DNA from: Calothrix sp. PCC 7716
Lineage (GTDB): Bacteria > Cyanobacteriota > Cyanobacteriia > Cyanobacteriales > Nostocaceae
Assembly (NCBI RefSeq): GCF_019977735.1
Contig: NZ_AP025018.1
Coordinates: 992,001 to 1,056,000, forward strand
Reading direction: 5' to 3'
DNA length: 64,000 bases
Part shown: piece by piece, positions 1 through 64,000 of the stretch
Position numbering within the stretch: the first letter of the stretch is position 1
How the letters are laid out: every line of letters begins with the position of its first letter
The notes under the pieces: generated by a model
Databases searched by the model: none
Told to the model about the DNA's origin: nothing
Seen by the model: only the letters and a program-made list of their open reading frames with translations
Program-made: the position numbers and the translations under genes

Positions 1-348
1 ATTTGCAAACCCAGGTACAACATTATTTGTAATTAAACTTTGTAACTGGTCATAACCAAAAGCATCCAATACCAATAACACTACATGATTAATAGGCGCC
101 TGACTGAGCCAGTTTTCCCAAGCTTGAGTTACTGCATCAATTCCTAATAAACTTGGATTGAATGGAGGTAATGCAGGTTGTTCGCTTAAAGTTGGCGCCT
201 GTGGACATAACCAATGTATCGGTAGTGCTGCAATATTTGCCAAACCTAGTCCATCGTAACTTGGTCGCACCTTGTTGGCGCCAAATGCTGCTGGTAACTC
301 CTGTCTAGTAATAAGTGCTTGTTCTGCAGTGGCAAATATATCAACCAT
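1..348 (-). CDS. alkaline phosphatase-superfamily protein, partial (3' end outside window)
   Basis: The N-terminal 116 codons are present, from the ATG at 348; the frame is still open at base 1. A hydrophobic strand at residues 88-96 ends in the motif LDAFGYDQL. Its first Asp (D95) is where the alkaline phosphatase / nucleotide pyrophosphatase superfamily binds its first metal. The enzyme is therefore probably a phosphodiesterase or pyrophosphatase, with an unknown substrate. The residues before this strand contain several Pro-rich segments and no signal peptide. It is divergent from the small genes to its right only in sequence, not in strand. The superfamily call rests on one motif because the catalytic body lies outside the window. 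Confidence 0.6.
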   Translation of the reverse strand, partial: MVDIFATAEQALITRQELPAAFGANKVRPSYDGLGLANIAALPIHWLCPQAPTLSEQPALPPFNPSLLGIDAVTQAWENWLSQAPINHVVLLVLDAFGYDQLQSLITNNVVPGFAN

Positions 349-445
349 TTAATTATTTTCCCTAACTCATATTTGTTATTTTAGAGGATGTAAATATTTT
401 GCAACGGATATAACGGATGAGTTTTTTGTTATAAACAAAGCACAA

Positions 446-610
446 TCAACCATCAATAAGCATCTCTAAAACTTCTTGAGCATTTTTTAAGGCTTCTTCA
501 TAAGTATCACCATGAGTACAGGGTTGATACACGTCAGTAAAGTCAGGTAGCGAAACAACATAGCATTTATCTTCTTCTGACCACTGAATCACAATTGTAT
601 ATTTCATCAT
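446..610 (-). CDS. short HicB-like protein (54 aa), shortened tandem copy
   Basis: An ATG at 610 (or 607) opens a 54-codon frame ending at TGA 446-448. It begins MMKYTIVIQWSEEDKCYVVS and continues with a THGDTYEEALKNAQEVLEML helix. These are the strand-strand-helix parts of the HicB antitoxin partial RNase-H-like fold. It is a close copy of the next gene upstream (618-842), with near-identical DNA over the last helix. It stops about 20 residues earlier, so it lacks that copy's C-terminal tail. Only 7 bases separate the two genes. No HicA-type toxin frame is visible beside it. It may be an antitoxin-like orphan or a decaying duplicate. Confidence 0.6.
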   Translation of the reverse strand: MMKYTIVIQWSEEDKCYVVSLPDFTDVYQPCTHGDTYEEALKNAQEVLEMLIDG

Positions 611-617
611 TAAGCTT

Positions 618-842
618 TTAGGCGGCTTGAACTAACTTTCCAATAATTTGGGGTTCTGGAAGAGGTTGACCATCTTCTATATATGACTCTATAAGCATCT
701 CTAAAACTTCTTGAGCATTTTTTAACGCCTCTTCATAAGTATCCCCGTGGGTATGGCAAAATTCTCCCCACTCTGGAAGACTAACGACGTAGCATTTATC
801 TTCTTCTGACCATTGGATAATTATTTTATAATGATAATTCAT
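618..842 (-). CDS. HicB family antitoxin-like protein
   Basis: A 74-residue protein with the HicB signature: a first strand containing IIIQWSEEDKCYVVSLPEWG, then HTHGDTYEEALKNA leading into a long helix. In hicAB modules HicB neutralises the HicA mRNA interferase. Short solitary HicB proteins like this one are common in filamentous cyanobacteria and need not belong to a toxin pair. There is no obvious DNA-binding domain, since the C-terminal tail has only about 20 residues. It is followed by its shortened copy (446-610) in the same direction, so both are probably co-transcribed. No adjacent HicA is seen. Confidence 0.75.
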   Translation of the reverse strand: MNYHYKIIIQWSEEDKCYVVSLPEWGEFCHTHGDTYEEALKNAQEVLEMLIESYIEDGQPLPEPQIIGKLVQAA

Positions 843-949
843 TCTTTTGATCTTCTCATCAAAAGTATATAGTACAACAACATTATATATTTTAATAAAT
901 ATCCGGCGCCTTTGCCTTATTATTGCTGTGGTGAGTGTGTGGTATAAAA

Positions 950-2194
950 ATGTCTACTGGTATATTGATTGTCGTTGCTATCTTAGCTTTTTACCTTGCT
1001 TTTAACCTTGGCGCCAATGATGTTGCTAATGCAATGGGCACTTCGGTAGGTTCTAAAGCGGTTACTTTGAGGCAGGCTTTAATTATTGCAGGTGTATTAG
1101 AGTTTGCTGGCGCCGTATTGTTTGGACGTGAGGTAACACAGACGCTAGCTACAGGTGTGGCAAACCCTGTGTTATTTGTGGATACTCCGAAAGTTTTTGT
1201 GACTGGGATGGTTTCTGTACTAATTGCGTGTGGGCTATGGTTACAACTGGCAACTTCGCGCGGTTTACCTGTTTCGAGTTCTCATGCTGTGGTCGGCGCC
1301 ATTGCTGGGTTTAGTTGGGTAGCGTTGGGAGTTGGCGCCATTGATTGGTCTTCGATTAAGTTAATTACTATTGGTTGGGTATTAACACCTATTATTAGCG
1401 GTATAATTGCAGCTTTATTTTACAGTCAAATTCAACGCTGGATTTTAAATCAGCAAAATCAAATAATACAATTAAATGAGTGGATTCCTTGGTTAAGTAC
1501 TGCTTTAGTGGGTGCTTTTGGTGTTATTGTATTACCAACTTTAACTCATCCTATCGCTGAGTTGTTTACAAATAAGTTCGGTATAAATATACCTTTTTAT
1601 GATTACTCACTGCTAACAGGCACCGTCGCTGTTGTTAGTTTAACGGTTTATAGCTGGCGCCTGGTAGAGAAGGGGGGTAATAATTTATTAATCGAAAAAA
1701 TATTTGCACGCTATCAATTATTGAGTGCTTGCTTTGTTGCGTTTGCACATGGTTCTAATGATGTGGGAAATGCTATAGCACCATTGGCAGCTATTGTTTA
1801 TACGATTAATAGTACCAAAGTACCGATAACACAGATAGATGTACCTTTATGGATTTTAGTACTTGGCGCCGCCGGTATTGTTACTGGTTTGGCGATATTG
1901 GGTAAAAACGTGATTGCGACTATTGGCGAAAGTATTATTACTTTACAACCTAGCAGTGGTTTCTGTGCTGAACTCGCTACCGCTATTACAATTTTGCTTG
2001 CTTCTCGCTTCGGTTTACCTGTTTCAACTTCTCATGCACTTGTTGGTGGTGTTGTGGGTATTGGGTTGGTGCAAGATTTGAAGTCAATTAAGTTTTCAAC
2101 GTTGCAAAATATCGCTGCTGCTTGGGTGGTTACTGTTCCTATTAGTGCGTTGTTAAGCGCGCTGATTTTTTATGCGTTGAAATTTATATTTTGA
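950..2194 (+). CDS. PiT-family inorganic phosphate transporter
   Basis: An integral membrane low-affinity phosphate (metal-phosphate) symporter of about 414 residues. The two inverted family signatures are clear: FNLGANDVANAMGTSVGSKA near the N-terminus and FAHGSNDVGNAIAPLA near residue 265. They are followed by matching GLPVSSSHAVVG and GLPVSTSHALVGG loops. Roughly ten hydrophobic segments separate these elements. The ATG at 950 (protein MSTGILIV) is chosen because it gives the normal family N-terminus; an in-frame GTG at 935 would add only five residues. The gene ends just before a strong nested hairpin region and converges on a small membrane protein gene. Confidence 0.92.
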   Translation: MSTGILIVVAILAFYLAFNLGANDVANAMGTSVGSKAVTLRQALIIAGVLEFAGAVLFGREVTQTLATGVANPVLFVDTPKVFVTGMVSVLIACGLWLQLATSRGLPVSSSHAVVGAIAGFSWVALGVGAIDWSSIKLITIGWVLTPIISGIIAALFYSQIQRWILNQQNQIIQLNEWIPWLSTALVGAFGVIVLPTLTHPIAELFTNKFGINIPFYDYSLLTGTVAVVSLTVYSWRLVEKGGNNLLIEKIFARYQLLSACFVAFAHGSNDVGNAIAPLAAIVYTINSTKVPITQIDVPLWILVLGAAGIVTGLAILGKNVIATIGESIITLQPSSGFCAELATAITILLASRFGLPVSTSHALVGGVVGIGLVQDLKSIKFSTLQNIAAAWVVTVPISALLSALIFYALKFIF

Positions 2195-2200
2195 TTGGTG

Positions 2201-2279
2201 ATCCCCCCAACCCCCCTTGATAAAGGGGGGCTAAGAGCTTATTGATTTCCCCCCTTATTAAGGGGGGTCAGGGGGGATT
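2201..2279. terminator. nested C6/G6 palindromes, likely bidirectional terminator
   Basis: Two hairpins follow one another. CCCCCC 2211-2216 pairs with GGGGGG 2225-2230, and CCCCCCTT 2247-2254 region pairs with AAGGGGGG ending at 2267. The outer flanks ATCCCCCC at the left and GGGGGGAT at the right can also pair, so the whole block is one nested palindrome. It sits between two convergent genes (PiT, ending 2194, and the small membrane gene ending 2299), where a terminator for both strands is expected. C-run/G-run blocks of this kind are also dispersed repeats in cyanobacterial genomes. Confidence 0.65.
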
Positions 2280-2298
2280 AAAATGTGGAACTATGATT

Positions 2299-2589
2299 TT
2301 ACTCTTTTGTGTTGACTTTATTTGCAATTCTTTTGCTTAAAGTCTCTATACCCAAAAACCCAGTAGTAATTAAACCAGCTTTAATTACAATATCTTTTTG
2401 AGATGCGCTTGCGTCTTTAATTAAAATGGCTCTAATTTCTGACATTGGTACTCCTTCTCCCCGAATTCCAACAGGCTTTGGTTCAAGTGCAAGAACATAG
2501 ACAAATCCGAGATACCCAGCTAATATTAGCTCGAAAGCAACTAAAATATAAATATAGTATTTTAGTAATTTACAGAGAACTGTTTTCAT
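2299..2589 (-). CDS. small membrane-anchored protein, unknown function
   Basis: A 96-residue protein with one hydrophobic segment (about residues 11-33) after a short basic start, then a soluble tail of about 60 residues. The family is not recognised. The tail contains a short hydrophobic stretch (about 70-82) that could be a second membrane contact. It lies 16 bases downstream of the exported protein gene 2606-3826 on the same strand, so the two are probably co-transcribed and both act at or outside the cytoplasmic membrane. Confidence 0.5.
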   Translation of the reverse strand: MKTVLCKLLKYYIYILVAFELILAGYLGFVYVLALEPKPVGIRGEGVPMSEIRAILIKDASASQKDIVIKAGLITTGFLGIETLSKRIANKVNTKE

Positions 2590-2605
2590 TATTTAATCAT
2601 TAATC

Positions 2606-3826
2606 CTATTTTCTTGCTTGGACTTTGCTAAAATTTTGTCGCTTACGGTCAAGAGTGTAAGCTAATTCTTGTTGACCATTTCTAACATGCACTGTAACTT
2701 GGCATTTACGACTAGTTTCAGGATTTGCCGAAATACATTCTCTAGAATTTTCTATTGAACTAATACGTAGGTTTATTGTTGATGTTTTTAATCGATTACT
2801 CGCATCTTTGAGAAGCTTTTCAGCTAAGGTGTTAGATAATATATCATTACGAGGTGGCATGTTTCGAGTACCTTCCATCGCTATATATTTGTTTTTTATG
2901 GCAATACGATAGACTGCTTGGGTGTTATTTTGTGCCCGCATGGTAACACGATATCCTAAAAGTGAAGCGTTTTGGCAAGTTTCCCAAGGCGCCGCTAAAC
3001 CTAAACAACTATCATACTTTGTCTCTTCAACGTTTGTAATTAAAGCTTGACCGTTGGTTAAATTAAAGTTTGTACTAGCACGAGAAATTAATTCTAATGC
3101 AACATCAACAGGTAATTTAGCTTGTTTCGCATAATTCAAGCGTGACCACAGTTGAAGTTTGTTAGGGTTATTTTTATCTACATAATAAATCCATTGTGTT
3201 TGGTTCTGTTCAATTATAATTTCCCAAAAACGTGCTTTGGAAACTTGTCCATCAAACCTGGGTTCAACAGGTAATGCTGTAAAATCTGCTCCTGATGGTT
3301 GTAGGGTTTCACGCACGCTGACAATTTTTAGTGTATTTTTTGCTAAACCCCAATTTTTTTGAGCATCTTGTTGCACTGCTTGCTGCACACGCGAAGGAGC
3401 TTTATTTGATTTTGCTAAATATTCTCTAGAAGCTAGTTTCGTTTTTCCACCGTCTCGCACGTAATAAACTAAACGCTCAAAATAAGTATCTGCAACAATT
3501 TTCCATGTATCTTTCATATTTGGTGGGTCGCAAGTTAAAGGTTGGGTTTTACCTTCGCGTAATTCTTCGCAGTAAAAAGGATAAGGTACACGCTCGAATT
3601 TGACTATTTTTTTTAAACCACCAGCATAATCTGAGCGGGTAGCTTGAGCAATTTTATTGACAACGGAATTGGGTAAATCGTCCAATTTATTTTGTTTCTG
3701 CCTGGTGATAGTTGTAGGTGTTTTAGATAGAGAATTTGCGTTTACGGTTGGGGTTTTAATTGCGATTAAATTTAAGAGAAGAGTACAGGTTGTTAAGATA
3801 GCTAATGAAAGTTTTGTTTTCAACAT
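2606..3826 (-). CDS. exported protein with repeated Cys-containing domain, unknown function
   Basis: A 406-residue protein. The N-terminus is a typical signal peptide: a basic start, a hydrophobic core at residues 6-23 and a plausible cleavage site near TVNA. After it come what look like several copies of one domain of about 70 residues. Each has an N-terminal helix, a strand of the type LKKIVKFERV, two Cys about 15 residues apart, and a strand ending VYYVRDG or similar. The last parts contain SCLGLAAPWETC and RECISANPETSRKC. The same domain appears at the C-terminus of the neighbouring WD40 protein (3942-5390). A periplasmic or cell-surface role is likely; the function is unknown. Confidence 0.6.
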   Translation of the reverse strand: MLKTKLSLAILTTCTLLLNLIAIKTPTVNANSLSKTPTTITRQKQNKLDDLPNSVVNKIAQATRSDYAGGLKKIVKFERVPYPFYCEELREGKTQPLTCDPPNMKDTWKIVADTYFERLVYYVRDGGKTKLASREYLAKSNKAPSRVQQAVQQDAQKNWGLAKNTLKIVSVRETLQPSGADFTALPVEPRFDGQVSKARFWEIIIEQNQTQWIYYVDKNNPNKLQLWSRLNYAKQAKLPVDVALELISRASTNFNLTNGQALITNVEETKYDSCLGLAAPWETCQNASLLGYRVTMRAQNNTQAVYRIAIKNKYIAMEGTRNMPPRNDILSNTLAEKLLKDASNRLKTSTINLRISSIENSRECISANPETSRKCQVTVHVRNGQQELAYTLDRKRQNFSKVQARK

Positions 3827-3850
3827 AATTTACCTTTATTTTAAAATATT

Positions 3851-3916
3851 AGAAACCGGGTTTCTTATTGATACGTTGTGATAGTAATCAATATTTTGGG
3901 TAGAAACCCGGTTTCT
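3851..3916. repeat. paired AGAAACC-GGTTTCT palindromes
   Basis: Two 15-base near-palindromes lie at 3851-3865 (AGAAACCGGGTTTCT) and 3902-3916 (AGAAACCCGGTTTCT), the second running into a T tract. They can fold singly or pair with each other. Related units occur at 48623-48637, 48674-48688, 50544-50558, 51165-51179 and 51182-51196, so this is a dispersed repeat family. Here it lies between two minus-strand genes and may terminate the WD40 transcript. Confidence 0.7.
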
Positions 3917-3941
3917 TTTTTACCAATTTAGAGCAACTGAA

Positions 3942-5390
3942 CTAACAGGACATTTGACGACCTACTAATGTTTGAGTATTAACGTTTGGTATGCGCTTAT
4001 CCAAGGTTATAAAACCATCTGAGGTAACATAGTAAACCCAATTTTCTCCTTTGCCACTCATCACCACCCGATGTCCAGAAAGTGTTACTGGTTGACAAGT
4101 GCCTGCACGTCCGGGGGTTGGTAAACACTTTTGCCAAGTCGCTTTTTCAAATTTTACGAGTTTGACTTGTCCCTCTTCTATCCCCAATAGCTGCGCCATA
4201 TTTTCCCGCAATATCCCTTCATATCGAAATTTATTGCTTTTTGGTGCGTTAGTATCTACTGAGGTTGATTTTATGGGTTGTAAATTTAACTGTCTAATTC
4301 CAATTCTGTAACCAGATAAAACACCACCCTCACCAATTACAAGAGTTTTGTTATCTGGAGACATTGCAGCCGTATTAGGATATACACGGCTATAGGTACG
4401 ATCATCCTCAAATTTTATCTGTTCAACAATTTGACGAATATTGGCGCCTGTTGCAGCATCCCATAAATCAACCCCATATAGTGAATCTACACTTAAAAGA
4501 CGTTTGCCATCTGAAGTAAAACCTATATATATTAGACTTTTGGCAATAGTAGCTATAATTTTTCCGGTACTAAGATTCCATATATTAGTTCTACCGTAAT
4601 CTGAACTTTTACCTCGTGCCGAAATCAGGTTTTTTCCATCTGGACTAAAAGTAAGAAAACCTGCTGTTTGTATGCTATTTGTTAATGTTTTTAATAATTT
4701 TCCCGTTTTTATATCCCACAAACGAATCGTTAGGTCTCTACTGTCTCCTTGAATACCCGCAGAACTGGCAAAAATGTTTTTATTAGGACTAACTGCAATA
4801 GCACTAACAGGAGCATTATGTCCCTTCAGGGTATGAATGAGTTTTCCTGTCTGCGTATTCCAAAGTTTAATCGTTTTGTCTTGACCAGCAGCTATTAAGG
4901 TTTTACCATCTGGAGTTAGTGTTAAATTACTAATTCCTGATTTATGAGAATTCATTCGACGAATTAATTTCCCTGTCTTTATATTCCAAACTTGAACAAT
5001 TCCTGATTCTAAATACGTTCCTGTATATAGATTTTGACCATCGGGACTTAGCGCTAAAGTTGTACTTCCATTTTTACCAGGGTTAATGGTACGGATAAGT
5101 TTTTTATTTTTCATGCTCCAAACATGAATTTTATCGTACAAACTACCACTAACTAATATTTGTCCATCACGGCTAATTACCAAAGATTCTATATCATAGC
5201 CATGTCTACTTTCTTTTAGAAATTCAATACCTTCTTCTGGGTTTAACGGTTTATTTTGTTTTGCTAATACTTGTTGTGGCGCCACTTGTTGGTCAATTGA
5301 TGCTTGGGTAGCGGGAGTCCAGACGAGTGCAGAGAGCGCAATTCCATATATAATAGCAGGAAAAACTCTATATTTTTTAATAGATATCAT
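3942..5390 (-). CDS. exported WD40 repeat protein
   Basis: A 482-residue protein. The N-terminus has a hydrophobic signal segment (residues 9-30) with a possible cleavage site near TQAS. Residues about 60-370 form seven WD40-type blades, each with SPDGxxL / W-D or W-N-x-x-T-G-K pairs (for example IKLWNTQTGKLIHTLKGH), enough for one closed beta-propeller. The C-terminal 90 residues carry a two-Cys domain (WQKCLPTPGRAGTCQPVTL, then VYYVTSDG) shared with the protein encoded at 2606-3826. It is probably a periplasmic or surface binding scaffold. The ligand is unknown. Confidence 0.75.
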   Translation of the reverse strand: MISIKKYRVFPAIIYGIALSALVWTPATQASIDQQVAPQQVLAKQNKPLNPEEGIEFLKESRHGYDIESLVISRDGQILVSGSLYDKIHVWSMKNKKLIRTINPGKNGSTTLALSPDGQNLYTGTYLESGIVQVWNIKTGKLIRRMNSHKSGISNLTLTPDGKTLIAAGQDKTIKLWNTQTGKLIHTLKGHNAPVSAIAVSPNKNIFASSAGIQGDSRDLTIRLWDIKTGKLLKTLTNSIQTAGFLTFSPDGKNLISARGKSSDYGRTNIWNLSTGKIIATIAKSLIYIGFTSDGKRLLSVDSLYGVDLWDAATGANIRQIVEQIKFEDDRTYSRVYPNTAAMSPDNKTLVIGEGGVLSGYRIGIRQLNLQPIKSTSVDTNAPKSNKFRYEGILRENMAQLLGIEEGQVKLVKFEKATWQKCLPTPGRAGTCQPVTLSGHRVVMSGKGENWVYYVTSDGFITLDKRIPNVNTQTLVGRQMSC

Positions 5391-5676
5391 AACTTTATTT
5401 CTGTTTTATTGAATTGTAAATATCTGAATATATTATCAATGACATCAACCATAATTTGAAAGTTCCAAAAACTTTTCAGAGTATCTAAAACAATTTTATA
5501 GAACGATTAAATTTAGACATACCATATTTATACTTTTTAAACATACACCTAACTGGGTGAAAGTTTAATACCCCAACGGGCGCCTCAATTAGAGGTTATA
5601 ATCTTTTTACACAAACAATTCTCGATGTTCTTTCCAGTACGGCAATCATAACAGCGTGTAAGTTTCGTTCACCTAT

Positions 5677-7110
5677 ATGCAAAAACCAGGACAGCAGGCA
5701 ATTTCTATCGACTATCAAAAGTGGCGAGACACATTTCTTTATCAAAAATTGCAACTAGCAATCATTATTTGGTCATGTTTCCATGCAGCTATTGAGCTTA
5801 ACTTTAAAATTCCTGAATTTCTGGGTAAGTATTATAAGCGGGGTGCGGTTAGTGCTGTAATTTTTCTTTTTAATTCTTCTAGAGATTTGTTAATACAAGA
5901 ACTATTATTTCTTAGCTGCCTAATTTTACTACGTCTACCGAAAACAAGAAAATACCTCAAAACTATATTTATAATATTTGCCTGCTCAATACCGTTTTAT
6001 CATTACTTTCAGGTCATAATTACTACAATTCCCTATTTAATCGGGCTAAAAACACCTGAATCACAGTCTATTGATATAATTGCTTCTCTTGGTGAAGAGG
6101 TAGATATAATACATTGTTTAGCACTAAATCAAGTTCGTTTAGGCATAGATACTAAATACTATCATTTAATTTTTCCAATAATTGGGGTATTAGTACCCGT
6201 TTGTCTACGTCTACATATTACTTCTCAAATAAGTGTTTTTATATTTGGTCTTCTTACTTATAGATTTAATAACCCAACTTATAATTTTTGGACATTGAGT
6301 CAAGAACAGCAAGTTGCTTGCTCTACTGATGCTATATATAGTTTAATCTTTAACCTATTGCCATGTATAGTTGTTGATTATGGAATATATCTTTATGAAC
6401 TGACTTTAAAAACAGAGTTTAAGTACTGGTGGCAATTACGGTTATTTGTAAATGCTGTAGCACATGACTTACGTAACCCAGTCTTAGGTACAATTTTAGT
6501 TTTAGAAAACCTTTTAACTCAACGTCAACCAAAAATTGAAGTAGATAGAGCGCTTGTTGAAGATGTAATTACAGGAAACAAAAGACAACTCAATTTAATC
6601 GATTCGATGCTTGAAGCTCATGCTAGCGAAACACAAGGAGTAAAAATATATCCTCAATCTATAAAATTATTTCTTGTAGTACAATCAATAATTACAGACT
6701 TATCGCCAGTCTTAAATAAAGAAGGAACTACTATTGTTAACTTAGTTAATTCTGAATTACCAGAAATTTTTGCTGATGCCTTACAATTATCACGAGTTTA
6801 TCATAATTTGATTATTAATGCAATTAATGTTAATCAAGTTGGAGTACAAATTACTATTGATGCATGGGTAGAAGAAGATAAAGTACACTGTATCGTTGCG
6901 GATAATGGTGTTGGTATGAGTCAACAACAAGCTGCAAAGTTATTTCAATTATACGCACGCGGGCAAAATATACAACAATCTTTGGGATTGGGTTTGGGTT
7001 TATATATTTGTCAACAAATTATTATTGCACATAGTGGTGATATTGGTGTAAATAGCAGTCCTGGTAATGGCGCCACTTTTTGGTTTACATTACCTATTGG
7101 AGTTGATTAA
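5677..7110 (+). CDS. membrane-bound sensor histidine kinase
   Basis: A 477-residue protein. The N-terminal half has about six hydrophobic segments between residues 25 and 240 and no recognised extracellular sensor domain. The H-box AVAHDLRNPVLG places the phospho-acceptor at His263. The ATPase domain is intact: N-box around HNLIINAINVN, G1 box VADNGVGMS, G2 box LGLGLGLYICQQI and final GATFWFTLP. It probably senses a membrane or intramembrane signal and phosphorylates a response regulator. The NarL-type regulator encoded 580 bases downstream on the other strand (7693-8346) is the nearest candidate partner, though this is only inferred from position. Confidence 0.85.
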   Translation: MQKPGQQAISIDYQKWRDTFLYQKLQLAIIIWSCFHAAIELNFKIPEFLGKYYKRGAVSAVIFLFNSSRDLLIQELLFLSCLILLRLPKTRKYLKTIFIIFACSIPFYHYFQVIITTIPYLIGLKTPESQSIDIIASLGEEVDIIHCLALNQVRLGIDTKYYHLIFPIIGVLVPVCLRLHITSQISVFIFGLLTYRFNNPTYNFWTLSQEQQVACSTDAIYSLIFNLLPCIVVDYGIYLYELTLKTEFKYWWQLRLFVNAVAHDLRNPVLGTILVLENLLTQRQPKIEVDRALVEDVITGNKRQLNLIDSMLEAHASETQGVKIYPQSIKLFLVVQSIITDLSPVLNKEGTTIVNLVNSELPEIFADALQLSRVYHNLIINAINVNQVGVQITIDAWVEEDKVHCIVADNGVGMSQQQAAKLFQLYARGQNIQQSLGLGLGLYICQQIIIAHSGDIGVNSSPGNGATFWFTLPIGVD

Positions 7111-7246
7111 TATAGTAATTTACTTTAGCATGAATAGTGAATACACCCAATCAGGTGAATAGTAAAGACCCTAGTGGGTGTATCAACTTAGGAACTTAGA
7201 AATTCAGTTACAAGTCTGCATATACAAAACTATTCATTTGTGAACT

Positions 7247-7696
7247 ATGAAATTTCAATTTTTTGCTTATTTGACACTTAGCTCGGTTTTATTTTCTATT
7301 TTAACGATAAGTAATCAAGAGCTAGTACGAGCATCTATAGTTCAGGTCGCAACAAAAAGCTCAATTTCAACAAGTACAGTCAAAGGAAATAAGCTAATTA
7401 CGGAAATAGCAAATTTAGAAGTGGAAATAGTACTTTTAAAGTCAAGGTATACAACCAACTCTTTACAAGTTACAAGTGCAAATAAAAAACTCCAAAATTT
7501 GCGACAACAATTAAAATCAAATAGTAAAAAGATTTTGAATTCAGCCATATCTAAAGCAATTAGAGAAAAAATAGCTGAATTAGAAGTAGAGCGAGCAGTC
7601 AAAAGTACTGCTTATATAGAACATAGTCCTGTTATCCAAGTTTTGGAAGAAGATATTAAAGGTTTACGTCAACGTTTGGCATTGCTAAAATATTAA
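7247..7696 (+). CDS. exported coiled-coil protein, unknown function
   Basis: A 149-residue protein. A signal-like hydrophobic segment covers residues 5-22. The rest is helical and rich in Leu, Lys and Glu with heptad-like spacing, notably ITEIANLEVEIVLLKSRY and VIQVLEEDIKGLRQRLALL. This suggests a periplasmic coiled-coil hairpin. Its TAA (7694-7696) overlaps the TAA of the convergent response regulator gene within TTAA. It lies between a sensor kinase and a regulator, so a link to that signalling pair is possible but not shown. Confidence 0.6.
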   Translation: MKFQFFAYLTLSSVLFSILTISNQELVRASIVQVATKSSISTSTVKGNKLITEIANLEVEIVLLKSRYTTNSLQVTSANKKLQNLRQQLKSNSKKILNSAISKAIREKIAELEVERAVKSTAYIEHSPVIQVLEEDIKGLRQRLALLKY

Positions 7697-8346
7697 ACCA
7701 AGCCGTTACGGAGTGCGACAACCGCAGCTTGCACTCGGTCATTTACAGATAATTTCTTCATGAGATTTTTTATATAAGTCTTAATGGTGTTTGGACTTAA
7801 AAATAATTTTGCCGCAATTTCTGTATTACTCATTCCATCTACAATTAAGCGCAAAATTTCTAGTTCTCTTGCCGAAAGCTCTGGTATGGAATCTTTTGGA
7901 GAAGGTGGTTTGAGATGTTCTAAAACTTGACGTGCAATTTGCGGGTCGAGATAAACTGCACCTTCTTGTACTGCTGCGAGTGCAACTAGTAACCCATTCA
8001 TTGTAGTTCCTTTAATGCAGTAAGCATCGGCGCCACTACTAAGAGCTGCGATAATTTCCGTTTCTGATTTGTGTGACGTTAGTACTACTACTCGCACATC
8101 AGGAAGTATCTTTTTTATCTCCTGTGTCGCTGCTATTCCATCTAAACGGGGTAGTCCCACGTCCATTACAATTAAATCGGGTTGTAACTGTTTTGACATC
8201 TCAATTGCAGCATAACCATGTTCTGCAACACCAATTACTTCTATGTTAGGTTGGGAGTCTAAATACTGCTTTAATCCCAACCGCATTATTAAATCATCTT
8301 CAACGATTAATACTTTGATGGGTGAGATAGCAGTATTTGTAAGCAT
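7693..8346 (-). CDS. NarL/FixJ-type response regulator
   Basis: A 217-residue two-domain transcription regulator. The receiver domain (residues 10-125) shows the acidic pair in IVEDD (D17, D18) and the phospho-acceptor Asp62 in LIVMDVGLPRLDG. The C-terminal LuxR-type helix-turn-helix (about 152-215) reads LSARELEILRLIVDGMSNTEI, then SPNTIKTYIKNL. The protein is expected to be phosphorylated by a histidine kinase and then bind promoters as a dimer. The convergent membrane kinase at 5677-7110 is a plausible partner. Its own promoter must lie in the 107-base gap to the GUN4 gene. Confidence 0.9.
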   Translation of the reverse strand: MLTNTAISPIKVLIVEDDLIMRLGLKQYLDSQPNIEVIGVAEHGYAAIEMSKQLQPDLIVMDVGLPRLDGIAATQEIKKILPDVRVVVLTSHKSETEIIAALSSGADAYCIKGTTMNGLLVALAAVQEGAVYLDPQIARQVLEHLKPPSPKDSIPELSARELEILRLIVDGMSNTEIAAKLFLSPNTIKTYIKNLMKKLSVNDRVQAAVVALRNGLV

Positions 8347-8453
8347 TTTTGCGTAGATTTTGAGTTACAATTTATAGTTATAATACGTTGATATATCATA
8401 CCTGAAGGAGTGACATAATTCTTCTGAAGCTTTTAAATACTAAGTATGAAATC

Positions 8454-8930
8454 CTAAAAACTTTCTTCTAAACATTGTACGAGTTTCGGCGCCAGTGTTG
8501 CAGCCCAACCGATGGCTATATCATCTCCTGTTTTATAGAATGGTGCGGCAGGTAGGTGTCCAGTGGGAGCTTGTAAGTTAAATTGAAGTTGGGGGTATCG
8601 TTGCCAGTTACCTGAGTGGCGCCATCCTACCGTATTGCTAAATTTCATGTAGTCTTGTTGTGTATTATCCCAAACCCGACTTTGCACGGTAAAGCCAAAA
8701 CGTTCGTTACTGTAGTAAGTCCATAAGTAATCTATAGTATCTAGGTCACTACAGGGAAAACTAGTAAAATCTTCTTCTCTAAGCCATCCTGCATCTACAC
8801 GTCGTGATATTTTTAACATTACCGCTCTTGTTTCTTCGTCTGCTTGGCGCCACATTTTCGATGCTAGTAATTTGGCTAGGTTATCGTAACTTACACCTAC
8901 CTCGCTAATTAATTGATGTGTAATGCCCAT
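8454..8930 (-). CDS. GUN4 domain protein
   Basis: A 158-residue protein made almost wholly of a GUN4 domain. It has LAKLLASKMWRQADEETRAVML, then GWLREEDFTSFPCSDLDTID, LWTYYS, RFGFTVQSRVW and finally GHLPAAPF. GUN4 binds porphyrins and in its canonical form stimulates magnesium chelatase. Many cyanobacterial GUN4 domains are instead fused to kinases or proteases with unclear roles. Here it is free-standing but starts only 2 bases after the stop of an upstream 98-residue gene, so the two are translationally coupled. It may be a paralogue rather than the housekeeping Gun4. Confidence 0.85.
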   Translation of the reverse strand: MGITHQLISEVGVSYDNLAKLLASKMWRQADEETRAVMLKISRRVDAGWLREEDFTSFPCSDLDTIDYLWTYYSNERFGFTVQSRVWDNTQQDYMKFSNTVGWRHSGNWQRYPQLQFNLQAPTGHLPAAPFYKTGDDIAIGWAATLAPKLVQCLEESF

Positions 8931-8932
8931 AT

Positions 8933-9229
8933 CTATAATTTTTGGTTTCCTTGGTTAGGATACTCGCGCGTTGGTAGTAGTCCCCATGCTTCTGCGTCTG
9001 CTCCCCAGTTACGAAATATTTTTTGTCTGGCAAAAGCATTGGCAAAGCGCCAATTGTATATTCGCTTCCATGCGCTTGACCATTGCGCTGTTTCGTCTGC
9101 TGCTTGAAGCGCGCGTATTTCTGCTTCTAGTGCGTTGCTGTGCTTTTGCATTATGGCTTCGATGTCTCGGAAGTGGTCGTCTGGTTGCCGCATGGAATAA
9201 GTTTTTGTGTTGATAGTTAGGGACTTCAA
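8933..9229 (-). CDS. 98-aa protein coupled to GUN4 gene, unknown function
   Basis: A soluble, helical protein rich in Ala, Arg, Gln and Trp. The central part (about residues 20-75) looks like a pair of helices, with WSSAWKRIYNWRFANAF in the second. No family is recognised. An internal ATG at codon 13 is an alternative start. The stop codon is 2 bases before the GUN4 start, which argues for joint translation and a shared process. It could also be the remnant N-terminal part of a once-fused GUN4 protein. Confidence 0.5.
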   Translation of the reverse strand: MKSLTINTKTYSMRQPDDHFRDIEAIMQKHSNALEAEIRALQAADETAQWSSAWKRIYNWRFANAFARQKIFRNWGADAEAWGLLPTREYPNQGNQKL

Positions 9230-9250
9230 AATAAAATATCTCTAAAATTT

Positions 9251-9365
9251 TCTTGTGGGGTGGGCATCCTTGCCCGCCTCAGAACTGGAACGGGCAGGGA
9301 TGCCCATTCCACAATTGCTGGATGCCCATTCCACAATTGCTGGTTGCCATTCCACAATTGCTGGT
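9251..9365. repeat. CTTGTGG/GGGCATCC repeat with 22-base tandem copies
   Basis: The left part (9251-9308) holds the inverted elements GGGCATCCTTGCCCGCC and CGGGCAGGGATGCCC of a dispersed family also seen at 24247-24315, 54085-54139 and 62417-62443. The right end continues into three tandem copies of a unit TGCCCATTCCACAATTGCTGG at 9301-9322, 9323-9344 and 9345-9365 (the last is one base shorter). The rest of the 9230-9783 gap holds AT-rich DNA, two GGCGCC-type sites and presumably the promoter of the downstream transporter. No gene is seen there. Confidence 0.8.
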
Positions 9366-9783
9366 GAATTAAGTTTTTGGAAATCCCTTACTAAATATAA
9401 CTTGCTGTACAGGCGCCGGAGTTCATCCTTTTGTTGATAAAATTGTAAACTTATTTATAGGGGTAAAGCCTGAGAGGGTTTGTAAGCTAGCAAACATTAT
9501 TTTATATCCAGTAAGTTTTTATAATCTCACTTTTTGGTTGTGAAACCTATAGTTAATAAGCTTTACAGCGCTTTTTATGACTATGGTTCATTTGAAATAC
9601 TGGTATTAATTATTTATCAGTAAAGAAATTAATGAATATTTAATGATTTTTTTTTATCAGAAAAAATATGGTATGTTGCCAAAATTGGATTTATTGTTTG
9701 GGCTTTATCTGACACAATAGTTCCATAAAACTACGAACGAATAACTGCTTACTCTTCCACAACAGACCAGAGGTGTAGAACTA

Positions 9784-11892
9784 ATGGGTCAGTCTGAGAA
9801 CAATATAAATGTAAATCACCGAGAAAATAACTCGGCGCCACAATTAGATGCTTCGCTCGAAGCTTCGATAAACGCACAGAAGACTGTGCAAAAATTAACT
9901 GATGAGCTAATCGTTCTTCAATCAAACGTTCTCAACTCTTTGCAGGAAGATGTGAAGCGTCTAGTTGAGGAAAAGCGTCAGCTAACTGATGATGTCCAAA
10001 AGCTCTCTGTACAAAAGAATAATTTACAGTCCTCGCAAATTGAACAGCAGCAACAGGTATTAATTCGACAACTAGTACAAGTTCTTGCCAACCACGTCTC
10101 TGTACAATTGCAGTCGTCGTTAGAGCAGTTGTTTGAGTCGGCTATAGTGCGTGTGTCAAAGAATAATACTATACAACCGTATACTGAAACACAAATTACC
10201 GCGAATCCTGATTCTGATGTTGATAATTTAATAACTTCGCTCAAAGCTGCGGTTACAAGTACCTTTGAAGAACTACAAAGTGAGTTAAAAAATTACCAAA
10301 GCAGTTTTTCGGTGCAGCTTTCCCGGATGTATAGCGAACAAGAACAAGGTGAAGCTATTTTAGCTGAGTTAGTGTACCGTCTCCGCAACGAACTTGAGTC
10401 GGCGCCTCAAAATGTCGATAATAAAGTCGAGGAGTTTGCCTCGGTTGAATTATCTGAAGCACTTGAAAACCCCGAAACTGCCGAATTTTACACTCTTAAT
10501 AATATAGATATAAATGCACCTGAGAGCCAATTAGAAACTCAACGTACAAATGAACCACATCGTAATCATCCTAATACTGTTATTCCTAACCCTGTAACGC
10601 GCGCTCAAGTTGAAGCTTCCTTAGAACCTGTTGAAAATACAGAGTTTGTCGAATCACAACCCCAAGAATCTGTAGAAAGAGTCAAATTATTGAGACCTCA
10701 AGAATCTTCACTACCTGGAACTTCTGTTGTTGAAACAATTGTACCTACGCCAATTCCAACTCCAAGTATACGTCGAAGACGTGTTGAAGCTAGAAGACCA
10801 CAGACCCCACCTGAAGTGGAAGTGAACAGTCGAGAACTTCCGACTTCGATAAAAGCTGGGTTTATACTGATTATGCTATCGGTTGTTGCTTCTGCGCTGT
10901 ATAACGTTTCTGTGAAAGCGATGTTCTTCCAAAAATCGCAAATTTTTGGAGTTTTTGATGTCCAGCAGCTTATCGTTCCAACCCTTGGTAATTGTTTTTT
11001 AATTTTGATGCTGCGAATGTTGGTGGTTGTACCGCTAATGTTGGTAATGGCGCCTATTATGCATCAAGGTATTTGGAATGATATTAGAGGTTTGGTAGAT
11101 TCATTACGTAATAATAAGGGTTATGCACCCAATGCTACACCAATGCCACGGGCAATTACTAAGCAAGTGTTGGTGCTATCGCTGATTAGTGGATTTTTCT
11201 TGTTTTTATCTCAGGTGCTAATTTACTTGGCTATTGGTCAAGTTGCCACGGGTGTCGCAATTTCGCTTTTCTTTATTTACCCTGTCATTAGTGGTTTCTT
11301 TGGCTGGTTAATATTTAAGAACGACCGTGAACGTCCTACTTTGTCACGGGTTAGCGCTATTGCTTGTATTTGCTTTGGTCAGTTACTTGTTTTAGGTTCT
11401 AATACGTCGAACCCAAATATATCGTTCGGAAGTACTGCTGCGATTGTTTCGGGTGTGACTTTTGCTATTTATATTGTCTTAACTCGTATTTGTGCTGCAC
11501 GCTTACATCCTGTTTCGTTTACTTTGCTTAACTTTACTACGATGTTGCTGCTATGCTTTGTGGCTTTAATTATTCCGCTACCCGCTAATATCGGTGTACA
11601 AGTTAATAACACCAATTTTCTTGAACTTATTCTCAGCGCTTTTATTTTAGGTGTGTTAACCTTAGCTGGATACGTGCTTAACAACCTTGGTATCCGTAAA
11701 TTTGGCGCCATCCGCTCTGCGCTCATTGGCGCCTGTGTCCCAGCTTTGACGGTGCTTTTCGCCGGGTTGATAATTCAAGAAAACTTGGAATTAATTCAAG
11801 TTATAGGCGTTTTAGTTGTGACAGTCGGCGCCGCTGCTTTCAACTTAGAGAAAATACGTAATCGCTCTAGAAGTTCCAGAACTACCGCTTAA
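9784..11892 (+). CDS. EamA/DMT-family transporter with long coiled-coil N-terminal extension
   Basis: A 702-residue protein in two parts. Residues 1-350 are hydrophilic. A heptad-patterned region (about 25-110, e.g. VQKLTDELIVLQSNVLNSLQ) is followed by an acidic, Pro- and Glu-rich linker and a basic stretch (IRRRRVEARRP). Residues 355-690 contain ten hydrophobic segments in two halves, as in drug/metabolite transporters of the EamA type, which are normally about 300 residues long. Substrate and direction are unknown. The large cytoplasmic extension is unusual and could serve oligomerisation or docking. The gene stands alone, with gaps of over 500 bases on both sides. Confidence 0.8.
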   Translation: MGQSENNINVNHRENNSAPQLDASLEASINAQKTVQKLTDELIVLQSNVLNSLQEDVKRLVEEKRQLTDDVQKLSVQKNNLQSSQIEQQQQVLIRQLVQVLANHVSVQLQSSLEQLFESAIVRVSKNNTIQPYTETQITANPDSDVDNLITSLKAAVTSTFEELQSELKNYQSSFSVQLSRMYSEQEQGEAILAELVYRLRNELESAPQNVDNKVEEFASVELSEALENPETAEFYTLNNIDINAPESQLETQRTNEPHRNHPNTVIPNPVTRAQVEASLEPVENTEFVESQPQESVERVKLLRPQESSLPGTSVVETIVPTPIPTPSIRRRRVEARRPQTPPEVEVNSRELPTSIKAGFILIMLSVVASALYNVSVKAMFFQKSQIFGVFDVQQLIVPTLGNCFLILMLRMLVVVPLMLVMAPIMHQGIWNDIRGLVDSLRNNKGYAPNATPMPRAITKQVLVLSLISGFFLFLSQVLIYLAIGQVATGVAISLFFIYPVISGFFGWLIFKNDRERPTLSRVSAIACICFGQLLVLGSNTSNPNISFGSTAAIVSGVTFAIYIVLTRICAARLHPVSFTLLNFTTMLLLCFVALIIPLPANIGVQVNNTNFLELILSAFILGVLTLAGYVLNNLGIRKFGAIRSALIGACVPALTVLFAGLIIQENLELIQVIGVLVVTVGAAAFNLEKIRNRSRSSRTTA

Positions 11893-12149
11893 AATCAATG
11901 AATATCATTATCAGGATGACTATGTATCTATTAGGACAATATTTTTGGTGTTGGTAATGGTAGTATTCATGCAAACTTTAAATAAAACCGTTATTTGTGT
12001 AATCGGTGACATGTACTGTGTACCTTAAGTTTACACGAGCGATTTTTATTTGAATAAAGTAAAAATTATTATATCAAGCGTGCCACTAAGGAGTACTCTA
12101 GATGCCAGAAGATGTTTTGTAAAAAAAATATCATCTGGTACTGTTACCA

Positions 12150-12172
12150 ATTTTCGCTCGTTAGACGAAAAT
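12150..12172. promoter_or_regulatory. hairpin in the hetR upstream region
   Basis: ATTTTCG 12150-12156 pairs perfectly with CGAAAAT 12166-12172 around a nine-base loop. The stem continues with CCA/TGG after a one-base bulge. An upstream partial pairing of CCAGAAGATG (12105-12114) with CATCTGG (12132-12138) is also possible. The element lies 320 bases before hetR, in a region that in other heterocystous strains holds several hetR transcription starts. A regulatory or terminator role is inferred only. Confidence 0.35.
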
Positions 12173-12191
12173 CTGGTGTAAAAGAGTATTT

Positions 12192-12368
12192 GTGGATGTA
12201 GTTATAATAGTTTCACCCATAAATACCCCTGAAGACAGAGTGATTTTAGCCAAAAGCTTTGCTCATAAAGTCTTGAAGGAAATCACAACTGAGGAAAGGA
12301 GTTTTATATATTTACCAGAAAATACGGATGAAAAGTTGATTAAGACTACCAATAATACCGAGATTTGA
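12192..12368 (+). CDS. possible 58-aa protein upstream of hetR
   Basis: A GTG at 12192 opens 58 codons ending at TGA 12366-12368. The product starts VDVVIIVSPINTPEDRVILA and has a normal, mildly amphipathic composition without low complexity. No Shine-Dalgarno is obvious before the GTG, and the frame has no other start nearby after the upstream TAG. It may be a small gene, a remnant of a longer one, or chance. It lies 120 bases before hetR on the same strand. The rest of the 11893-12488 gap holds the hairpin above and probably the hetR promoters. Confidence 0.25.
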   Translation: MDVVIIVSPINTPEDRVILAKSFAHKVLKEITTEERSFIYLPENTDEKLIKTTNNTEI

Positions 12369-12449
12369 AGCATAATGGATTATCTAAGATTATCGTTCAT
12401 TGAACACATTGCTTCCGACTCGGGTGTATACTACTTACTTTCGATCTAA

Positions 12450-13388
<939 letters not shown>

Positions 13389-13456
13389 TATTTAATTCCA
13401 ACAAGATTGGTATTAGTTTTTCTAATAAAAATACTAATTAATAAGAATCCATGTCG

Positions 13457-13476
13457 AATCCACCATTTGGTGGATT
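13457..13476 (+). terminator. hairpin after hetR
   Basis: AATCCACC 13457-13464 pairs perfectly with GGTGGATT 13469-13476 around an ATTT loop, 69 bases after the hetR stop. A T-rich tract follows only about 20 bases later, so it may act as a terminator or as a 3' stability element. Confidence 0.5.
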
Positions 13477-13531
13477 TGTCAATGGGATTGTAATTTTTTA
13501 GTCTAAATTATTTTATTAACTTATAAATGAA

Positions 13532-14617
13532 TCATTCTGGTGCAGAATCGGTTGTCAACATCGAGGGTGCATCTCCCTCAACTGCATTAGTTTTATCGAC
13601 CCATCCTTTTAAAGCATCATTAATTACACCCGCAACAGGGACGGCAATTAGTAGTCCTAATAATCCACCAACGTAAGTACCAACAAGTAGCGAAGTTAAT
13701 ACCCATATTGGACGTAAACCAGTAAAACTACCTAAAAGACGAGGTGCCACAGCTTGGTCGATTAATTGGTCGATGACAATAGAAACAGCTAATACTCTTG
13801 CTGCCAACCAAATATCATGGGATGCAATAATTAAGGTGATAACCGCAAGGCTAACTACATCACCAAACGGGATTAAGCTTAAAATACCTATTCCTAAACC
13901 GAACACCAAACCAAACGGAACTTGTAGAACAAGAAATACCACTGTTAGCGATACTCCCATCAACACAGCTAAAGCGACTTGCCCGATTAAATAGTTTCGG
14001 AAATTTTGCTGAAATGATTCCTGTAATTTGACAGCAAAGCTAGTTGGCAATTTTTTAAATATCCCATCCCAAATACGGGCGCCGTCACTCAAAAGGTAAA
14101 ATGTAAACACGACGGTCACCAAAGCTTCAGAAACACTATCAATAGCTTCAACTGCAAAAGTAAAAAGTCGGTTGCCAAAAAATTCTACCTCCGAAGGAAA
14201 TTTATCGGTTAATTCTGTGGCAATTCGGCTAAAATCTACATCGAACCCACGATTTGCTGCCCAAGTATTTGCAGCTAGTAACTTTTGCTGTCCAGAGTCT
14301 ATCCATTCTGGAATGACTTTTGTCATTTCGTTAAACTGTTCATAACCTAGCGGTAGTATAGTCACACCTAGGGTAAATATAAGTAACAAAGCAGAAATAA
14401 ATACGATTCCAACAGCATACCCACGTTTGACACCACGACCATGAAGTATTGATACCGGAAAGTTTAATATAAACGCCAGTAGTGAAGCTAGTACAATTGT
14501 TGTAATTATCGGTTTAAAATAATCGAAAACGCGAAAAGCTAACCACCCATTCAAAAACACTAACGGAAACAGCAGCGTGATTATCAATAATTGTACTAGT
14601 CGATTCAGCGAATTCAT
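13532..14617 (-). CDS. AI-2E family transporter (PerM/UPF0118)
   Basis: A 361-residue membrane protein with about seven to eight hydrophobic segments. It has the family pattern: three segments near the N-terminus (residues 5-80), a soluble stretch (about 95-160), then a second membrane block with QVPFGLVFGLGIGILSLIPFGD and IDQLIDQAVAPRLLG. The latter is the conserved signature of this family. Members export small molecules or ions; the name comes from E. coli TqsA and the substrate here is unknown. It converges on hetR but shares no obvious pathway with it. Confidence 0.88.
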   Translation of the reverse strand: MNSLNRLVQLLIITLLFPLVFLNGWLAFRVFDYFKPIITTIVLASLLAFILNFPVSILHGRGVKRGYAVGIVFISALLLIFTLGVTILPLGYEQFNEMTKVIPEWIDSGQQKLLAANTWAANRGFDVDFSRIATELTDKFPSEVEFFGNRLFTFAVEAIDSVSEALVTVVFTFYLLSDGARIWDGIFKKLPTSFAVKLQESFQQNFRNYLIGQVALAVLMGVSLTVVFLVLQVPFGLVFGLGIGILSLIPFGDVVSLAVITLIIASHDIWLAARVLAVSIVIDQLIDQAVAPRLLGSFTGLRPIWVLTSLLVGTYVGGLLGLLIAVPVAGVINDALKGWVDKTNAVEGDAPSMLTTDSAPE

Positions 14618-14639
14618 ATTTTTCTAAATTTGAAACAAA

Positions 14640-14672
14640 ACTCAGCACTCAGCACTTTCCACTCAGCACTCT
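14640..14672. repeat. short tandem heptamer repeat (ACTCAGC)
   Basis: A short STRR array, ACTCAGCACTCAGCACT, a small interruption and a further ACTCAGCACTC. It fills the gap between the stop of the molybdopterin oxidoreductase gene (14673) and the start region of the next minus-strand gene. Related arrays occur at 28094, 40321, 42651 and 49471. Confidence 0.85.
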
Positions 14673-15401
14673 TTAAAGTCCTGCAAACCATTCGTAACCT
14701 TGGTCTTCCCAGTATCCTTTGTAGCGGGATAAATTACTGACTAAACTAATTTGAGTTACCCATTTGCTTTGCTTATAGCCAAGTTTAACTGGTGACGCTA
14801 ACCTTAGAGGCGCCCCGTTATCTATTGGTAATGGTTCACCGTTTTTTTGATATGCTAGTAGTGTTTGTGGATGTAGAGAGGAAGCAATATCCCAACTTGA
14901 ATAATATTTGTCTGCCGATATAAAATATGCGTATTTGACAGTTTCTTTCGGTTGTGCTAAGGCTATGATATCACGTAGACGCACACCAGCCCATTGCACG
15001 ATTGCCGCCCACCCTTCTACACAAACATGACGGATAATGATTGAAGTTAGGGGCAGCTTTTGTATTTCTGCCATGCTCAAGCTTAAGGGATTATTTACAT
15101 CTCCATCTACTACCAAACGGTAGTTTTCGATGTCGATAATTGGTGTATTACGAAAGGTATTGACGATTAGTGCTTTATTGTCGATTTCTGACACCGAGAA
15201 TTCGGGTACGAGTTTTTGCGGTTTCAGTCCAAAAATAAATGATTCGACTTTTTGATTCAACGGTTCGGAAATTGCACCAGCAACATCTTCAAACAACGGT
15301 GAACCACAACCCGAAAGTAGTAGACTGGCGCCTGATATTCCTGATATCGTTAAAAACTGGCGCCGTGTTAATTTGAGACTCGGTGTATGAATTAGACCCA
15401 T
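14673..15401 (-). CDS. molybdopterin-dependent oxidoreductase (sulfite oxidase fold)
   Basis: A 242-residue exported enzyme. The N-terminus has a twin-arginine signal (LTRRQFLTISG) followed by a lipobox-like LLLSGC, so it may be a lipid-anchored TAT substrate. The body matches the sulfite oxidase / MsrP molybdopterin domain: VDGDVNNPLSLSMAEIQKLP, the likely molybdenum-ligand Cys in IIRHVCVEGW, and GAPLRLASPVKLGYKQSKW. It lies 6 bases after the cytochrome b gene 15408-16007 and probably receives or donates electrons through it, like MsrP with MsrQ. The substrate is unknown. Confidence 0.85.
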   Translation of the reverse strand: MGLIHTPSLKLTRRQFLTISGISGASLLLSGCGSPLFEDVAGAISEPLNQKVESFIFGLKPQKLVPEFSVSEIDNKALIVNTFRNTPIIDIENYRLVVDGDVNNPLSLSMAEIQKLPLTSIIIRHVCVEGWAAIVQWAGVRLRDIIALAQPKETVKYAYFISADKYYSSWDIASSLHPQTLLAYQKNGEPLPIDNGAPLRLASPVKLGYKQSKWVTQISLVSNLSRYKGYWEDQGYEWFAGL

Positions 15402-15407
15402 AGTGAA

Positions 15408-16007
15408 TTACCAAAACATTGATTCTGTAAATTCTGTACCACCAACTTTGCGCGCTAAGTACGAGTGGACAAGCGCGAAAATTATTACGAGTGGTACTGT
15501 AGCAAAATGAACTATACGCAAAGCTTGCCAACTTCCAAAAAAGTCTACTATCCAAGGAAATTGAGCAGGTTTGTACATTCCTATCCCAGTAAATATCGCA
15601 AATAAAAGAATCGGAATAATACTCGTGTAGGCGATTCGATGCCAAGCAAATGTTAAACGTTTGGGGTTTTGACTTTTTTGCAATGCTTTGATGTCTAGTA
15701 ATCCTACATAACGATGGCGCCAGCGTCGAGTCACTAAAACAAAAATACCATACCAGAGTAAATTTAGAGAAAAGACCCACATTGCCGCAAAGTGCCAATG
15801 TCTACCACCAGCTAACCAACCTCCTAAGGCAAAAATTGGAGGAATATGTAAACCTGCACGTCCTCCAAATACTGGGTTGGCATTATAGATTTGTATTCCA
15901 CTGGTAAGCATGGTTAATAAACTCACGATGTTTATCCAGTGGAAAACTTTTGCCGCAATAGCAATTTTGGGAATTTTCTGTGGTTTCGGTAGGGTCGTCA
16001 TAGTCAC
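15408..16007 (-). CDS. cytochrome b/b6-type membrane partner
   Basis: A 199-residue protein with four hydrophobic segments (about residues 25-45, 75-105, 125-150 and 165-190). It has His residues suited to bind two b-type hemes: KVFHWIN, GRHWHFAAMW, FAWHRIAY and IVHFATV. This is the DUF4405/Ni,Fe-hydrogenase-type cytochrome b arrangement. Together with the following TAT-exported molybdopterin enzyme it forms a membrane redox pair linking the quinone pool to a periplasmic reaction. Confidence 0.82.
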   Translation of the reverse strand: MTMTTLPKPQKIPKIAIAAKVFHWINIVSLLTMLTSGIQIYNANPVFGGRAGLHIPPIFALGGWLAGGRHWHFAAMWVFSLNLLWYGIFVLVTRRWRHRYVGLLDIKALQKSQNPKRLTFAWHRIAYTSIIPILLFAIFTGIGMYKPAQFPWIVDFFGSWQALRIVHFATVPLVIIFALVHSYLARKVGGTEFTESMFW

Positions 16008-16199
16008 TTAAAAAAAGCCATTAAAAAGGTGGGATGTATACCCACCTATATTAATACCATTATTTCTGTACTAACCAATTGGCGTTTAGTGACTGTCAAG
16101 CTAGCTTGTACCAGTTCCAAATGTGAACTTTGTAATGATTTTAATTTTTTGCTTATTTGTTATGTTTTCGGTCTTCTCACATTTTGGCATCAAGAATAC

Positions 16200-16394
16200 T
16201 CAAGTTCTACTATTCGTCAAACTCGCATTTTCTCTATCGATTTGATAATTATCTTTGAGCAATCGTATGTAAGTACGGTAAGGAATATAATGCAAGGGGT
16301 CATACCCATTAAAACGTAGGATAAGAACACAAGCCCAAGAGTACTTACCAGCGATAATTGCCTTGATAACTTCTTCAATCTGCTTTTTATTCAT
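16200..16394 (-). CDS. HetP family heterocyst-commitment protein
   Basis: A 64-residue protein. The core, residues 12-48, reads [20 protein letters not shown] followed by [15 protein letters not shown], the hallmark of HetP and its short paralogues (Asl1930, Alr2902 and Alr3234 in Anabaena 7120). HetP acts after HetR to commit cells to heterocyst fate; the paralogues modulate timing. This copy has only about 15 residues after the core, so it resembles the short paralogues rather than HetP itself, and no paralogue can be assigned. A triple 11-base-spaced repeat lies about 120 bases upstream. HetR is encoded 2.8 kb away. Confidence 0.8.
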
Positions 16395-16515
16395 GGCTTT
16401 AATAACTCAATTTCAAAACTATTTCGTCTTTCGAGCCATAGGGAACTTTTTTTATCTCATTTCACAGTGTATATATCGATTGCATCTGTATTTCACTATT
16501 TTTTAAAAAAAGCGT

Positions 16516-16542
16516 GAAACATTTGTGAAGTTTTTGTGAAGT
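16516..16542 (-). promoter_or_regulatory. three TTCAC half-sites with 11-base spacing, candidate OmpR/PhoB-type operator
   Basis: On the plus strand GTGAA occurs at 16516, 16527 and 16538, an exact 11-base period. The last two units are an 11-base perfect tandem repeat (16524-16545). On the minus strand this reads CTTCACAA, AAA, CTTCACAA, ATG, TTTCACGC, i.e. 8-base units with 3-base spacers, the geometry of PhoB-type boxes. It lies 122-150 bases upstream of the hetP-like gene. No other gene is seen in 16395-17191, which is otherwise very AT-rich. Confidence 0.45.
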
Positions 16543-17191
16543 TATGTCCGTTGTCATTTTTAGTATCCAAATAATTACTTACAATACCACTTTTTAATGA
16601 TGTGATTTTTAGATTTTTTTTATTATATACAAAATCCATATATGTTTATCCCATTGATAAAATTACTTACTGCTTTAAAAAAATAAAACTCTTTCTGTAC
16701 AAACATTATAGCAATTTAACCAATTTAGAATTGTAATATCCAATTCATATTAATATAAGCATACTTATTATATATTGTACAAAAATGCTGGTGAATATAC
16801 TACGTACTTAAGTATTGACTAGCTAAATACGTGATTAAAAATAATACTTGTGCATCAATGAAAATAACTATCATTATTGGCATTTTTTGCAACATTGACC
16901 GAAATATTGTAATTTCAACTTGTAACTATATAGTCACTTTAAATTCTGTCATAAGTACTAACATAAAATAGACCATTAGGAGTATAAGCAATCTTGTTTC
17001 GCTTGTTGTACGTAGCAGCAAATATCATGCTAGTTGAATTATTAGCAATGCCAAGGTTACAAATAATAAAAACTAAATATCAAGCAATTAACTTTCACCA
17101 AATAAAAAGGGGTTACAACCCTCTTTTAGATAGTTGAAATTTACAGTTAAAATCATTAGTATGCGAATCTCGTAAAAATTTTTAGTTAAGT

Positions 17192-18706
17192 TTAAAAATT
17201 AGCATGCTTTTTGATATCGGCATTATGTCTACCAGACGTGCAAATTTCAATGACAAATTCTGTCCCATGTCCTAATTGAGAATTGCAACGAATTTTACCA
17301 CGATGGTTTTGTTCAATAATTTGCTTGCTAATGGCTAGTCCTAGTCCCATACTTTTAGCAATGGGTTTTGTTGTAAAGAATGGTTCAAACATGCGTCGCT
17401 GTATATGAGGAAGAATACCCGTCCCGTTATCGTAGATGTGTATTAACACTTTTTGTTTTTGCGTACTTAGTGGTGCAGATGTATTATTTAGTAATGATAA
17501 ATGACAACGCACTATTTCTGTACTAATCCAAATTTTGGGCATGAAAGAGTTATCGTAGTTCATACGTTCTTCTAGAGCTTCGATGGCATTCGTGAGCAGT
17601 GATATAAAAACTTGATTTATCTCACTTGGTAGACATTCGACGAGTGGAATATCTCCAAATTCTTCGACGACTTCAATTCCAGGTCGATTTTGCTGTTGTT
17701 TAAGACGATGCTGTAAAATTGCGATGGCGCCTGAGATTGTATGATTTAAATTGATTTTCTTGATTTGACTATCGTCATCAGAAAAGTTGTGCAGCGCAGA
17801 AACTATTTTTTGGAGTTGTTCTGAACCTGCTCGTAGCGACCATAGTAATTTGATAAAGTCGGTTTTAATAAAGTTGGTATCGAGAGATTGAAGAAAAGTA
17901 GGTAGTGTCGTTGGGGGTGTTGAGTAGTAATGTTCGTAATGTTCGAGCAATTGTATTAAATCTTCAGCGTATTGACTTGCAGAGTATAGAGCGTTGAAGA
18001 TAAATTCAACTGGGTCTCGAATTTCTTTGACTAAATCGACGATTAGTTCTCCAAGTGTGGCTATTTTTTCTTTCGAGAGCAACTGCTGCTGAATTTGTTG
18101 AATATATAAGCTTTGATGGTCAATTTGTTGTAGATATTGGTTTGAAGAAGCTTCGATGCGGTTGCGCGCTTCGGTTTCAGCTTGTAGTTTTGTTAAAAGT
18201 TGAGCTTGTTGAATTGCAACACTAATTTCTCGTGCAATTAATTTAAGGATGCTGCATTCCTGTTGCTCACTACTTAGCAAGGAGTAACCATTGGCAATTA
18301 ACATTCCCCAAAGAACACGCTCTTTGGTTGAGGCGCCTGAGATACTGAAGTTAGGTGTAAAAATTGGTACAGCGATTGAGTGATTACTATTTGTATGATT
18401 GAGGTTAGGGGAGGAAATTAAAGAATTTGGAGCAACTGTTGAGTCGTTGCCATGAATAGAATAAATTACGATTTGTTGCGTATCTAAAAACTGTTGTAAC
18501 TTTTCAGCGATAGCTTGTAAAGTCGTTGCAAGTTCTGATGCTGGATTTGTATCGATGATTTGAGTGACTTGTTTTAGTAATTCGCATGACTGGTTGCTAT
18601 TTAAAAGGGTTTGGAGTGGTGGTAATTGTTGGGGTTGAAAATCAACCTCAATAAAATTATGGGTGGCTGGTTCTTCAATGTGCATAGCTGCTGTACGATG
18701 GTTCAA
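17192..18706 (-). CDS. histidine kinase-like protein lacking the phospho-acceptor His
   Basis: A 504-residue cytoplasmic protein. Residues about 45-175 look like a GAF domain. A coiled coil (175-215) leads to a HisKA-like helix reading GELIVDLVKEIRDPVEFI. In active kinases this helix reads GELxAGxAHEINNPL, so the phospho-acceptor is replaced by Lys227. The ATPase domain is intact: N-box VFISLLTNAIEAL, G1 YDNGTGILP, F-box FEPFFTTK, G2 SMGLGLAISK and a final GHGTEFVI. It could be a pseudokinase that modulates another kinase or uses another residue. It stands alone in both flanks. Confidence 0.8.
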   Translation of the reverse strand: MNHRTAAMHIEEPATHNFIEVDFQPQQLPPLQTLLNSNQSCELLKQVTQIIDTNPASELATTLQAIAEKLQQFLDTQQIVIYSIHGNDSTVAPNSLISSPNLNHTNSNHSIAVPIFTPNFSISGASTKERVLWGMLIANGYSLLSSEQQECSILKLIAREISVAIQQAQLLTKLQAETEARNRIEASSNQYLQQIDHQSLYIQQIQQQLLSKEKIATLGELIVDLVKEIRDPVEFIFNALYSASQYAEDLIQLLEHYEHYYSTPPTTLPTFLQSLDTNFIKTDFIKLLWSLRAGSEQLQKIVSALHNFSDDDSQIKKINLNHTISGAIAILQHRLKQQQNRPGIEVVEEFGDIPLVECLPSEINQVFISLLTNAIEALEERMNYDNSFMPKIWISTEIVRCHLSLLNNTSAPLSTQKQKVLIHIYDNGTGILPHIQRRMFEPFFTTKPIAKSMGLGLAISKQIIEQNHRGKIRCNSQLGHGTEFVIEICTSGRHNADIKKHANF

Positions 18707-19184
18707 GTATCTTGTAGCTCTACGCGGTCAATTCACCCTGACTGTAAACTTACACTCATTGCTGGGCGCATTAATTGTTAACGGTTATTACCAATCGTGT
18801 ACTTAAGTTGCTTGGACGTAAACTGAAAAATGTAATCAATCTCGTGACCTTCCACACACGCATCAAAAAAAAAACAAAAAAAAGACTACATTAAATTCGC
18901 CATATGTTCCAAGTAATGGCAAAATGAAGTATACATGTTTACATGAAAATAAGATTAAACCTATTAATAGACTCGTCTGGCTAGTTTTGTAAGTATCTGT
19001 AAGCTAACCAGGACATATGTTTCATAAATTAGTAAAAAAGTCAATACCCTACTGTAGTTTCTTGAACTTCTTCGCTTGTCGGTTCTCGAAGCTGAGGCTA
19101 CATAAATACTTAGCAGTATTTTTAAGTTTATAGATAAAAACTTATCAAATCCATTTATGATCACCTTTCTCAACCAAATGACTG
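18707..19184. other. intergenic region, no supported gene
   Basis: This 478-base gap lies between two divergent signalling genes and should carry both promoters. It contains an A-rich tract near 18870 and nothing else distinctive. A frame on the minus strand at 18964-19302 overlaps the start of the next gene, lacks a recognisable domain and was not accepted. Confidence 0.5.
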
Positions 19185-21176
19185 ATGACAATTGAAGAAG
19201 TTTTACAGTTAGTAAAAGCAAGCTTTCCCAATGGTTTAACTCCACTTCAAGAACTTGTGTTGCGCGCTTCATGGGAAGGTAAAACTTATACAAGTATCGC
19301 ACTAGAAGCGCATTACGGTGAAGAACGAGTTAGAAAAGTTGCTTCCTCTTTATGGCAATCTTTAAGCGATTTGTGGGAGGAACCAATTCAGAAATCCAAC
19401 TTTCGTCAATTATTAGAAGCGCGCGCATTGAATAAGAAGCAGCAGCAAACGATTGCTTTGTTTAGTCGTGCGGTAACACCTATAACATTAGAATTCCCGA
19501 ATGGTCCGGTATCACTTGATTCACCATTTTATATTAATCGTCCGCCGATTGAGGAAGTTGCTTGCACTCAAATTACCGAATCAGGAGGAGCGATATGTAT
19601 AAAAGCAGCCAAAAAAATGGGTAAAAGCTCGCTGGTATTGAGAATTTTGGCACATGCGAACGATGTTGGTTATCAGACTGTGAGTTTGGATTTCCAGCAA
19701 GCGGACACAGCAGTATGTAACAATATTGACAAGCTTTTACGCTGGTTTTGCGCTAACGTCAGTCGAGAGTTAGGAATTTCTTCGGAGTTAGATAATTATT
19801 GGAATAAAGACATGGGTAGCAAAATTAGCTGCTCGATTTATTTTCAGGATTATTTGCTAGCTCCGTTAAAACATCCTGTGGTGTTGGTGCTGAATGAAGT
19901 AGATATAGTACTAGAGTATCCGGAAATTGCCAGAGATTTTTTACCGTTGTTACGTTCGTGGTACGAGCAGGCAAAATCTCATGATGTCTGGCAGAAACTA
20001 CGCTTGGTGCTTGTGCATTCAGAGGAAATCATTATCCCGTTGCGTTTGACTGATTCACCGTTTAATATTGGTTTACCAATCAAGCTAAAGCCATTTACCT
20101 TTGAACAAGTTCAGGTTTTAGCAAAGCTACATGGTTTGGATTGGCATAGCGGAGTAGAAGTTGAAAGTTTGATGGCGATGGTAGGAGGACATCCTTACTT
20201 AATTAGGTTGGCTTTATACTATTTGGTTGGACAAGGAGGACTAGCTGGGAATTTACAGAATTTGCTACAACAGGCGCCGACAGATACAGGGATTTATGAT
20301 GCATATTTACGTCAATATTTATTATTGTTACGTCAACAACCAGAAATTGCAGCAGCTTTTTATGAGGTAATTACGGCTTCTGCTCCGGTAAAGTTAGAAA
20401 CAATGGCAGCACAACGTTTAGAAAGTTTAGGATTAGTAAATTTGGAAGGTGAGCGTGCGGTGAGCGCGTGTGAATTATTTCGGCTTTACTTTCTGCCTCA
20501 ACTTGATTTTAGCCAAAAAACAACGATTACTCGCGTTGAAGCATTAGAGCGAGAGAACCAGCAGTTGCGATATCGTTCGAGTGTTGACGAACTAACACAG
20601 CTTGCCACTCGTCGTTACTTTAATACTTACCTACAAATTGAATGGCAGCGTTATGTTGACGAAAGCGAAAAAGGTACACTGAATGAAACAACACCGTTAT
20701 CATTGATAATATGCGATATCGACTACTTCAAAATCTACAATAAAACCTACGGAGAAACCGCTGGTGATGACTGTTTGCGTCAAATTGCTAGGGTAATTCA
20801 GAATGTAGTTAACGATTTAGTTGATGATGGCAATAGGTATAATTTGAATGCATCTACTACTGTAAATATGCGGGAGTTATTCAAGTCGGTATTAGTTGCG
20901 CGCTATAGCGGCGAGGAGTTTGCTGTTCTTACTCGTATGGATGCTGTTACAGCAGTTAGTATTGCTGAGAAAATTCGCGCTTTAATTAAAGAACTAGCAA
21001 TACTTTGTGATTATCCTGGAATCGGAGGACTTCCTGCCAATGTTCTTACTGTCAGTATTGGAGTTGCTAGTATTGTGCCAACAGCACAAACTGAACCTGA
21101 CAGTATTGTCACAGCTGCTGAAAAAGCACTAAATCTTGCAAAACGCCGAGGACGCGATAAAGTCGTTCTTGGCTAA
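19185..21176 (+). CDS. HTH-like / AAA-like ATPase / GGDEF diguanylate cyclase fusion
   Basis: A 663-residue protein in three parts. Residues 1-85 form a helical HTH-like domain of the type found at the N-terminus of cyanobacterial AAA-35 and NACHT-like proteins (LTPLQELVLRASWEGKTYTS). Residues about 105-430 are an AAA-like ATPase with Walker A KKMGKSSLV and a Walker B-like strand VVLVLNEVD. The C-terminus (465-660) is a GGDEF domain with DELTQLATRRYFN, ICDIDYFKIYN and SGEEF at 575-579, a form usually active in c-di-GMP synthesis. No RxxD inhibitory site precedes it, and an insert of about 25 residues lies before SGEEF. The gene is followed, 76 bases on, by an adenylate cyclase gene. Confidence 0.85.
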   Translation: MTIEEVLQLVKASFPNGLTPLQELVLRASWEGKTYTSIALEAHYGEERVRKVASSLWQSLSDLWEEPIQKSNFRQLLEARALNKKQQQTIALFSRAVTPITLEFPNGPVSLDSPFYINRPPIEEVACTQITESGGAICIKAAKKMGKSSLVLRILAHANDVGYQTVSLDFQQADTAVCNNIDKLLRWFCANVSRELGISSELDNYWNKDMGSKISCSIYFQDYLLAPLKHPVVLVLNEVDIVLEYPEIARDFLPLLRSWYEQAKSHDVWQKLRLVLVHSEEIIIPLRLTDSPFNIGLPIKLKPFTFEQVQVLAKLHGLDWHSGVEVESLMAMVGGHPYLIRLALYYLVGQGGLAGNLQNLLQQAPTDTGIYDAYLRQYLLLLRQQPEIAAAFYEVITASAPVKLETMAAQRLESLGLVNLEGERAVSACELFRLYFLPQLDFSQKTTITRVEALERENQQLRYRSSVDELTQLATRRYFNTYLQIEWQRYVDESEKGTLNETTPLSLIICDIDYFKIYNKTYGETAGDDCLRQIARVIQNVVNDLVDDGNRYNLNASTTVNMRELFKSVLVARYSGEEFAVLTRMDAVTAVSIAEKIRALIKELAILCDYPGIGGLPANVLTVSIGVASIVPTAQTEPDSIVTAAEKALNLAKRRGRDKVVLG

Positions 21177-21252
21177 AGCAGAAAGACTTTGAAGCTTTAC
21201 AAACTTAGGCGCCACAGAAGTAGAACAATAACTATAGTTATTTCGTACCATA

Positions 21253-23610
21253 ATGAAATACCAGGTACTCAACCGAATTTTTAATAAATATCAGGTACCA
21301 CGTAAATTTGAACGTTTAGAAGTGGATGCCAATTTTAATATTATTAGTACATCTCTTGGAGTTGAGCAATTTGCTCAAAACCCTGAACAGGTAACTATCG
21401 GTCAAGATGTTCGACAAGGTTTTCCAGAACTTATTGGTTTAGAAGATGTTTTGTTATCGATATTGCACGGTGAAGAAGAATTATTTGAGATTGAAGGAGT
21501 TCACCGATGCAATGAAAATCAAGGTGATTTATATATTGATGTTTATATTCTGGCTGAAAAAGAAGATAATTTTGCTTCCCAGTTAATTATTTTAATTGAA
21601 GATGTCACAAGTAAGATGCTAATAGAGCATGGGTTTTCGCAGCATCTGAAAGAGGCAAATTTACTATCGAGTGTTTTGATGTCATATAAAAATTATATGG
21701 ACAAAATTATCACTTCGATGGCAGATGCTTTTATAGTGACAAACAAATTTGGCAATATTAAAAAGGTGAATCGGGCGGCAACTGAATTATTTGGATATAG
21801 CGAAGCTGAACTGATAGAGTCACCGATATCAATTTTAATCGACGATAATAGTTTATTGCAGAAAGGGATTCAACAGCCTAATTTGTTTCAAAAATATTTC
21901 CAAAATATAGAAGTTATTTGTCGTACTAAAAGTCAAGAAAAAATATTAGTTGCTTTTTCGTGTTCGGTAGTTGAGAAAAAAATCAAAGGTTTAGAAGATA
22001 TTGTGTATGTCGGTCGAGATGTTACAACCCGTAGACGTAGACAGCAGCATCATGCCGTCCAATTTGCCGTAACCCGTGTATTATCAGAGTCTTTGAGTAT
22101 TGCTGTGACGATACCAAAAATTATTCAGGCAATTTGCGAAAATTTAGGATGGGATTTGGGAGAACTATGGACTCCAAACCAGCATATCACGGCGCCTTAT
22201 AAACGTGCAGCTTCTTCATATGTAAATCCAACTCTTAGATGTGTAGAAGTGTGGTCTGCACGTACTATTGCTGCACGTAGTTTTAAGTCAGTAAGTTGGC
22301 AAACTACATATACAAGTGGTGTTGGTTTACCAGGTCAAATTTGGGAAACACGCTCTCCATTATGGATACGAGATATACAGTCTGAAATTGATACGCGCGC
22401 GACTGCTGCTACAATGGCAGGATTGCGAGGTGCGTTTGGTTTTCCTATCCTGGACGATAATCAAGTCTTTGGGGTAATGACTTTTTTTAGCCGCGATGTG
22501 CAAATTGCTGATGTTGATTTATTACAAATACTCGTATCTACAGGTAATCAAATTGCGGAATTTATTAAGCGTAAACACGCAGAAGAAGCTTTATTAGAAA
22601 GTGAAGAACGCTACCGAGATTTGTTTGAAAACGCGAACGATTTGATACAATCTGTAACTTATTATGGGAAGTTTATATATGTAAATCGTTCTTGGTGTGA
22701 AACTTTGGGATATAGCGAAGCTGAAGTTGCTAATTTAAACATGTTTGAAATTATTCATCCTGAGTATCAACAATGCTGCCGTGAGATTTTTTATAAAGTT
22801 ATAGCAGGTGAGAAAATTGATACTATGGAAACAGCATTTTTAACTAAGCAGGGTGAAAAAATTATTGTAGAAGGTAATATAAGTTGTAAATTTGTTGATA
22901 ATAAACCAGTCGCTACACGCGGAATTTTTCGTAACATTACAAGACGAGTTGCTACGGAAACCGCGCTTCGTCAACAACAAGAGCAAACCGAACGTTTGTT
23001 ACTGAATATTTTACCGGAAACGATAGCGAATCGGCTTAAGAACAAACCAGGTAACATCGCCGAGAATTTTACTGATGTATCGGTTTTGTTTGCTGATATA
23101 GTTGGATTTACGCAAATATCATCGAAGTTGAGTGCTATTCAACTTGTAAGCTTACTCAACCAAATTTTTTCAGCCTTCGACCGACTCAGCGAGCATTATG
23201 GGTTAGAAAAAATTAAAACTATTGGTGATGCGTATATGGTAGTTGGTGGTTTACCAAAACGGCGCCTTGACCATGCCGTTTGTATAGCTTGTATGGCACT
23301 TGACATGCAAAACGCAATCAAAATTTTTAATAATGATAATCACCAGAACTTTAATATTCGTATTGGCATTCACAGTGGTGCTGTGGTTGCGGGTGTAATT
23401 GGGATTAAAAAGTTTGCCTACGACCTTTGGGGGGATACTGTTAATATTGCCAGTCGCATGGAATCACACGGTTTAATTGGCAAGATACAAGTATCGGAAA
23501 CTACTTATAAACTTTTGCGTGAGAAATTTATCTTTAAAGAACGTGGTGAAATAGAAGTTAAGGGTAAAGGTAAGATGACGACTTATTTGTTGGTTGGGAA
23601 AAGGGAATAA
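21253..23610 (+). CDS. PAS-GAF-PAS class III adenylate cyclase
   Basis: A 785-residue protein. A PAS-like N-terminal region is followed by a PAS domain (about 150-265), a GAF domain (275-440) with LPGQIWETRSPLWI, a second PAS (445-565), a short helix and a class III cyclase domain (about 610-785). The two metal Asp are in LFADIVGFTQ and KTIGDAYMVV. The adenine-selecting Lys and Asp lie in KIKTIGDAYM and YDLWGDTVNIASRM, so cAMP rather than cGMP is predicted. It is probably soluble and regulated by small ligands on PAS/GAF. It is close behind the diguanylate cyclase gene, possibly in one transcript. Confidence 0.9.
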   Translation: MKYQVLNRIFNKYQVPRKFERLEVDANFNIISTSLGVEQFAQNPEQVTIGQDVRQGFPELIGLEDVLLSILHGEEELFEIEGVHRCNENQGDLYIDVYILAEKEDNFASQLIILIEDVTSKMLIEHGFSQHLKEANLLSSVLMSYKNYMDKIITSMADAFIVTNKFGNIKKVNRAATELFGYSEAELIESPISILIDDNSLLQKGIQQPNLFQKYFQNIEVICRTKSQEKILVAFSCSVVEKKIKGLEDIVYVGRDVTTRRRRQQHHAVQFAVTRVLSESLSIAVTIPKIIQAICENLGWDLGELWTPNQHITAPYKRAASSYVNPTLRCVEVWSARTIAARSFKSVSWQTTYTSGVGLPGQIWETRSPLWIRDIQSEIDTRATAATMAGLRGAFGFPILDDNQVFGVMTFFSRDVQIADVDLLQILVSTGNQIAEFIKRKHAEEALLESEERYRDLFENANDLIQSVTYYGKFIYVNRSWCETLGYSEAEVANLNMFEIIHPEYQQCCREIFYKVIAGEKIDTMETAFLTKQGEKIIVEGNISCKFVDNKPVATRGIFRNITRRVATETALRQQQEQTERLLLNILPETIANRLKNKPGNIAENFTDVSVLFADIVGFTQISSKLSAIQLVSLLNQIFSAFDRLSEHYGLEKIKTIGDAYMVVGGLPKRRLDHAVCIACMALDMQNAIKIFNNDNHQNFNIRIGIHSGAVVAGVIGIKKFAYDLWGDTVNIASRMESHGLIGKIQVSETTYKLLREKFIFKERGEIEVKGKGKMTTYLLVGKRE

Positions 23611-23611
23611 A

Positions 23612-23643
23612 AGTTAGGAGTTAGGAGTTAGGAGTTAGGAGTT
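23612..23643. repeat. GTTAGGA heptamer array overlapping a gene end
   Basis: Four and a half tandem copies of GTTAGGA. The right-hand copies lie inside the 3' end of the acetyltransferase gene, where they encode its last residues TPNS and the stop codon. The same heptamer recurs near 40385 and, inverted, near 42735. Confidence 0.85.
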
Positions 23644-24221
23644 TTGATGCGTGGGTGTCTGGGACGACATGGGCTACCTACACAAACTTGTCCAGCGGGC
23701 ATGTTAGCAAAAACGCTACTACGGGCGCCAATAACTGCGTTTGCACCAATATTTACACCTGGTGCGACAAAGCAGTCTGCGGCAACCCAGGCGCCATCAT
23801 GAATAGTAATGGCAGCAGTTTTGAGTCCAAATGCTGGGTCTTTCATGTCGTGACTACCTGTACATAGATAGCTTTTTTGAGAGATGACGCAGTTATTACC
23901 GATATTTATATGGTCTAAGCTGTAAAAAACAACGTCATCACCAACCCAACTATAATCTCCGATTGTTACTTTCCAAGGATATGTAAAACGTGCGGTTGGT
24001 CTAATTAGGACTTTTTTACCAATACGGGCGCCGAATAATCGTAGGAGCGCACAACGTAACCCATTGAATGGATGGAGAGTTAAGGGAAAAGTTACTGCTT
24101 GCACAAACCACCACAGTAATATATACCAAGTTGGGCGCCCTCGGTCAAACCAGGATTGGTCATATTTGCTTAAATCGGTGAATGATTTTATTCGTTCAGG
24201 GTTTTTTATTTCACTAATCAT
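23628..24221 (-). CDS. WcaF-type colanic/hormogonium polysaccharide acetyltransferase
   Basis: A 197-residue enzyme of the left-handed beta-helix acyltransferase family. Hexapeptide turns are visible (IGKKVLIRPTARF, IGDYSWVGDDV, IGNNCVISQKSYLCTGSHD, APGVNIGANAVIGARSSV). The SHD signature carries the likely catalytic His. WcaF-like enzymes O-acetylate exopolysaccharide precursors using acetyl-CoA. In Nostoc a WcaF-like protein (HpsU) belongs to the hormogonium polysaccharide set, and the two glycosyltransferases upstream support that assignment here. The last residues and the stop come from a heptamer repeat. Confidence 0.85.
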   Translation of the reverse strand: MISEIKNPERIKSFTDLSKYDQSWFDRGRPTWYILLWWFVQAVTFPLTLHPFNGLRCALLRLFGARIGKKVLIRPTARFTYPWKVTIGDYSWVGDDVVFYSLDHINIGNNCVISQKSYLCTGSHDMKDPAFGLKTAAITIHDGAWVAADCFVAPGVNIGANAVIGARSSVFANMPAGQVCVGSPCRPRHPRIKTPNS

Positions 24222-24246
24222 GAATATAGTAAGTATTTATATTTAT

Positions 24247-24315
24247 CTTGTGGAACAGACATCCTTGCCTGTTGATCATAAGTGGGTGGGCGGGCAGGGA
24301 TGCCCGCTCCACAAG
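24247..24315. repeat. CTTGTGG...CCACAAG inverted repeat
   Basis: The 69-base element starts CTTGTGGAACAGACATCC and ends GGATGCCCGCTCCACAAG. It is an imperfect inverted repeat that can form a long hairpin. It matches the family at 9251, 54085 and 62417, and lies between two co-directional polysaccharide genes, where it may reduce read-through. Confidence 0.8.
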
Positions 24316-24321
24316 ATGTTG

Positions 24322-25272
24322 TTAGATGGCTGTTTCTGCTTCTTGTTGTTGGAATTTTGGGGCTGTTTTGGTTGGTTTTTTGGCGGTGTTTAGTTGACCG
24401 TTACAGCTACGTAATTCGTATAGTTTGACTCCAATTTGGTATTCGTATTGACTTAGTAAGCGACCGTATATGTAACCGGCTTTGCCATCGAGAAAACCAC
24501 GTTGAATGATGTAAAACAAAATGAAGCGTAGTAAGGGTTTGAATGGTAGTCTTACCCAGATTTTCTTTAAAAAACGTTTGCGTTGAACGGCATCACCAAA
24601 TAGTGAGGCGCCGATTGTGCCGTCGTCATCTTTTCGGAGGAGGATGTTATAGTAAACGCGCGCTTCCCAGTTGGAGTAACGGTTGTGTCTTTCTAACCAG
24701 TGGAATAAGTCACGAAAATCTTCGTGAAGCATGTCGTTTTTGAGGTAGCCTACTTCTCCTTTGAGGATGACATGTTCGTGAACTTCGTTATCGCCTGTGT
24801 TACGGATTTCTTCGGTGTTGAGGTTTTCGTAGCGTCCGAGTTTATGCTTGAATAAACGTAAATTCCAGTCAGGGTATTTACCTCCGTGGCGAATCCATTT
24901 ACCCATAAAGAATACGCGACGGTTAAGGTAGAAACCATTAAATTGAGATTGTTGGTCATTTTGGATGGATACAGCAATTTCATCCCATAATTCTGGGGTA
25001 ATACGCTCATCACAATCGACTATTAATATCCACTCGTTGCGGAATGGTAAATTATCTAATGACCAGTTTTTCTTTTTGGGCCAGCGTCCGTTGAAGTAAA
25101 ATTGGACGACTTTGGCGCCGTAACTAGTAGCTATTTCTGCGCTTTTATCTGTGCTTTGGGAGTCTACGACAAAAATTTCATCGGCTTGCTGTAAGCTAGC
25201 TAAACAAGCGGAGAGATTAGCTTCTTCGTTTTTAGCTGGGATGATGACGGAAACTGGTATTTTATTAGACAT
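24322..25272 (-). CDS. family 2 glycosyltransferase (polysaccharide synthesis)
   Basis: A 316-residue enzyme with a GT-A fold. The nucleotide-sugar site starts VSVIIPAKNEEANLSACLAS, with DSQSTDKSAEIA. The metal-binding DxD-like motif is ILIVDCDERITPELWDEI. The central part NLRLFKHKLGRYEN and HEHVILKGEVGYL resembles the WaaE/KDO-type heptosyl or glucosyl transferases. A hydrophobic stretch near residues 245-260 suggests membrane association. It lies 26 bases after the next glycosyltransferase gene and upstream of the acetyltransferase gene, forming a three-gene polysaccharide unit. Confidence 0.85.
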   Translation of the reverse strand: MSNKIPVSVIIPAKNEEANLSACLASLQQADEIFVVDSQSTDKSAEIATSYGAKVVQFYFNGRWPKKKNWSLDNLPFRNEWILIVDCDERITPELWDEIAVSIQNDQQSQFNGFYLNRRVFFMGKWIRHGGKYPDWNLRLFKHKLGRYENLNTEEIRNTGDNEVHEHVILKGEVGYLKNDMLHEDFRDLFHWLERHNRYSNWEARVYYNILLRKDDDGTIGASLFGDAVQRKRFLKKIWVRLPFKPLLRFILFYIIQRGFLDGKAGYIYGRLLSQYEYQIGVKLYELRSCNGQLNTAKKPTKTAPKFQQQEAETAI

Positions 25273-25298
25273 AATATCTATAGTTATTTATTTAATTA

Positions 25299-26225
25299 CT
25301 AATTATTTTTTGATAGAAGACCTTGAAGGGCGGCGTTTAAATATCCAATCTGACCATAAGCGTATACGAGTTTGTCAAAGCGTTCTGCTGGGTCAGATAT
25401 ATACTGTACTGATTTGTATAAACCGCGTAAAAATCGCTCGCTGCCACGCTGTAACTGTCCAATGCCCGCTTTTCCCGCTAGCTGCTCACGATAACACTCG
25501 CTAATGCCTTGCCACCAACCGCGATTAAAGAACCAACTACGTTGTAAACGTTCTATTTGGACGTTGTGTGCAGCTAGTGCATTAGGAAGGTACGCCACTT
25601 GCCAACCTCGACCAATGGCAAGTTCGGTCATTTGTAGTTCTTCGTTCGACAATAATTTTTTGCCGACTCGACCAAGATTAATGTCAAAACCCCCAATTTC
25701 TTCGAGGAAACTGCGACGAATTGCATAATTTAATCCTCTTGGAGTTAAACCAGGATTATCTATATATATAACTTTATCGCCTAAATCGTATGCACCCAAG
25801 TTAGCCGCCAAACCAGGGGATAGCCATGCAGGCGCCTCCTGTCCTGGCGGATAAATAAGCGTAACTTTACCACCGGCTATTGCTAGTTTAGAGTTAGCTT
25901 CAAACGCTGAGTGCAAAGTGTCTAACCATGAAACGCTAGCTTCGGCATCATCGTCGAGATATGCTAGGATTTTGCCTCTCGACGATGATGCGCCTGTATT
26001 ACGTGCGACTGATAAACCAAGAACTGGTTCAAATACGTAACGCAGGCGCGCATCTGCAAGTCGCTGTTCGACGACTTCGCGAGTACGGTCGGTTGAACCG
26101 TTATCAACGACTACAACTTCAAAACCCACGGCAGTTTGTTGTGCTAGGAGGCTATCAATCGCGGCGCCCAAGTAGGTGTCTCGGTTGTGAGTACAGATGA
26201 TGGCTGAGATAAGCGTTTCAGGCAT
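25299..26225 (-). CDS. family 2 glycosyltransferase, HpsE-like
   Basis: A 308-residue GT-A glycosyltransferase. It has ISAIICTHNRDTYLGAAIDS, VVVDNGSTDRTREVVEQ and the DxD-type ILAYLDDDAEASVSWLD, then an acceptor region with NYAIRRSFLEEIGGFD. The ATG at 26225 (protein MPETLIS) is preferred; the frame is open 18 codons further but that stretch looks non-coding. Overall it is close to the type of HpsE in the hormogonium polysaccharide locus, which makes the extracellular polysaccharide needed for hormogonium motility. The name is not certain, so no symbol is given. Confidence 0.82.
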   Translation of the reverse strand: MPETLISAIICTHNRDTYLGAAIDSLLAQQTAVGFEVVVVDNGSTDRTREVVEQRLADARLRYVFEPVLGLSVARNTGASSSRGKILAYLDDDAEASVSWLDTLHSAFEANSKLAIAGGKVTLIYPPGQEAPAWLSPGLAANLGAYDLGDKVIYIDNPGLTPRGLNYAIRRSFLEEIGGFDINLGRVGKKLLSNEELQMTELAIGRGWQVAYLPNALAAHNVQIERLQRSWFFNRGWWQGISECYREQLAGKAGIGQLQRGSERFLRGLYKSVQYISDPAERFDKLVYAYGQIGYLNAALQGLLSKNN

Positions 26226-26287
26226 AAAAATGTAAAGTGTGTGGCACAGCCAATTTGAAGATGCGATACACATCTCCATGTTTACAT

Positions 26288-26317
26288 CGTAAAGACGTAA
26301 TGAACTGCGTCTCTACG
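26288..26317. repeat. CGTAAAGACG...GCGTCTCTACG imperfect palindrome
   Basis: CGTAAAGACGTAATGAACTG is followed by CGTCTCTACG, a dispersed palindrome related to the one lying inside the DUF815 ATPase gene at 54929. It is intergenic here, upstream of the glycosyltransferase gene. Confidence 0.6.
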
Positions 26318-26414
26318 ATTTGTGCTGATGATGCTAATCTATACCAAAATTCTAAAGCTTACCAACCGAGTTTTTTCGGAAAAACTTCTAATTCTTTATT
26401 TCTGTCCCTAGATA

Positions 26415-27227
26415 CTACGGAGACTGAAGATGTCCATGTAGCATTACAAGGGTTTCTGACAATTGGGAAAGGCGATTTTCTAAATACTGTTTACGTTCTA
26501 ATAGGTGGCGCAATTTTTGATAGCGCGCAATAGCCATACTGACATTCGCGACTTGTTCGGGTGGACAAGGACGACTCCATACTTTACCAGCTGCATCTAA
26601 CCCGCATAAACGATAACCAGTGCGTAATGATTCTTTTGACTTTGTTTGTCCGTGTGTGGCGCAAATTTCTTCAACATAGTCCATTAAGCGGTCAACTTCA
26701 GCGTGACGTAGTGCTGCGGTTCCAATTGTGGCATCGGTCGCTTGTACTGATTGCGACTCTAGCCAACCGTTAACGATGGGACCTTCAATATAAACATCTT
26801 GAATTTGTCTAATTACTGTTTGTAATTCAACTTGCCAAACTGTGACAATTTGCTGAATTTCGCAAAGAAGGTTACTTGCGAGTGCTGGATTGGCGCCATT
26901 ACGATGACTAGTGAAAGCAGGTGTTTTAAATTTGGGTAAATCCGGCGCCTTCCATTCATCATCTTGTGCAGGTTCTACAGAAAAAGCTTGCACAGATTCA
27001 TGCGTATGTGAGTTGAATATATTTATATTTGGATTTGAGATATTTTGGTTAGAAATATCAGTAACTTTACTGATTACTTCTTGCTCTAGTTGTGTTTTTG
27101 TCTGTCTGCTAGCATTGATTTCAAAAGATAATGCTGGTGATGGCGCCCCTTGATGTATCTCTTGTGTAGTGCTTTGTGGTACTAAATTTTGTAGAGTCGT
27201 CTCAATACGCTTGATGCCTGCTTTCAT
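26415..27227 (-). CDS. conserved cyanobacterial protein, unknown function
   Basis: A 270-residue soluble protein. The first 100 residues are low in hydrophobics and rich in Ser, Asn and Gln, hence probably disordered. The C-terminal 170 residues are helical and better ordered: LLCEIQQIVTVWQVELQTVI, EGPIVNGWLES, a central YRLCGLDAAGKVWSRPCPPE with two Cys, and a final helix YQKLRHLLERKQYLENRL. I recognise this C-terminal pattern as widespread in filamentous cyanobacteria but know no function. The gap 27228-27561 upstream is AT-rich and carries no gene. Confidence 0.6.
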   Translation of the reverse strand: MKAGIKRIETTLQNLVPQSTTQEIHQGAPSPALSFEINASRQTKTQLEQEVISKVTDISNQNISNPNINIFNSHTHESVQAFSVEPAQDDEWKAPDLPKFKTPAFTSHRNGANPALASNLLCEIQQIVTVWQVELQTVIRQIQDVYIEGPIVNGWLESQSVQATDATIGTAALRHAEVDRLMDYVEEICATHGQTKSKESLRTGYRLCGLDAAGKVWSRPCPPEQVANVSMAIARYQKLRHLLERKQYLENRLSQLSETLVMLHGHLQSP

Positions 27228-27561
27228 AAGTAATTCCTGTGTTAATAAACAAAAGAAGAGGAAATAAAAATTAGTAGTGCAAAAGTACCTAAATACTGGT
27301 GGAAGGCACTTTGAAGAATTTATAGGGACACCGTATTTTTAATATTACCAATCTTCCACTCTTAACCATTGCCGAATAACCCTGATAATCGCTTCAACCT
27401 GTATGACTTACATTTTATAGACGAAAACACTGATAGTATTTTTATCCATTAAAAATTATTTCAGCACGAAAATAGTATTTTATACACAAAAACAGTTAAA
27501 TGTTTTTAGATAAACTTAATCTTAATATGGTTACTCTGCGCGCATATACTAAGGAAGAACT

Positions 27562-28095
27562 TTGGGTAAAGTTATATTAATCACAGGGCCAGCACGTTCT
27601 GGTAAAAGCGAGTGGGCTGAAAAACTTGCTTCAAATTCAAATAACGTTGTATATATAGCTACTGCAAACAGAGATACTAATGATGTTGAGTGGCTTTCTC
27701 GGATTCAGCGACATATTATCAGGCGCCCGCAAAACTGGTCAACGTTAGAAGTGCCTATTTTACTATCACAGGCATTAGCTAATGTCAAGCCGCAAACTTG
27801 TATTTTGGTTGATTCTTTGGGAACCTGGGTGGCAAATCTGCTCGAACAAGAAGAACTCGAATGGAATAACACTGTACAGGATTTTTTGAATACACTGGAA
27901 CTAGTTGCAAGTGATATTATATTTGTTGCTGAAGAAACAGGGTGGGGAGTTGTGCCAGCGTATCCGATAGGGAGAACGTTTCGCGACCGTTTGGGTTCTT
28001 TAGTACGGCGCCTGTCGAAAATTTCTGACACTGTATATTTAGTTACAGGTGGATATGCTCTTAATCTGACTACGCTAGGTACACCTATTGAATGA
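27562..28095 (+). CDS. cobU: adenosylcobinamide kinase / guanylyltransferase
   Basis: A 177-residue bifunctional enzyme of the lower-ligand assembly of cobalamin: it phosphorylates adenosylcobinamide and then forms adenosylcobinamide-GDP. The P-loop GPARSGKSEWAE, YIATANRDTNDVEWLSRI, the strand ILVDSLGTWVANLL and IFVAEETGWGVVP match CobU/CobP. The start is a TTG at 27562 behind a good AAGGAAG ribosome site, giving MGKVILITGPARSGKS. No other cobalamin gene and no cobalamin riboswitch was seen nearby. Confidence 0.92.
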   Translation: MGKVILITGPARSGKSEWAEKLASNSNNVVYIATANRDTNDVEWLSRIQRHIIRRPQNWSTLEVPILLSQALANVKPQTCILVDSLGTWVANLLEQEELEWNNTVQDFLNTLELVASDIIFVAEETGWGVVPAYPIGRTFRDRLGSLVRRLSKISDTVYLVTGGYALNLTTLGTPIE

Positions 28096-28127
28096 TGAGT
28101 GATGAGTGCTGAGTGCTGAGTTCTAAC
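28094..28127. repeat. short heptamer array (GAGTGCT)
   Basis: A brief STRR of the type TGATGAGTGCTGAGTGCTGAG directly after the cobU stop codon. It belongs to the same heptamer family as the arrays at 40321 and 42651. Confidence 0.75.
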
Positions 28128-28206
28128 TAAAGTTTGGTGGATATTCTTAATTGTTTATTTATGATTGTGGGTATAAGGTTCAGTATTTCAAATTTATAAT
28201 GAAGGC

Positions 28207-28617
28207 ATGGCAAAAACAGCTGAAGTAAAGAAATATCTAGCTTATTGGTTTCAGCTAGGCAAAAGTGTTATTATTAATAACGGAACAGCGACCTTGCTGC
28301 CCCGAAAAGTTTTAGCGGGTGATGGATATAGTGCAGAGTTTGAAGAATGTTGGCAAAAAATAGTAGAGGTGCCGAATATTTGTCATCTTGAAGGTACGCA
28401 TGAAACTATTGCCCAGCTTTTGCAACCCGAATGGGGAATTGAGTCCTGTGCGCGGTGCAATATGCCAGTTCCAATGCGACATGTGGGAATGCCATCTACA
28501 GCATGTCCTTGCTTTGATTTAGAAACTTGGCCAAACACGGAAATACCTGCACCACGAGGACCAGTTAACAGTCATGAAAAACTTTTTAGCATTCGTCATC
28601 GTTTGATGAAAAAATAG
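28207..28617 (+). CDS. conserved cyanobacterial protein with two Cys pairs
   Basis: A 136-residue soluble protein. The N-terminal half includes YWFQLGKSVIINNGTATLLP. The second half has Cys pairs in SCARCNMPVPM and TACPCFDLETWPN, spaced so that they could bind one zinc ion. It ends in a basic stretch. I recognise it as conserved in cyanobacteria but know no function. It converges on the peptide cluster that begins at 28691. Confidence 0.6.
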   Translation: MAKTAEVKKYLAYWFQLGKSVIINNGTATLLPRKVLAGDGYSAEFEECWQKIVEVPNICHLEGTHETIAQLLQPEWGIESCARCNMPVPMRHVGMPSTACPCFDLETWPNTEIPAPRGPVNSHEKLFSIRHRLMKK

Positions 28618-28690
28618 CAGTTTTGCTGTTGTGCGAACGCTTACAATTCGACCACGACTTTAGTTAGCAAAGTCTTACATTGTTTATATT

Positions 28691-29029
28691 TTACCTGTTT
28701 GGTCGATCAATAGCTCTAATTTTAACAATCTCCAAATCATAGTTTTTTCCCTCTCGTGAAATAGTTTTGACCTTAACTTTATCAAAGCCATCAAGAGCAT
28801 AATAAACATCAGCTGTAGGGTCTTCACCAATTGCAAGAGCTGTTCCTGTACCCTTTAGTCTAGTAACACCGTTCTTTTTAGTATTGAGTACAAGGTCTGT
28901 ATCAGTGAGAGCTAAAGAATTATTTCCCTTAGCGGATGCATTCGCTTCTATCACCGCACTGGCGCCACCTAGTATTAACTTGTTTTCATAAGTATTTCCT
29001 AAGTAGGATAAATCGTTGATTTGCATCAT
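28691..29029 (-). CDS. candidate exported peptide precursor 6 (double-Gly leader)
   Basis: A 112-residue small protein, last of the precursor series. From the second Met the leader reads MQINDLSYLGNTYENKLILG, with G at the next position, giving a Gly-Gly end before ASAVIEANASAKG. This matches the D-L-x-Y-L...GG leader of the neighbouring genes. The predicted core is 90 residues, rich in Ala, Lys, Asp and Thr, with no Cys. The C39 peptidase of the ABC exporter at 34454-37555 is the likely processing enzyme. What the released protein does is unknown. Confidence 0.65.
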   Translation of the reverse strand: MMQINDLSYLGNTYENKLILGGASAVIEANASAKGNNSLALTDTDLVLNTKKNGVTRLKGTGTALAIGEDPTADVYYALDGFDKVKVKTISREGKNYDLEIVKIRAIDRPNR

Positions 29030-29134
29030 GAATCGGTTTTTTGAATTAACTAAAGTTTACGGATTGACAAAATATCCAATATTTTAATTATCAGTACAAG
29101 ATGTGGTAGAAGCTAAAGCCTCGACCATGTAATA

Positions 29135-29479
29135 TCAGCCCTTTTCTGGGGGCAAATCTATTGCAATTACAAGACCAAGGGCAATAGCAGTGTTTTTGGA
29201 AACCAAGTATTTAAAATTATCTATACTAATTACAAGATCACCTGCGCCTGCAACTGCTACGCTAGCTGCAGAATTATTACCATTCGCGATAGCTACTCCT
29301 GTACCTATTGCAATGGCACCACCATTTTGTAGTTTTTTGGCAAAAGTGTCTGTAAATACATAGGTTTTGGGTGAAGACCCTGTAGCTAATGCGTTAGCTG
29401 CGACAATAGCTCTAGCAGAACCTAAAGTCAAATCGCTTTCTGAGATATTATCGAGATAAGACAAATCTACAATCTGCAT
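29135..29479 (-). CDS. candidate exported peptide precursor 5 (Gly-Ser leader)
   Basis: The likely start is the ATG at 29479 (MQIVDLSYLDNISESDLTLG); the frame opens five codons earlier. The leader is clearly of the same family, but the usual GG is Gly-Ser before ARAIVAANALATG. C39 peptidases usually tolerate GA and GS less well than GG. The core after cleavage is about 93 residues, very rich in Ala, Gly, Val and Asn (SVAVAGAGDLVISID). Its first residues (A-x-A-I-V-A-A-N-A) resemble those of precursor 6, so the two cores are related. Confidence 0.6.
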   Translation of the reverse strand: MQIVDLSYLDNISESDLTLGSARAIVAANALATGSSPKTYVFTDTFAKKLQNGGAIAIGTGVAIANGNNSAASVAVAGAGDLVISIDNFKYLVSKNTAIALGLVIAIDLPPEKG

Positions 29480-29586
29480 AGTTAAGGAACACACATTTTT
29501 AAGTAAAGCTAACTAAAATTAATCAACTAAGTTTACGTATGTGATGCTTGAGAAGTTATGTTTCGTGTCTACAAGATTAATTCGCC

Positions 29587-29784
29587 TTAATTGGTAGAAG
29601 AAACCGAAACATAGCCAGATTGAGAAGAGCGACTCGAATTACCATCAGATGAAACATTAACCGATATGTCCTGGCTAATCTCAGTTTGACCATTACCAGA
29701 TGCTTTAGCAACACTTTTGACTTCAGCAACAACCTTGCCATCTGGTGAGACTATTCTTTTAACTACAACTTCATGACGTTCCAT
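29587..29784 (-). CDS. leaderless small protein within the precursor series
   Basis: A 65-residue protein: a basic strand region (RHEVVVKRIVSPDGKVVAEV), then a Ser/Asn/Gly-rich tail with SSDGNSSRSSQSG. It lacks the D-L-x-Y-L leader and a GG site, so it is probably not processed by the C39 peptidase. Short SPDGKVxAE proteins with a Ser-rich tail are common in cyanobacteria, often near export genes, but I know no function. It could be a substrate of another kind or an immunity or chaperone factor. Confidence 0.5.
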   Translation of the reverse strand: MERHEVVVKRIVSPDGKVVAEVKSVAKASGNGQTEISQDISVNVSSDGNSSRSSQSGYVSVSSTN

Positions 29785-29961
29785 AATTTTACTGTCTTGT
29801 ATTGTTGGTTAATTTGAATTTTAAATTTTGAATTGTTAAGTAGTTACGCAAAATTAAGTATATATTTTTTCTATAAGCCCTATTGAATACTGAATACAGA
29901 ATTCAGGAGTATATAATTTATTTCGCACAAGTACTTATGCTCAAAAAGAATACGATGCAGT

Positions 29962-30300
29962 TCAAGATGCTGTAACTTGGATTAAAGATTTTGTGCTTGC
30001 AAAATTTGGGCTAGTTAGTACAAGTGTTTGAGATTTGCCGTCTAGACTTGAAATAAGATACCCAGACTCTCCAGTAGGTTCACTATCTAACTTAGAAACA
30101 GCATACCCTGAGTCAGAATAAACTTCTTTATGAGTATATTGTTCTAATGACGGTTCTAATGTGTTAGGAAAAAGCCTCGTAAATAACAAGTTTAAGTTTG
30201 GTTCTGCAATACTCAATGCTAAATTGAGTCCACCTTTGACCTCAGATTCCTCTGTTGTCTGTTGGCAAAAACTCAAATCAGATATTTTCAGTCTGCACAT
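29962..30300 (-). CDS. candidate exported peptide precursor 4 (repeat core)
   Basis: The start at 30300 is favoured by the ribosome site AAGG seven bases before the ATG; the frame is open 15 codons further. The leader is MCRLKISDLSFCQQTTEESE, then VKGG and the core LNLALSI. The leader is two residues longer before DL than in the other genes and has Phe-Cys where the others have Tyr-Leu. The core is about 88 residues and holds an imperfect internal repeat: SDSGYAVSKLDSEPTGESGY, then LISSLDGKS. The core differs completely from those of the other precursors. Confidence 0.6.
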   Translation of the reverse strand: MCRLKISDLSFCQQTTEESEVKGGLNLALSIAEPNLNLLFTRLFPNTLEPSLEQYTHKEVYSDSGYAVSKLDSEPTGESGYLISSLDGKSQTLVLTSPNFASTKSLIQVTAS

Positions 30301-30407
30301 AGTAAACCTTGCTGTACTATCAGCTAAGTTGACATATATCAACAAAAATGTTTGGCACCTACAGAAAAGAGTATTTGCAGGGTGCCTGTATACATTACTA
30401 GTCGGGA

Positions 30408-30677
30408 TTAATCAGAAGAAACAAAAGAAGCAGAAGAAGCAGAAACCGCAATTGAAGTATCTCCACCTGATGCGGTAGCAGCAGCCATAACAGAACTACG
30501 AGCTTTAGAATAACGAGGGTTACTAACTGCTAAATTCTTTAGAAAAGTAACCACACTGGTTGAACTGCCATAAGCTTGCGTCGAAAAACCAGAAATGGCT
30601 AGAGCGCTACCACCATTTACATGCATAGAACATGTTTCAGAGATGGAGTCCAAATAATCGATATCAGAAATTATCAT
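30408..30677 (-). CDS. candidate exported peptide precursor 3 (double-Gly leader)
   Basis: An 89-residue precursor. The leader is MIISDIDYLDSISETCSMHV followed by NGG. A GAAGG ribosome site precedes the ATG at 30677. The core starts SALAISGFSTQAYG and is about 66 residues, rich in Ser, Ala, Val and Thr (AVSASSASFVSSD at the end), with no Cys. Like the other members it has the D-I/L-x-Y-L motif near the N-terminus and a GG before the core. Low-complexity cores of this kind suit surface or adhesive proteins as well as bacteriocins. Confidence 0.65.
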   Translation of the reverse strand: MIISDIDYLDSISETCSMHVNGGSALAISGFSTQAYGSSTSVVTFLKNLAVSNPRYSKARSSVMAAATASGGDTSIAVSASSASFVSSD

Positions 30678-30746
30678 CTATAAGCCTTCGTCCGTGCTAT
30701 TAGCGCACGTTCATCTAAAAGTTTACTAGTGAATACCGTAACTCAA

Positions 30747-30803
30747 AACTCTCTTTTAGAAAAGGGAGTTTCAAATAGTTGCTCTGTTGAGAGCAACTAT
30801 TTG
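30747..30803. terminator. two hairpins between precursor genes
   Basis: CAAATAGTTGCTCT 30772-30785 pairs perfectly over 14 bases with 30790-30803 around a GTTG loop. Next to it AAACTCTCTTTT (from about 30747) pairs with AAAAGGGAGTTT with one G-T pair. Two strong hairpins in a row between precursors 2 and 3 suggest attenuation, processing or mRNA stabilisation within the series. Confidence 0.6.
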
Positions 30804-30835
30804 AGTTTCGCTGAAGCTAGGCAGACCGAATACTA

Positions 30836-31168
30836 TTAGTTAGCAGCAGCAACGAAAAGTCCACTTTGGCTAGAACCTTTTCCAGCAACAGCAAGCTGAT
30901 TTAATTCACCTTGAGTATTGCTGTCTTTACCTACGGCTTCATTCTCGAAAGCAAAAGTTGACGAATTGCCTTTAACATTGGAGTCAACTTTAATGTTTGC
31001 TTTCTTATTGAAATCAGCTTTTATGTTACTATCGAAGTTGAAGTCTATGTCGGATTTAATTTTTGTATCCAAGTCTTTTTTGAATTTAAAACTGTCCAAA
31101 TAGCCACCACCAACAATCTCAATTTCTTGGCTGACAGCTTCCAAGTAGTTTAAATCAGAAATAATCAT
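30836..31168 (-). CDS. candidate exported peptide precursor 2 (110 aa, duplicate)
   Basis: Leader MIISDLNYLEAVSQEIEIVG followed by G, then core GYLDSFKFKKDLD. A ribosome site AGGGAGA precedes the ATG. The core of about 89 residues has an alternating Asp/Lys/Asn pattern (SDIDFNFDSNIKADF, KKANIKVDSNVKGNS) and ends QSGLFVAAAN. It has no Cys. The gene differs from the copy at 31341-31673 at four bases that I count, three of them silent. The fourth gives Ser4 here against Ala4 there, inside the leader. Confidence 0.7.
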   Translation of the reverse strand: MIISDLNYLEAVSQEIEIVGGGYLDSFKFKKDLDTKIKSDIDFNFDSNIKADFNKKANIKVDSNVKGNSSTFAFENEAVGKDSNTQGELNQLAVAGKGSSQSGLFVAAAN

Positions 31169-31340
31169 CTATTTTCTCCCTAATTCATTGGGTTTGTGTG
31201 GAATTTGATAATCTCAGTACTGCTCGGTTAAGAATAAGAGCGTGATTCTTATCTAAGCAGTATTGAAAATCAAGTTTGCTCTAAGAATTGCTTCATTTGA
31301 AACAATTCTTGGAATTCACTTAAAGCTAGACCGGATACTA

Positions 31341-31673
31341 TTAATTAGCAGCAGCAACAAAAAGTCCACTTTGGCTAGAACCTTTTCCAGCAACAGCAAG
31401 TTGATTTAATTCACCTTGAGTATTGCTGTCTTTACCTACAGCTTCATTCTCGAAAGCAAAAGTTGACGAATTGCCTTTAACATTGGAGTCAACTTTAATG
31501 TTTGCTTTCTTATTGAAATCAGCTTTTATGTTACTATCGAAGTTGAAGTCTATGTCGGATTTAATTTTTGTATCCAAGTCTTTTTTGAATTTAAAACTGT
31601 CCAAATAGCCACCACCAACAATCTCAATTTCTTGGCTGACAGCTTCCAAGTAGTTTAAATCAGCAATAATCAT
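31341..31673 (-). CDS. candidate exported peptide precursor 1 (110 aa, duplicate)
   Basis: First of the series in the direction of transcription. The leader is MIIADLNYLEAVSQEIEIVG plus G, with the ribosome site AGGAGA before the ATG at 31673. The mature part is identical to that of precursor 2. The spacer between the two copies (31169-31340) holds a nested inverted repeat (CAGTACTGCT...AGCAGTATTG around AAGAAT/ATTCTT) and a second hairpin (AAGAATTG...CAATTCTT). Duplication with a preserved core suggests that dosage of this product matters, or that the copying is very recent. Confidence 0.7.
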   Translation of the reverse strand: MIIADLNYLEAVSQEIEIVGGGYLDSFKFKKDLDTKIKSDIDFNFDSNIKADFNKKANIKVDSNVKGNSSTFAFENEAVGKDSNTQGELNQLAVAGKGSSQSGLFVAAAN

Positions 31674-32026
31674 CTATTTTCTCCTGGGAATTACTAGCTA
31701 AAATTGAAGAATAATCGTTACAAGCAAAATCTTATATTGCTTGAACTTTTTACGAGCAGTTTTTCTTGCTCTTAATTTCTAATATAGCTAATTATTTGGA
31801 TAAGTCAATACTTTTTTGAATAATTTTTCATAGAATTTATCAATCAAAAAACACGAAAGTATTGTTGTCTAATTGATGTATTTAAATAAAAAATTAGCAA
31901 AGCAAAATAGGAACAATAATCATGTCATTGTCCAATTATTAAATAATGATTTTTTATTTTTATTGAAATCTTTTATTACGTTCTAAAAAGCAATATTTTA
32001 ATTAAATATTCAAGCTTAAAATTTAA
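31674..32026. other. intergenic region between PpiC gene and precursor series
   Basis: A 353-base AT-rich gap with no gene on either strand. It separates the transport/foldase genes from the precursor genes on the same strand and so probably holds a separate promoter for the precursors. Confidence 0.5.
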
Positions 32027-32806
32027 CTAAGCCATCTGAGGAATTTGTTCTTTAGCAAGTAAACTTGTATTTTCAGGTTGAATAAGTATTTCCAAAGCCT
32101 GTATTTGTTGCTTTAACCAATCTGAAAATAAGTCTAAAATAATTTTTTGACGTAACTCATCATTCAACTCCGGTTGAATGATTTCTTCCACCCAAATCAA
32201 ATGTATTCCCTTTGGAGTTGTAATCGGTTTAAGAATGGACGGTGCAGAAGCAGCAAATAGAGGCGCCGCAATTTCTGGACGAAATTCTTTACGATGCCGA
32301 AGTCCTTGATATCCACCTGCGCGCCTTCTTTCTGGTTCTTGAATAAATTGGCGAGCAATTTCAGCAAAAGTAATTTCGCCTTCTTCTATGGCATAAAAAA
32401 ATTCTAGGGCTAAGTCTCTATCCTCAAAAACGACTTCATAGGTTGCTGCTTTATCGTAATCGAGTCGGCGTTCGTAAAAGTACTTTTCTACATAAGGCGA
32501 AAACATGTGATTTGCTAACTTCCGAGAAAGAGCCTTATAGTGGACTAACTCTTCAAATTCCTTTACAGAGAGATGATGCTTTTCCAGCCATGACCAGGTA
32601 TCTTTAGCTTTTACAAGTTTTTTTTCTAACCGCAGTTTGTCACCCTCTTGTTGTATTTCATCTGGAGTAACTTCAACACCAGATTCCCACGCGACTTCAG
32701 TAATAATTCTTTTAGATGCTATGGCTTCTAAAACATCAGGGATTTGACAGGATAATTTTATATTATTAATGATGTCTGGAATAGAAATGGTAAGAATTTC
32801 TGACAT
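32027..32806 (-). CDS. PpiC-type peptidylprolyl isomerase of the export cluster
   Basis: A 259-residue protein with a SurA-like helical N-terminal region (about 1-105) and a parvulin-type PpiC domain (about 110-215). The latter is seen in ITFAEIARQFIQEPERRRAG, GYQGLRHRKEF and ITTPKGIHLIWVEEI. There is no signal peptide, so it should act in the cytoplasm, perhaps keeping precursors in an export-competent form. PpiC or SurA-like genes often accompany C39 exporter and HlyD genes in cyanobacterial bacteriocin-type clusters. It lies 43 bases after the HlyD gene. Confidence 0.85.
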   Translation of the reverse strand: MSEILTISIPDIINNIKLSCQIPDVLEAIASKRIITEVAWESGVEVTPDEIQQEGDKLRLEKKLVKAKDTWSWLEKHHLSVKEFEELVHYKALSRKLANHMFSPYVEKYFYERRLDYDKAATYEVVFEDRDLALEFFYAIEEGEITFAEIARQFIQEPERRRAGGYQGLRHRKEFRPEIAAPLFAASAPSILKPITTPKGIHLIWVEEIIQPELNDELRQKIILDLFSDWLKQQIQALEILIQPENTSLLAKEQIPQMA

Positions 32807-32849
32807 AACGTAATTCCTCTAATAAATTTGTGATTCGTTCTTCGCAATG

Positions 32850-34391
32850 CTACATTTCCAAACCTCCTTTTTGTAGCTTCTTGAATGGGTCTAAAACAAA
32901 ATCAATCACGCGACGCTGACGAATGATGACTTCAGCAGTTGCAGTCTGACCTGCGGTTAATGGAATGCGTTTATTACCGTTTTGGACATACTGCTGTTCT
33001 AAGGCAATTTCTAAGTCATAGGTTTCAATAGTTCCTCCAGGCGCCTGAATCACTTTTGAGTCGGGAGAAATTCGTGCGACTTTGCCAGGTACTATTCCAT
33101 AATCCTGGAATGGATAAGCATCAAACTTGATTTTCACTGGCATTCCTACTTTCAAAAAGCCGCTATCTTGACTTGGCATACTCGCTTTAAGTATGTAAGC
33201 TACATTTTTTGGTGCAATTTGAGCAACTCTTTGACCGGGTTGTACGACTGTTCCGGGTTTGCTAAATGGCAATTCAAAAATGATTCCGTTAACGGGAGAC
33301 CTAACTATTCTTTGCTGTAACTGAAGCTTCAACGATGTCATTTGGCTAGCAGTTTGAGCAATAGCTGATTGATTTGCTGTAATTTGCGCTTGTAAGTCTT
33401 TGAGTTGTTGTTCATTTTTCAAAACAGCAAGCTTGCCATTTTTTTGCAAACTACTATAGCTGTCCTGCACTTCTTGCAATCGAAGGAAAGCCTGTTTAAT
33501 GTCAGACTCAAGCTGCCTAACTGTTGTTTGATAGCGACTTTTCTCTTCACCTAAGCGTAATTGTGCTTGTTTAAAATCAGATAAACTTTTTTGATAGATG
33601 CGCTTACTTTCTTGTGCTTCTTTTTTGAGTTGGTCAATCTGCATCGCTGAAACGGCACCATCTTTGACCAGATTATTAAAACGTTCGACTTGTTTTGAAT
33701 CAATACTCAAGCGGTTCTTAGATGCTTCTTGGTCATTAAGAGTGACCATTATCTGCTGCTCTACTTGATTAACTAATGCTTGTTTCTCTAGCTTTTGTAG
33801 GTTATATGTACTTTGTTTTGCATCAAGATTTTGCTTTGCTTGATTGATTTGGGAAAGTTTTTCTGATTCTTGGGATTTATTCTGCTGTTGGGTAACGTTG
33901 ATTGTCAATTGTATTTGATTCTTGAGAATATGGAGTTGCGCTCGCTGATTTTGCAGTCCAGACAGCTTTGCCTCTGTCTCTTCAATTTGGGTTCGCAGGA
34001 TTTCTGAATCTAATTCCAACAGCACCTGCCCAGCTAGTACGTTTTCACCTTCCTTGACTTTGACCGCTTTGACAGTTCCACCAACTTCAGAATCCAATTT
34101 TTGCGTAGCACCTTTGGGTTCTACTCGTCCTCTGGCACTTCCTGTCTCATCTACTTTGGAGTACATTGACCAAGGTAAGAATAAAACACCAAAGCCTAGT
34201 AAGACGTACAGTAAACTGCGCGTCCAAACTCTTGGTAATGCATCGAGTAATTCTTCACTACCGTGGAATAAATCTTTACTATCATCAAATGTTTCTACTG
34301 GGTCACGAATTGGATAATTGTCTGCGTGCATATCACTTTGATACTGGTCGTGTTCCTCTTGAATAAGAGGATATTGAGATGGTTGAGACAT
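32850..34391 (-). CDS. HlyD-family membrane fusion protein
   Basis: A 513-residue periplasmic adaptor. A single membrane segment lies at about residues 58-78 (LLYVLLGFGVLFLPW). A lipoyl/barrel half-motif follows (VDETGSARGRVEPKG, GGTVKAVKVKEGENVLAGQV), then a long coiled-coil hairpin (about 135-375). The second half of the lipoyl motif (RIVRSPVNGIIFEL, KPGTVVQPGQ) and the C-terminal beta-barrel complete it. It should link the inner-membrane ABC exporter to an outer-membrane TolC-type channel, which is not encoded here. It lies between the exporter and the PpiC gene with short gaps. Confidence 0.92.
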   Translation of the reverse strand: MSQPSQYPLIQEEHDQYQSDMHADNYPIRDPVETFDDSKDLFHGSEELLDALPRVWTRSLLYVLLGFGVLFLPWSMYSKVDETGSARGRVEPKGATQKLDSEVGGTVKAVKVKEGENVLAGQVLLELDSEILRTQIEETEAKLSGLQNQRAQLHILKNQIQLTINVTQQQNKSQESEKLSQINQAKQNLDAKQSTYNLQKLEKQALVNQVEQQIMVTLNDQEASKNRLSIDSKQVERFNNLVKDGAVSAMQIDQLKKEAQESKRIYQKSLSDFKQAQLRLGEEKSRYQTTVRQLESDIKQAFLRLQEVQDSYSSLQKNGKLAVLKNEQQLKDLQAQITANQSAIAQTASQMTSLKLQLQQRIVRSPVNGIIFELPFSKPGTVVQPGQRVAQIAPKNVAYILKASMPSQDSGFLKVGMPVKIKFDAYPFQDYGIVPGKVARISPDSKVIQAPGGTIETYDLEIALEQQYVQNGNKRIPLTAGQTATAEVIIRQRRVIDFVLDPFKKLQKGGLEM

Positions 34392-34453
34392 AATTCGAGG
34401 TGTGAAGTATGTGAAATATTAGTAAGAACGGAGGGTTCAGGCGCCTTTTTGAG

Positions 34454-37400
34454 CTACCCGGCTTGGGCTAATTGTTGTTGGTTGAGGTAGTAATAATGAC
34501 CTTTTTTGGCAATTAATTCATCGTGAGTACCGCTTTCTACGAGTACACCGTGGTCTAATACTAAGATTAGGTCTGCGTTACGGACGGTAGAGAGACGATG
34601 GGCGATGATTATGCTGGTACGTCCTTTAAGAATAGTTTTGAAATTATTTTGAATAATGCGTTCTGATTCCGCGTCGAGGTGACTGGTTGCTTCGTCCAAT
34701 AGTATTAAGCGAGGATTGCCAAGCAATGCGCGTGCAATTGCCAGACGTTGACGTTGTCCACCAGACAGCATCCCCCCACCTTCACCGATTTGAGTTTCAT
34801 AACCTAGTGGCTGTTTTTGAATAAATTCATCAGCACCTGCCAAAGAAGCTGCTTTAACTATTTCTTCTAAAGATGCTTCTGGATGAGCTATGGCAATATT
34901 TTCGCGAATCGTACCACCAAACAAAAACGTGTCTTGGTCTACAACTCCAACTTGAGAACGGAGCGATTTCAAAGATATATGGTTAACATCATATCCATCA
35001 ATGGTAACTTTGCCATCAGTCGCAGGGTATAAACCTAAAATTAATTTACCTAATGTTGTTTTGCCAGAACCACTGCGTCCGACCAAAGCCACGATTTGTT
35101 CAGGCTTAATTTCAAAATTGAGGTTTTCTAGGACATTAGTATCACTTTCTTTGTGATAGCGGAAAGTAACGTTATGAAAGCCAATCTTGCCTTTTAACCG
35201 ACCTAATGATTTACGAGGCTTATTTTGTAAGTCTTCTTCTGGTTCTGCTTCTAGAACATCATTAAGACGTTCGACGGAAATAAAAATTTCTTGAAAATGA
35301 TTCCATAGTACAGAAAATCGTTGCAATGGACCTAAGACATTACCAATTAACATATTGAACGCCACTAATTGTCCAAGGGTGAGTTCACCGTTAATTACCT
35401 GCCATGCGCCAAACCACATTATTCCTGTACTTACAAACGTTTCGATGACACCACTAATTACAGATAATCGGATGCCAAGGACTTCAGCCGAGAAAGATTT
35501 TTTGACTACATTATTTAGTAGTTCTTCCCAACGCCAACGTACTGTTTGCTCAATTGCTAACGAACGGATAGTACGGATTCCTGTTAGGGATTCTATCAGG
35601 TAGCTATTTTCTTCGGCGCCTGCATTAAATATCTCTCTCGAAATCCGGCGCAAAATACTCGTACTAGCCAGTGCCAGTATGAAAAATGGCGGCACCGTTA
35701 ACAGCACAAATAACGTCATCTTCCAGCTATAAGACAACATTACGCCCAAATAGACAAAAAATGAGAGTAAATCGAGCATGATTGATAGAGTCTCACCAGT
35801 CAAGAAAGCTTGGATTTTCTGGTTTTCTTGGATACGAGAGACAATATCTCCGACGTAACGCGACTCGAAATAAGACAGGGGTAAGCGGAAAGTATGTTTG
35901 ATAAAACCTATAACTAAAGCAAGGCTGACGCGCGTAGCCGTATGGTCTAGCAGATACGTCCGTACTGCGTTCATGGCAATGCGGAACAATCCAAATAAAA
36001 TCATCCCCAAACCAATGGCGTTTAAGGTGCTAACACTGCGTTGCACAAGCACTCGGTCGAGTAGCAACTGGGTAAATACTGGCGTTATCAACCCAAATAT
36101 TTGCATCAATACCGAAGCGATGAAGATTTCAAATAATACCTTGTAATGGGGTTTAACTAATTCAAAAAACTTCCACAGCCCAGTACTATCGTCCTTGGCG
36201 TTTTTTAGGGCAGTCGTGGGTTGCAGTAACAACGCATACCCTGTCCAATCTTTTTGAAATTCCTTTGGTGTGAGAATACGTTGTCCAACGGCAGGGTCGC
36301 CGACAATTACCCGTTTTTTGGTAATTTCATAAACAACAATAAAATGTTTGCCCTCCCAATGGGCAATTGCTGGAAGTGGCTGTTCTGCTAATTTGTCGAG
36401 AGTTGCTTTGACTGGACGTGTCGCAAAACCTAAGCTTTCGGCAACGTTGGCAACCGCGCGTAGAGAGGCGCCACTGCGGTTGGCATTTGTCATATCCCGC
36501 AACCGATTGATACTAAAGCGCTTACCCCAATAGTTACCAATCATTACCAAACAAGCGGCGCCGCAATCAGAGGCGCTGTGTTGGGCATAAAAAGGATATT
36601 GTCGGGTCAATCGTCCCCACCAATGTCCCATTGCCACCTTGGGACTGGGAAAATAAGGGCGCGATTTTTTTGGCTTTTGTTGAGTTGAATGATAGCTTTG
36701 CGGAAAGGGAATTACCTTTTGATGAAGAGAACTAGTATCTCTAACACTTTCTGTTTCTATAATATTTGCTGCTGCTGACCTTCTTTTGCGTGGCTTTTGT
36801 TGAGAGAAAACAGGTTTATCATCGGGCGCCCCAAATTGTGCTAATTCATAACAGTGTTCAAGTGCTGTTTGGTAATCGCTATTTTTCAGAGCATATACAG
36901 TTGTTGGTTGTTCTATGAGCCAATAACCTTGTTTTGGATTGGTACAAATTTTACCTGGCGTTTGGGAAGTTCCGTTGCTATGCTGAAGATGCCCAACCCG
37001 TATCATCAGCATGTTGCAATCAGTAAAGACCTGCTTTGTCTCTGATGCGGTAATATCAAGTCGCTCGAACAGCGATAAAGCTTCAAGCATTCCTGGCGCC
37101 AGTGATGGAGAGTTGGGAAAATTAGAGTTTTGACGGCATAAGAGTATTAAATCCCAAATTTCTGCTTGTTTATAAAGCTTGTCGCGAACTTCAGGATACT
37201 GTGTCATCAACGGTTGCAACGTCTCTAAACTGAGGTAACATACCCTCAAGTTATGCGAAGCTCTCGCTACATACGAACTAAATTCGTCTTCATTAAAAAG
37301 AGTTGCCTCTCCAAATGATGCTCCTTCTGACAAAGTTGTTATTAAATTCTCCAAGTCGTCTAAAAGTCTAACTCTACCTGCAAGGACAATATAAATACCT

Positions 37401-37555
37401 CTTTCAGCATCTCTTAACTGCCAAAACTGCGTTGCCAGTGGCAGTTCCAAGATTTGAGATGCTTGTAAACAACTTTGCAATTCTTTTTGTGTAAGGCTTT
37501 CACCTAATACTTTAGGAATTATTAAACTTAGTTCTTCATGGAATCGCATCATCAA
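34454..37555 (-). CDS. cNMP-binding / peptidase C39 / ABC exporter (PCAT), HetC-like architecture
   Basis: A 1033-residue fused exporter. Residues about 15-145 form a cyclic-nucleotide-binding-type domain (QLRDAERGIYIVLAGRVRLL, GASFGEATLFNED). Residues about 315-440 are a peptidase C39 domain with an apparently complete triad: Cys331 (SASDCGAACL), His404 (GKHFIVVY) and Asp420 (GDPAVG). A six-helix transmembrane domain (about 480-755) and an ATPase domain follow, with GRSGSGKTTLGK, LSGGQRQRLAIARALL and LILLDEATSHLDAES. It should cleave after GG leaders while exporting. Heterocyst protein HetC has the same order of domains and similar length. The HlyD, PpiC and precursor genes downstream make peptide export the likelier role here. 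Confidence 0.92.
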   Translation of the reverse strand: MMMRFHEELSLIIPKVLGESLTQKELQSCLQASQILELPLATQFWQLRDAERGIYIVLAGRVRLLDDLENLITTLSEGASFGEATLFNEDEFSSYVARASHNLRVCYLSLETLQPLMTQYPEVRDKLYKQAEIWDLILLCRQNSNFPNSPSLAPGMLEALSLFERLDITASETKQVFTDCNMLMIRVGHLQHSNGTSQTPGKICTNPKQGYWLIEQPTTVYALKNSDYQTALEHCYELAQFGAPDDKPVFSQQKPRKRRSAAANIIETESVRDTSSLHQKVIPFPQSYHSTQQKPKKSRPYFPSPKVAMGHWWGRLTRQYPFYAQHSASDCGAACLVMIGNYWGKRFSINRLRDMTNANRSGASLRAVANVAESLGFATRPVKATLDKLAEQPLPAIAHWEGKHFIVVYEITKKRVIVGDPAVGQRILTPKEFQKDWTGYALLLQPTTALKNAKDDSTGLWKFFELVKPHYKVLFEIFIASVLMQIFGLITPVFTQLLLDRVLVQRSVSTLNAIGLGMILFGLFRIAMNAVRTYLLDHTATRVSLALVIGFIKHTFRLPLSYFESRYVGDIVSRIQENQKIQAFLTGETLSIMLDLLSFFVYLGVMLSYSWKMTLFVLLTVPPFFILALASTSILRRISREIFNAGAEENSYLIESLTGIRTIRSLAIEQTVRWRWEELLNNVVKKSFSAEVLGIRLSVISGVIETFVSTGIMWFGAWQVINGELTLGQLVAFNMLIGNVLGPLQRFSVLWNHFQEIFISVERLNDVLEAEPEEDLQNKPRKSLGRLKGKIGFHNVTFRYHKESDTNVLENLNFEIKPEQIVALVGRSGSGKTTLGKLILGLYPATDGKVTIDGYDVNHISLKSLRSQVGVVDQDTFLFGGTIRENIAIAHPEASLEEIVKAASLAGADEFIQKQPLGYETQIGEGGGMLSGGQRQRLAIARALLGNPRLILLDEATSHLDAESERIIQNNFKTILKGRTSIIIAHRLSTVRNADLILVLDHGVLVESGTHDELIAKKGHYYYLNQQQLAQAG

Positions 37556-37589
37556 GACCCCCTCAAGTCACCTTTTAACATGAATCCAA

Positions 37590-37763
37590 CTATTTGATAG
37601 CCACAAGTATACTTATGTCAGCTATACCTTCACGCGCGTTCAGATTGGTAGTAACTTGTGTGGGGAAAGTCTTTAAAAAGCTACTGTAGTTACCTTGATA
37701 ACTCTGGCAACCGCCAAAAAATATAAAGCTTGGAACTTGTTGTATTACGAGCTTTCGTGACAT
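37590..37763 (-). CDS. possible 57-aa peptide just upstream of the exporter gene
   Basis: An ATG at 37763 opens 57 codons to TAG 37590-37592, ending 34 bases before the exporter start. The product has a Gly-Gly at residues 17-18 after a hydrophobic stretch (VPSFIFFGG), then CQSYQGNYSSFLKTFP. It lacks the D-L-x-Y-L motif of the other precursors and has no clear ribosome site, so it may be a chance frame. If real, it would be a distinct leader-peptide substrate or a short regulatory peptide. Confidence 0.22.
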   Translation of the reverse strand: MSRKLVIQQVPSFIFFGGCQSYQGNYSSFLKTFPTQVTTNLNAREGIADISILVAIK

Positions 37764-39381
37764 AATTTTAAATAAGTAGCTATCAACTAAATTTGGGTAC
37801 GTAAGTTCCTAGCAGCTGATAGAATCCTCTGATCAGGCTACAGCTGCTTAAGTTCTGCTAGCTTTTTAAAGCTAGTTAACGCGAGTTTGGTGGTATGCGA
37901 CTTAATTAAGTTGTTTCCCCTTATGATTGCCAGTCTAGGGGGAATTTACTTTTTTAAGACATCTATTTCATATTTATTGTTTGATTCTCTTAACAGAATT
38001 TACAGCTTCGTGAAAATGCATTACTACACTCAACAGCATTCTACAGCTACAGTTCGTCTATGTTAATACGACTATATCAAAGATAGTTTATAGGTATCTA
38101 TGAGCAGTTATAGTTTGACTGTAGTAACTTTTATACATATCCGAAAAGCTCAGATTTCTAACGCATCACAATCCTTCTGTCAGCGAGCAAATCCCACCTA
38201 ATTATTAATACTTAATTTGCTCTTGTATCTGACATATACAACCTATTCAAGCAAGCAGTTTCAAATGCCAAGCTAGACTCTAATCACAAGATGATTACGG
38301 AAACAATTATTTTTATGTATTTGAAGTTGCGGTAATCCACAACCTAGGAGTATCTCTATAGGGTGTCTATTCTGGCAACGAACTAAGTACTCTGATAGTC
38401 GGAAAAGCAATACCTTAGTTATATAAATTCAATTAACTAATGCCATTTTGACAACTATGTAAATCGCAAAATGACTTTGACACAAATCAGCATAGTCGGA
38501 TGTAACAGAAAGCAATGCACAAATGTTTTGCGCTTACTTTAAAACTGTCACCAATAATGTGACGCTACTTTATTAATCTCGTTTACTAACTTAACAAATA
38601 TCGCAGCGCATAATACAAATTAATCTTACCATATTTTTAGTTTCGCACCTTGATTTTACTATTCAGTAATTATTATTACACTTTTGTGAATCATGTCAAC
38701 AAAAACTTTAGTTCTTCACGCTTTCATAAAATAAACGCAAAAAACTTCACATAAAAAATATATTTTTTTTGGTTGTTTCTAGTGTATAATTTACAAACCA
38801 AAATTTACACTCAGTTTTGTACTTGTTTTTGTACTGATTACCAAATATTTATCAATAATTTAATTAGATATAGGCGCCAAACTTTTAGATACTAGTATCA
38901 CTATATACATAGTTATAGCTTTAACAAAACAAGAGTACACAAAGAAAAAAATCAAATCGCGAACCAAAATAATATCTTATTAAGTAGTAATCTTTACAAG
39001 CGGCACCAATATCTTAAAACTTATTAGGTCGTATACTTCATCACACGCAAATTCAATGACTTTATGAATATATAACATTTTACACTAGTAATTATTTAAA
39101 AATTATTGTATCACTATTTAACCATTAAATCAACTTGTTAAATTAATATCAACCGATGCAGATAAATAATCGTGTTATACTGGCAATGCCAGCAATGTAA
39201 CAATATTTTAATCAAAGTTGCTTAAAAAGCAGAATAACATAAAATTGCATCTACCAAAAGTAGTAAAATTTTATTTTTGTAACGACTGTGACTGTTGTAT
39301 GAATTTTAGGTTTTTCCGTGTCACTATATAGATAGATGGAAACGCTTGAATCAATGCAGCATTACAGCATAAGATAAAATT
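37764..39381. other. 1.6-kb region without recognised genes
   Basis: No frame of useful length and no RNA gene was recognised. The DNA is AT-rich with one GGCGCC site near 38874. A structured spot lies at 37811-37875: AGCAGCTG 37811-37818 pairs with CAGCTGCT 37841-37848, followed by CTAGCTT 37858-37864 with AAGCTAG 37869-37875. The region must hold the promoters of the exporter (minus strand) and of rnz (plus strand). Its length is unusual for this window. Confidence 0.5.
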
Positions 39382-40356
39382 GTGCAGATAACATTTTTAG
39401 GAACAAGTTCCGGAGTACCGACGCGCGCACGCAATGTTTCGAGTGTAGCTTTGAGATTACCTCAAAGAGCAGAATTGTGGTTATTTGACTGCGGAGAGGG
39501 TACGCAGCATCAAATATTAAGGAGTGACTTGAAAGTCAGCCAACTGTCGCGAATATTTATTACGCACATGCACGGAGACCATATATTTGGTTTGATGGGT
39601 CTTTTGGCAAGTTGTGGTTTAGCAGGTAACGTTGACCGTGTTGATATTTACGGGCCTGCTGGGTTGAATGAGTATCTCCAAGCTTGTTCGCGTTACTCGC
39701 ACACGCATTTTTCCTATCCGGTGAAAGTTCATGCTGTCCGTCCGGGGGTTGTGTACGAAGACGAAGAATTTAGTGTTATTTGTGGTCAACTAAACCATCG
39801 CGTCACTGCATATGGATATCGTGTTGTAGAAAAAGACCGAGTGGGACGCTTTGATGTTGAAAAAGCTAAAGAACTGGAAATACCTCCTGGTCGTATTTAT
39901 GGTCAGTTAAAACGTGGTGAAACTGTGACTCTCAATGACGGACGCATAATTAACGGTAGTGATTTATGTGGACCAACCGAGATTGGACGTAAAATTGCTT
40001 ATTGTACTGATACTGTGTTTTGTGATGGCGCCGTGGAACTCGCACAAGATGCTGACGTGCTTATTCATGAAGCTACTTTTGCTCATCAAGATTCTGACAT
40101 GGCTTTTCAGCGTTTGCATTCTACAACTACAATGGCAGCACAAACTGCACTCGCATCTGGAACGCATCGTTTAATAATGACTCACTTTAGTCCTCGCTAT
40201 GCTCCTGGTAATACCATAGAGCTTAAAGATTTACTTTTAGAAGCGCGTGCTATTTTCCCAAATACCGATATGGCACATGATTTTATGACCTATGAGGTTC
40301 CACGGCGCCGAAAGAGTGAAAAGTTGAAAGTGCTGAGTGCTGAGAAGAAGTGCTGA
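39382..40356 (+). CDS. rnz: ribonuclease Z
   Basis: A 324-residue metallo-beta-lactamase-fold endonuclease that removes 3' trailers from tRNA precursors. It has [17 protein letters not shown], the zinc motif [30 protein letters not shown] and MTHFSPRY. The start is a GTG at 39382. The family normally ends near EVPRR. Here the last 13 residues or so ([13 protein letters not shown]) are encoded by STRR heptamers, and the stop TGA lies in a TGCTGAG unit. The catalytic part is intact, so the tail is probably neutral. Confidence 0.95.
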
Positions 40357-40461
40357 GTTGAAAGTGCTGAGTGCTGAGTAAGTTTAGGAGTTAGGAGTTA
40401 GGAGTTAGGATTTAAGAATAACAACTCAGCACTCAGCACTCAGCACTCACTACTCACTACT
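40321..40461. repeat. compound heptamer repeats, inverted pair
   Basis: Tandem TGCTGAG units (40331-40379) are followed by GTTAGGA units (about 40384-40411) and then by inverted ACTCAGC units (40424-40450). The first and last groups are reverse complements, so the transcript can fold into a long hairpin between the convergent rnz and pentapeptide genes. The left end codes for the rnz C-terminus. Confidence 0.85.
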
Positions 40462-40838
40462 TATTCAAATGGTCGCATATTGTACTCGGCGGGGTCAAAG
40501 CCTCGTGGAAACTTTGTGCTGGTGTCGTAGATACAATCAATAAAGTTGGCGCCGTAGTATTTTATATAGTGAAGTTTCGCACCTCGAAGGTTAGCTTGTT
40601 GGAAGTTGGCGCCACTGATATTTGCTCGCGTTAAATTTACTTGCGCTAAGTTAGCTAACGATAAATTTGCTCCCCACAGTTTGGCTTTGGCAAGGTTGGC
40701 ACCCGTCAAGTCGGCTCCCCATAAATTAATTCCAGGCAAATAGGCGCCTATTAACTTGACTTTACTTAAGTTAACACCCGAAAAGTTACGTTCTCCTTTT
40801 TCATAACGCCGTATCAATTCAAGAGCGTCCATAATCAA
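40461..40838 (-). CDS. pentapeptide repeat protein
   Basis: A 125-residue protein with about twelve A(D/N)LxX-type pentapeptides between residues 20 and 105 (GADLTGANLAKAKLWGANLS, then LANLAQVNLTRANISGANFQ). Such repeats form a right-handed quadrilateral beta-helix. Many cyanobacterial members are of unknown function; a few bind DNA gyrase as DNA mimics. A short helix precedes the repeats (MDALELIRRYEKGERNF), a typical start for cyanobacterial members. Confidence 0.92.
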   Translation of the reverse strand: MIMDALELIRRYEKGERNFSGVNLSKVKLIGAYLPGINLWGADLTGANLAKAKLWGANLSLANLAQVNLTRANISGANFQQANLRGAKLHYIKYYGANFIDCIYDTSTKFPRGFDPAEYNMRPFE

Positions 40839-40895
40839 CTATTGCGGGAGCGCTATATAGATTTATTCTTATTTTAGTAGACTTGAGTTATAAAA

Positions 40896-41390
40896 ATGGA
40901 ACTTTACTTATTTCGTCACGGTATCGCTGAAGAGAAAAGCGAAGACATACAAGATGAAGCGCGCAAGCTGACTAAAGAGGGAAAACACAAAACTGAGAAG
41001 GTTGCCTCTCGACTGGTTGAGCTTGGTTTAAGATTTGACGCGATTATTACAAGTCCTTTGGTACGTGCGCGTTCTACGGCAGAAATACTTATGGAAGCGG
41101 GACTTAGTAAAAAGTTGGAAGAATCAGGTTACTTGGCGCCGAATGGGTCATTATCAGGTTGGATAGAAAATTGGTTAGTTCAACAAAAATTTGAGACCGA
41201 TTATAAGCTGGTGTTGGTTGGACATGAACCAGATTTAAGTAACTGGGCAGAGCTTTTGGTGTGGGGAGAAGCCAAGGGCAACATAGTCCTTAAAAAAGCG
41301 GGTATGATCGGGGTAAAGCTGCCAGAAAACGCTGCTCCCTTGGGTAATAGTCAAATGTTTTGGTTGACACCACCCAAGTACTTCCTCTAA
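40896..41390 (+). CDS. sixA: SixA-type phosphohistidine phosphatase
   Basis: A 164-residue member of the histidine phosphatase family. The catalytic RHG lies at the very start (MELYLFRHGIAEE, His8), with the second motifs ITSPLVRARSTAEIL and VGHEPDLSNW. SixA removes phosphate from phosphohistidine, for example on HPt domains, and can tune phosphorelays. It is followed, 113 bases on, by citrate synthase on the same strand, an arrangement common in cyanobacteria. Confidence 0.9.
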   Translation: MELYLFRHGIAEEKSEDIQDEARKLTKEGKHKTEKVASRLVELGLRFDAIITSPLVRARSTAEILMEAGLSKKLEESGYLAPNGSLSGWIENWLVQQKFETDYKLVLVGHEPDLSNWAELLVWGEAKGNIVLKKAGMIGVKLPENAAPLGNSQMFWLTPPKYFL

Positions 41391-41503
41391 CGGAATATTC
41401 GACGTTTCAGAAAAAAATCTGTTAGAACGGATACTGTTGTGGTAGTAAGTATTTCTGGTAAGTTAGCAGTCAGCAACTTTTTAACTATTCTGATGGTACT
41501 GCC

Positions 41504-42640
41504 ATGATGGTGTGCGAATACAAGCCCGGTTTGGAAGGCATTCCTGCCGCCGAATCTAGTATTAGTTTTGTCGATGGGCAAAAAGGAATTCTTGAATATC
41601 GTGGCATCCGAATCGAGGAACTAGCTTCTAAGAGTACATTTTTAGAAACTGCATACCTCTTAATTTGGAACGAACTTCCTACAAAAGAACAAATAGCAGA
41701 GTTTGAAGAAGAAATTCGGATGCATCGCCGAATTAAGTACCGTATCCGCGACATGATGAAATCTTTTCCAGAAAGCGGTCACCCAATGGATGCTCTGCAA
41801 GCTTCTGCTGCTGCCTTGGGCTTATTTTACTCACGGCGTGATTTGCACAACCCTGTATATATTCGTGATGCTGTAGTTCGCCTTCTCGCAACAATCCCGA
41901 CAATGGTCGCTGCATTTCAGTTGATGCGGAAAGGTAATGACCCAGTACGTCCACACGATGAGCTTGACTATTCGGGCAACTTCTTGTATATGCTAGACGA
42001 GAAAAAGCCTGACCCACTAGCCGCGCGCATTTTTGATGTATGCTTAATTCTTCACGCAGAGCATACCATGAACGCTTCTACTTTTAGTGCGAGGGTAACA
42101 GCATCAACATTAACTGACCCATACGCTGTAGTTGCGAGTGCCGTTGGTACTTTGGGAGGTCCTTTGCATGGTGGGGCAAATGAAGAAGTTATCCAGATGC
42201 TCGAAGAAATTGGCTCGGTTGAAAATGTGCGTCCTTATATTGAAGACTGTATACAACGCAAAGCTAAAATTATGGGGTTTGGGCACCGCGTTTATAAAGT
42301 TAAAGACCCGCGCGCGACTATTTTGCAAGATTTAGCCCAGCAGTTATTTGCCAAATTCGGGCATGATAAATACTTTGACATTGCTCAAGAAATGGAACAA
42401 GTCGTAGAAGAAAAGTTAGCTCATAAAGGTATTTACCCTAACGTTGACTTTTACTCCGGCTTAGTGTATAGAAAAATGGGAATCCCAACTGACTTATTTA
42501 CCCCTATTTTTGCAATAGCCCGTGTCGCAGGTTGGCTAGCGCATTGGAAAGAGCAGTTAGAAGAAAATCGAATTTTCCGTCCAACCCAGGTATATAACGG
42601 GCGCCACGAAGTCAGTTATACACCCGTAGAACAACGGTAA
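41504..42640 (+). CDS. gltA: citrate synthase
   Basis: A 378-residue enzyme that condenses oxaloacetate with acetyl-CoA at the start of the oxidative branch of the TCA cycle, which also makes the 2-oxoglutarate used in nitrogen sensing. The catalytic residues lie in GGPLHGGANEEV (His), GFGHRVYKVKDPRA (His) and YPNVDFYSG (Asp). The short type I-like form with CLILHAEHTMNASTFSAR is typical of cyanobacteria. It precedes the ndh genes, separated by a repeat-rich gap. Confidence 0.96.
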   Translation: MMVCEYKPGLEGIPAAESSISFVDGQKGILEYRGIRIEELASKSTFLETAYLLIWNELPTKEQIAEFEEEIRMHRRIKYRIRDMMKSFPESGHPMDALQASAAALGLFYSRRDLHNPVYIRDAVVRLLATIPTMVAAFQLMRKGNDPVRPHDELDYSGNFLYMLDEKKPDPLAARIFDVCLILHAEHTMNASTFSARVTASTLTDPYAVVASAVGTLGGPLHGGANEEVIQMLEEIGSVENVRPYIEDCIQRKAKIMGFGHRVYKVKDPRATILQDLAQQLFAKFGHDKYFDIAQEMEQVVEEKLAHKGIYPNVDFYSGLVYRKMGIPTDLFTPIFAIARVAGWLAHWKEQLEENRIFRPTQVYNGRHEVSYTPVEQR

Positions 42641-42650
42641 GAGAGTAAAA

Positions 42651-42808
42651 AGTGCTGAGTGCTGAGTTCTGAGTGCTAAGTGCTGAGTGCTGAGTGCTAA
42701 GTGCTGAGTGCTGAGTTCTGAGTGCTGAGTTTTAACTCCTAATTCCTAACTCCTAACTCCTAACTATTCAACCCTACTCAGCACTCAGCACTTTCAACTC
42801 AGCACTCT
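42651..42808. repeat. heptamer arrays in inverted arrangement
   Basis: More than ten AGTGCTG-type heptamers, some with TTCTGAG or CTAAG variants (42651-42731), are followed by TCCTAAC-type units (about 42737-42764) and inverted ACTCAGC units (42776-42806). The left and right groups are complementary. It fills most of the gltA-ndhA gap. The remaining gap to 43049 has ndhA promoter-like AT-rich DNA and no gene. Confidence 0.85.
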
Positions 42809-43049
42809 CTTAATCAATACCATAAGTATAAATCGTATTAGTTTTGCGTCGGGCAAAAACCAACCAACGATATACTAAACATGGTGTAAACCTAAAGGGT
42901 TGCAAAAAATCTTAAATTTACCTAGCAATTAGATACAATGCTATTGGTAAGTTTATATTACTTTACATATCAGATTGTCAAAGACTCAGTATCAATGACT
43001 ACATAGGGATATGTATCCCTACTTGAACGTTGACTTAAAGAGCGGAAAA

Positions 43050-44168
43050 ATGAACTCAGGAATTGATCTGCAAGGAACTTTTATTGATTCCCTAAAGCAG
43101 TTGGGGCTACCAGCAGGTACCGCGAAGGCTATTTGGATGCCTTTGCCAATGATTTTAATGCTGATAGGCGCCACTGTTGGGGTATTGGTCTGTGTATGGC
43201 TGGAACGAAAAATATCAGCGGCAGCACAACAGCGGATTGGTCCTGAATATATCGGTCCTTTAGGATTACTGGCGCCTGTAGCAGATGGTCTGAAGCTGGT
43301 TTTTAAAGAAGATGTAGTACCAGCATTGGCAGACCCATTGCTGTTTACCCTCGGTCCAATCATTGTTGTATTACCTGTATTTTTGTCCTACCTGATAGTA
43401 CCGTTTGGACAAAACCTGATAATTACAGATGTTGGAATGGGCGTATTTTTATGGATTGCTTTATCAAGCGTTCAACCAATTGGGTTGTTAATGGCTGGTT
43501 ACGCATCTAATAATAAGTATTCGCTTTTAGGTGGTTTGCGAGCAGCAGCACAATCTATTAGCTACGAAATTCCCCTAGCGCTATCTGTGTTAGCAATTGT
43601 GATGATGTCCAATAGTCTTAGCACTATTGATATTGTTAACCAACAATCAGGCTACGGCATTTTAGGTTGGAACGTTTGGCGCCAACCTGTTGGATTCATT
43701 ATTTTCTGGATAGCTGCTTTGGCTGAGTGCGAACGAATGCCTTTTGACTTACCTGAAGCTGAGGAAGAATTAGTTGCAGGTTATCAAACTGAATATTCGG
43801 GGATGAAGTTCGCGCTTTTTTACCTTAGTTCCTACGTTAACCTCGTACTCTCTGCTTTACTTGTATCTGTTTTATATCTCGGTGGTTGGGACTTCCCTGT
43901 TCCCCTAACCTTGATTGCAAGTTGGTTGGGAGTTAGTGTTACTGACCCAGTGTTGCAGGTTGTTGCTGCGACTGTGGGTATAACTATGACTTTACTCAAA
44001 GCTTACTTCCTCGTATTCCTTGCTATTTTGCTACGTTGGACTGTTCCACGGGTTCGCATTGACCAACTTCTTGATTTGGGTTGGAAATTTTTGCTACCTG
44101 TAGCTTTGGTAAATTTACTGTTGACTGCGGCTTTGAAATTGGCTTTTCCTGTTGCTTTTGGGGGATGA
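43050..44168 (+). CDS. ndhA: NDH-1 subunit 1 (NdhA)
   Basis: A 372-residue membrane subunit of the photosynthetic NDH-1 complex (NuoH equivalent), next to the quinone site. It has about eight transmembrane helices, with [40 protein letters not shown] and [13 protein letters not shown] as family signatures. The start at 43050 ([11 protein letters not shown]) is the usual one in Nostocales; the frame opens 13 codons earlier. It begins the ndhA-I-G-E block. Confidence 0.96.
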
Positions 44169-44171
44169 GAA

Positions 44172-44259
44172 AGTTCAGGAGTCAGGAGTCAGAATTCAGG
44201 AGCTTTAACTTCTACCTTCTGACTCCTACCTTCTGACTCCTGACCACTGACTCCTGACC
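44172..44259. repeat. CAGGAGT/ACTCCTG repeat pair in the ndhA-ndhI gap
   Basis: TTCAGGAGTCAGGAGTCAGA at the left is complementary to the TCTGACTCCTACCTTCTGAC and ACTCCTGACC units at the right. It can fold into a hairpin between two genes of one operon and may act as a processing or stabilising element. Confidence 0.8.
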
Positions 44260-44283
44260 TTAAATAAAAAAGAGAGAGAAACT

Positions 44284-44868
44284 ATGCTTAAATTCCTCAA
44301 ACAAGTTGGCGATTACGCGAAAGAAGCGGTACAAGCTGCTAAGTATATTGGTGAAGGTCTTTCTGTTACCTTTGACCACATGCAGCGGCGCCCTGTTACT
44401 GTTCAGTATCCTTATGAGAAGTTAATTCCTAGTGAACGGTTTCGCGGTCGTATCCATTTTGAATTTGATAAATGTATTGCTTGCGAAGTCTGTGTACGGG
44501 TTTGTCCGATTAATTTACCTGTAGTTGATTGGGAATTTGATAAGGCTACTAAGAAGAAAAAGCTCAATCACTATAGTATTGACTTTGGTGTTTGCATTTT
44601 CTGCGGTAACTGTGTTGAATATTGTCCTACTAACTGTTTATCAATGACAGAAGAGTATGAGCTTTCAACTTATGACCGCCACGAGTTGAATTATGATAAC
44701 GTTGCCCTTGGTCGCTTACCTTATAAGGTTACTGATGACCCAATGGTGACACCTTTGCGCGAACTCGTGTACTTGCCCAAGGGTGTTATGGAGCCTCATG
44801 GACTTCCTGCTGATGCTCCTCGTCCCGGCGCCCGTCCTCAAGACTTAATCGAACAAGCGGAAAAATAA
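44284..44868 (+). CDS. ndhI: NDH-1 subunit I (two 4Fe-4S clusters)
   Basis: A 194-residue peripheral subunit of NDH-1. Two ferredoxin-type motifs bind 4Fe-4S clusters: [16 protein letters not shown] and [17 protein letters not shown]. These are clusters N6a/N6b, carrying electrons towards plastoquinone. The C-terminal tail ends in a Pro-rich, cyanobacterial-type extension. A GGCGCC site lies inside the coding sequence near both ends. Confidence 0.96.
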
Positions 44869-44880
44869 AGGATAAGTAAA

Positions 44881-45486
44881 GTGAATTTAGCTTCCGGTGT
44901 ACAAACTGTTTCGTTCGTTATCCTAGCGCTGATGGTGGTTGGTAGTGCGTTAGGTGTTGTTTTATTTGATAACATCGTCTATTCCGCTTTTTTGTTGGGT
45001 GGAGTTTTTGCCGGTATTGCTGGCTTGTATTTGTTGCTGAATGCTGATTTTGTCGCCGCAGCACAACTACTCGTTTATGTCGGCGCCATCAACGTTTTGA
45101 TTTTGTTTGCCATTATGTTGGTAAACAAACGTCAAAATTTTGTTCCTTATGCTACAGCTTGGGTACGCAAAGCACTGACTGCTGTTGTCAGCTTTGGACT
45201 ATTTGCTCTTCTCAGTACAATGGTTCTAGCAACTCCTTGGTCACTTTCTACACTTGCTCCGGCGCCACAGCCCATCATAGTAATTGGCGAACATTTCTTT
45301 AGTGACTTTTTGTTACCTTTTGAACTTGCTTCTGTACTGTTGCTAATGGCAATGGTTGGTGCAATTATTCTGGCGCGTCGCGAGTATTTACCAGAAGTTA
45401 GTCCTTCAGATTTGCGACAAACAGTTTTAACTTTACCCGAACGTCCGAGAGAATTGGTCTCATCGGCTGAAAATGAACTATCGTAG
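44881..45486 (+). CDS. ndhG: NDH-1 subunit 6 (NdhG)
   Basis: A 201-residue membrane subunit (NuoJ equivalent) with five hydrophobic segments. LLLNADFVAAAQLLVYVGAI followed by NVLILFAIMLVN is the family core. The start is a GTG at 44881, 12 bases after ndhI. The C-terminal 30 residues are hydrophilic. Confidence 0.94.
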   Translation: MNLASGVQTVSFVILALMVVGSALGVVLFDNIVYSAFLLGGVFAGIAGLYLLLNADFVAAAQLLVYVGAINVLILFAIMLVNKRQNFVPYATAWVRKALTAVVSFGLFALLSTMVLATPWSLSTLAPAPQPIIVIGEHFFSDFLLPFELASVLLLMAMVGAIILARREYLPEVSPSDLRQTVLTLPERPRELVSSAENELS

Positions 45487-45495
45487 AAATACTTT

Positions 45496-45801
45496 ATGCA
45501 ACTTCAGTACTTTTTGATACTTGCCGCCGCACTATTTTGTATCGGTATTTTTGGCTTAATTACTAGCCGTAATGCTGTACGAGTGCTAATGTCAATCGAA
45601 TTACTGCTGAATGCGGTAAACCTGAATTTGATGGCATTTTCTAACTACCTTGACCCAGTAGAAATTAAGGGTCAAGTTTTCACTGTATTCGTAATTACTG
45701 TAGCAGCAGCCGAAGCAGCGGTAGGATTAGCTATAGTATTGGCAATTTATCGTAATCGCGATACTGTCGATATGGAGCAGTTTAATCTCCTTAAGTGGTA
45801 G
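45496..45801 (+). CDS. ndhE: NDH-1 subunit 4L (NdhE)
   Basis: A 101-residue membrane subunit (NuoK equivalent) with three helices. Two buried Glu of the proton path are seen in [14 protein letters not shown] and [12 protein letters not shown]. It lies 9 bases after ndhG and 7 bases before nadK, so all five genes are probably in one transcript. Confidence 0.95.
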
Positions 45802-45808
45802 TATTCGT

Positions 45809-46732
45809 GTGGATTTAAAGCAGGTAATTATTGCTTATAAAGCGCGTGATGCCCAAAGCAAGCGTTGGGCAGAGATTTGCGCTAAACAACTTGAAAATCG
45901 TAACTGCCAAGTCTTGATGGGACCTAGTGGGCCAAAGGATAATCCTTATCCAGTATTTTTGGCTTCCGCTAACCATGAAATAGACTTGGCTTTAGTGTTA
46001 GGTGGTGATGGTACAGTATTAACAGGCGCCAGACATCTGGCTGCTGCTGGTATTCCGATATTAGGTGTTAATGTTGGGGGACACCTAGGATTTCTAACCG
46101 AGTCGGTGGATGAATTTAAAGACACCGAACAAGTTTGGGACAGGTTGCTAGAAGACCGTTATGCAATTCAACGACGTATGATGTTGCAAGCGGCAGTATT
46201 TGAGGGACATGGGTCTAATTTGGAACCTGTGACTGAGCGGTATTTATGTTTGAATGAAATGTGCGTCAAACCCGCTTCAGCAGACCGAATGATTACATCA
46301 ATTTTAGAAATTGAAATCGACGGTGAGGTTATAGACCAGTACGTTGGAGATGGGTTAATTGTTGCGACTCCCACAGGTTCAACAGGTTATACAGTTTCTG
46401 CGAATGGTCCCATCATGCACGACGGTATGGAAGCACTCACCGTTACTCCTATTTGTCCAATGAGTCTCTCAAGTCGTCCAATTGTTTTACCTCCTGGTTC
46501 GGTTGTTAGCATTTGGCCCCTAGGAGATTACGATTTGAGTACAAAGCTATGGATGGATGGAGTACTCGCTACTTCTATTTGGCCAGGACATCGCGTTGAT
46601 ATTAGAATGGCTGATTGTCGCGCTAAGTTTATTGTACTGCGCGAGAATAATTCTTATTATCAAACTCTACGCGAAAAGTTACTTTGGGCTGGTACTAGGG
46701 TTCGATATAGCAGTACTAATCATAGTAATTAA
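45809..46732 (+). CDS. nadK: NAD kinase
   Basis: A 307-residue enzyme that makes NADP from NAD and ATP (or polyphosphate). It has the GGDGT motif in LVLGGDGTVLTGARHL, LGVNVGGHLGFLTE, LCLNEMCVKPASADRM and VATPTGSTGYTVSANGP. The start is a GTG at 45809. Cyanobacteria usually have two NadK forms; this ndhE-linked form is one of them. It ends before a strong hairpin. Confidence 0.95.
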   Translation: MDLKQVIIAYKARDAQSKRWAEICAKQLENRNCQVLMGPSGPKDNPYPVFLASANHEIDLALVLGGDGTVLTGARHLAAAGIPILGVNVGGHLGFLTESVDEFKDTEQVWDRLLEDRYAIQRRMMLQAAVFEGHGSNLEPVTERYLCLNEMCVKPASADRMITSILEIEIDGEVIDQYVGDGLIVATPTGSTGYTVSANGPIMHDGMEALTVTPICPMSLSSRPIVLPPGSVVSIWPLGDYDLSTKLWMDGVLATSIWPGHRVDIRMADCRAKFIVLRENNSYYQTLREKLLWAGTRVRYSSTNHSN

Positions 46733-46756
46733 TTGGCAACGTGGCAACGGATGATG

Positions 46757-46798
46757 AACGGATGTAACGGATAAAATCACCCATCCGTTACATCCGTT
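46757..46798. terminator. 16-base perfect hairpin, bidirectional terminator
   Basis: AACGGATGTAACGGAT 46757-46772 pairs perfectly with ATCCGTTACATCCGTT 46783-46798 around a ten-base loop. It lies between the convergent nadK and PstS-like genes. The same AACGGAT units occur upstream at about 403-419, so it belongs to a repeat family. Confidence 0.8.
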
Positions 46799-46812
46799 GT
46801 ATCCGTTGCAAT

Positions 46813-47742
46813 TTAGTTACCAATTAAAGCTTGCTGCCCGCTCGTAGAAGTTGCATAGCCTAAAAATGCTTGCACAGCAGGACTAACAGGATTTTTATAA
46901 ACGTAATATAAGGTTCTTTGGTAAGGATAGCTCGATGAATCTGGTGTCAATCCATCTATAGGAACAACTCGCACTGTTTGTTGTTTCGCAACTTGTGCGT
47001 ATGTGGCATAACCAATTCCATCAGTTCCTAAAGCTTGAAGTAAAGGAGTCGTCGCATCCCTTGGTAGTGTTGCTATGTTTGGCGTTGTGCCAAAGTTGGC
47101 GCCTTTTAATATTAATTCTTGAAAAGATTTATTTGTTCCGCTTATAGTCGGTCGATTAATAACGCGGATAGTTCCAGGTGTTCCTCCAACTGCCGACCAA
47201 TTATTAACTTTTCCTTGGAAAATATCTGATACCTGAGCAATTGTTAATCCTGCACTAAAAGGATTATTTTTACCTACAACAACTGCAATTGCATCGTTGG
47301 CAATGGGAACAGCTGTTAATCTTTGTGCTTGTTCAGATGAAGTTAGTGGTCGTGATACTGCTGCTATTTCTACCTTTCCTGCAATTAAGTCTTGAAGACC
47401 TTTGTCGGAACCACCTGCACTAGTACTTACATTGGCGCCTTGGAATTGTCTTTGGAAACCTTGTTTTAAGTTTTCGTTAACAGTCACCATCGATGTAGAG
47501 CCATCAATTCTAACTGATGTTCCGGCAGGTACACTCGCAGGTAATGGAAACGGAGCAGATATTGTTGTATTTGTACCAGTTGTAGTACTATTAGAACCTG
47601 TTTGAGTGGTATTTACTGGAGCATCGGTAGCAACTGGAGCAGGCGCCTGGTCACGTTTGAAGAAAAACCAGTAACCTCCTCCAAGTAGTGCGATTAGTGC
47701 AGCAATAAAAACGATTGGTGGTGGGCCGCTTCTTTGAGCCAT
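46813..47742 (-). CDS. PstS-like phosphate-type substrate-binding protein
   Basis: A 309-residue protein. The N-terminus has a single membrane segment (about residues 8-27), so it is anchored or exported. A Thr/Ser-rich linker follows. The binding domain begins VRIDGSTSMVTVNENLKQGF and has SAGGSDKGLQDLIAGKVEIA, DAIAVVVGKNNPF, ISDIFQGKVNNW-type text (VSDIFQGKVNNWSAVGG) and GIGYATYAQV. No permease genes are adjacent. It could be a phosphate sensor or scavenger, but other anions are possible. Confidence 0.85.
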   Translation of the reverse strand: MAQRSGPPPIVFIAALIALLGGGYWFFFKRDQAPAPVATDAPVNTTQTGSNSTTTGTNTTISAPFPLPASVPAGTSVRIDGSTSMVTVNENLKQGFQRQFQGANVSTSAGGSDKGLQDLIAGKVEIAAVSRPLTSSEQAQRLTAVPIANDAIAVVVGKNNPFSAGLTIAQVSDIFQGKVNNWSAVGGTPGTIRVINRPTISGTNKSFQELILKGANFGTTPNIATLPRDATTPLLQALGTDGIGYATYAQVAKQQTVRVVPIDGLTPDSSSYPYQRTLYYVYKNPVSPAVQAFLGYATSTSGQQALIGN

Positions 47743-47778
47743 ATGATTATTTTCTGTGGTTGATGTATTTGATTGGAC

Positions 47779-48492
47779 TTATTGAGGTAGCTGTTTCGGA
47801 TTGGAATCGTTCAACATTTGCAGGCGCCGATTAATTTCGTCGTCTGCGGTCATTTGCTCCAGGTCTGCCTGAAGTTTTTCGGCTGGGTTTTCTGATAACT
47901 CAGCTAAAGCATTTTGGCGTAAGTTTCTACCTTGAACAGCGTTTTTAGCTGTTTCAAATTGCGAACGTGCTGAACCAATATCAAATTCATTGTTGACTTT
48001 CGCAATTGCTCCTAATGCTTCGTTAATTTCTGCTAAGTCCTTCATATTTTGCATATCAGTTTTGTATGCTTCGAGCTTCATTCGTTCGCGGTTTAACTTT
48101 TCTTTAGAAGCCTTGACATACTGTTCTGCTTGCTTTACTTGTGCTTCGAGTTGAGGTAATAATTGCTCTATTTGAATTACTCTTGACATTGCTAAACGCG
48201 CAGCTTCTTGATTTCCTGCACGTTGTGCGAGTGCTGCTTGCTGTTCTGCTTGCTTTAATTCATTGGCTTTTTCTTCGTACTTCTTTTTAGCTTTTTCATA
48301 TGAGCCAACTTGCATAGCTACAGCTTCTGCGAGCTTTTGAACCGACTGCTGCATTGAGTGTAATGATTCTTCTGCCACTGCTACAGCAACTTTTCCACCT
48401 TGTTCTACAGGAATTCCCCATAACCAGTTCCAGGTGCCAACTATAGTTCTTCCAGCTCGCTCACCCATTAACCAATAGATTGCTTTTTTCAT
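47779..48492 (-). CDS. PspA/IM30-like coiled-coil protein
   Basis: A 237-residue protein that is almost wholly coiled coil, residues about 40-225, with long Ala/Glu/Lys/Gln-rich helices (KAKKKYEEKANELKQAEQQA). The N-terminal 35 residues contain WNWLWGIPVEQGGKV, an amphipathic segment suited to membrane binding. This is the general plan of PspA/IM30 (Vipp1), though the length and N-terminus differ from thylakoid Vipp1, so it is probably a divergent member. It lies 36 bases from the PstS-like gene on the same strand. Confidence 0.6.
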   Translation of the reverse strand: MKKAIYWLMGERAGRTIVGTWNWLWGIPVEQGGKVAVAVAEESLHSMQQSVQKLAEAVAMQVGSYEKAKKKYEEKANELKQAEQQAALAQRAGNQEAARLAMSRVIQIEQLLPQLEAQVKQAEQYVKASKEKLNRERMKLEAYKTDMQNMKDLAEINEALGAIAKVNNEFDIGSARSQFETAKNAVQGRNLRQNALAELSENPAEKLQADLEQMTADDEINRRLQMLNDSNPKQLPQ

Positions 48493-48622
48493 ATTTATAC
48501 CAATTTGGAAATTTTTGCTTCCAGTCTAATTTGAAGTAATAGTAAATGGCTTCGGTAAATACTCGATCTATTAATGCGCTCACTCAATAATGCCAGTTTT
48601 TATCAATAAAATGCAGGAGCAA

Positions 48623-48688
48623 AGAAACCGCGTTTCTATGCAAATTGTCCTTTTTATTACGATATCTCAACAAAGAAACCCGGTTTCT
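48623..48688. repeat. two AGAAACC-type palindromes
   Basis: AGAAACCGCGTTTCT 48623-48637 and AGAAACCCGGTTTCT 48674-48688 belong to the family described at 3851. They lie upstream of the PspA-like gene. Confidence 0.75.
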
Positions 48689-48943
48689 AGGCTGCTGTAA
48701 ACTACAAAACACAATTTATCAATTCCGTATAAGAATAAATTTATTTTTTATCGTCATCGTTGACTCAATATAATATATAACGCTTATTTAATTCTTAGTG
48801 ACTATGCCTATACATTTGAAGGCTATTTATATAAACAATTCTAATTTTTTAATTTCGTTGTTTTTAATTAATACTTAATATATTATTAATTAATTCTTAA
48901 TTTTTGAAATAAACCACTAACTGACTGGACACCACTTTCGATT

Positions 48944-49044
48944 GGGAGTGTAAGGTGGGCAGTGCCCACCATACGCAAGGTATATGGGCAGTGCCCACCA
49001 TTTGGGAGTGTAAGGTGGGCAGTGCCCACCATACGCAAGGCATA
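48944..49044. repeat. 60-base-period tandem repeat with GTGGGCAGTGCCCAC core
   Basis: Units starting GGGAGTGTAAGG at 48944 and 49004 are identical over at least 37 bases. Between them is a shortened unit TGGGCAGTGCCCACCA at 48985-49000. Each core is a short palindrome. The rest of the gap 48493-49140 is AT-rich with no gene. Confidence 0.8.
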
Positions 49045-49140
49045 AGGTGTTTCTGCTTCCAAAATTCGCTATGTTGGGCGAAAATGGCTCATATCAATGA
49101 ATCGCACTCTCTTAAATATTTCATCTAAATATACAAATAT

Positions 49141-50526
49141 ATGGTAGAATTACGAATCTTTGATTTTGCTTGTCATGATTTATTTGGGAGTCTAGTTGAA
49201 AATTTCAGTGCAGAACTCGCTTCTAATTGCTTCGGCGCCTCAAAAGTAATTATTGCTGAACGCGACCCTATAAAGTTTCTTGCTGGTTTCCTAGCTGCTG
49301 TTGAAGCAAAATGTCAAGTCTTTTTATGTAACCCTGACTGGGGTAACAATGAATGGCGCCAAGTTTTAAATTTAGTACAACCAGATATTATTTGGGGCAA
49401 AAAACTCGACACTCAACACTCATCAACGCCATTCGCCTCAACGCGGGGAACCCGCGCACGGCGATGGCTCCTCAGCACTCAGCACTCAGCACTCAGCACT
49501 CAACACTCAGCACTAATTATGATTCCTACTGGTGGTTCTGCTGGGAAGGTTAAGTTTTGTGTTCATACTTGGGAAACTTTAGTTGCTTCAGTGCGAGGGT
49601 TTACAGAATATTTTCAGGTTAGTCAGGTAAATTCGCTTTGTTTGTTGCCGTTGTACCATGTCAGTGGGTTGATGCAGTTTGTACGCGCGTTTACTACTGG
49701 TGGAAAGTTGAGTATTTGCAATTTTAAACAGTTGGTATCGGGGGAAGTGCCTGATATTGACCCTTCTGGTTTTTTTATTTCTTTAGTACCAACTCAGCTA
49801 CAACGATTTTTACAAGACTCACAGTTGACTATATGGTTATCTAAGTTTGATACTGTACTTTTAGGTGGCGCCCCTGCTTGGGATGAGTTGTTGGAGAAAG
49901 CTAGATATCACCAAATTAGATTGGCGCCTACTTATGGAATGACAGAAACTGCTTCACAAATCGTTACGTTGAAACCCGATGATTTTTTAAGGGGTAAACG
50001 TGGTTGTGGAAAAGTTCTTCCTCACGCACGAGTTTCGATATGTGATGGTAAAGTTTGTGTTGAATCTGAATCTTTGTTTTTGGGTTACTACGGTGATAAT
50101 GATAATAGTAATAATTTTAAAATAGATGATGTTGGTTATTTTGATGAGCAAGGCTATTTATATATAATTGGTCGTGATAGCAGTAAAATTATTACTGGTG
50201 GTGAAAATGTTTACCCTGAAGAACTAGAAGCTGCGATTCGAGAAACACAAATGGTAAACGATGTTTGTGTTGTGGGAATTGCGGATAAGTATTGGGGACA
50301 AGCTGTTACCGCTGTTTATGTGCCTAAGTACGCGAATACTTCAACTTTTGCGATTGAAACTATTCTAAAATATGGTTTGAGTAAGTATAAAATTCCTAAG
50401 TATTGGGCGCCTGTTTCTGTGATACCACGTAATTTACAGGGTAAAGTTAATCGTGATGAAATTTTAAAAATTGCGGTTGAATGTTTGAGTGAGGCAGGCA
50501 AAACGCCTACCCGACAGGGGGTTTAG
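49141..50526 (+). CDS. menE: 2-succinylbenzoate-CoA ligase with in-frame repeat insertion
   Basis: A 461-residue acyl-adenylate-forming enzyme of phylloquinone synthesis. The ATP loop is IMIPTGGSAGKVKF (126-139). Other signatures are APTYGMTETASQIV, GRDSSKIITGGENVYPEELE and the C-terminal Lys in NLQGKVNRDE. Between residues about 90 and 125, just before the ATP loop, lies an extra stretch of about 35 residues ([11 protein letters not shown] and similar). It is encoded by a heptamer array and a short GC-rich piece and has no place in the family. The frame is kept, so the protein may still work. The thioesterase gene of the same pathway follows on the other strand. Confidence 0.88.
   Translation: MVELRIFDFACHDLFGSLVENFSAELASNCFGASKVIIAERDPIKFLAGFLAAVEAKCQVFLCNPDWGNNEWRQVLNLVQPDIIWGKKLDTQHSSTPFASTRGTRARRWLLSTQHSALSTQHSALIMIPTGGSAGKVKFCVHTWETLVASVRGFTEYFQVSQVNSLCLLPLYHVSGLMQFVRAFTTGGKLSICNFKQLVSGEVPDIDPSGFFISLVPTQLQRFLQDSQLTIWLSKFDTVLLGGAPAWDELLEKARYHQIRLAPTYGMTETASQIVTLKPDDFLRGKRGCGKVLPHARVSICDGKVCVESESLFLGYYGDNDNSNNFKIDDVGYFDEQGYLYIIGRDSSKIITGGENVYPEELEAAIRETQMVNDVCVVGIADKYWGQAVTAVYVPKYANTSTFAIETILKYGLSKYKIPKYWAPVSVIPRNLQGKVNRDEILKIAVECLSEAGKTPTRQGV
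49408..49514. repeat. heptamer array inside menE
   Basis: Six tandem CTCAGCA-type heptamers (49471-49512, one being CTCAACA) are preceded by an AACACTC-type fragment and a GC-rich piece with CGCGGGGAACCCGCG. Because 7 is not a multiple of 3, every frame of the array reads LSTQHSA without a stop in this orientation. Confidence 0.9.
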
Positions 50527-50543
50527 AATATTGCACCAGGTCT

Positions 50544-50558
50544 AGAAACCGGGCTTCT
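50544..50558. repeat. AGAAACC-type palindrome after menE
   Basis: AGAAACCGGGCTTCT with a degenerate partner CCGGTTTCTT near 50604. It is intergenic, between menE and the convergent thioesterase gene, and could act as a terminator. Confidence 0.6.
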
Positions 50559-50662
50559 TACCAAAGATGTTGCGAGAAAACGTTGATTTTTCGTGACTGT
50601 TGCCCGGTTTCTTTCGGCTTGCCCTTGAATGCTGCATTCCGGTAAGCTACCCGACGAGGGGT

Positions 50663-51079
50663 TTAAAATATAGGTACAAATTTATATTCCTGTATCCATT
50701 TATTCATTGTATTTGGTAATTGCTTTTTATGCCGAGTTGCTGTATCAATACAAGCATGTCTAGTCAGCGCTTTACTCGCTACTAAATCAGCAATAATTAT
50801 TTCGTAATCTATCTCAAATTTCTCTTCGCTTAGTTTTTGTGGTATCAAACGAATTTTTAGTTTGTCACCACAAGTTATTGGACGAAAAAAGTCTACGTTT
50901 GCATGAATGATTGGATATGCAACCGATGGGTTAGTGAAAAATTCTTTGAGAATGATACCCGATGCTTCTAAAGATTCTTCGTAAGCTTCGTGGCAAATTT
51001 TTAATATGTTGGCAAAATATAATACACCTGCGGCATCAGTATCTTGAAACCGAACGGTACGATGATATATAAATGGCAT
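50663..51079 (-). CDS. 1,4-dihydroxy-2-naphthoyl-CoA thioesterase
   Basis: A 138-residue hot-dog-fold thioesterase of the 4-hydroxybenzoyl-CoA thioesterase type. The catalytic Asp lies in [18 protein letters not shown], followed by [13 protein letters not shown]. In Synechocystis, Slr0204 of this type hydrolyses DHNA-CoA in phylloquinone synthesis. The adjacent menE gene, converging on it, supports this assignment. Acyl-CoA hydrolysis in general is the fallback. Confidence 0.85.
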
Positions 51080-51164
51080 TCCTGGCTACCTAGCAAAAAT
51101 TTGCTTTAAACAAGTTCTTTACCTGTTTTACTCTCATATACAAATCGGCGCCAATATTTTACCA

Positions 51165-51196
51165 AGAAACCTGGTTTCTACAGAAACCAGGTTTCT
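51165..51196. repeat. double AGAAACC-type palindrome at the hopA1-like stop
   Basis: AGAAACCTGGTTTCT 51165-51179 and AGAAACCAGGTTTCT 51182-51196 stand two bases apart. The TAG stop of the minus-strand hopA1-like gene (51195-51197) overlaps the second unit. The pair can also form one hairpin, which suits a terminator. Confidence 0.75.
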
Positions 51197-52271
51197 ATGT
51201 GTAAATATCCTCCGAATTGGGGTTGAGGTAAGGATGCTGTAAGTCTATACCAGCTTCGTTAAAATTATTTTCAATGGCTTGTATTTTTTCTTCGATAGAT
51301 TTTTTACCTTGTTGCCACGATTTTAACAAAGCATTGGCTATGATTTGACATCGATTCATGCCAAAGCTTTCATTTTTGGCTAAGTTCTGCTGTGGTTGTT
51401 CTGCTACCCCTAGTCCTGGTGCCAAGAATTTTGTGAATAAGGGTATTTCGGGAAGGAAGTATGATTGATGCTGCGAATATACGGTTTGTAATATTTTACG
51501 AATTATTAAATAATCTTGCTTTTGAAATTCAAGTATGCATGAGTCATAGCGATTAAAGGCAGCAGGATGACACAAAACATGATAGCTAAAAGGAATTTTT
51601 TCTTCGTTAAGGGCAATGGTAAGACTATCGATTAATGGAACGGCGCCTGCTTCCGTAATATTGAAGTATATTCTACTTAATCTACAATCTGTAAATAAAC
51701 CATATTCTGGTTGACCACAATTAGAGACAGCAATATAATATCCGTTTTGCAAGCGGTTTTTGGGTAGCCATATAGATATATAGTCACCACGTTTAGGCGC
51801 AGGAGTTTTTTTATAAATATGGTTACTATCAACGTACATAGTTAAGCCACCTTTAATTACGGCTAAACTTGCATCTGGTTCGCGTCGTAGTACGCACCAG
51901 CCAGAATCATAATAACCGGCGCCGTGGTTATGTTCGTGGAGTTGCGCTCTTAATTCTTCATCAATTCCGAGAATTGAATTATTTTCTAAGTTGTGATGCA
52001 GTGCGTATATTCCGGTTACACGTGATGGGGGTTTACTCAAGATATTTTGTAGCGATGCGTTGAAATAAATCCCAAAGATGAAATTACGTAGTAGCAGCGC
52101 GTAATATTTTTGCTGTAATTGAACTGGGTTACGCTGAAAACGCGCTACCACGTCAGACGAAAGAGCAAACTTTTCAAAGCTAGGATGACGAATACAAAAA
52201 TTATCTGAGATTTCAATATCACTAGCTATTGCACGTAAGGTATCGACAGAAGAAATAGCAGTTTGTAGCAT
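51195..52271 (-). CDS. HopA1-family protein (putative phospho-Ser/Thr lyase-like)
   Basis: The start at 52271 is favoured by AAGGGG 10 bases upstream; an ATG at 52295 would overlap the kinase gene by 7 bases. The protein has about 358 residues without signal peptide or membrane segment. The HopA1 signature region is seen in YIAVSNCGQPEYGLFTDCRL, RIYFNITEAGAVPLIDSLT and LNEEKIPFSYHVLCHPAAFN with YDSCILEF. HopA1-type proteins act as lyases in class V lanthipeptide (LxmY) and thioviridamide-type (TvaD) pathways, removing phosphate from modified Ser/Thr. The kinase gene directly upstream strengthens this reading. No precursor peptide was recognised nearby. Confidence 0.78.
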   Translation of the reverse strand: MLQTAISSVDTLRAIASDIEISDNFCIRHPSFEKFALSSDVVARFQRNPVQLQQKYYALLLRNFIFGIYFNASLQNILSKPPSRVTGIYALHHNLENNSILGIDEELRAQLHEHNHGAGYYDSGWCVLRREPDASLAVIKGGLTMYVDSNHIYKKTPAPKRGDYISIWLPKNRLQNGYYIAVSNCGQPEYGLFTDCRLSRIYFNITEAGAVPLIDSLTIALNEEKIPFSYHVLCHPAAFNRYDSCILEFQKQDYLIIRKILQTVYSQHQSYFLPEIPLFTKFLAPGLGVAEQPQQNLAKNESFGMNRCQIIANALLKSWQQGKKSIEEKIQAIENNFNEAGIDLQHPYLNPNSEDIYT

Positions 52272-52288
52272 GTGGTTATTTTCCCCTT

Positions 52289-53518
52289 TTAACATCCGCG
52301 TAAACGAGGTTTTTCGTAGTAAATTCGCAACAGATTTTCATGTTCGCGTTCTGTTACACTTGGTTTTTCAAGTTTTTGCAGTGGTCTAAGAATTTCTGAC
52401 TCGTTGACCCCAAACACTGTGTTAATAGACTCGAATGGCATTGTTAACAGTGTTTTGGATGTATATAGTATATTGAGTTGGGTGTTATTAAAGCTTTGCT
52501 GAGATTTGATATCTTGCTCTAGACTGTTCATTAAAGCTAAACCCGCAAACTGCACTACGCGCGTTATAAAGTTTTTGCGGTATTCCAAAATCATTGGAAA
52601 GGCGCCTATATAAGCACGGATTAACGCTAATATCGAAGGTCTAAGTGTTTCAAGCTCAATCAAAGCTAACTGTTGCGATTCTTCTAATTCCAACGTCTCG
52701 TCAACAATTATGCTAGATAACCAAATTCGTAAATAATCGGCAATTAAAGTTCCTAAATCGAACGCTGGTTCACCCCATGCCGCAGTTTCCCAATCGATAA
52801 ACCGTATTAAGCAGTTATCGAGTTTATCCCAACGCGCATGAACGAGAATGTTTTCTAATTTCAAGTCATTGTGCGTTAAACAGCAAGGACTCCATTCACA
52901 TGCTAAGTCGGCAATAGCTGATTCTAAAATTTCGTAGCGTTGGTTAAGTACATAAAAGTCAAGTCCGGATTGATCCATTTCTCCAAACATCTCTGGTGTG
53001 ACAAACCCCGCTCCCTGCGCTGGATTAAAAAATTCATAGCGAATTGCGCCATCTGGAGCAGTCGTCATAAAATTACGATATTCACGACGGTTGTATGTAC
53101 TGCGGTGTAGTGCTGCTAAGTTACTACCTACCGTAGCTGCTATCGTTTCGGGGTAAATACCCTTATCCCAATAAAAACTGCCTAATTCTTCGTAATCATC
53201 AAGATAATTACGAACCAATATTGAATTTTCTTCATCGAAATGCACCACCGTACACGACAGCGCAGTAATATTCCTCAACACTGGAAACGCAAGGGTTAAC
53301 TGGTGCTGAAGAAGTTCGTTAAACAGTGAGTGAGGAATTTCATTATTCAAACCGCGTTCTTGCTTGACTAGGAGCTTTTGCCCTCGTTGGGTAACAACAA
53401 AATTACGATTCTTACAATTTGGCAATTGAGAATCAAATAAAGCTCCATCTTCTAAGCTAAACAGACCTGCGACTTGCAGGTACTGGATAACGTTGTGTGA
53501 AGACAGTGAAAAGACCAT
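52289..53518 (-). CDS. APH-type kinase paired with HopA1-like protein
   Basis: A 409-residue aminoglycoside-phosphotransferase-fold kinase. Residues about 40-75 form the N-lobe (GQKLLVKQERG). The catalytic loop is LTHNDLKLENILVHARW (H-x-D-x-x-x-x-N), and the metal Asp is in LIRFIDWETAAWGEPAFDLG. In class V lanthipeptide and thioviridamide-like clusters an APH-type kinase (LxmK, TvaC) phosphorylates Ser/Thr of a precursor and a HopA1-type lyase eliminates the phosphate. The order and close spacing with the next gene match that scheme. A free-standing small-molecule kinase is the alternative. Confidence 0.82.
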   Translation of the reverse strand: MVFSLSSHNVIQYLQVAGLFSLEDGALFDSQLPNCKNRNFVVTQRGQKLLVKQERGLNNEIPHSLFNELLQHQLTLAFPVLRNITALSCTVVHFDEENSILVRNYLDDYEELGSFYWDKGIYPETIAATVGSNLAALHRSTYNRREYRNFMTTAPDGAIRYEFFNPAQGAGFVTPEMFGEMDQSGLDFYVLNQRYEILESAIADLACEWSPCCLTHNDLKLENILVHARWDKLDNCLIRFIDWETAAWGEPAFDLGTLIADYLRIWLSSIIVDETLELEESQQLALIELETLRPSILALIRAYIGAFPMILEYRKNFITRVVQFAGLALMNSLEQDIKSQQSFNNTQLNILYTSKTLLTMPFESINTVFGVNESEILRPLQKLEKPSVTEREHENLLRIYYEKPRLRGC

Positions 53519-54084
53519 GTACTAGTTCCTACCTAAATTATTGCAAAACTCAAAAACACAACAGCGAGCAAAATACTAGTTGTAATTGTCACTATCTACT
53601 AATATCCGATTTGTGCTAGCAAGACTTGCCAAAATGGCAATAAAGCCTTTACTTTTTCTTTAAATAATGCTCATCAGAGCCTTTAAATCTTTAAATAACA
53701 TCAGAACAATTCGCCAACGAGCGCATGTTCACGAGTTACATTTTTTATTTAGTTCTGCTCTAAATCAATAATAAACATATCTGTAAATTTACCCAACATC
53801 TACACAGTACATAAAAACTTAGTTGAATTCCGGATAGGTTCAATGTTTTTTAATGGGAATTTTTAATATGTTACTTTAATCGCCCGAAATCCTTATTAAT
53901 TAAGCTTTTTACCCAAATATGATTATGATTCAAGGCGCCATACTGAGGCTTACATCATAATATTTTTTTACAAGTAAAGGCTTTTTTGTAACTTTTGTAA
54001 CAATTTGTTCTGAAGGGATAAAAATATGCTTGATATGATTTTTAAATCAACTTACTAATATTCATGACTTAAGTAAAAGTTTGT
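53519..54084. other. 566-base region upstream of the kinase-HopA1 pair
   Basis: AT-rich, one GGCGCC at 53934. On the minus strand only very short frames (up to 16 codons) were found. On the plus strand the longest is 34 codons from about 53668 (MLIRAFKSLNNIRTIRQRAH), without leader features. It should contain the promoter of the pair. No precursor gene is supported. Confidence 0.5.
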
Positions 54085-54139
54085 CTTGTGGAGCGGGCAT
54101 CCTTGCCCGCCCTAGATATTAGGACTCCCATCCCACAAG
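54085..54139. repeat. CTTGTGG...CCACAAG inverted repeat
   Basis: It starts CTTGTGGAGCGGGCATCC and ends CCCATCCCACAAG. It belongs to the family at 9251, 24247 and 62417 and abuts the stop of the TMEM14-like gene (54143). Confidence 0.8.
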
Positions 54140-54142
54140 AAG

Positions 54143-54466
54143 TTAAGTAGAAGCTTTAAAAAGCTGACTTGCGATAACTAGAAGTGTTACAACTCCCAAA
54201 ACAGTCATTAAACCCGCAGGCATAAATTTACGTGTTTTTTGTAATCTCAAAGCAAAAACTATGACTAAAATACCCGTAATAACCCCAGCAAAGACAAAAC
54301 CATAGCTTTGTCCTTGAAGTTGGAGTATACCAGCGATAATTAGTAGTAAGCCACTGATGGCGCCGCTAATTAGGGAAATTTTACTTCCTGCTTGCTTGTA
54401 GCCAATAATGCCACCAACAATTGATAAAATACCGTAAGTAAACGTGATAATAGTAGCTAAGTTCAT
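54143..54466 (-). CDS. TMEM14-family small membrane protein
   Basis: A 107-residue protein with four hydrophobic segments. It has the Gly-rich TMEM14/UPF0136 pattern GGIIGYKQAGSKISLISGAI and ALRLQKTRKFMPAGLM. Plant relatives (FAX1) export fatty acids from chloroplasts, so lipid or fatty acid transport is possible; the cyanobacterial role is not established. It is divergent from the ATPase gene, with only 15 bases between the starts. Confidence 0.8.
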   Translation of the reverse strand: MNLATIITFTYGILSIVGGIIGYKQAGSKISLISGAISGLLLIIAGILQLQGQSYGFVFAGVITGILVIVFALRLQKTRKFMPAGLMTVLGVVTLLVIASQLFKAST

Positions 54467-54481
54467 TCGTGAATCCTAATA

Positions 54482-55810
54482 ATGGACAATCAAGCAATCG
54501 CCAAAGTGCAATATCTCCAACGTCAAGCAGCTTCTCTTTTAATTTATCAGTCTGTGTTAACAGGAGAAGTCGGAGGCGCCTTTTTAGATTTGCTGCAAGC
54601 GATACGTTATAAAGAAGCTGATGCACGCAGTTGTTTGCAAGCTTACGGCAATTACTTTAAATCGCTGGCAACGCTAAATCAAAATTGGGAAGATTATTTA
54701 ATTCTCAAAATTTTACGCTCAGATAACCCTTTCTCGAAGTTAGCGCAGCAGCAAGATATAGAAAGTTTACCAAGCGCATTAATTGCCGCAGTGGAACATG
54801 ACTTACAAATACTCCAAACGCTTTATGAATGTAGTTGTGCAGTGTTAAGCGAATGGGTGCAGTCTGTTGCCCATCTTCCTGTATCGCCAGTTATATGGTA
54901 TGTGGAATCAGATAATGTTGAAACTGTAGAGACGCGACATGTCGCGTCTCCACATGTCGCGTCTCTACATCAATATGAAAACTGGGCAGATGCGACAGAA
55001 ATGTTAGCTTCTTATTATCGGCAATATGGCACAGGATTATTTGCTGAATATAAAGCTTTGCGCTGGCAAGCTAATAACTTTGTTGGTATTCAAAATCCTG
55101 ACTCGGTTAAAATTAGTGAATTGGTTGGTTATGAGTTACAGTATGAGGCTTTATTAAAGAATACAGAGTTTTTACTAGCTGGAGTTGGCGCCTTACATGT
55201 TTTGTTATATGGCAGTCGTGGTTCTGGAAAGTCGTCTTTAGTCAAAGCTTTATTAAACGAGTATTGGGAACGGGGGTTAAGATTGCTCGAAGTCGCAAAA
55301 TCTGAGTTGAAGGATTTACCTATGATTGTCGAGCAGTTGCGTTCTGTGCCGCAAAAATTTATTGTATTCGTTGATGATTTGTCGTTTGAAGATGACGACG
55401 ATGCATTTAAAGCGCTTAAAGTCGTATTAGAAGGTAACTTGACAGCGCGTGCTAAGAATGTAGTGGTATATGCTACATCAAATCGGCGCCATTTGATTCG
55501 TGAGTATTTTGCTGACCGACCAGCACCACGTGATAACGACGAAGTTCATGCTTGGGATACGATGCAAGAGAAACTATCCTTTAGCGACCGTTTTGGTTTA
55601 ACTTTGACGTTTGAAGGCGCCGACCAAAACACTTATCTTAAAATAGTGAGGCATTTAGCAACACTTGCTGGAATTAATATCGATGATAAAGATTTACAGT
55701 ATCAAGCGCTACAGTGGGCAACTCGGCACAATGGACGCTCAGGAAGAACCGCACGACAGTTTGTCGATTACTTAAAAGCTGATATAGCAGTGTTTGGAGA
55801 GAAAACTTAA
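54482..55810 (+). CDS. DUF815-family ATPase with in-frame palindromic repeat
   Basis: A 442-residue AAA-type ATPase. The N-terminal 180 residues are helical. The ATPase (about 225-435) has Walker A LYGSRGSGKSSLVKAL, Walker B KFIVFVDDLSFE and sensor-like VVYATSNRRHLIREYF, features of the DUF815 family. Around residue 150 an extra stretch TRHVASPHVASLHQ is encoded by a palindromic repeat (54926-54968). The function of the family is unknown. It starts 15 bases from the divergent TMEM14 gene. Confidence 0.82.
   Translation: MDNQAIAKVQYLQRQAASLLIYQSVLTGEVGGAFLDLLQAIRYKEADARSCLQAYGNYFKSLATLNQNWEDYLILKILRSDNPFSKLAQQQDIESLPSALIAAVEHDLQILQTLYECSCAVLSEWVQSVAHLPVSPVIWYVESDNVETVETRHVASPHVASLHQYENWADATEMLASYYRQYGTGLFAEYKALRWQANNFVGIQNPDSVKISELVGYELQYEALLKNTEFLLAGVGALHVLLYGSRGSGKSSLVKALLNEYWERGLRLLEVAKSELKDLPMIVEQLRSVPQKFIVFVDDLSFEDDDDAFKALKVVLEGNLTARAKNVVVYATSNRRHLIREYFADRPAPRDNDEVHAWDTMQEKLSFSDRFGLTLTFEGADQNTYLKIVRHLATLAGINIDDKDLQYQALQWATRHNGRSGRTARQFVDYLKADIAVFGEKT
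54926..54968. repeat. GAGACGCGACAT palindrome inside coding sequence
   Basis: GAGACGCGACATGTCGCGTC plus TC is a perfect 22-base palindrome (54929-54950), followed by a partial second unit ATGTCGCGTCTCTAC (54954-54968). It is a dispersed element (compare 26288) and here adds about 14 residues in frame. Confidence 0.85.
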
Positions 55811-55998
55811 ACACGCACCCGAAAGTGTATATACAGGTAAGTATTCCATTTTTTTGCGACATGAAGTAAAGTGTTATACTCACACTTTCCTTATCTCGCT
55901 TTTCAGTGCATGTAGAATATATATAAAATCTCGCAGGAGAAACCAATAGTCAATCATATTCATCCAACTACTACCTACGACTCGCGCACACAATTAAT

Positions 55999-57303
55999 AT
56001 GCAGCCAGCAGTGTCAAGCAATCGATTTCTTATAGGTACAATTGCATTTGTTCTCAGTTTTGGGCTGAGTCTTATTTTTAAGTGGAATTTCGGTGAAGCC
56101 GTTTTTACCGGAATAATCACCGTAATGGCAACTTATATTGCTGCCTTTTGTGTCGATAAAAGGCGCCGAAATTATGAAATGCTAATTCTTGAATCTTACA
56201 GAAAGCGGATTCGCGAACTCGAAGGTGTAGAAGCTAACTTTATTGCCGAAATTAACCAATTAGAAAATCACCGTAATATATTATACAACGAAACCAAGCA
56301 ATTACAGAGTCAAATCAGCGAGCGTCGTAACCAACGCGAAATTCTTAACCGCGAGTTAGGTAGTTTTGTGGGACAGAAAGCCGCACTTGAAACGACTTAT
56401 AATAGATTGCAGCATGAAATAGAGAATATTGAAAGAAGTAAAATAGAGTTGCATAACTCATTTGCTGCTGAAAAGCGTAAGCAAGATTTGAATGTTAGTG
56501 TTTGCCGTGCCGAAATTACACAGTTACAAATACATATAGCAGAGCTAAAGAAACAAAAAGAAGAATTTGAAAATAATTTAACTTTATTAGAAAGACTAAA
56601 ACCACAACTCGAAGAAAAGCTGCATGAACTGCGGGTACAAATTCAAGATTTAGAAGTAAAAGAAAATCATAAAAACAGTATAATATCAGAAAAATCTAAC
56701 GAGCGTAAAACATTAGATTCTAAAATTAAATCTCTTCAAACCAAACTGACTACAAAGCAAGAAGAGTTAAAAACTTTACAAGACCAAATATCATTACTGC
56801 AAGACGAGCGAAACTTGTTACAAACCCAAGTTTGGGAACTTTTGCAGGAAACAGAAAAACTTAACCCAGAATATAGCATTGAAGATAATCATAATATATA
56901 TGATAACGGTGTAGAGCCAGAAGCAGAATTTCCATTTTCTGATTTACTCGGAATTATAGAACCAGTATCAACTCAAAATATTCAATCAGAAAATGAAATA
57001 GTTGAATTGTCAGGAGAATGGGATAATTTTAGGCGCCAGTTAAACCAAAGCGAGTTTTTAGTATTAAAAGCTATATTAGAACAAGAAAATCCTAACCCTT
57101 CAATTAAACAAATAGCAGAAGAGAATATTACAATGCCAAGCTTGTTAATTGATGCGGTCAACGAGTTAGCGAGTAATACAATTGGTGAGTTGATAATTGA
57201 AACCACTTCTGAGTATCCCAAAATATATGTAGAACACATCGAAAATGTTCGTATCATAATAAAAGCAGACTGTACGGCTGCTACCGAAACACACTTCGCC
57301 TAA
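55999..57303 (+). CDS. membrane-anchored coiled-coil protein with possible TerB-C-like end
   Basis: A 434-residue protein. Two hydrophobic segments lie at residues 10-28 and 32-50. A long coiled coil covers about 60-290, rich in Glu, Lys, Leu and Gln (KLTTKQEELKTLQDQISLLQ). An acidic linker leads to a compact C-terminal domain (about 340-425) with FRRQLNQSEFLVLKAILEQE, EENITMPSLLIDAVNELASN and YPKIYVEHIENV. This resembles TerB-C domains, which occur with AAA ATPases and helicases. The BrxD-like ATPase gene 68 bases downstream agrees. The TerB-C call is tentative. Confidence 0.6.
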   Translation: MQPAVSSNRFLIGTIAFVLSFGLSLIFKWNFGEAVFTGIITVMATYIAAFCVDKRRRNYEMLILESYRKRIRELEGVEANFIAEINQLENHRNILYNETKQLQSQISERRNQREILNRELGSFVGQKAALETTYNRLQHEIENIERSKIELHNSFAAEKRKQDLNVSVCRAEITQLQIHIAELKKQKEEFENNLTLLERLKPQLEEKLHELRVQIQDLEVKENHKNSIISEKSNERKTLDSKIKSLQTKLTTKQEELKTLQDQISLLQDERNLLQTQVWELLQETEKLNPEYSIEDNHNIYDNGVEPEAEFPFSDLLGIIEPVSTQNIQSENEIVELSGEWDNFRRQLNQSEFLVLKAILEQENPNPSIKQIAEENITMPSLLIDAVNELASNTIGELIIETTSEYPKIYVEHIENVRIIIKADCTAATETHFA

Positions 57304-57371
57304 TTATGTTAGAACTAGCGTAAAATAAAATATGGCAGATTTTTAATAGACCTGCATAATAGAGGTTTCAA

Positions 57372-58697
57372 ATGGCAAAAGTTAAACTCCCAAAAAAAAT
57401 ATCTATTGGCTTGATAAATTCTTTGGGTGCGGGGGTAGTGCCAAGAGAAGGGGTTGAGCATATTGCAGTGGGACGAGAAAAAGAACTTCAAAGTCTTATC
57501 CAAAATCTTGATGATATGGCTGAAGGAGTAGCGGCTTTTCGTTTTATTATTGGTAATTACGGTTCTGGTAAAAGCTTTTTGCTGCAACTGCTTAGAAACC
57601 GTGCGATGGAACAAGGTTTTGTCGTTGCAGATGCTGACTTATCATCGAGTCGGCGCCTAGCTGGAAGTAATAACGAAGGACTCGCCACTTATCGAGAAAT
57701 GATGAGTCATCTCGCTACAAAAACTCGTCCTGATGGTGGCGCCTTAGTTTCAATATTAGAAGGTTGGATAAATAAAATTCAGCAAGAAGTCGCTTCAACT
57801 TCTGGAATGCGTCCTAATGATGAAGGGTTTGACGACAAAGTAGAAGACAAAATTCGCGAAGTCGTGCAATATATGGAAGACTTAGTTCACGGCTTTGATT
57901 TTGGTAGCGTCATTAGTGCATATTGGCGAGGTTACCGTACTGATGACGATAATTTGAAAAATTCCGCACTTCGGTGGTTACGTGGTGAGTTTACCACAAA
58001 AATCGAAGCTAAACAAGCTTTGGGTGTGCGTGTAATTATCGATGATGAAAGTTGGTACGATTACATCAAACTTTTAGCCAAATTTGTCGCCGAAATTGGT
58101 TATAAAGGGTTATTGATAATGCTTGATGAAGCTGTGAATTTGTATCAAATCCCTACAACTGTGACGCGCGAGAAAAATTACAATCGTTTATTAGGGATAT
58201 TTAATGATACGATGCAGTGTAAAGCCGAGCATTTGGGTGTATTAATTGGTGGAACTACGAAATTTTTAGAAGACCCAAATAGGGGACTGTTTTCTGACTT
58301 AGCATGGCGCCGACGTACAAAAGAAAGTCGGTTTGTTGAAGCTGCTGGTGTGCAAGAATTTTTAGGTCCAGTTATTCGTTTAAACCCACTGAGTGAAGAT
58401 GAGATTTTAAAGCTATTGCAAAAAATCGCTGATATTCATGCATCGAATTATAATAGTACTGCTTTGGGTATACGCGAATGTAAAAGCTTTGTCAAAGAAA
58501 TAGTTAACCGTTTAGGCGCCGATGCACTATTAACTCCTGGTGAAATAGTTCGTGACTTTATCAGCATTTTAAACATTATGCATCAAAACCCGCATCTAAA
58601 GTTTGAAGACATTATTCACGGAGATAACTTTAAACCAACTGTTGCGGGAGTTGATGCACATGAAAGTGATACGGATGTCGCCGAGTTTAGTTTGTAA
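57372..58697 (+). CDS. BrxD-like (DUF2791) P-loop ATPase
   Basis: A 441-residue ATPase. Features in order: an N-terminal GLINSLGAGVVPREGVEHIA segment, GREKELQSLIQNLD, Walker A IIGNYGSGKSFLLQLL, Walker B GLLIMLDEAVNLYQ and the DUF2791-specific FVEAAGVQEFLGPVIRLNPL. BrxD is the corresponding ATPase of type 2 BREX phage-defence loci. DUF2791 also occurs with TerB-C proteins and helicases outside BREX. No BrxZ/PglZ, methylase or Lon gene is seen in the window, so a complete BREX system is not supported. The coiled-coil gene before and the helicase-like gene after may be partners. Confidence 0.85.
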   Translation: MAKVKLPKKISIGLINSLGAGVVPREGVEHIAVGREKELQSLIQNLDDMAEGVAAFRFIIGNYGSGKSFLLQLLRNRAMEQGFVVADADLSSSRRLAGSNNEGLATYREMMSHLATKTRPDGGALVSILEGWINKIQQEVASTSGMRPNDEGFDDKVEDKIREVVQYMEDLVHGFDFGSVISAYWRGYRTDDDNLKNSALRWLRGEFTTKIEAKQALGVRVIIDDESWYDYIKLLAKFVAEIGYKGLLIMLDEAVNLYQIPTTVTREKNYNRLLGIFNDTMQCKAEHLGVLIGGTTKFLEDPNRGLFSDLAWRRRTKESRFVEAAGVQEFLGPVIRLNPLSEDEILKLLQKIADIHASNYNSTALGIRECKSFVKEIVNRLGADALLTPGEIVRDFISILNIMHQNPHLKFEDIIHGDNFKPTVAGVDAHESDTDVAEFSL

Positions 58698-58718
58698 GGT
58701 GGGCTTCGGCCCACCTTA
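58695..58718. terminator. 10-base hairpin with TTCG loop
   Basis: TAAGGTGGGC 58695-58704 pairs with GCCCACCTTA 58709-58718 around a stable TTCG tetraloop. The TAA stop of the BrxD-like gene is its first three bases, and the convergent pcxA gene ends at 58721. It is a probable terminator for both. Confidence 0.8.
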
Positions 58719-58720
58719 CG

Positions 58721-60046
58721 CTACTCATTCATATTACGATAAGTCGCAACAGCCGAAGGAGAAACACGGTTCAAATAACGGAATATCCAATACTTAAAAA
58801 TTGTATCTAAAATCACAGGGAATGTTGCGATGAATAAAAAGATAAAACTGTGATTTCCCGGCAGTCCCCAGTGACGCGAAATACCTTCTAAAATCACTTC
58901 CCAACCGTGTGGGGAGTGGAAACCAACAAAAATATCGGTAAACAGAATAATAATAAACGCTTTGGCACTATCGCTTAAACCGTAAACAATGTGGTCAAAG
59001 AAATCTTTTAAAACGCCAATTTCACGCTTGCTAACCACTAGAAGCCAAGTAAAAGCAACTACAGAAATCATATCTGAAAACACATTTTTAATTGCGTTAG
59101 AGCTTTCAACGCGGTACTCTTCAGCTAGTTCGCGCGCTTCTTCTTGAACCTTTTCTTCCATCTCGGTCGCGGACATTGGTGCTATTAGACCAACTAAGCT
59201 TTGAAATTTAATTCTTTCTTCAAATCTTTCGAGTTCTGTTAGTGCTTCTTCTTCCATTTCGTAATTTATGAAAACCCTGACGCTTTCATTGTTACGAAGA
59301 TGGTCTACTATGGGACCAACTATAAAGGCTTTTGATAATTGATGTGTTAAAATTGGTACTATAATTAATAATAAAATAAACCTAACTGATATTATGGTAC
59401 GACGCTGCGCTTTACGGAAATTTTGAACAACATCTTGTTCTGCCGTTGGGTCTAACTCAACCTGCAACCGACCGATAGTACCTAAAATCGAACGAGGTAA
59501 AACTCCGGTTGTATTAGTTTTACCGCGTGTTGGATTAGTTGATTCTCGAATTTCAAGATTTCTTAACCCTGGTTGAGAAAACGCTGTTTCTGTTTGTGCT
59601 ATGTGTGAACCAAAAAGTGCCGGAGGTGCAATTATTTCATTATCAGTATCAATATTGATATATTTTGCTGTAATTTCATCAATAATTTTTAACTTCGTTA
59701 ATACCTGTTCGGGATTAACTAATTCTACCCCATACATGACGGCGCCACGAGTATTCGACTCGTTAAAAAAGAAGCGACTTGAATTAAACTCAGTGAGTCT
59801 CATTCTCACGAGCCTTAATTGTTTTCTAAGGAAGGACTCAAAGTAGTCATTTACACTGCTTCTTTCGCTTTGATCAATGCTTATTTGACTACCATTAAAA
59901 TGTTCATCTTCAATTTGCTTGATATACAAAGCTGCTTGGTAAGCTTCTTCTAAAGAACGTGCTGGTGTTTTTAAATACCACTTATAAAGTGATACCAAGT
60001 AAGCATAAACTTTTTGAGAGATACTAAGGTTATTCATTGCAGGCAA
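58721..60046 (-). CDS. pcxA: proton extrusion protein PcxA (CemA homologue)
   Basis: A 441-residue protein. The N-terminal part is soluble and helical (AYLVSLYKWYLKTPARSLEE). The C-terminal 220 residues hold four membrane segments with the CemA-family signature SVVAFTWLLVVSKREIGVLK, LFTDIFVGFHSPHGWE and FKYWIFRYLNRVSPSAVATY. PcxA (CotA) is needed for light-induced proton release and pH control in the cytoplasmic membrane. It is inserted, in opposite direction, between the BrxD-like gene and the helicase-like gene. Confidence 0.92.
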   Translation of the reverse strand: MPAMNNLSISQKVYAYLVSLYKWYLKTPARSLEEAYQAALYIKQIEDEHFNGSQISIDQSERSSVNDYFESFLRKQLRLVRMRLTEFNSSRFFFNESNTRGAVMYGVELVNPEQVLTKLKIIDEITAKYINIDTDNEIIAPPALFGSHIAQTETAFSQPGLRNLEIRESTNPTRGKTNTTGVLPRSILGTIGRLQVELDPTAEQDVVQNFRKAQRRTIISVRFILLLIIVPILTHQLSKAFIVGPIVDHLRNNESVRVFINYEMEEEALTELERFEERIKFQSLVGLIAPMSATEMEEKVQEEARELAEEYRVESSNAIKNVFSDMISVVAFTWLLVVSKREIGVLKDFFDHIVYGLSDSAKAFIIILFTDIFVGFHSPHGWEVILEGISRHWGLPGNHSFIFLFIATFPVILDTIFKYWIFRYLNRVSPSAVATYRNMNE

Positions 60047-60128
60047 CTATAAGCGCATTATAAGCGTAATTGATTAACCTAGGAGAGTGCATAGGAGTTA
60101 TACTAACAGATTGACAAGGAGGCAGTTT

Positions 60129-62393
60129 GTGATTTTTGATTTGCTCTGGGTACATGGTCCTAGTCGCAGCGGAAAAACCACTCGCTTAGTCGAGCAGTTT
60201 TGCCTTTGGGTGCAAGGCGCCTCGACCATTAATGAAACATTTTATACTAAAAGTACAAGTAAAAAAAGTAGTATTAATACCCCGAAGCGTTTATTTATTC
60301 ATCCAAGCGAACCAGGAGTTTTGGTGTTTGCGGCGAATAATGAAAACAGGAGTGAATTGGCAGATAAAATTGTCACAGCCACACAGGGTAAATACCCCAT
60401 TCGCGTCAAGACACCTTTGGCATTTTTTCAAGAAGAAGTAGTATTATTTTTTCCTTTGTTGGTAGAGTTGTTGAATTTAAAAGCACAGTTTCCGGTGCGG
60501 TTACGTCCAGAGACTGAGCAAGAGTTAGCGAGAAGGTTATGGCGCCCACATTTAGATGACGAAGTGTTACGACGTGCAGGTGTGAATGAGTATCGTTTTG
60601 TGCGTCGAGTTATCGACTTAATGCAGTTAGCAGCAGTGAGTGGGAATAGATGTGAGGATATAACGAGTTTATTAAGTGAAGGGTTAGGAAATGCGACTAA
60701 TTTGGAACCCGAATTTTATTCAGAGTTAATTATAGAGTGGCGTGACTGGTGTAGAACGCGCGGTTTTTTGACGTATGGAGTAATTACAGAGCTTTTTTGT
60801 CAGCATTTACTACCGAATGAAAGTTATCAACGGCGCCTGCGAGAGCGGTATCAGGCGATAATAGCAGATGACGTTGGTGATTATCCGGCTGTGGCCCGTG
60901 ATTTATTTGAGGTGTTGTTGGATAAGGGAGCGATAGGCGCCTTTAGTTATAACCCTGATAATATAGTACGGTTAGGGTTAGGCGCCGACCCAGTTGACCT
61001 AGAACTATTAGCAGAGCGTTGTCGAGTCGAAATATTAACACCCCCATCAAATATAGGTTTGGGTGATGCACTTACAACACAAATGATGGAAGTAGTTAGT
61101 GAGCCAATGACATTGCTAAACTTTCCTGATAATATTAAGTCAATTCAAACAACATCGCGAGCTTCGTTACTCCGTCTAACAGGCGATACAATAGTCTCAT
61201 CTGTTAAATTAAAGCAAGTAGAGCCAAAAGATATTGTGATAATTGCACCTGGTTTAGATGCAATTGCAGAATATACTTTGACAACTATTCTCAGCAAGCA
61301 GAATATTTACGTTAACTTATTAAACAACCAAAGACCTTTAATCGCATCACCTTTAATAAGGGCATTACTGACACTAATATCCTTAATTTATCCTGGAAAC
61401 GGGCGCCTGGTTGACCGAGATGCAGTAGCGGAGATGTTAGTAATATTGAGTCGAGGCAACTTAGCATCTAGAAGTGATAGTGGTGTCACAGAAAGTTTAG
61501 ACAATAAAAAAGAAAACAAACAAGACAACCAACTGGCAACCCCTCACTATCCACATATCGACCCAGTACGTGCAGGTTTAATAGCAGACTACTGCTTCGT
61601 CCCACACCCTGATGCACCTAATTTATTACCACCAACAAGTTTCGACCGTTGGGACAGGTTAGGTTACGCAGCAACCAGAGCATACGAGCAAATATTACAA
61701 TGGATAGAAACACAACGAAGCAGACAGCAAGAACGTGTAATACCCAGTCCCATATCATTACTATATGCAGCCATAGAGAAATTTTTTCTCAACGTCACAA
61801 ATTTACCCTACGACCAAATCACAACACTGCGGGAATTACTAGAAACAGCACAACACTACTGGGAAATTGATACTAGACTGCGAAGCCAAAAACCAGGAGA
61901 AGATGGAAGCAAGACACAGCAACTAACTTTACCAGTTTTTAATGCTCCATTTGCCACAAATTCCACAATTGCAGAATTTATACAACTATTACGACGTGGA
62001 ACAATAGTGTCATATCCTTATCCAGTTCGTCCAGTTGGCCCAGCAGCAAACGCAGTCACAATATCAACAATATTCCAGTACCGTTCAAGTCGTAAAGCGC
62101 ACAAATGGCACTTTTGGCTAGATGCGGGTTCATACTTATGGGCAAAAGGTGGTGCAGCAACATTATACGGCGCCAACTTATTTCTACGCGATAGATTAGG
62201 TCAACCTTGGACAGCAGAAGACGAAACCCTCGCAGAAAACCAACGAGTCAAACGCATTTTAGCCGACCTACTCGCGCGCGTTCAAGACCGACTATATCTA
62301 TGTCACAGCGAACTAGCAGTAAACGGTACTGAACAACTAGGCCCTTTACTACCCCTAGTCAACGCTTCCCTACCACTTACCAATGAAACCTAA
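60129..62393 (+). CDS. UvrD/AddB-type helicase-like protein
   Basis: A start at GTG 60129 is chosen because a perfect AAGGAGG lies seven bases before it; the frame is open 14 codons further. The protein is about 754 residues. Walker A is VHGPSRSGKTTRLVEQF. A Walker B-like strand YQAIIADDVGDYP lacks the usual DEQ. A C-terminal region with TISTIFQYRSSRKAHKWHFW and LARVQDRLYLCHSEL recalls the last SF1 helicase motifs. It resembles helicase/recombination proteins of the UvrD-AddB group with degenerate motifs. It may form a unit with the BrxD-like ATPase although pcxA lies between. Confidence 0.7.
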   Translation: MIFDLLWVHGPSRSGKTTRLVEQFCLWVQGASTINETFYTKSTSKKSSINTPKRLFIHPSEPGVLVFAANNENRSELADKIVTATQGKYPIRVKTPLAFFQEEVVLFFPLLVELLNLKAQFPVRLRPETEQELARRLWRPHLDDEVLRRAGVNEYRFVRRVIDLMQLAAVSGNRCEDITSLLSEGLGNATNLEPEFYSELIIEWRDWCRTRGFLTYGVITELFCQHLLPNESYQRRLRERYQAIIADDVGDYPAVARDLFEVLLDKGAIGAFSYNPDNIVRLGLGADPVDLELLAERCRVEILTPPSNIGLGDALTTQMMEVVSEPMTLLNFPDNIKSIQTTSRASLLRLTGDTIVSSVKLKQVEPKDIVIIAPGLDAIAEYTLTTILSKQNIYVNLLNNQRPLIASPLIRALLTLISLIYPGNGRLVDRDAVAEMLVILSRGNLASRSDSGVTESLDNKKENKQDNQLATPHYPHIDPVRAGLIADYCFVPHPDAPNLLPPTSFDRWDRLGYAATRAYEQILQWIETQRSRQQERVIPSPISLLYAAIEKFFLNVTNLPYDQITTLRELLETAQHYWEIDTRLRSQKPGEDGSKTQQLTLPVFNAPFATNSTIAEFIQLLRRGTIVSYPYPVRPVGPAANAVTISTIFQYRSSRKAHKWHFWLDAGSYLWAKGGAATLYGANLFLRDRLGQPWTAEDETLAENQRVKRILADLLARVQDRLYLCHSELAVNGTEQLGPLLPLVNASLPLTNET

Positions 62394-62703
62394 TAAATTA
62401 TCTTGTAATAAATTATCTTGTGGAACGGGCATCCCTGCCCGTTACTAATTATTAACCCCTAACCCTAATGCCATGTAAATGAGTAATTCTTACCACAGAG
62501 ACACAGAGTACACAGAGAGATTGGCGCCGACTCCCAAACATTAATAACACCGACCAATAGTGTCAGTACAAAATCTGGCACAAACAACCAACAATAGTAA
62601 TCTCGCTTATAGTAATTTAATACCTATAAGCGCGGTGGAAGTATCCACATCTACCATCTAAACTGAGGATATTAGCCTCAATTATATCTGGAGGTGCTGC
62701 AAC
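62394..62703. other. intergenic region with partial CTTGTGG repeat
   Basis: A half-copy of the CTTGTGGAACGGGCATCC family lies at 62417-62443, followed by CCACAGAGACACAGAG repeats near 62500 and a GGCGCC at 62523. AGGTGC near 62692 may serve as the ribosome site of the next gene. No gene is seen. Confidence 0.6.
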
Positions 62704-63513
62704 ATGGTACAACAAGTAACAGAATTTGATACCGCCGACGATTTGGACTTTTACCCAGAGAGCGACGGTAAACCGATGGCAGAGAATACGATACAGTTTC
62801 GTTGGATTGTTTTAATTAAAGAAGGCTTAGAAATATTTTTTGCATCAGTTTTAGATGTATTTGTTGCTGGAGACTTATTATGGTATCCAGTTAGAGGTAA
62901 TAAATATATAAAGTGTGCGCCAGATGCAATGGTAGTCTTTGGTAGACCAAAAGGTGATAGGGGTGCATATGTACAGCACCGTGAAGGAAACGTGGCGCCG
63001 CAAGTAGTATTTGAAGTTCTCTCACCCGGCAATAGAAGTGCCGAAATGAAAAGAAAGTTTAACTTTTACCAAAAATATGGAGTCGAAGAATACTATATTT
63101 ATGACCCGATTAAAAATAATCTACAAGGTTGGTTACGCTCAAATCGCATATTAAAACCAATTGCGAATATAAATAACTGGACAAGCCCGCGTTTAAAAAT
63201 CAAGTTTGTGTTAACACCTGCAACACTTGAAATTTATGAGCCAAACGGTGAAAAGTTTTTAACTCCCGTAGAATTAAAACAAGAAACTATACTTGAACGG
63301 CAGCAGCGTCAACAAGCAGAACAACTTGCTCAACTCGAACGGCAACAGCGTTTACAAGCTGAACAACAGGCTCAACTTGAACGACAACAGCGTGAACTCG
63401 AACGGCAAGCAAGATTGGATGCAGTGCGTCAATTACTACAAATGGGGTTGAGTGTCGAACAAGTTGCACAAGCACTGTCATTAACTATAGAAGAAGTGCA
63501 GCAAATAAGGTAA
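62704..63513 (+). CDS. Uma2-family (DUF820) nuclease-like protein with coiled-coil tail
   Basis: A 269-residue protein. Residues about 20-185 form the Uma2 domain of the PD-(D/E)XK fold: APDAMVVFGRP (Asp), QVVFEVLSPGNRSAEMKRKF (Glu) and YGVEEYYIYDP. The family is greatly expanded in cyanobacteria; activity is unproven. Residues 195-240 are Gln/Glu/Arg repeats of about 13-16 residues (QQAEQLAQLERQQRLQAEQQ). A small helical end (LLQMGLSVEQVAQALSLT) resembles the MGLSxEQIAxxL tail found on Rpn/PD-(D/E)XK transposase-like proteins. Confidence 0.88.
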   Translation: MVQQVTEFDTADDLDFYPESDGKPMAENTIQFRWIVLIKEGLEIFFASVLDVFVAGDLLWYPVRGNKYIKCAPDAMVVFGRPKGDRGAYVQHREGNVAPQVVFEVLSPGNRSAEMKRKFNFYQKYGVEEYYIYDPIKNNLQGWLRSNRILKPIANINNWTSPRLKIKFVLTPATLEIYEPNGEKFLTPVELKQETILERQQRQQAEQLAQLERQQRLQAEQQAQLERQQRELERQARLDAVRQLLQMGLSVEQVAQALSLTIEEVQQIR

Positions 63514-63576
63514 GATTTACTTTTTTGTGATATGCCTAAATGCAACGCGCGCGATACCTCTAGATAGTTTCTCTGT

Positions 63577-63604
63577 GTACAGACCGAATTAATTCGGTCT
63601 GTAC
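63577..63604. repeat. 28-base perfect palindrome
   Basis: GTACAGACCGAATT 63577-63590 followed by AATTCGGTCTGTAC 63591-63604, a perfect palindrome without spacer. It lies between convergent genes. It may be a dispersed element and may act as a terminator for the Uma2-like gene. Confidence 0.8.
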
Positions 63605-63665
63605 GTGTTTCTGTGGTAAAAAAATTAAACCACAAAGGACACGAAGAACATAAAAAAAGAAAAAG

Positions 63666-64000
63666 TTATTGCAGGAAAGTCACAAACGGGCATTTAGTTG
63701 TCTTTGATTTTACGGTAAAAGTGTTATTGGGTAGGCGCCGTATTTTGGTAATAAAATTTAAAAATCTTTTTTGCAATGAATTTTGCTTTGTGAGTTGGTC
63801 TAGAAACTTGGTATTATCATAGTAATGTTCAAGTGAAAGAAGTTGTAAATCTTCACTAACATGGGCAACGCTAACTCCGATAATTTCAATAGTTTCACCC
63901 GTAGGTTGATAATTTTTATACTTACCTTCAAAATGTCCCCAATGGCGCCACTTAAAGGTAATTAATGGTGGTGCTGAGTAAACTTCTAGCACTTCCCACA
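63666..64000 (-). CDS. SnoaL-like protein, partial (5' end outside window)
   Basis: The frame is open to the right edge. The visible part reads WEVLEVYSAPPLITFKWRHW, GHFEGKYKNYQPTGETIEI and SEDLQLLSLEHYYDNTKFLD. This is the C-terminal half of a SnoaL/NTF2-like cone, in which PTGETIEIIGVSVAHV matches the ester cyclase pattern. The last 40 residues after YYD are unlike the family and end in a basic stretch, so the end may be altered. Possible roles are those of a small ester cyclase or a ligand-binding protein. Confidence 0.7.
   Translation of the reverse strand, partial: WEVLEVYSAPPLITFKWRHWGHFEGKYKNYQPTGETIEIIGVSVAHVSEDLQLLSLEHYYDNTKFLDQLTKQNSLQKRFLNFITKIRRLPNNTFTVKSKTTKCPFVTFLQ

Follow-up and report, generated by a model that had tools for sequence, protein, structure and literature searches.

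Cyanobacterial gene clusters built around C39 peptidase-containing exporters have already been described. Wang, Fewer and Sivonen (2011, PMC3140520) catalogued 145 of them under the name of bacteriocin clusters, recognised on average 0.35 precursors for each cluster of the largest group, group I, and 3.78 for each of group II, and distinguished group II from group I by extra genes, an M16 peptidase and others. The same paper gives the motif KIXDLXYLEX10GG in HetP-like proteins, which it lists as possible precursors, and tentatively ascribes the HetP motif to an M16 peptidase. In Synechococcus elongatus, several small GG-motif proteins (EbfG1-4) are exported by one C39 exporter, PteB; EbfG4 is found on the cell surface and in the matrix, and EbfG1-3 form amyloid (PMC4997328, PMC9981879). 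The exporter HetC functions in cell differentiation, and its protease activity has been measured and is required for heterocysts (PMC10986499). A protease assay exists for the purified N-terminal domain of HetC. Rachedi (2024) names the identification of the HetC substrate as the next crucial step and reports the absence of any leader-bearing gene in the neighbourhood of hetC. Over-expression of hetP, as a GFP fusion, is reported to make up for a hetC from which the peptidase has been deleted (PMC4133259).

The window (the whole stretch of DNA analysed, 64,000 nucleotides of Calothrix sp. PCC 7716) carries at 28691-37763 a cluster with all genes on the minus strand. Every gene listed by the first-pass annotation is present in the ORF list, in the order that it gave: the C39 ABC exporter, HlyD, the PpiC-type protein and then seven small genes.

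34454..37555, minus strand: C39 peptidase-containing ABC exporter (PCAT) of the long type, with an N-terminal cNMP-binding-like domain (Pfam, tree)
32850..34391, minus strand: HlyD-type membrane fusion protein (TIGR01843)
32027..32806, minus strand: PpiC/SurA-like peptidyl-prolyl isomerase-type protein, 259 aa (Rotamase PF00639; tblastn)
31341..31673, minus strand: P1, leader-bearing small protein, MIIADLNYLEAVSQEIEIVGG then the core, core family 0 (leader motif)
30836..31168, minus strand: P2, near-identical duplicate of P1 (99% identity)
30408..30677, minus strand: P3, leader MIISDIDYLDSISETCSMHVNGG, Ser/Ala-rich core, family 3 (core family)
29962..30300, minus strand: P4, leader MCRLKISDLSFCQQTTEESEVKGG, family 1, preferred ATG at 30300 (core family)
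29587..29784, minus strand: P5, 65-aa protein without a leader (tblastn homologues)
29135..29479, minus strand: P6, leader MQIVDLSYLDNISESDLTLGS, family 2 (core family)
28691..29029, minus strand: P7, leader (M)MQINDLSYLGNTYENKLILGG, family 2, C-terminal motif AID(L/R/K)P (core family, fold model)

Above the exporter, 37590-37763 holds nothing beyond one unsupported 57-aa ORF. The exporter matches Peptidase_C39 (PF03412), ABC_membrane (PF00664) and ABC_tran (PF00005), all above the Pfam cut-offs, and about 310 residues precede the C39 domain, with cNMP_binding (PF00027) above its cut-off at the N-terminus. The HlyD protein scores 236.7 bits with TIGR01843 (cut-off 208.65). The PpiC-type protein scores 33.5 bits with Rotamase (cut-off 21.7), has tblastn homologues at 74 of the 82 loci searched, and falls below the cut-off of the "peptide maturation" model TIGR04500 (65.6 versus 180 bits). 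In the tree, the clade of the window exporter is sister to that of HetC; the exporter lies outside the HetC clade, which rules out that it is HetC itself, and the source genome has its own HetC at C1:4590440-4593484.

Six of the seven small ORFs carry the leader motif DL-x-(Y/F)-(L/C)...GG/GS. The first-pass annotation had six of them start with M-x-I-x-D and reach GG or GS after 20-24 residues. Six do reach GG (GS once, in P6), at a measured 21-24 residues, and five start as it had written, while P4 has three extra residues before the motif; its start is most likely the ATG at 30300, giving M-C-R-L-K-I-S-D-L-S-F-C. A loose motif search of the window returned these six and one off-site match at 44743 with an 11-residue core. 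Over 79 loci, a count that includes two Lactobacillus loci with chance ABC matches (L111 and L112, excluded from the leader-profile counts), the strict motif gave 96 ORFs in 53 loci and its reversed form none; 93 of the 96 share the strand of the exporter, and one, at L109, is actually the tail of HetP. A looser reversed motif gave 2 matches versus 11 forward rows, three of which are the same ORFs counted twice. The leader profile found 142 leader ORFs in 77 relative loci, 136 on the exporter's strand and 124 at most 9 kb downstream. At least one was present in 62 of the 67 relative loci having at least 6 kb of downstream DNA, and the other five had none by profile. The set of 154 ORFs is not an independent count, since these loci also supplied the leaders on which the HMM was trained; the strict motif control and a class-wide DNA pattern control are independent of that training.

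For the latter, a first DNA leader pattern was dropped as too loose (164 matches versus 205 for its backwards control). The pattern for MIIxDLNxLE gave 23 sites in 17 of 289 genomes, and its backwards control none in the genomes listed. An exporter at E<=1e-250 was present in 13 of the 17 pattern-bearing genomes versus 52 of the 272 without the pattern (p=1.5e-6). Leaders without an exporter, which the first-pass annotation had named as evidence against its reading, were not seen: all 17 strict-leader genomes encode a related exporter, the remaining four at E<=1e-130. Nineteen of the 23 sites lie at most 10 kb downstream of a related exporter on the same strand (positions compared by eye); two others are on the strand opposite a nearby exporter and two are far from any. 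In the source genome, 20 stretches around 18 of the 37 other exporter matches had leader ORFs of at least 8.5 bits only at L134 (six) and L138 (two), both with long-type exporters. L136 and L137, with exporters of the same clade as the window exporter, had no leader ORF by motif or profile in the 20 kb covered.

The cores behind these leaders were said to be unrelated except in pairs. This holds within the locus, where the pairs are P1/P2 and P6/P7, and fails beyond it, since each core recurs as a family elsewhere. Family 0 (P1) comprises 73 of the 154 cores at 58 loci, window and L134 included; family 1 (P4) has 26 at 24 loci, family 2 (P6 and P7) 23 at 20 loci and family 3 (P3) 8 at 8 loci, each of them including the window. 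P1 and P2 are 99% identical with a dN/dS of 0.06 and are a recent duplication, and homology also links the core of P6 to that of P7 (33%). The association of one exporter class with several unrelated cores behind one leader is supported. The small genes are under constraint (dN/dS 0.20-0.89 across eleven orthologue pairs). P5 has tblastn homologues at 28 of the 82 loci searched, with a better conserved N-terminal half and a Ser/Asn-rich C-terminal half. Calling most cores low-complexity went too far: the P7 core, homologous to that of P6, is predicted to be a well-folded all-beta domain (pLDDT 95, pTM 0.81, four long strands), whereas the model of the P1/P2 core is not confident (pLDDT 52). 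No confident relative of the P7 fold was found. Neither a weak Foldseek match to SecB (probability 0.66, TM 0.37) nor the faint resemblance between the family 2 profile and fatty-acid-binding proteins (E 0.0028) was accepted, and NCBIfam/Pfam matches of the small proteins to GroES, halocyanin, CsgH, PilA and others, all weak and below the cut-offs, were taken as chance. The precursor tables of Wang et al. aside, we found no published description of the core families, and some window-type cores may be among the unnamed "other" precursors of that paper.

Between the window and L035 the exporter is 98% identical and four cores only 48-86%. Such fast divergence is compatible with proteins of competition or kin recognition, and the cores could be antimicrobial or kin-recognition proteins resembling bacteriocins, as Wang et al. 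(PMC3140520) named the class. We consider this unlikely, since the six leader-bearing cores of the window contain no Cys at all, bearing out their description as Cys-poor, 150 of the 154 cores have 0 or 1, neither NCBIfam nor Pfam gave a bacteriocin-family match up to E=1, and the single studied case has a role in biofilms (Parnasa 2016).

The gene content, the leader family, the recurrence of the cores, and the co-occurrence and co-orientation of leaders with this exporter class are established for the cassette. They point to leader-directed type I secretion of small, Cys-free extracellular or surface proteins, a function that we judge likely, and from which we infer how the cores would be cut, exported and put to use. 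The C39 domain would recognise the I-x-D-L-x-Y/F-L/C ... GG or GS leader and cut after the second small residue of GG/GS, and the core would pass through the ABC exporter and HlyD to the outside, with a putative TolC-type channel encoded elsewhere. The PpiC-type protein probably aids the handling or folding of the cores, and the cNMP-like domain may gate the exporter. Once outside, the cores, in part clearly beta-rich, would most likely be components of the matrix or sheath, comparable to EbfG in S. elongatus, a role argued by analogy because the P1/P2 core has no confident model and the P7 fold no confident relative.

HetP, a controller of nitrogen-fixing cell development, carries the same leader internally, within its tail, where GG and then about 36 residues come after it. 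Among the 118 HetP orthologs surveyed, scored with a tail-state pattern composed after the tails had been viewed, the full tail was present in 52 of 58 with an intact adjacent HetC versus 4 of 50 without; 36 of these 50, many of them close relatives, terminate at most 12 residues from the presumed cut site. In 17 independent lineage pairs, HetC and the HetP tail agree in 10, oppose each other in none and tie in 7. A leader HMM built from the small ORFs, with the HetP-derived one left out, scored at least 8.5 bits in 52 of the 58 tails with intact HetC and in 0 of 4284 decoys. The HMM alone gives a weaker contrast (52/58 with HetC versus 23/50 without) because many HetC-less tails retain the leader and lose GG or the peptide. 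A pattern-free alignment of 28 genera with intact HetC shows the two glycines conserved at 1.00 and 0.93, and in relatives outside the family the exporter, HlyD and a leader-bearing HetP occur together. Genome reduction alone is insufficient to account for the joint loss of HetC and the tail, since large genomes also lack an adjacent HetC (G226, 10.1 Mb; G180, 9.6; G149, 8.8; G185, 9.5, the last two with a HetC-like match elsewhere in the genome).

In 13 of the 77 relative loci, the window-type exporter also has a hetP gene upstream of it. L077, L081, L084, L102 and L108 have a degraded HetP tail despite a window-type exporter 2.5-3.4 kb away, with no other C39 ORF upstream; thus, HetC and window-type systems are not interchangeable. 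This bears on the idea that the exported cores signal between cells of the filament instead of being structural proteins, an idea encouraged by the action of the sister exporter HetC in differentiation and by the co-inheritance of the HetP tail with HetC. We find it quite improbable, since five different cores of 66-93 residues, Ala/Ser/Asn-rich or beta-rich, sharing one exporter would be unusual for signals, and the five loci keep the two systems apart.

Leader similarity and co-inheritance make HetP, judged from sequence, likely the prime candidate for the cargo of HetC. It seems fairly probable that the leader is a code of the exporter superclade including HetC, that HetC cuts HetP and exports a peptide of about 36 residues, and that an ancient leader-export cassette was thus co-opted for cell differentiation. 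The cut would fall after K-I-K-D-L-A-Y-L-E-V-V-G-K-Q-K-x-E-I-R-G-G, and a shortened HetP would stay behind in the (pro)heterocyst. In HetC-less lineages HetP mostly ends near this point, as though its cut form had become permanent. Alternatively, the tail could be a docking motif that binds HetC uncut, as four genomes of one genus (g101) with intact HetC retain the tail with RGRG replacing RGG, and HetP-GFP remains in the heterocyst cytoplasm (PMC4133259). This is doubtful given the conservation of both glycines, the measured and required protease activity of HetC, and the truncations near the presumed cut site. The leader profile that links one exporter superclade to recurrent small-protein families also points to HetP as HetC cargo.

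Units of this kind were known before: Wang et al. (PMC3140520) published such clusters, and a near-identical motif in HetP-like proteins. The window shares with their groups I and II the long-type C39 exporter with a CAP_ED domain, HlyD, SurA/rotamase and small GG-leader precursors nearby. It differs in having six leader-bearing genes by one exporter, recurrent core families, and a motif that goes with the C39 exporter itself. EbfG1-4 and PteB, as described in the literature, present the same plan of several small GG-motif proteins per C39 exporter. NHLP and Nif11 (N11P) precursors likewise have double-glycine leaders exported by C39 exporters, and none of the seven small proteins matched their NCBIfam leader models up to E=1. 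The window exporter and HetC both combine a cNMP-type domain with C39 and lie in neighbouring clades, and the HetC locus has a PpiC-type gene downstream (L139), as does the window cluster; unlike the window, it lacks a full HlyD, and its leader is internal to HetP, whereas those of the window are N-terminal on small proteins. The best reading is one leader code used by two sister exporters, that of the window exporting small extracellular proteins and HetC cutting HetP.

The ORF listing of the window bore out the gene cluster and gene order described in the first-pass annotation, with all genes on the minus strand. Beside the C39 exporter lie seven small genes (P1 to P7), all of which except P5 encode a shared N-terminal leader, I-x-D-L-x-(Y/F)-(L/C), ending in GG or GS, followed by the core.

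34454-37555, minus strand, C39 exporter (C39, membrane, ATPase, and N-terminal cNMP-binding domains, all above Pfam cut-offs)
32850-34391, minus strand, HlyD
32027-32806, minus strand, PpiC-type
31341-31673, minus strand, P1
30836-31168, minus strand, P2
30408-30677, minus strand, P3
29962-30300 from ATG, minus strand, P4
29587-29784, minus strand, P5, without leader
29135-29479, minus strand, P6
28691-29029, minus strand, P7

None of P1 to P7 reached an NCBIfam or Pfam cut-off. The closest named relatives of the exporter of this 12.37-Mb genome are in Calothrix sp. FI2-JRJ7 (98%) and Dulcicalothrix desertica (85%). P5 lacks the leader, yet it has tblastn homologs in 28 of 82 loci, mainly over its N-terminal half (VVVKRIVSPDGKVVAEVKS); its C-terminal half is Ser/Asn-rich and variable. 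The named families of the exporter and HlyD suggest that the cores would be cut after GG and then exported through HlyD, and by analogy with EbfG we infer that they may have a matrix or surface role.

A strict leader motif (ATG start and G[GSA]) identified 96 ORFs in 53 of the 79 loci found via the exporter, 93 of them in the exporter's orientation, compared with 0 ORFs for the motif when reversed. One of the 96, in L109, was a HetP tail and was left out. The HMM built from the 72 remaining unique leaders (threshold, 8.5 bits) revealed 154 leader ORFs in 79 sources (77 relatives, the L134 locus of the same genome, and the window), a count that is not independent, since the training leaders came from the same loci. 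Among the 142 found in relatives, 136 were on the exporter's strand and 124 at most 9 kb downstream; at least one was present in 62 of the 67 relative loci having at least 6 kb downstream (mean, 2.0). The independent test was a class-wide search of 289 genomes with a DNA pattern for MIIxDLNxLE, which matched 23 places in 17 genomes (a lower bound, as it catches one leader subtype only) and 0 when read backwards. The co-occurrence of leader and exporter, proposed as a check in the first-pass annotation, held in these genomes: a related exporter was found at E<=1e-250 in 13 of the 17 pattern-bearing genomes versus 52 of the 272 others (P = 1.5e-6). The other four carried one at E<=1e-130, a looser threshold applied to eight genomes only. 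By position, 19 of the 23 places were within 10 kb downstream of the exporter on the same strand, two were close to it on the opposite strand, and two were near none.

A leader of this type also lies inside the tail of HetP, the proposed substrate of HetC, the C39 exporter implicated in heterocyst formation. Among 86 HetP ORFs from 55 of the 147 genomes of the order, 35 carried the motif with GG, GS, or GA in the tail past the HetP domain (reversed motif, 0), and a C39 exporter was encoded within 7.5 kb on the same strand for 29 of these 35 versus 17 of the 51 others (P = 7e-6). Outside the window's family, with leaders called by a looser motif, an exporter accompanied 28 of 33 leader-bearing versus 13 of 28 leaderless HetP (P = 0.002), and for all 28 leader-bearing cases the examined stretch also encoded a same-strand HlyD. 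The small-ORF leader HMM, which contains no HetP, reached the 8.5-bit threshold on 52 of the 58 HetP tails beside an intact HetC and on 29 of the 86 of the order set, and on 0 of 4284 shuffled or reversed decoy tails (maximum, 8.1). In a pattern-free alignment of one HetP row from each of 28 genera with intact HetC, the leader stood out by its conservation: the commonest residue had a mean frequency of 0.90, versus 0.54 before and 0.55 after the leader, and the two glycines reached 1.00 and 0.93. The window itself encodes a 64-aa HetP-family protein (16200-16394, minus strand) that stops shortly past the HetP domain, without the leader tail.

The HetP tail and HetC were largely inherited together. 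A HetP ortholog was present in 118 of the family's 119 genomes, and the C39 exporter upstream of it was intact in 58 (23 assigned from match positions and two truncated by a contig end), broken in 7, unknown in 3, and absent in 50, meaning none within about 5.4-6.5 kb upstream; five of these 50 (G149, G174, G185, G197, and G245) showed a HetC-like match at another site (E<=1e-230). The catalytic-Cys motif missed 10 intact HetC rows, of which six were re-inspected and all had the Cys. A full tail (leader, G[GA], and at least 15 residues) was found in 52/58 genomes with intact HetC, 3/7 with broken, 4/50 with absent (G088, G160, G192, and G224), and 2/3 with unknown HetC (intact versus absent, P = 5e-19, relatedness ignored). 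Scoring each of the 54 genera by its majority state (one tie) gave a full tail in 26 of 27 with HetC versus 2 of 26 without (P = 1e-11, relatedness ignored). In a phylogeny inferred from the HetP domain and linker, with broken HetC counted as not intact, 17 path-disjoint pairs differing in HetC gave 10 agreeing, 0 opposing, and 7 ties (P = 0.001). Without the GG rule, 56 of the 58 HetP with intact HetC extended at least 15 residues beyond the presumed cleavage site (36 residues in most cases). Where HetC was absent, 36 of the 50 proteins stopped within 12 residues of that site, many of them close relatives with a common ending; of the rest, seven extended at least 15 residues, one extended 13, two stopped earlier, and four had no leader start. 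Exceptions were four genomes of genus g101, with RGRG and intact HetC, and two of g115, with HetC and 4 residues only past the site, one of them having a stop in HetC.

In a midpoint-rooted tree of 56 C39 exporters, the window exporter clade (SH-aLRT of 100) adjoined the clade of HetC and other hetP-neighboring exporters (100), the two being joined at 94; meeting long branches were flagged, including two HetC-clade rows. Of 77 relative loci, 63 of which include at least 6 kb of upstream DNA, 13 carry a co-directional hetP gene 2-6.5 kb ahead of the window-type exporter, and tandem arrangement of the two systems is thus common. In five of these 13 (L077, L081, L084, L102, and L108) the HetP tail was degraded, with no C39 ORF upstream of hetP, despite the adjoining window-type exporter, which therefore appears not to substitute for HetC. 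Seven others (L043, L061, L069, L074, L097, L099, and L107) had a C39 ORF upstream of hetP and a long tail, with RGRG in L061, L074, and L107; the remaining locus was L086.

Within the window's own genome, 20 stretches around 18 of the 37 other exporter matches were scanned. The motif gave realistic small leader ORFs only in L134 (four) and L138 (three), plus a call in L147 with a 2-residue core (reversed motif, 2); the profile gave six in L134, two in L138, and 0 in the other stretches. L138 holds a second HetC-like cluster (6773-14158) of exporter, HlyD, HetP with internal leader, three small leader ORFs, and a PpiC-type gene. L139 carries hetC, hetP, and a PpiC-type gene, and between hetC and hetP a 144-aa ORF (9426-9860) resembling a shrunken HlyD. 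Its N-terminal anchor is similar to the L138 HlyD (E=2e-7, two-sequence search), and it has tblastn relatives in 21 of the 58 intact-HetC loci, many of the 58 having little upstream DNA. Passages of PMC10986499 and PMC4133259 state that a membrane fusion gene is absent near hetC. Beside the window-type paralogous cluster of L134, positions 12234-15140 encode a protein in which a GG leader is combined with KYPSD repeats, together with two others that by eye are ATP-grasp-like. Together the three resemble a microviridin-type graspetide set.

The 154 cores clustered into families of 73 (with P1/P2), 26 (P4), 23 (P6/P7), 8 (P3), 3, 2, 2, and 2, plus 15 singletons. Cores change faster than the exporter: between the window and L035, exporter identity is 98% (dN/dS of 0.08), and core identity is 48% for P2, 67% for P3, 49% for P4, and 86% for P6 (whole-gene dN/dS of 0.29, 0.51, 0.59, and 0.41, respectively), with leaders better kept (82-100%). 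The dS of P2, 1.08, is far above that of the exporter, 0.11, which suggests replacement of the allele and not just point change. P1 and P2 (30836-31673, minus strand) are a recent tandem duplication with identical core proteins, all core differences being silent. The cores had been described as mostly low-complexity. AlphaFold2 did not model the P1/P2 core with confidence (pLDDT 52, 38 sequences); for the P7 core it gave a confident all-beta model (pLDDT 95, pTM 0.81, 15 sequences) of four strands of 27, 25, 10, and 12 residues, with no confident structural relative in PDB or BFVD. Judged from this model, at least the P6/P7 family thus looks folded rather than low-complexity filler.

We did not find these leader-defined substrate families described in the literature, the supplementary tables of Wang 2011 being outside that comparison. 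The sections of Wang 2011 (PMC3140520) on HetP-like proteins note the motif and name them possible precursors, as do those of a 2015 paper (PMC4558948). No statement naming HetP as the HetC substrate was found in the literature searched, with most subscription journals and preprints outside it. In a 2014 study (PMC4133259), over-expression of hetP fused to GFP compensated for a peptidase-deleted hetC, consistent with a role of HetP downstream of HetC. Against this, HetP-GFP remained in the heterocyst cytoplasm, with a similar location in the hetC-p background. Rachedi 2024 (PMC10986499) show that HetC is a protease-exporter required for heterocyst formation, report finding no gene with a leader in the vicinity of hetC, and raise possible export of PatS/HetN or HetP derivatives. 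The window is a leader-directed export cassette of a kind already known; the wider result, and the part worth a bench test, is one leader code common to this cassette, HetC, and HetP. The architecture of HetP matches the model proposed in Rachedi 2024, of a split substrate with one part staying and the other leaving.
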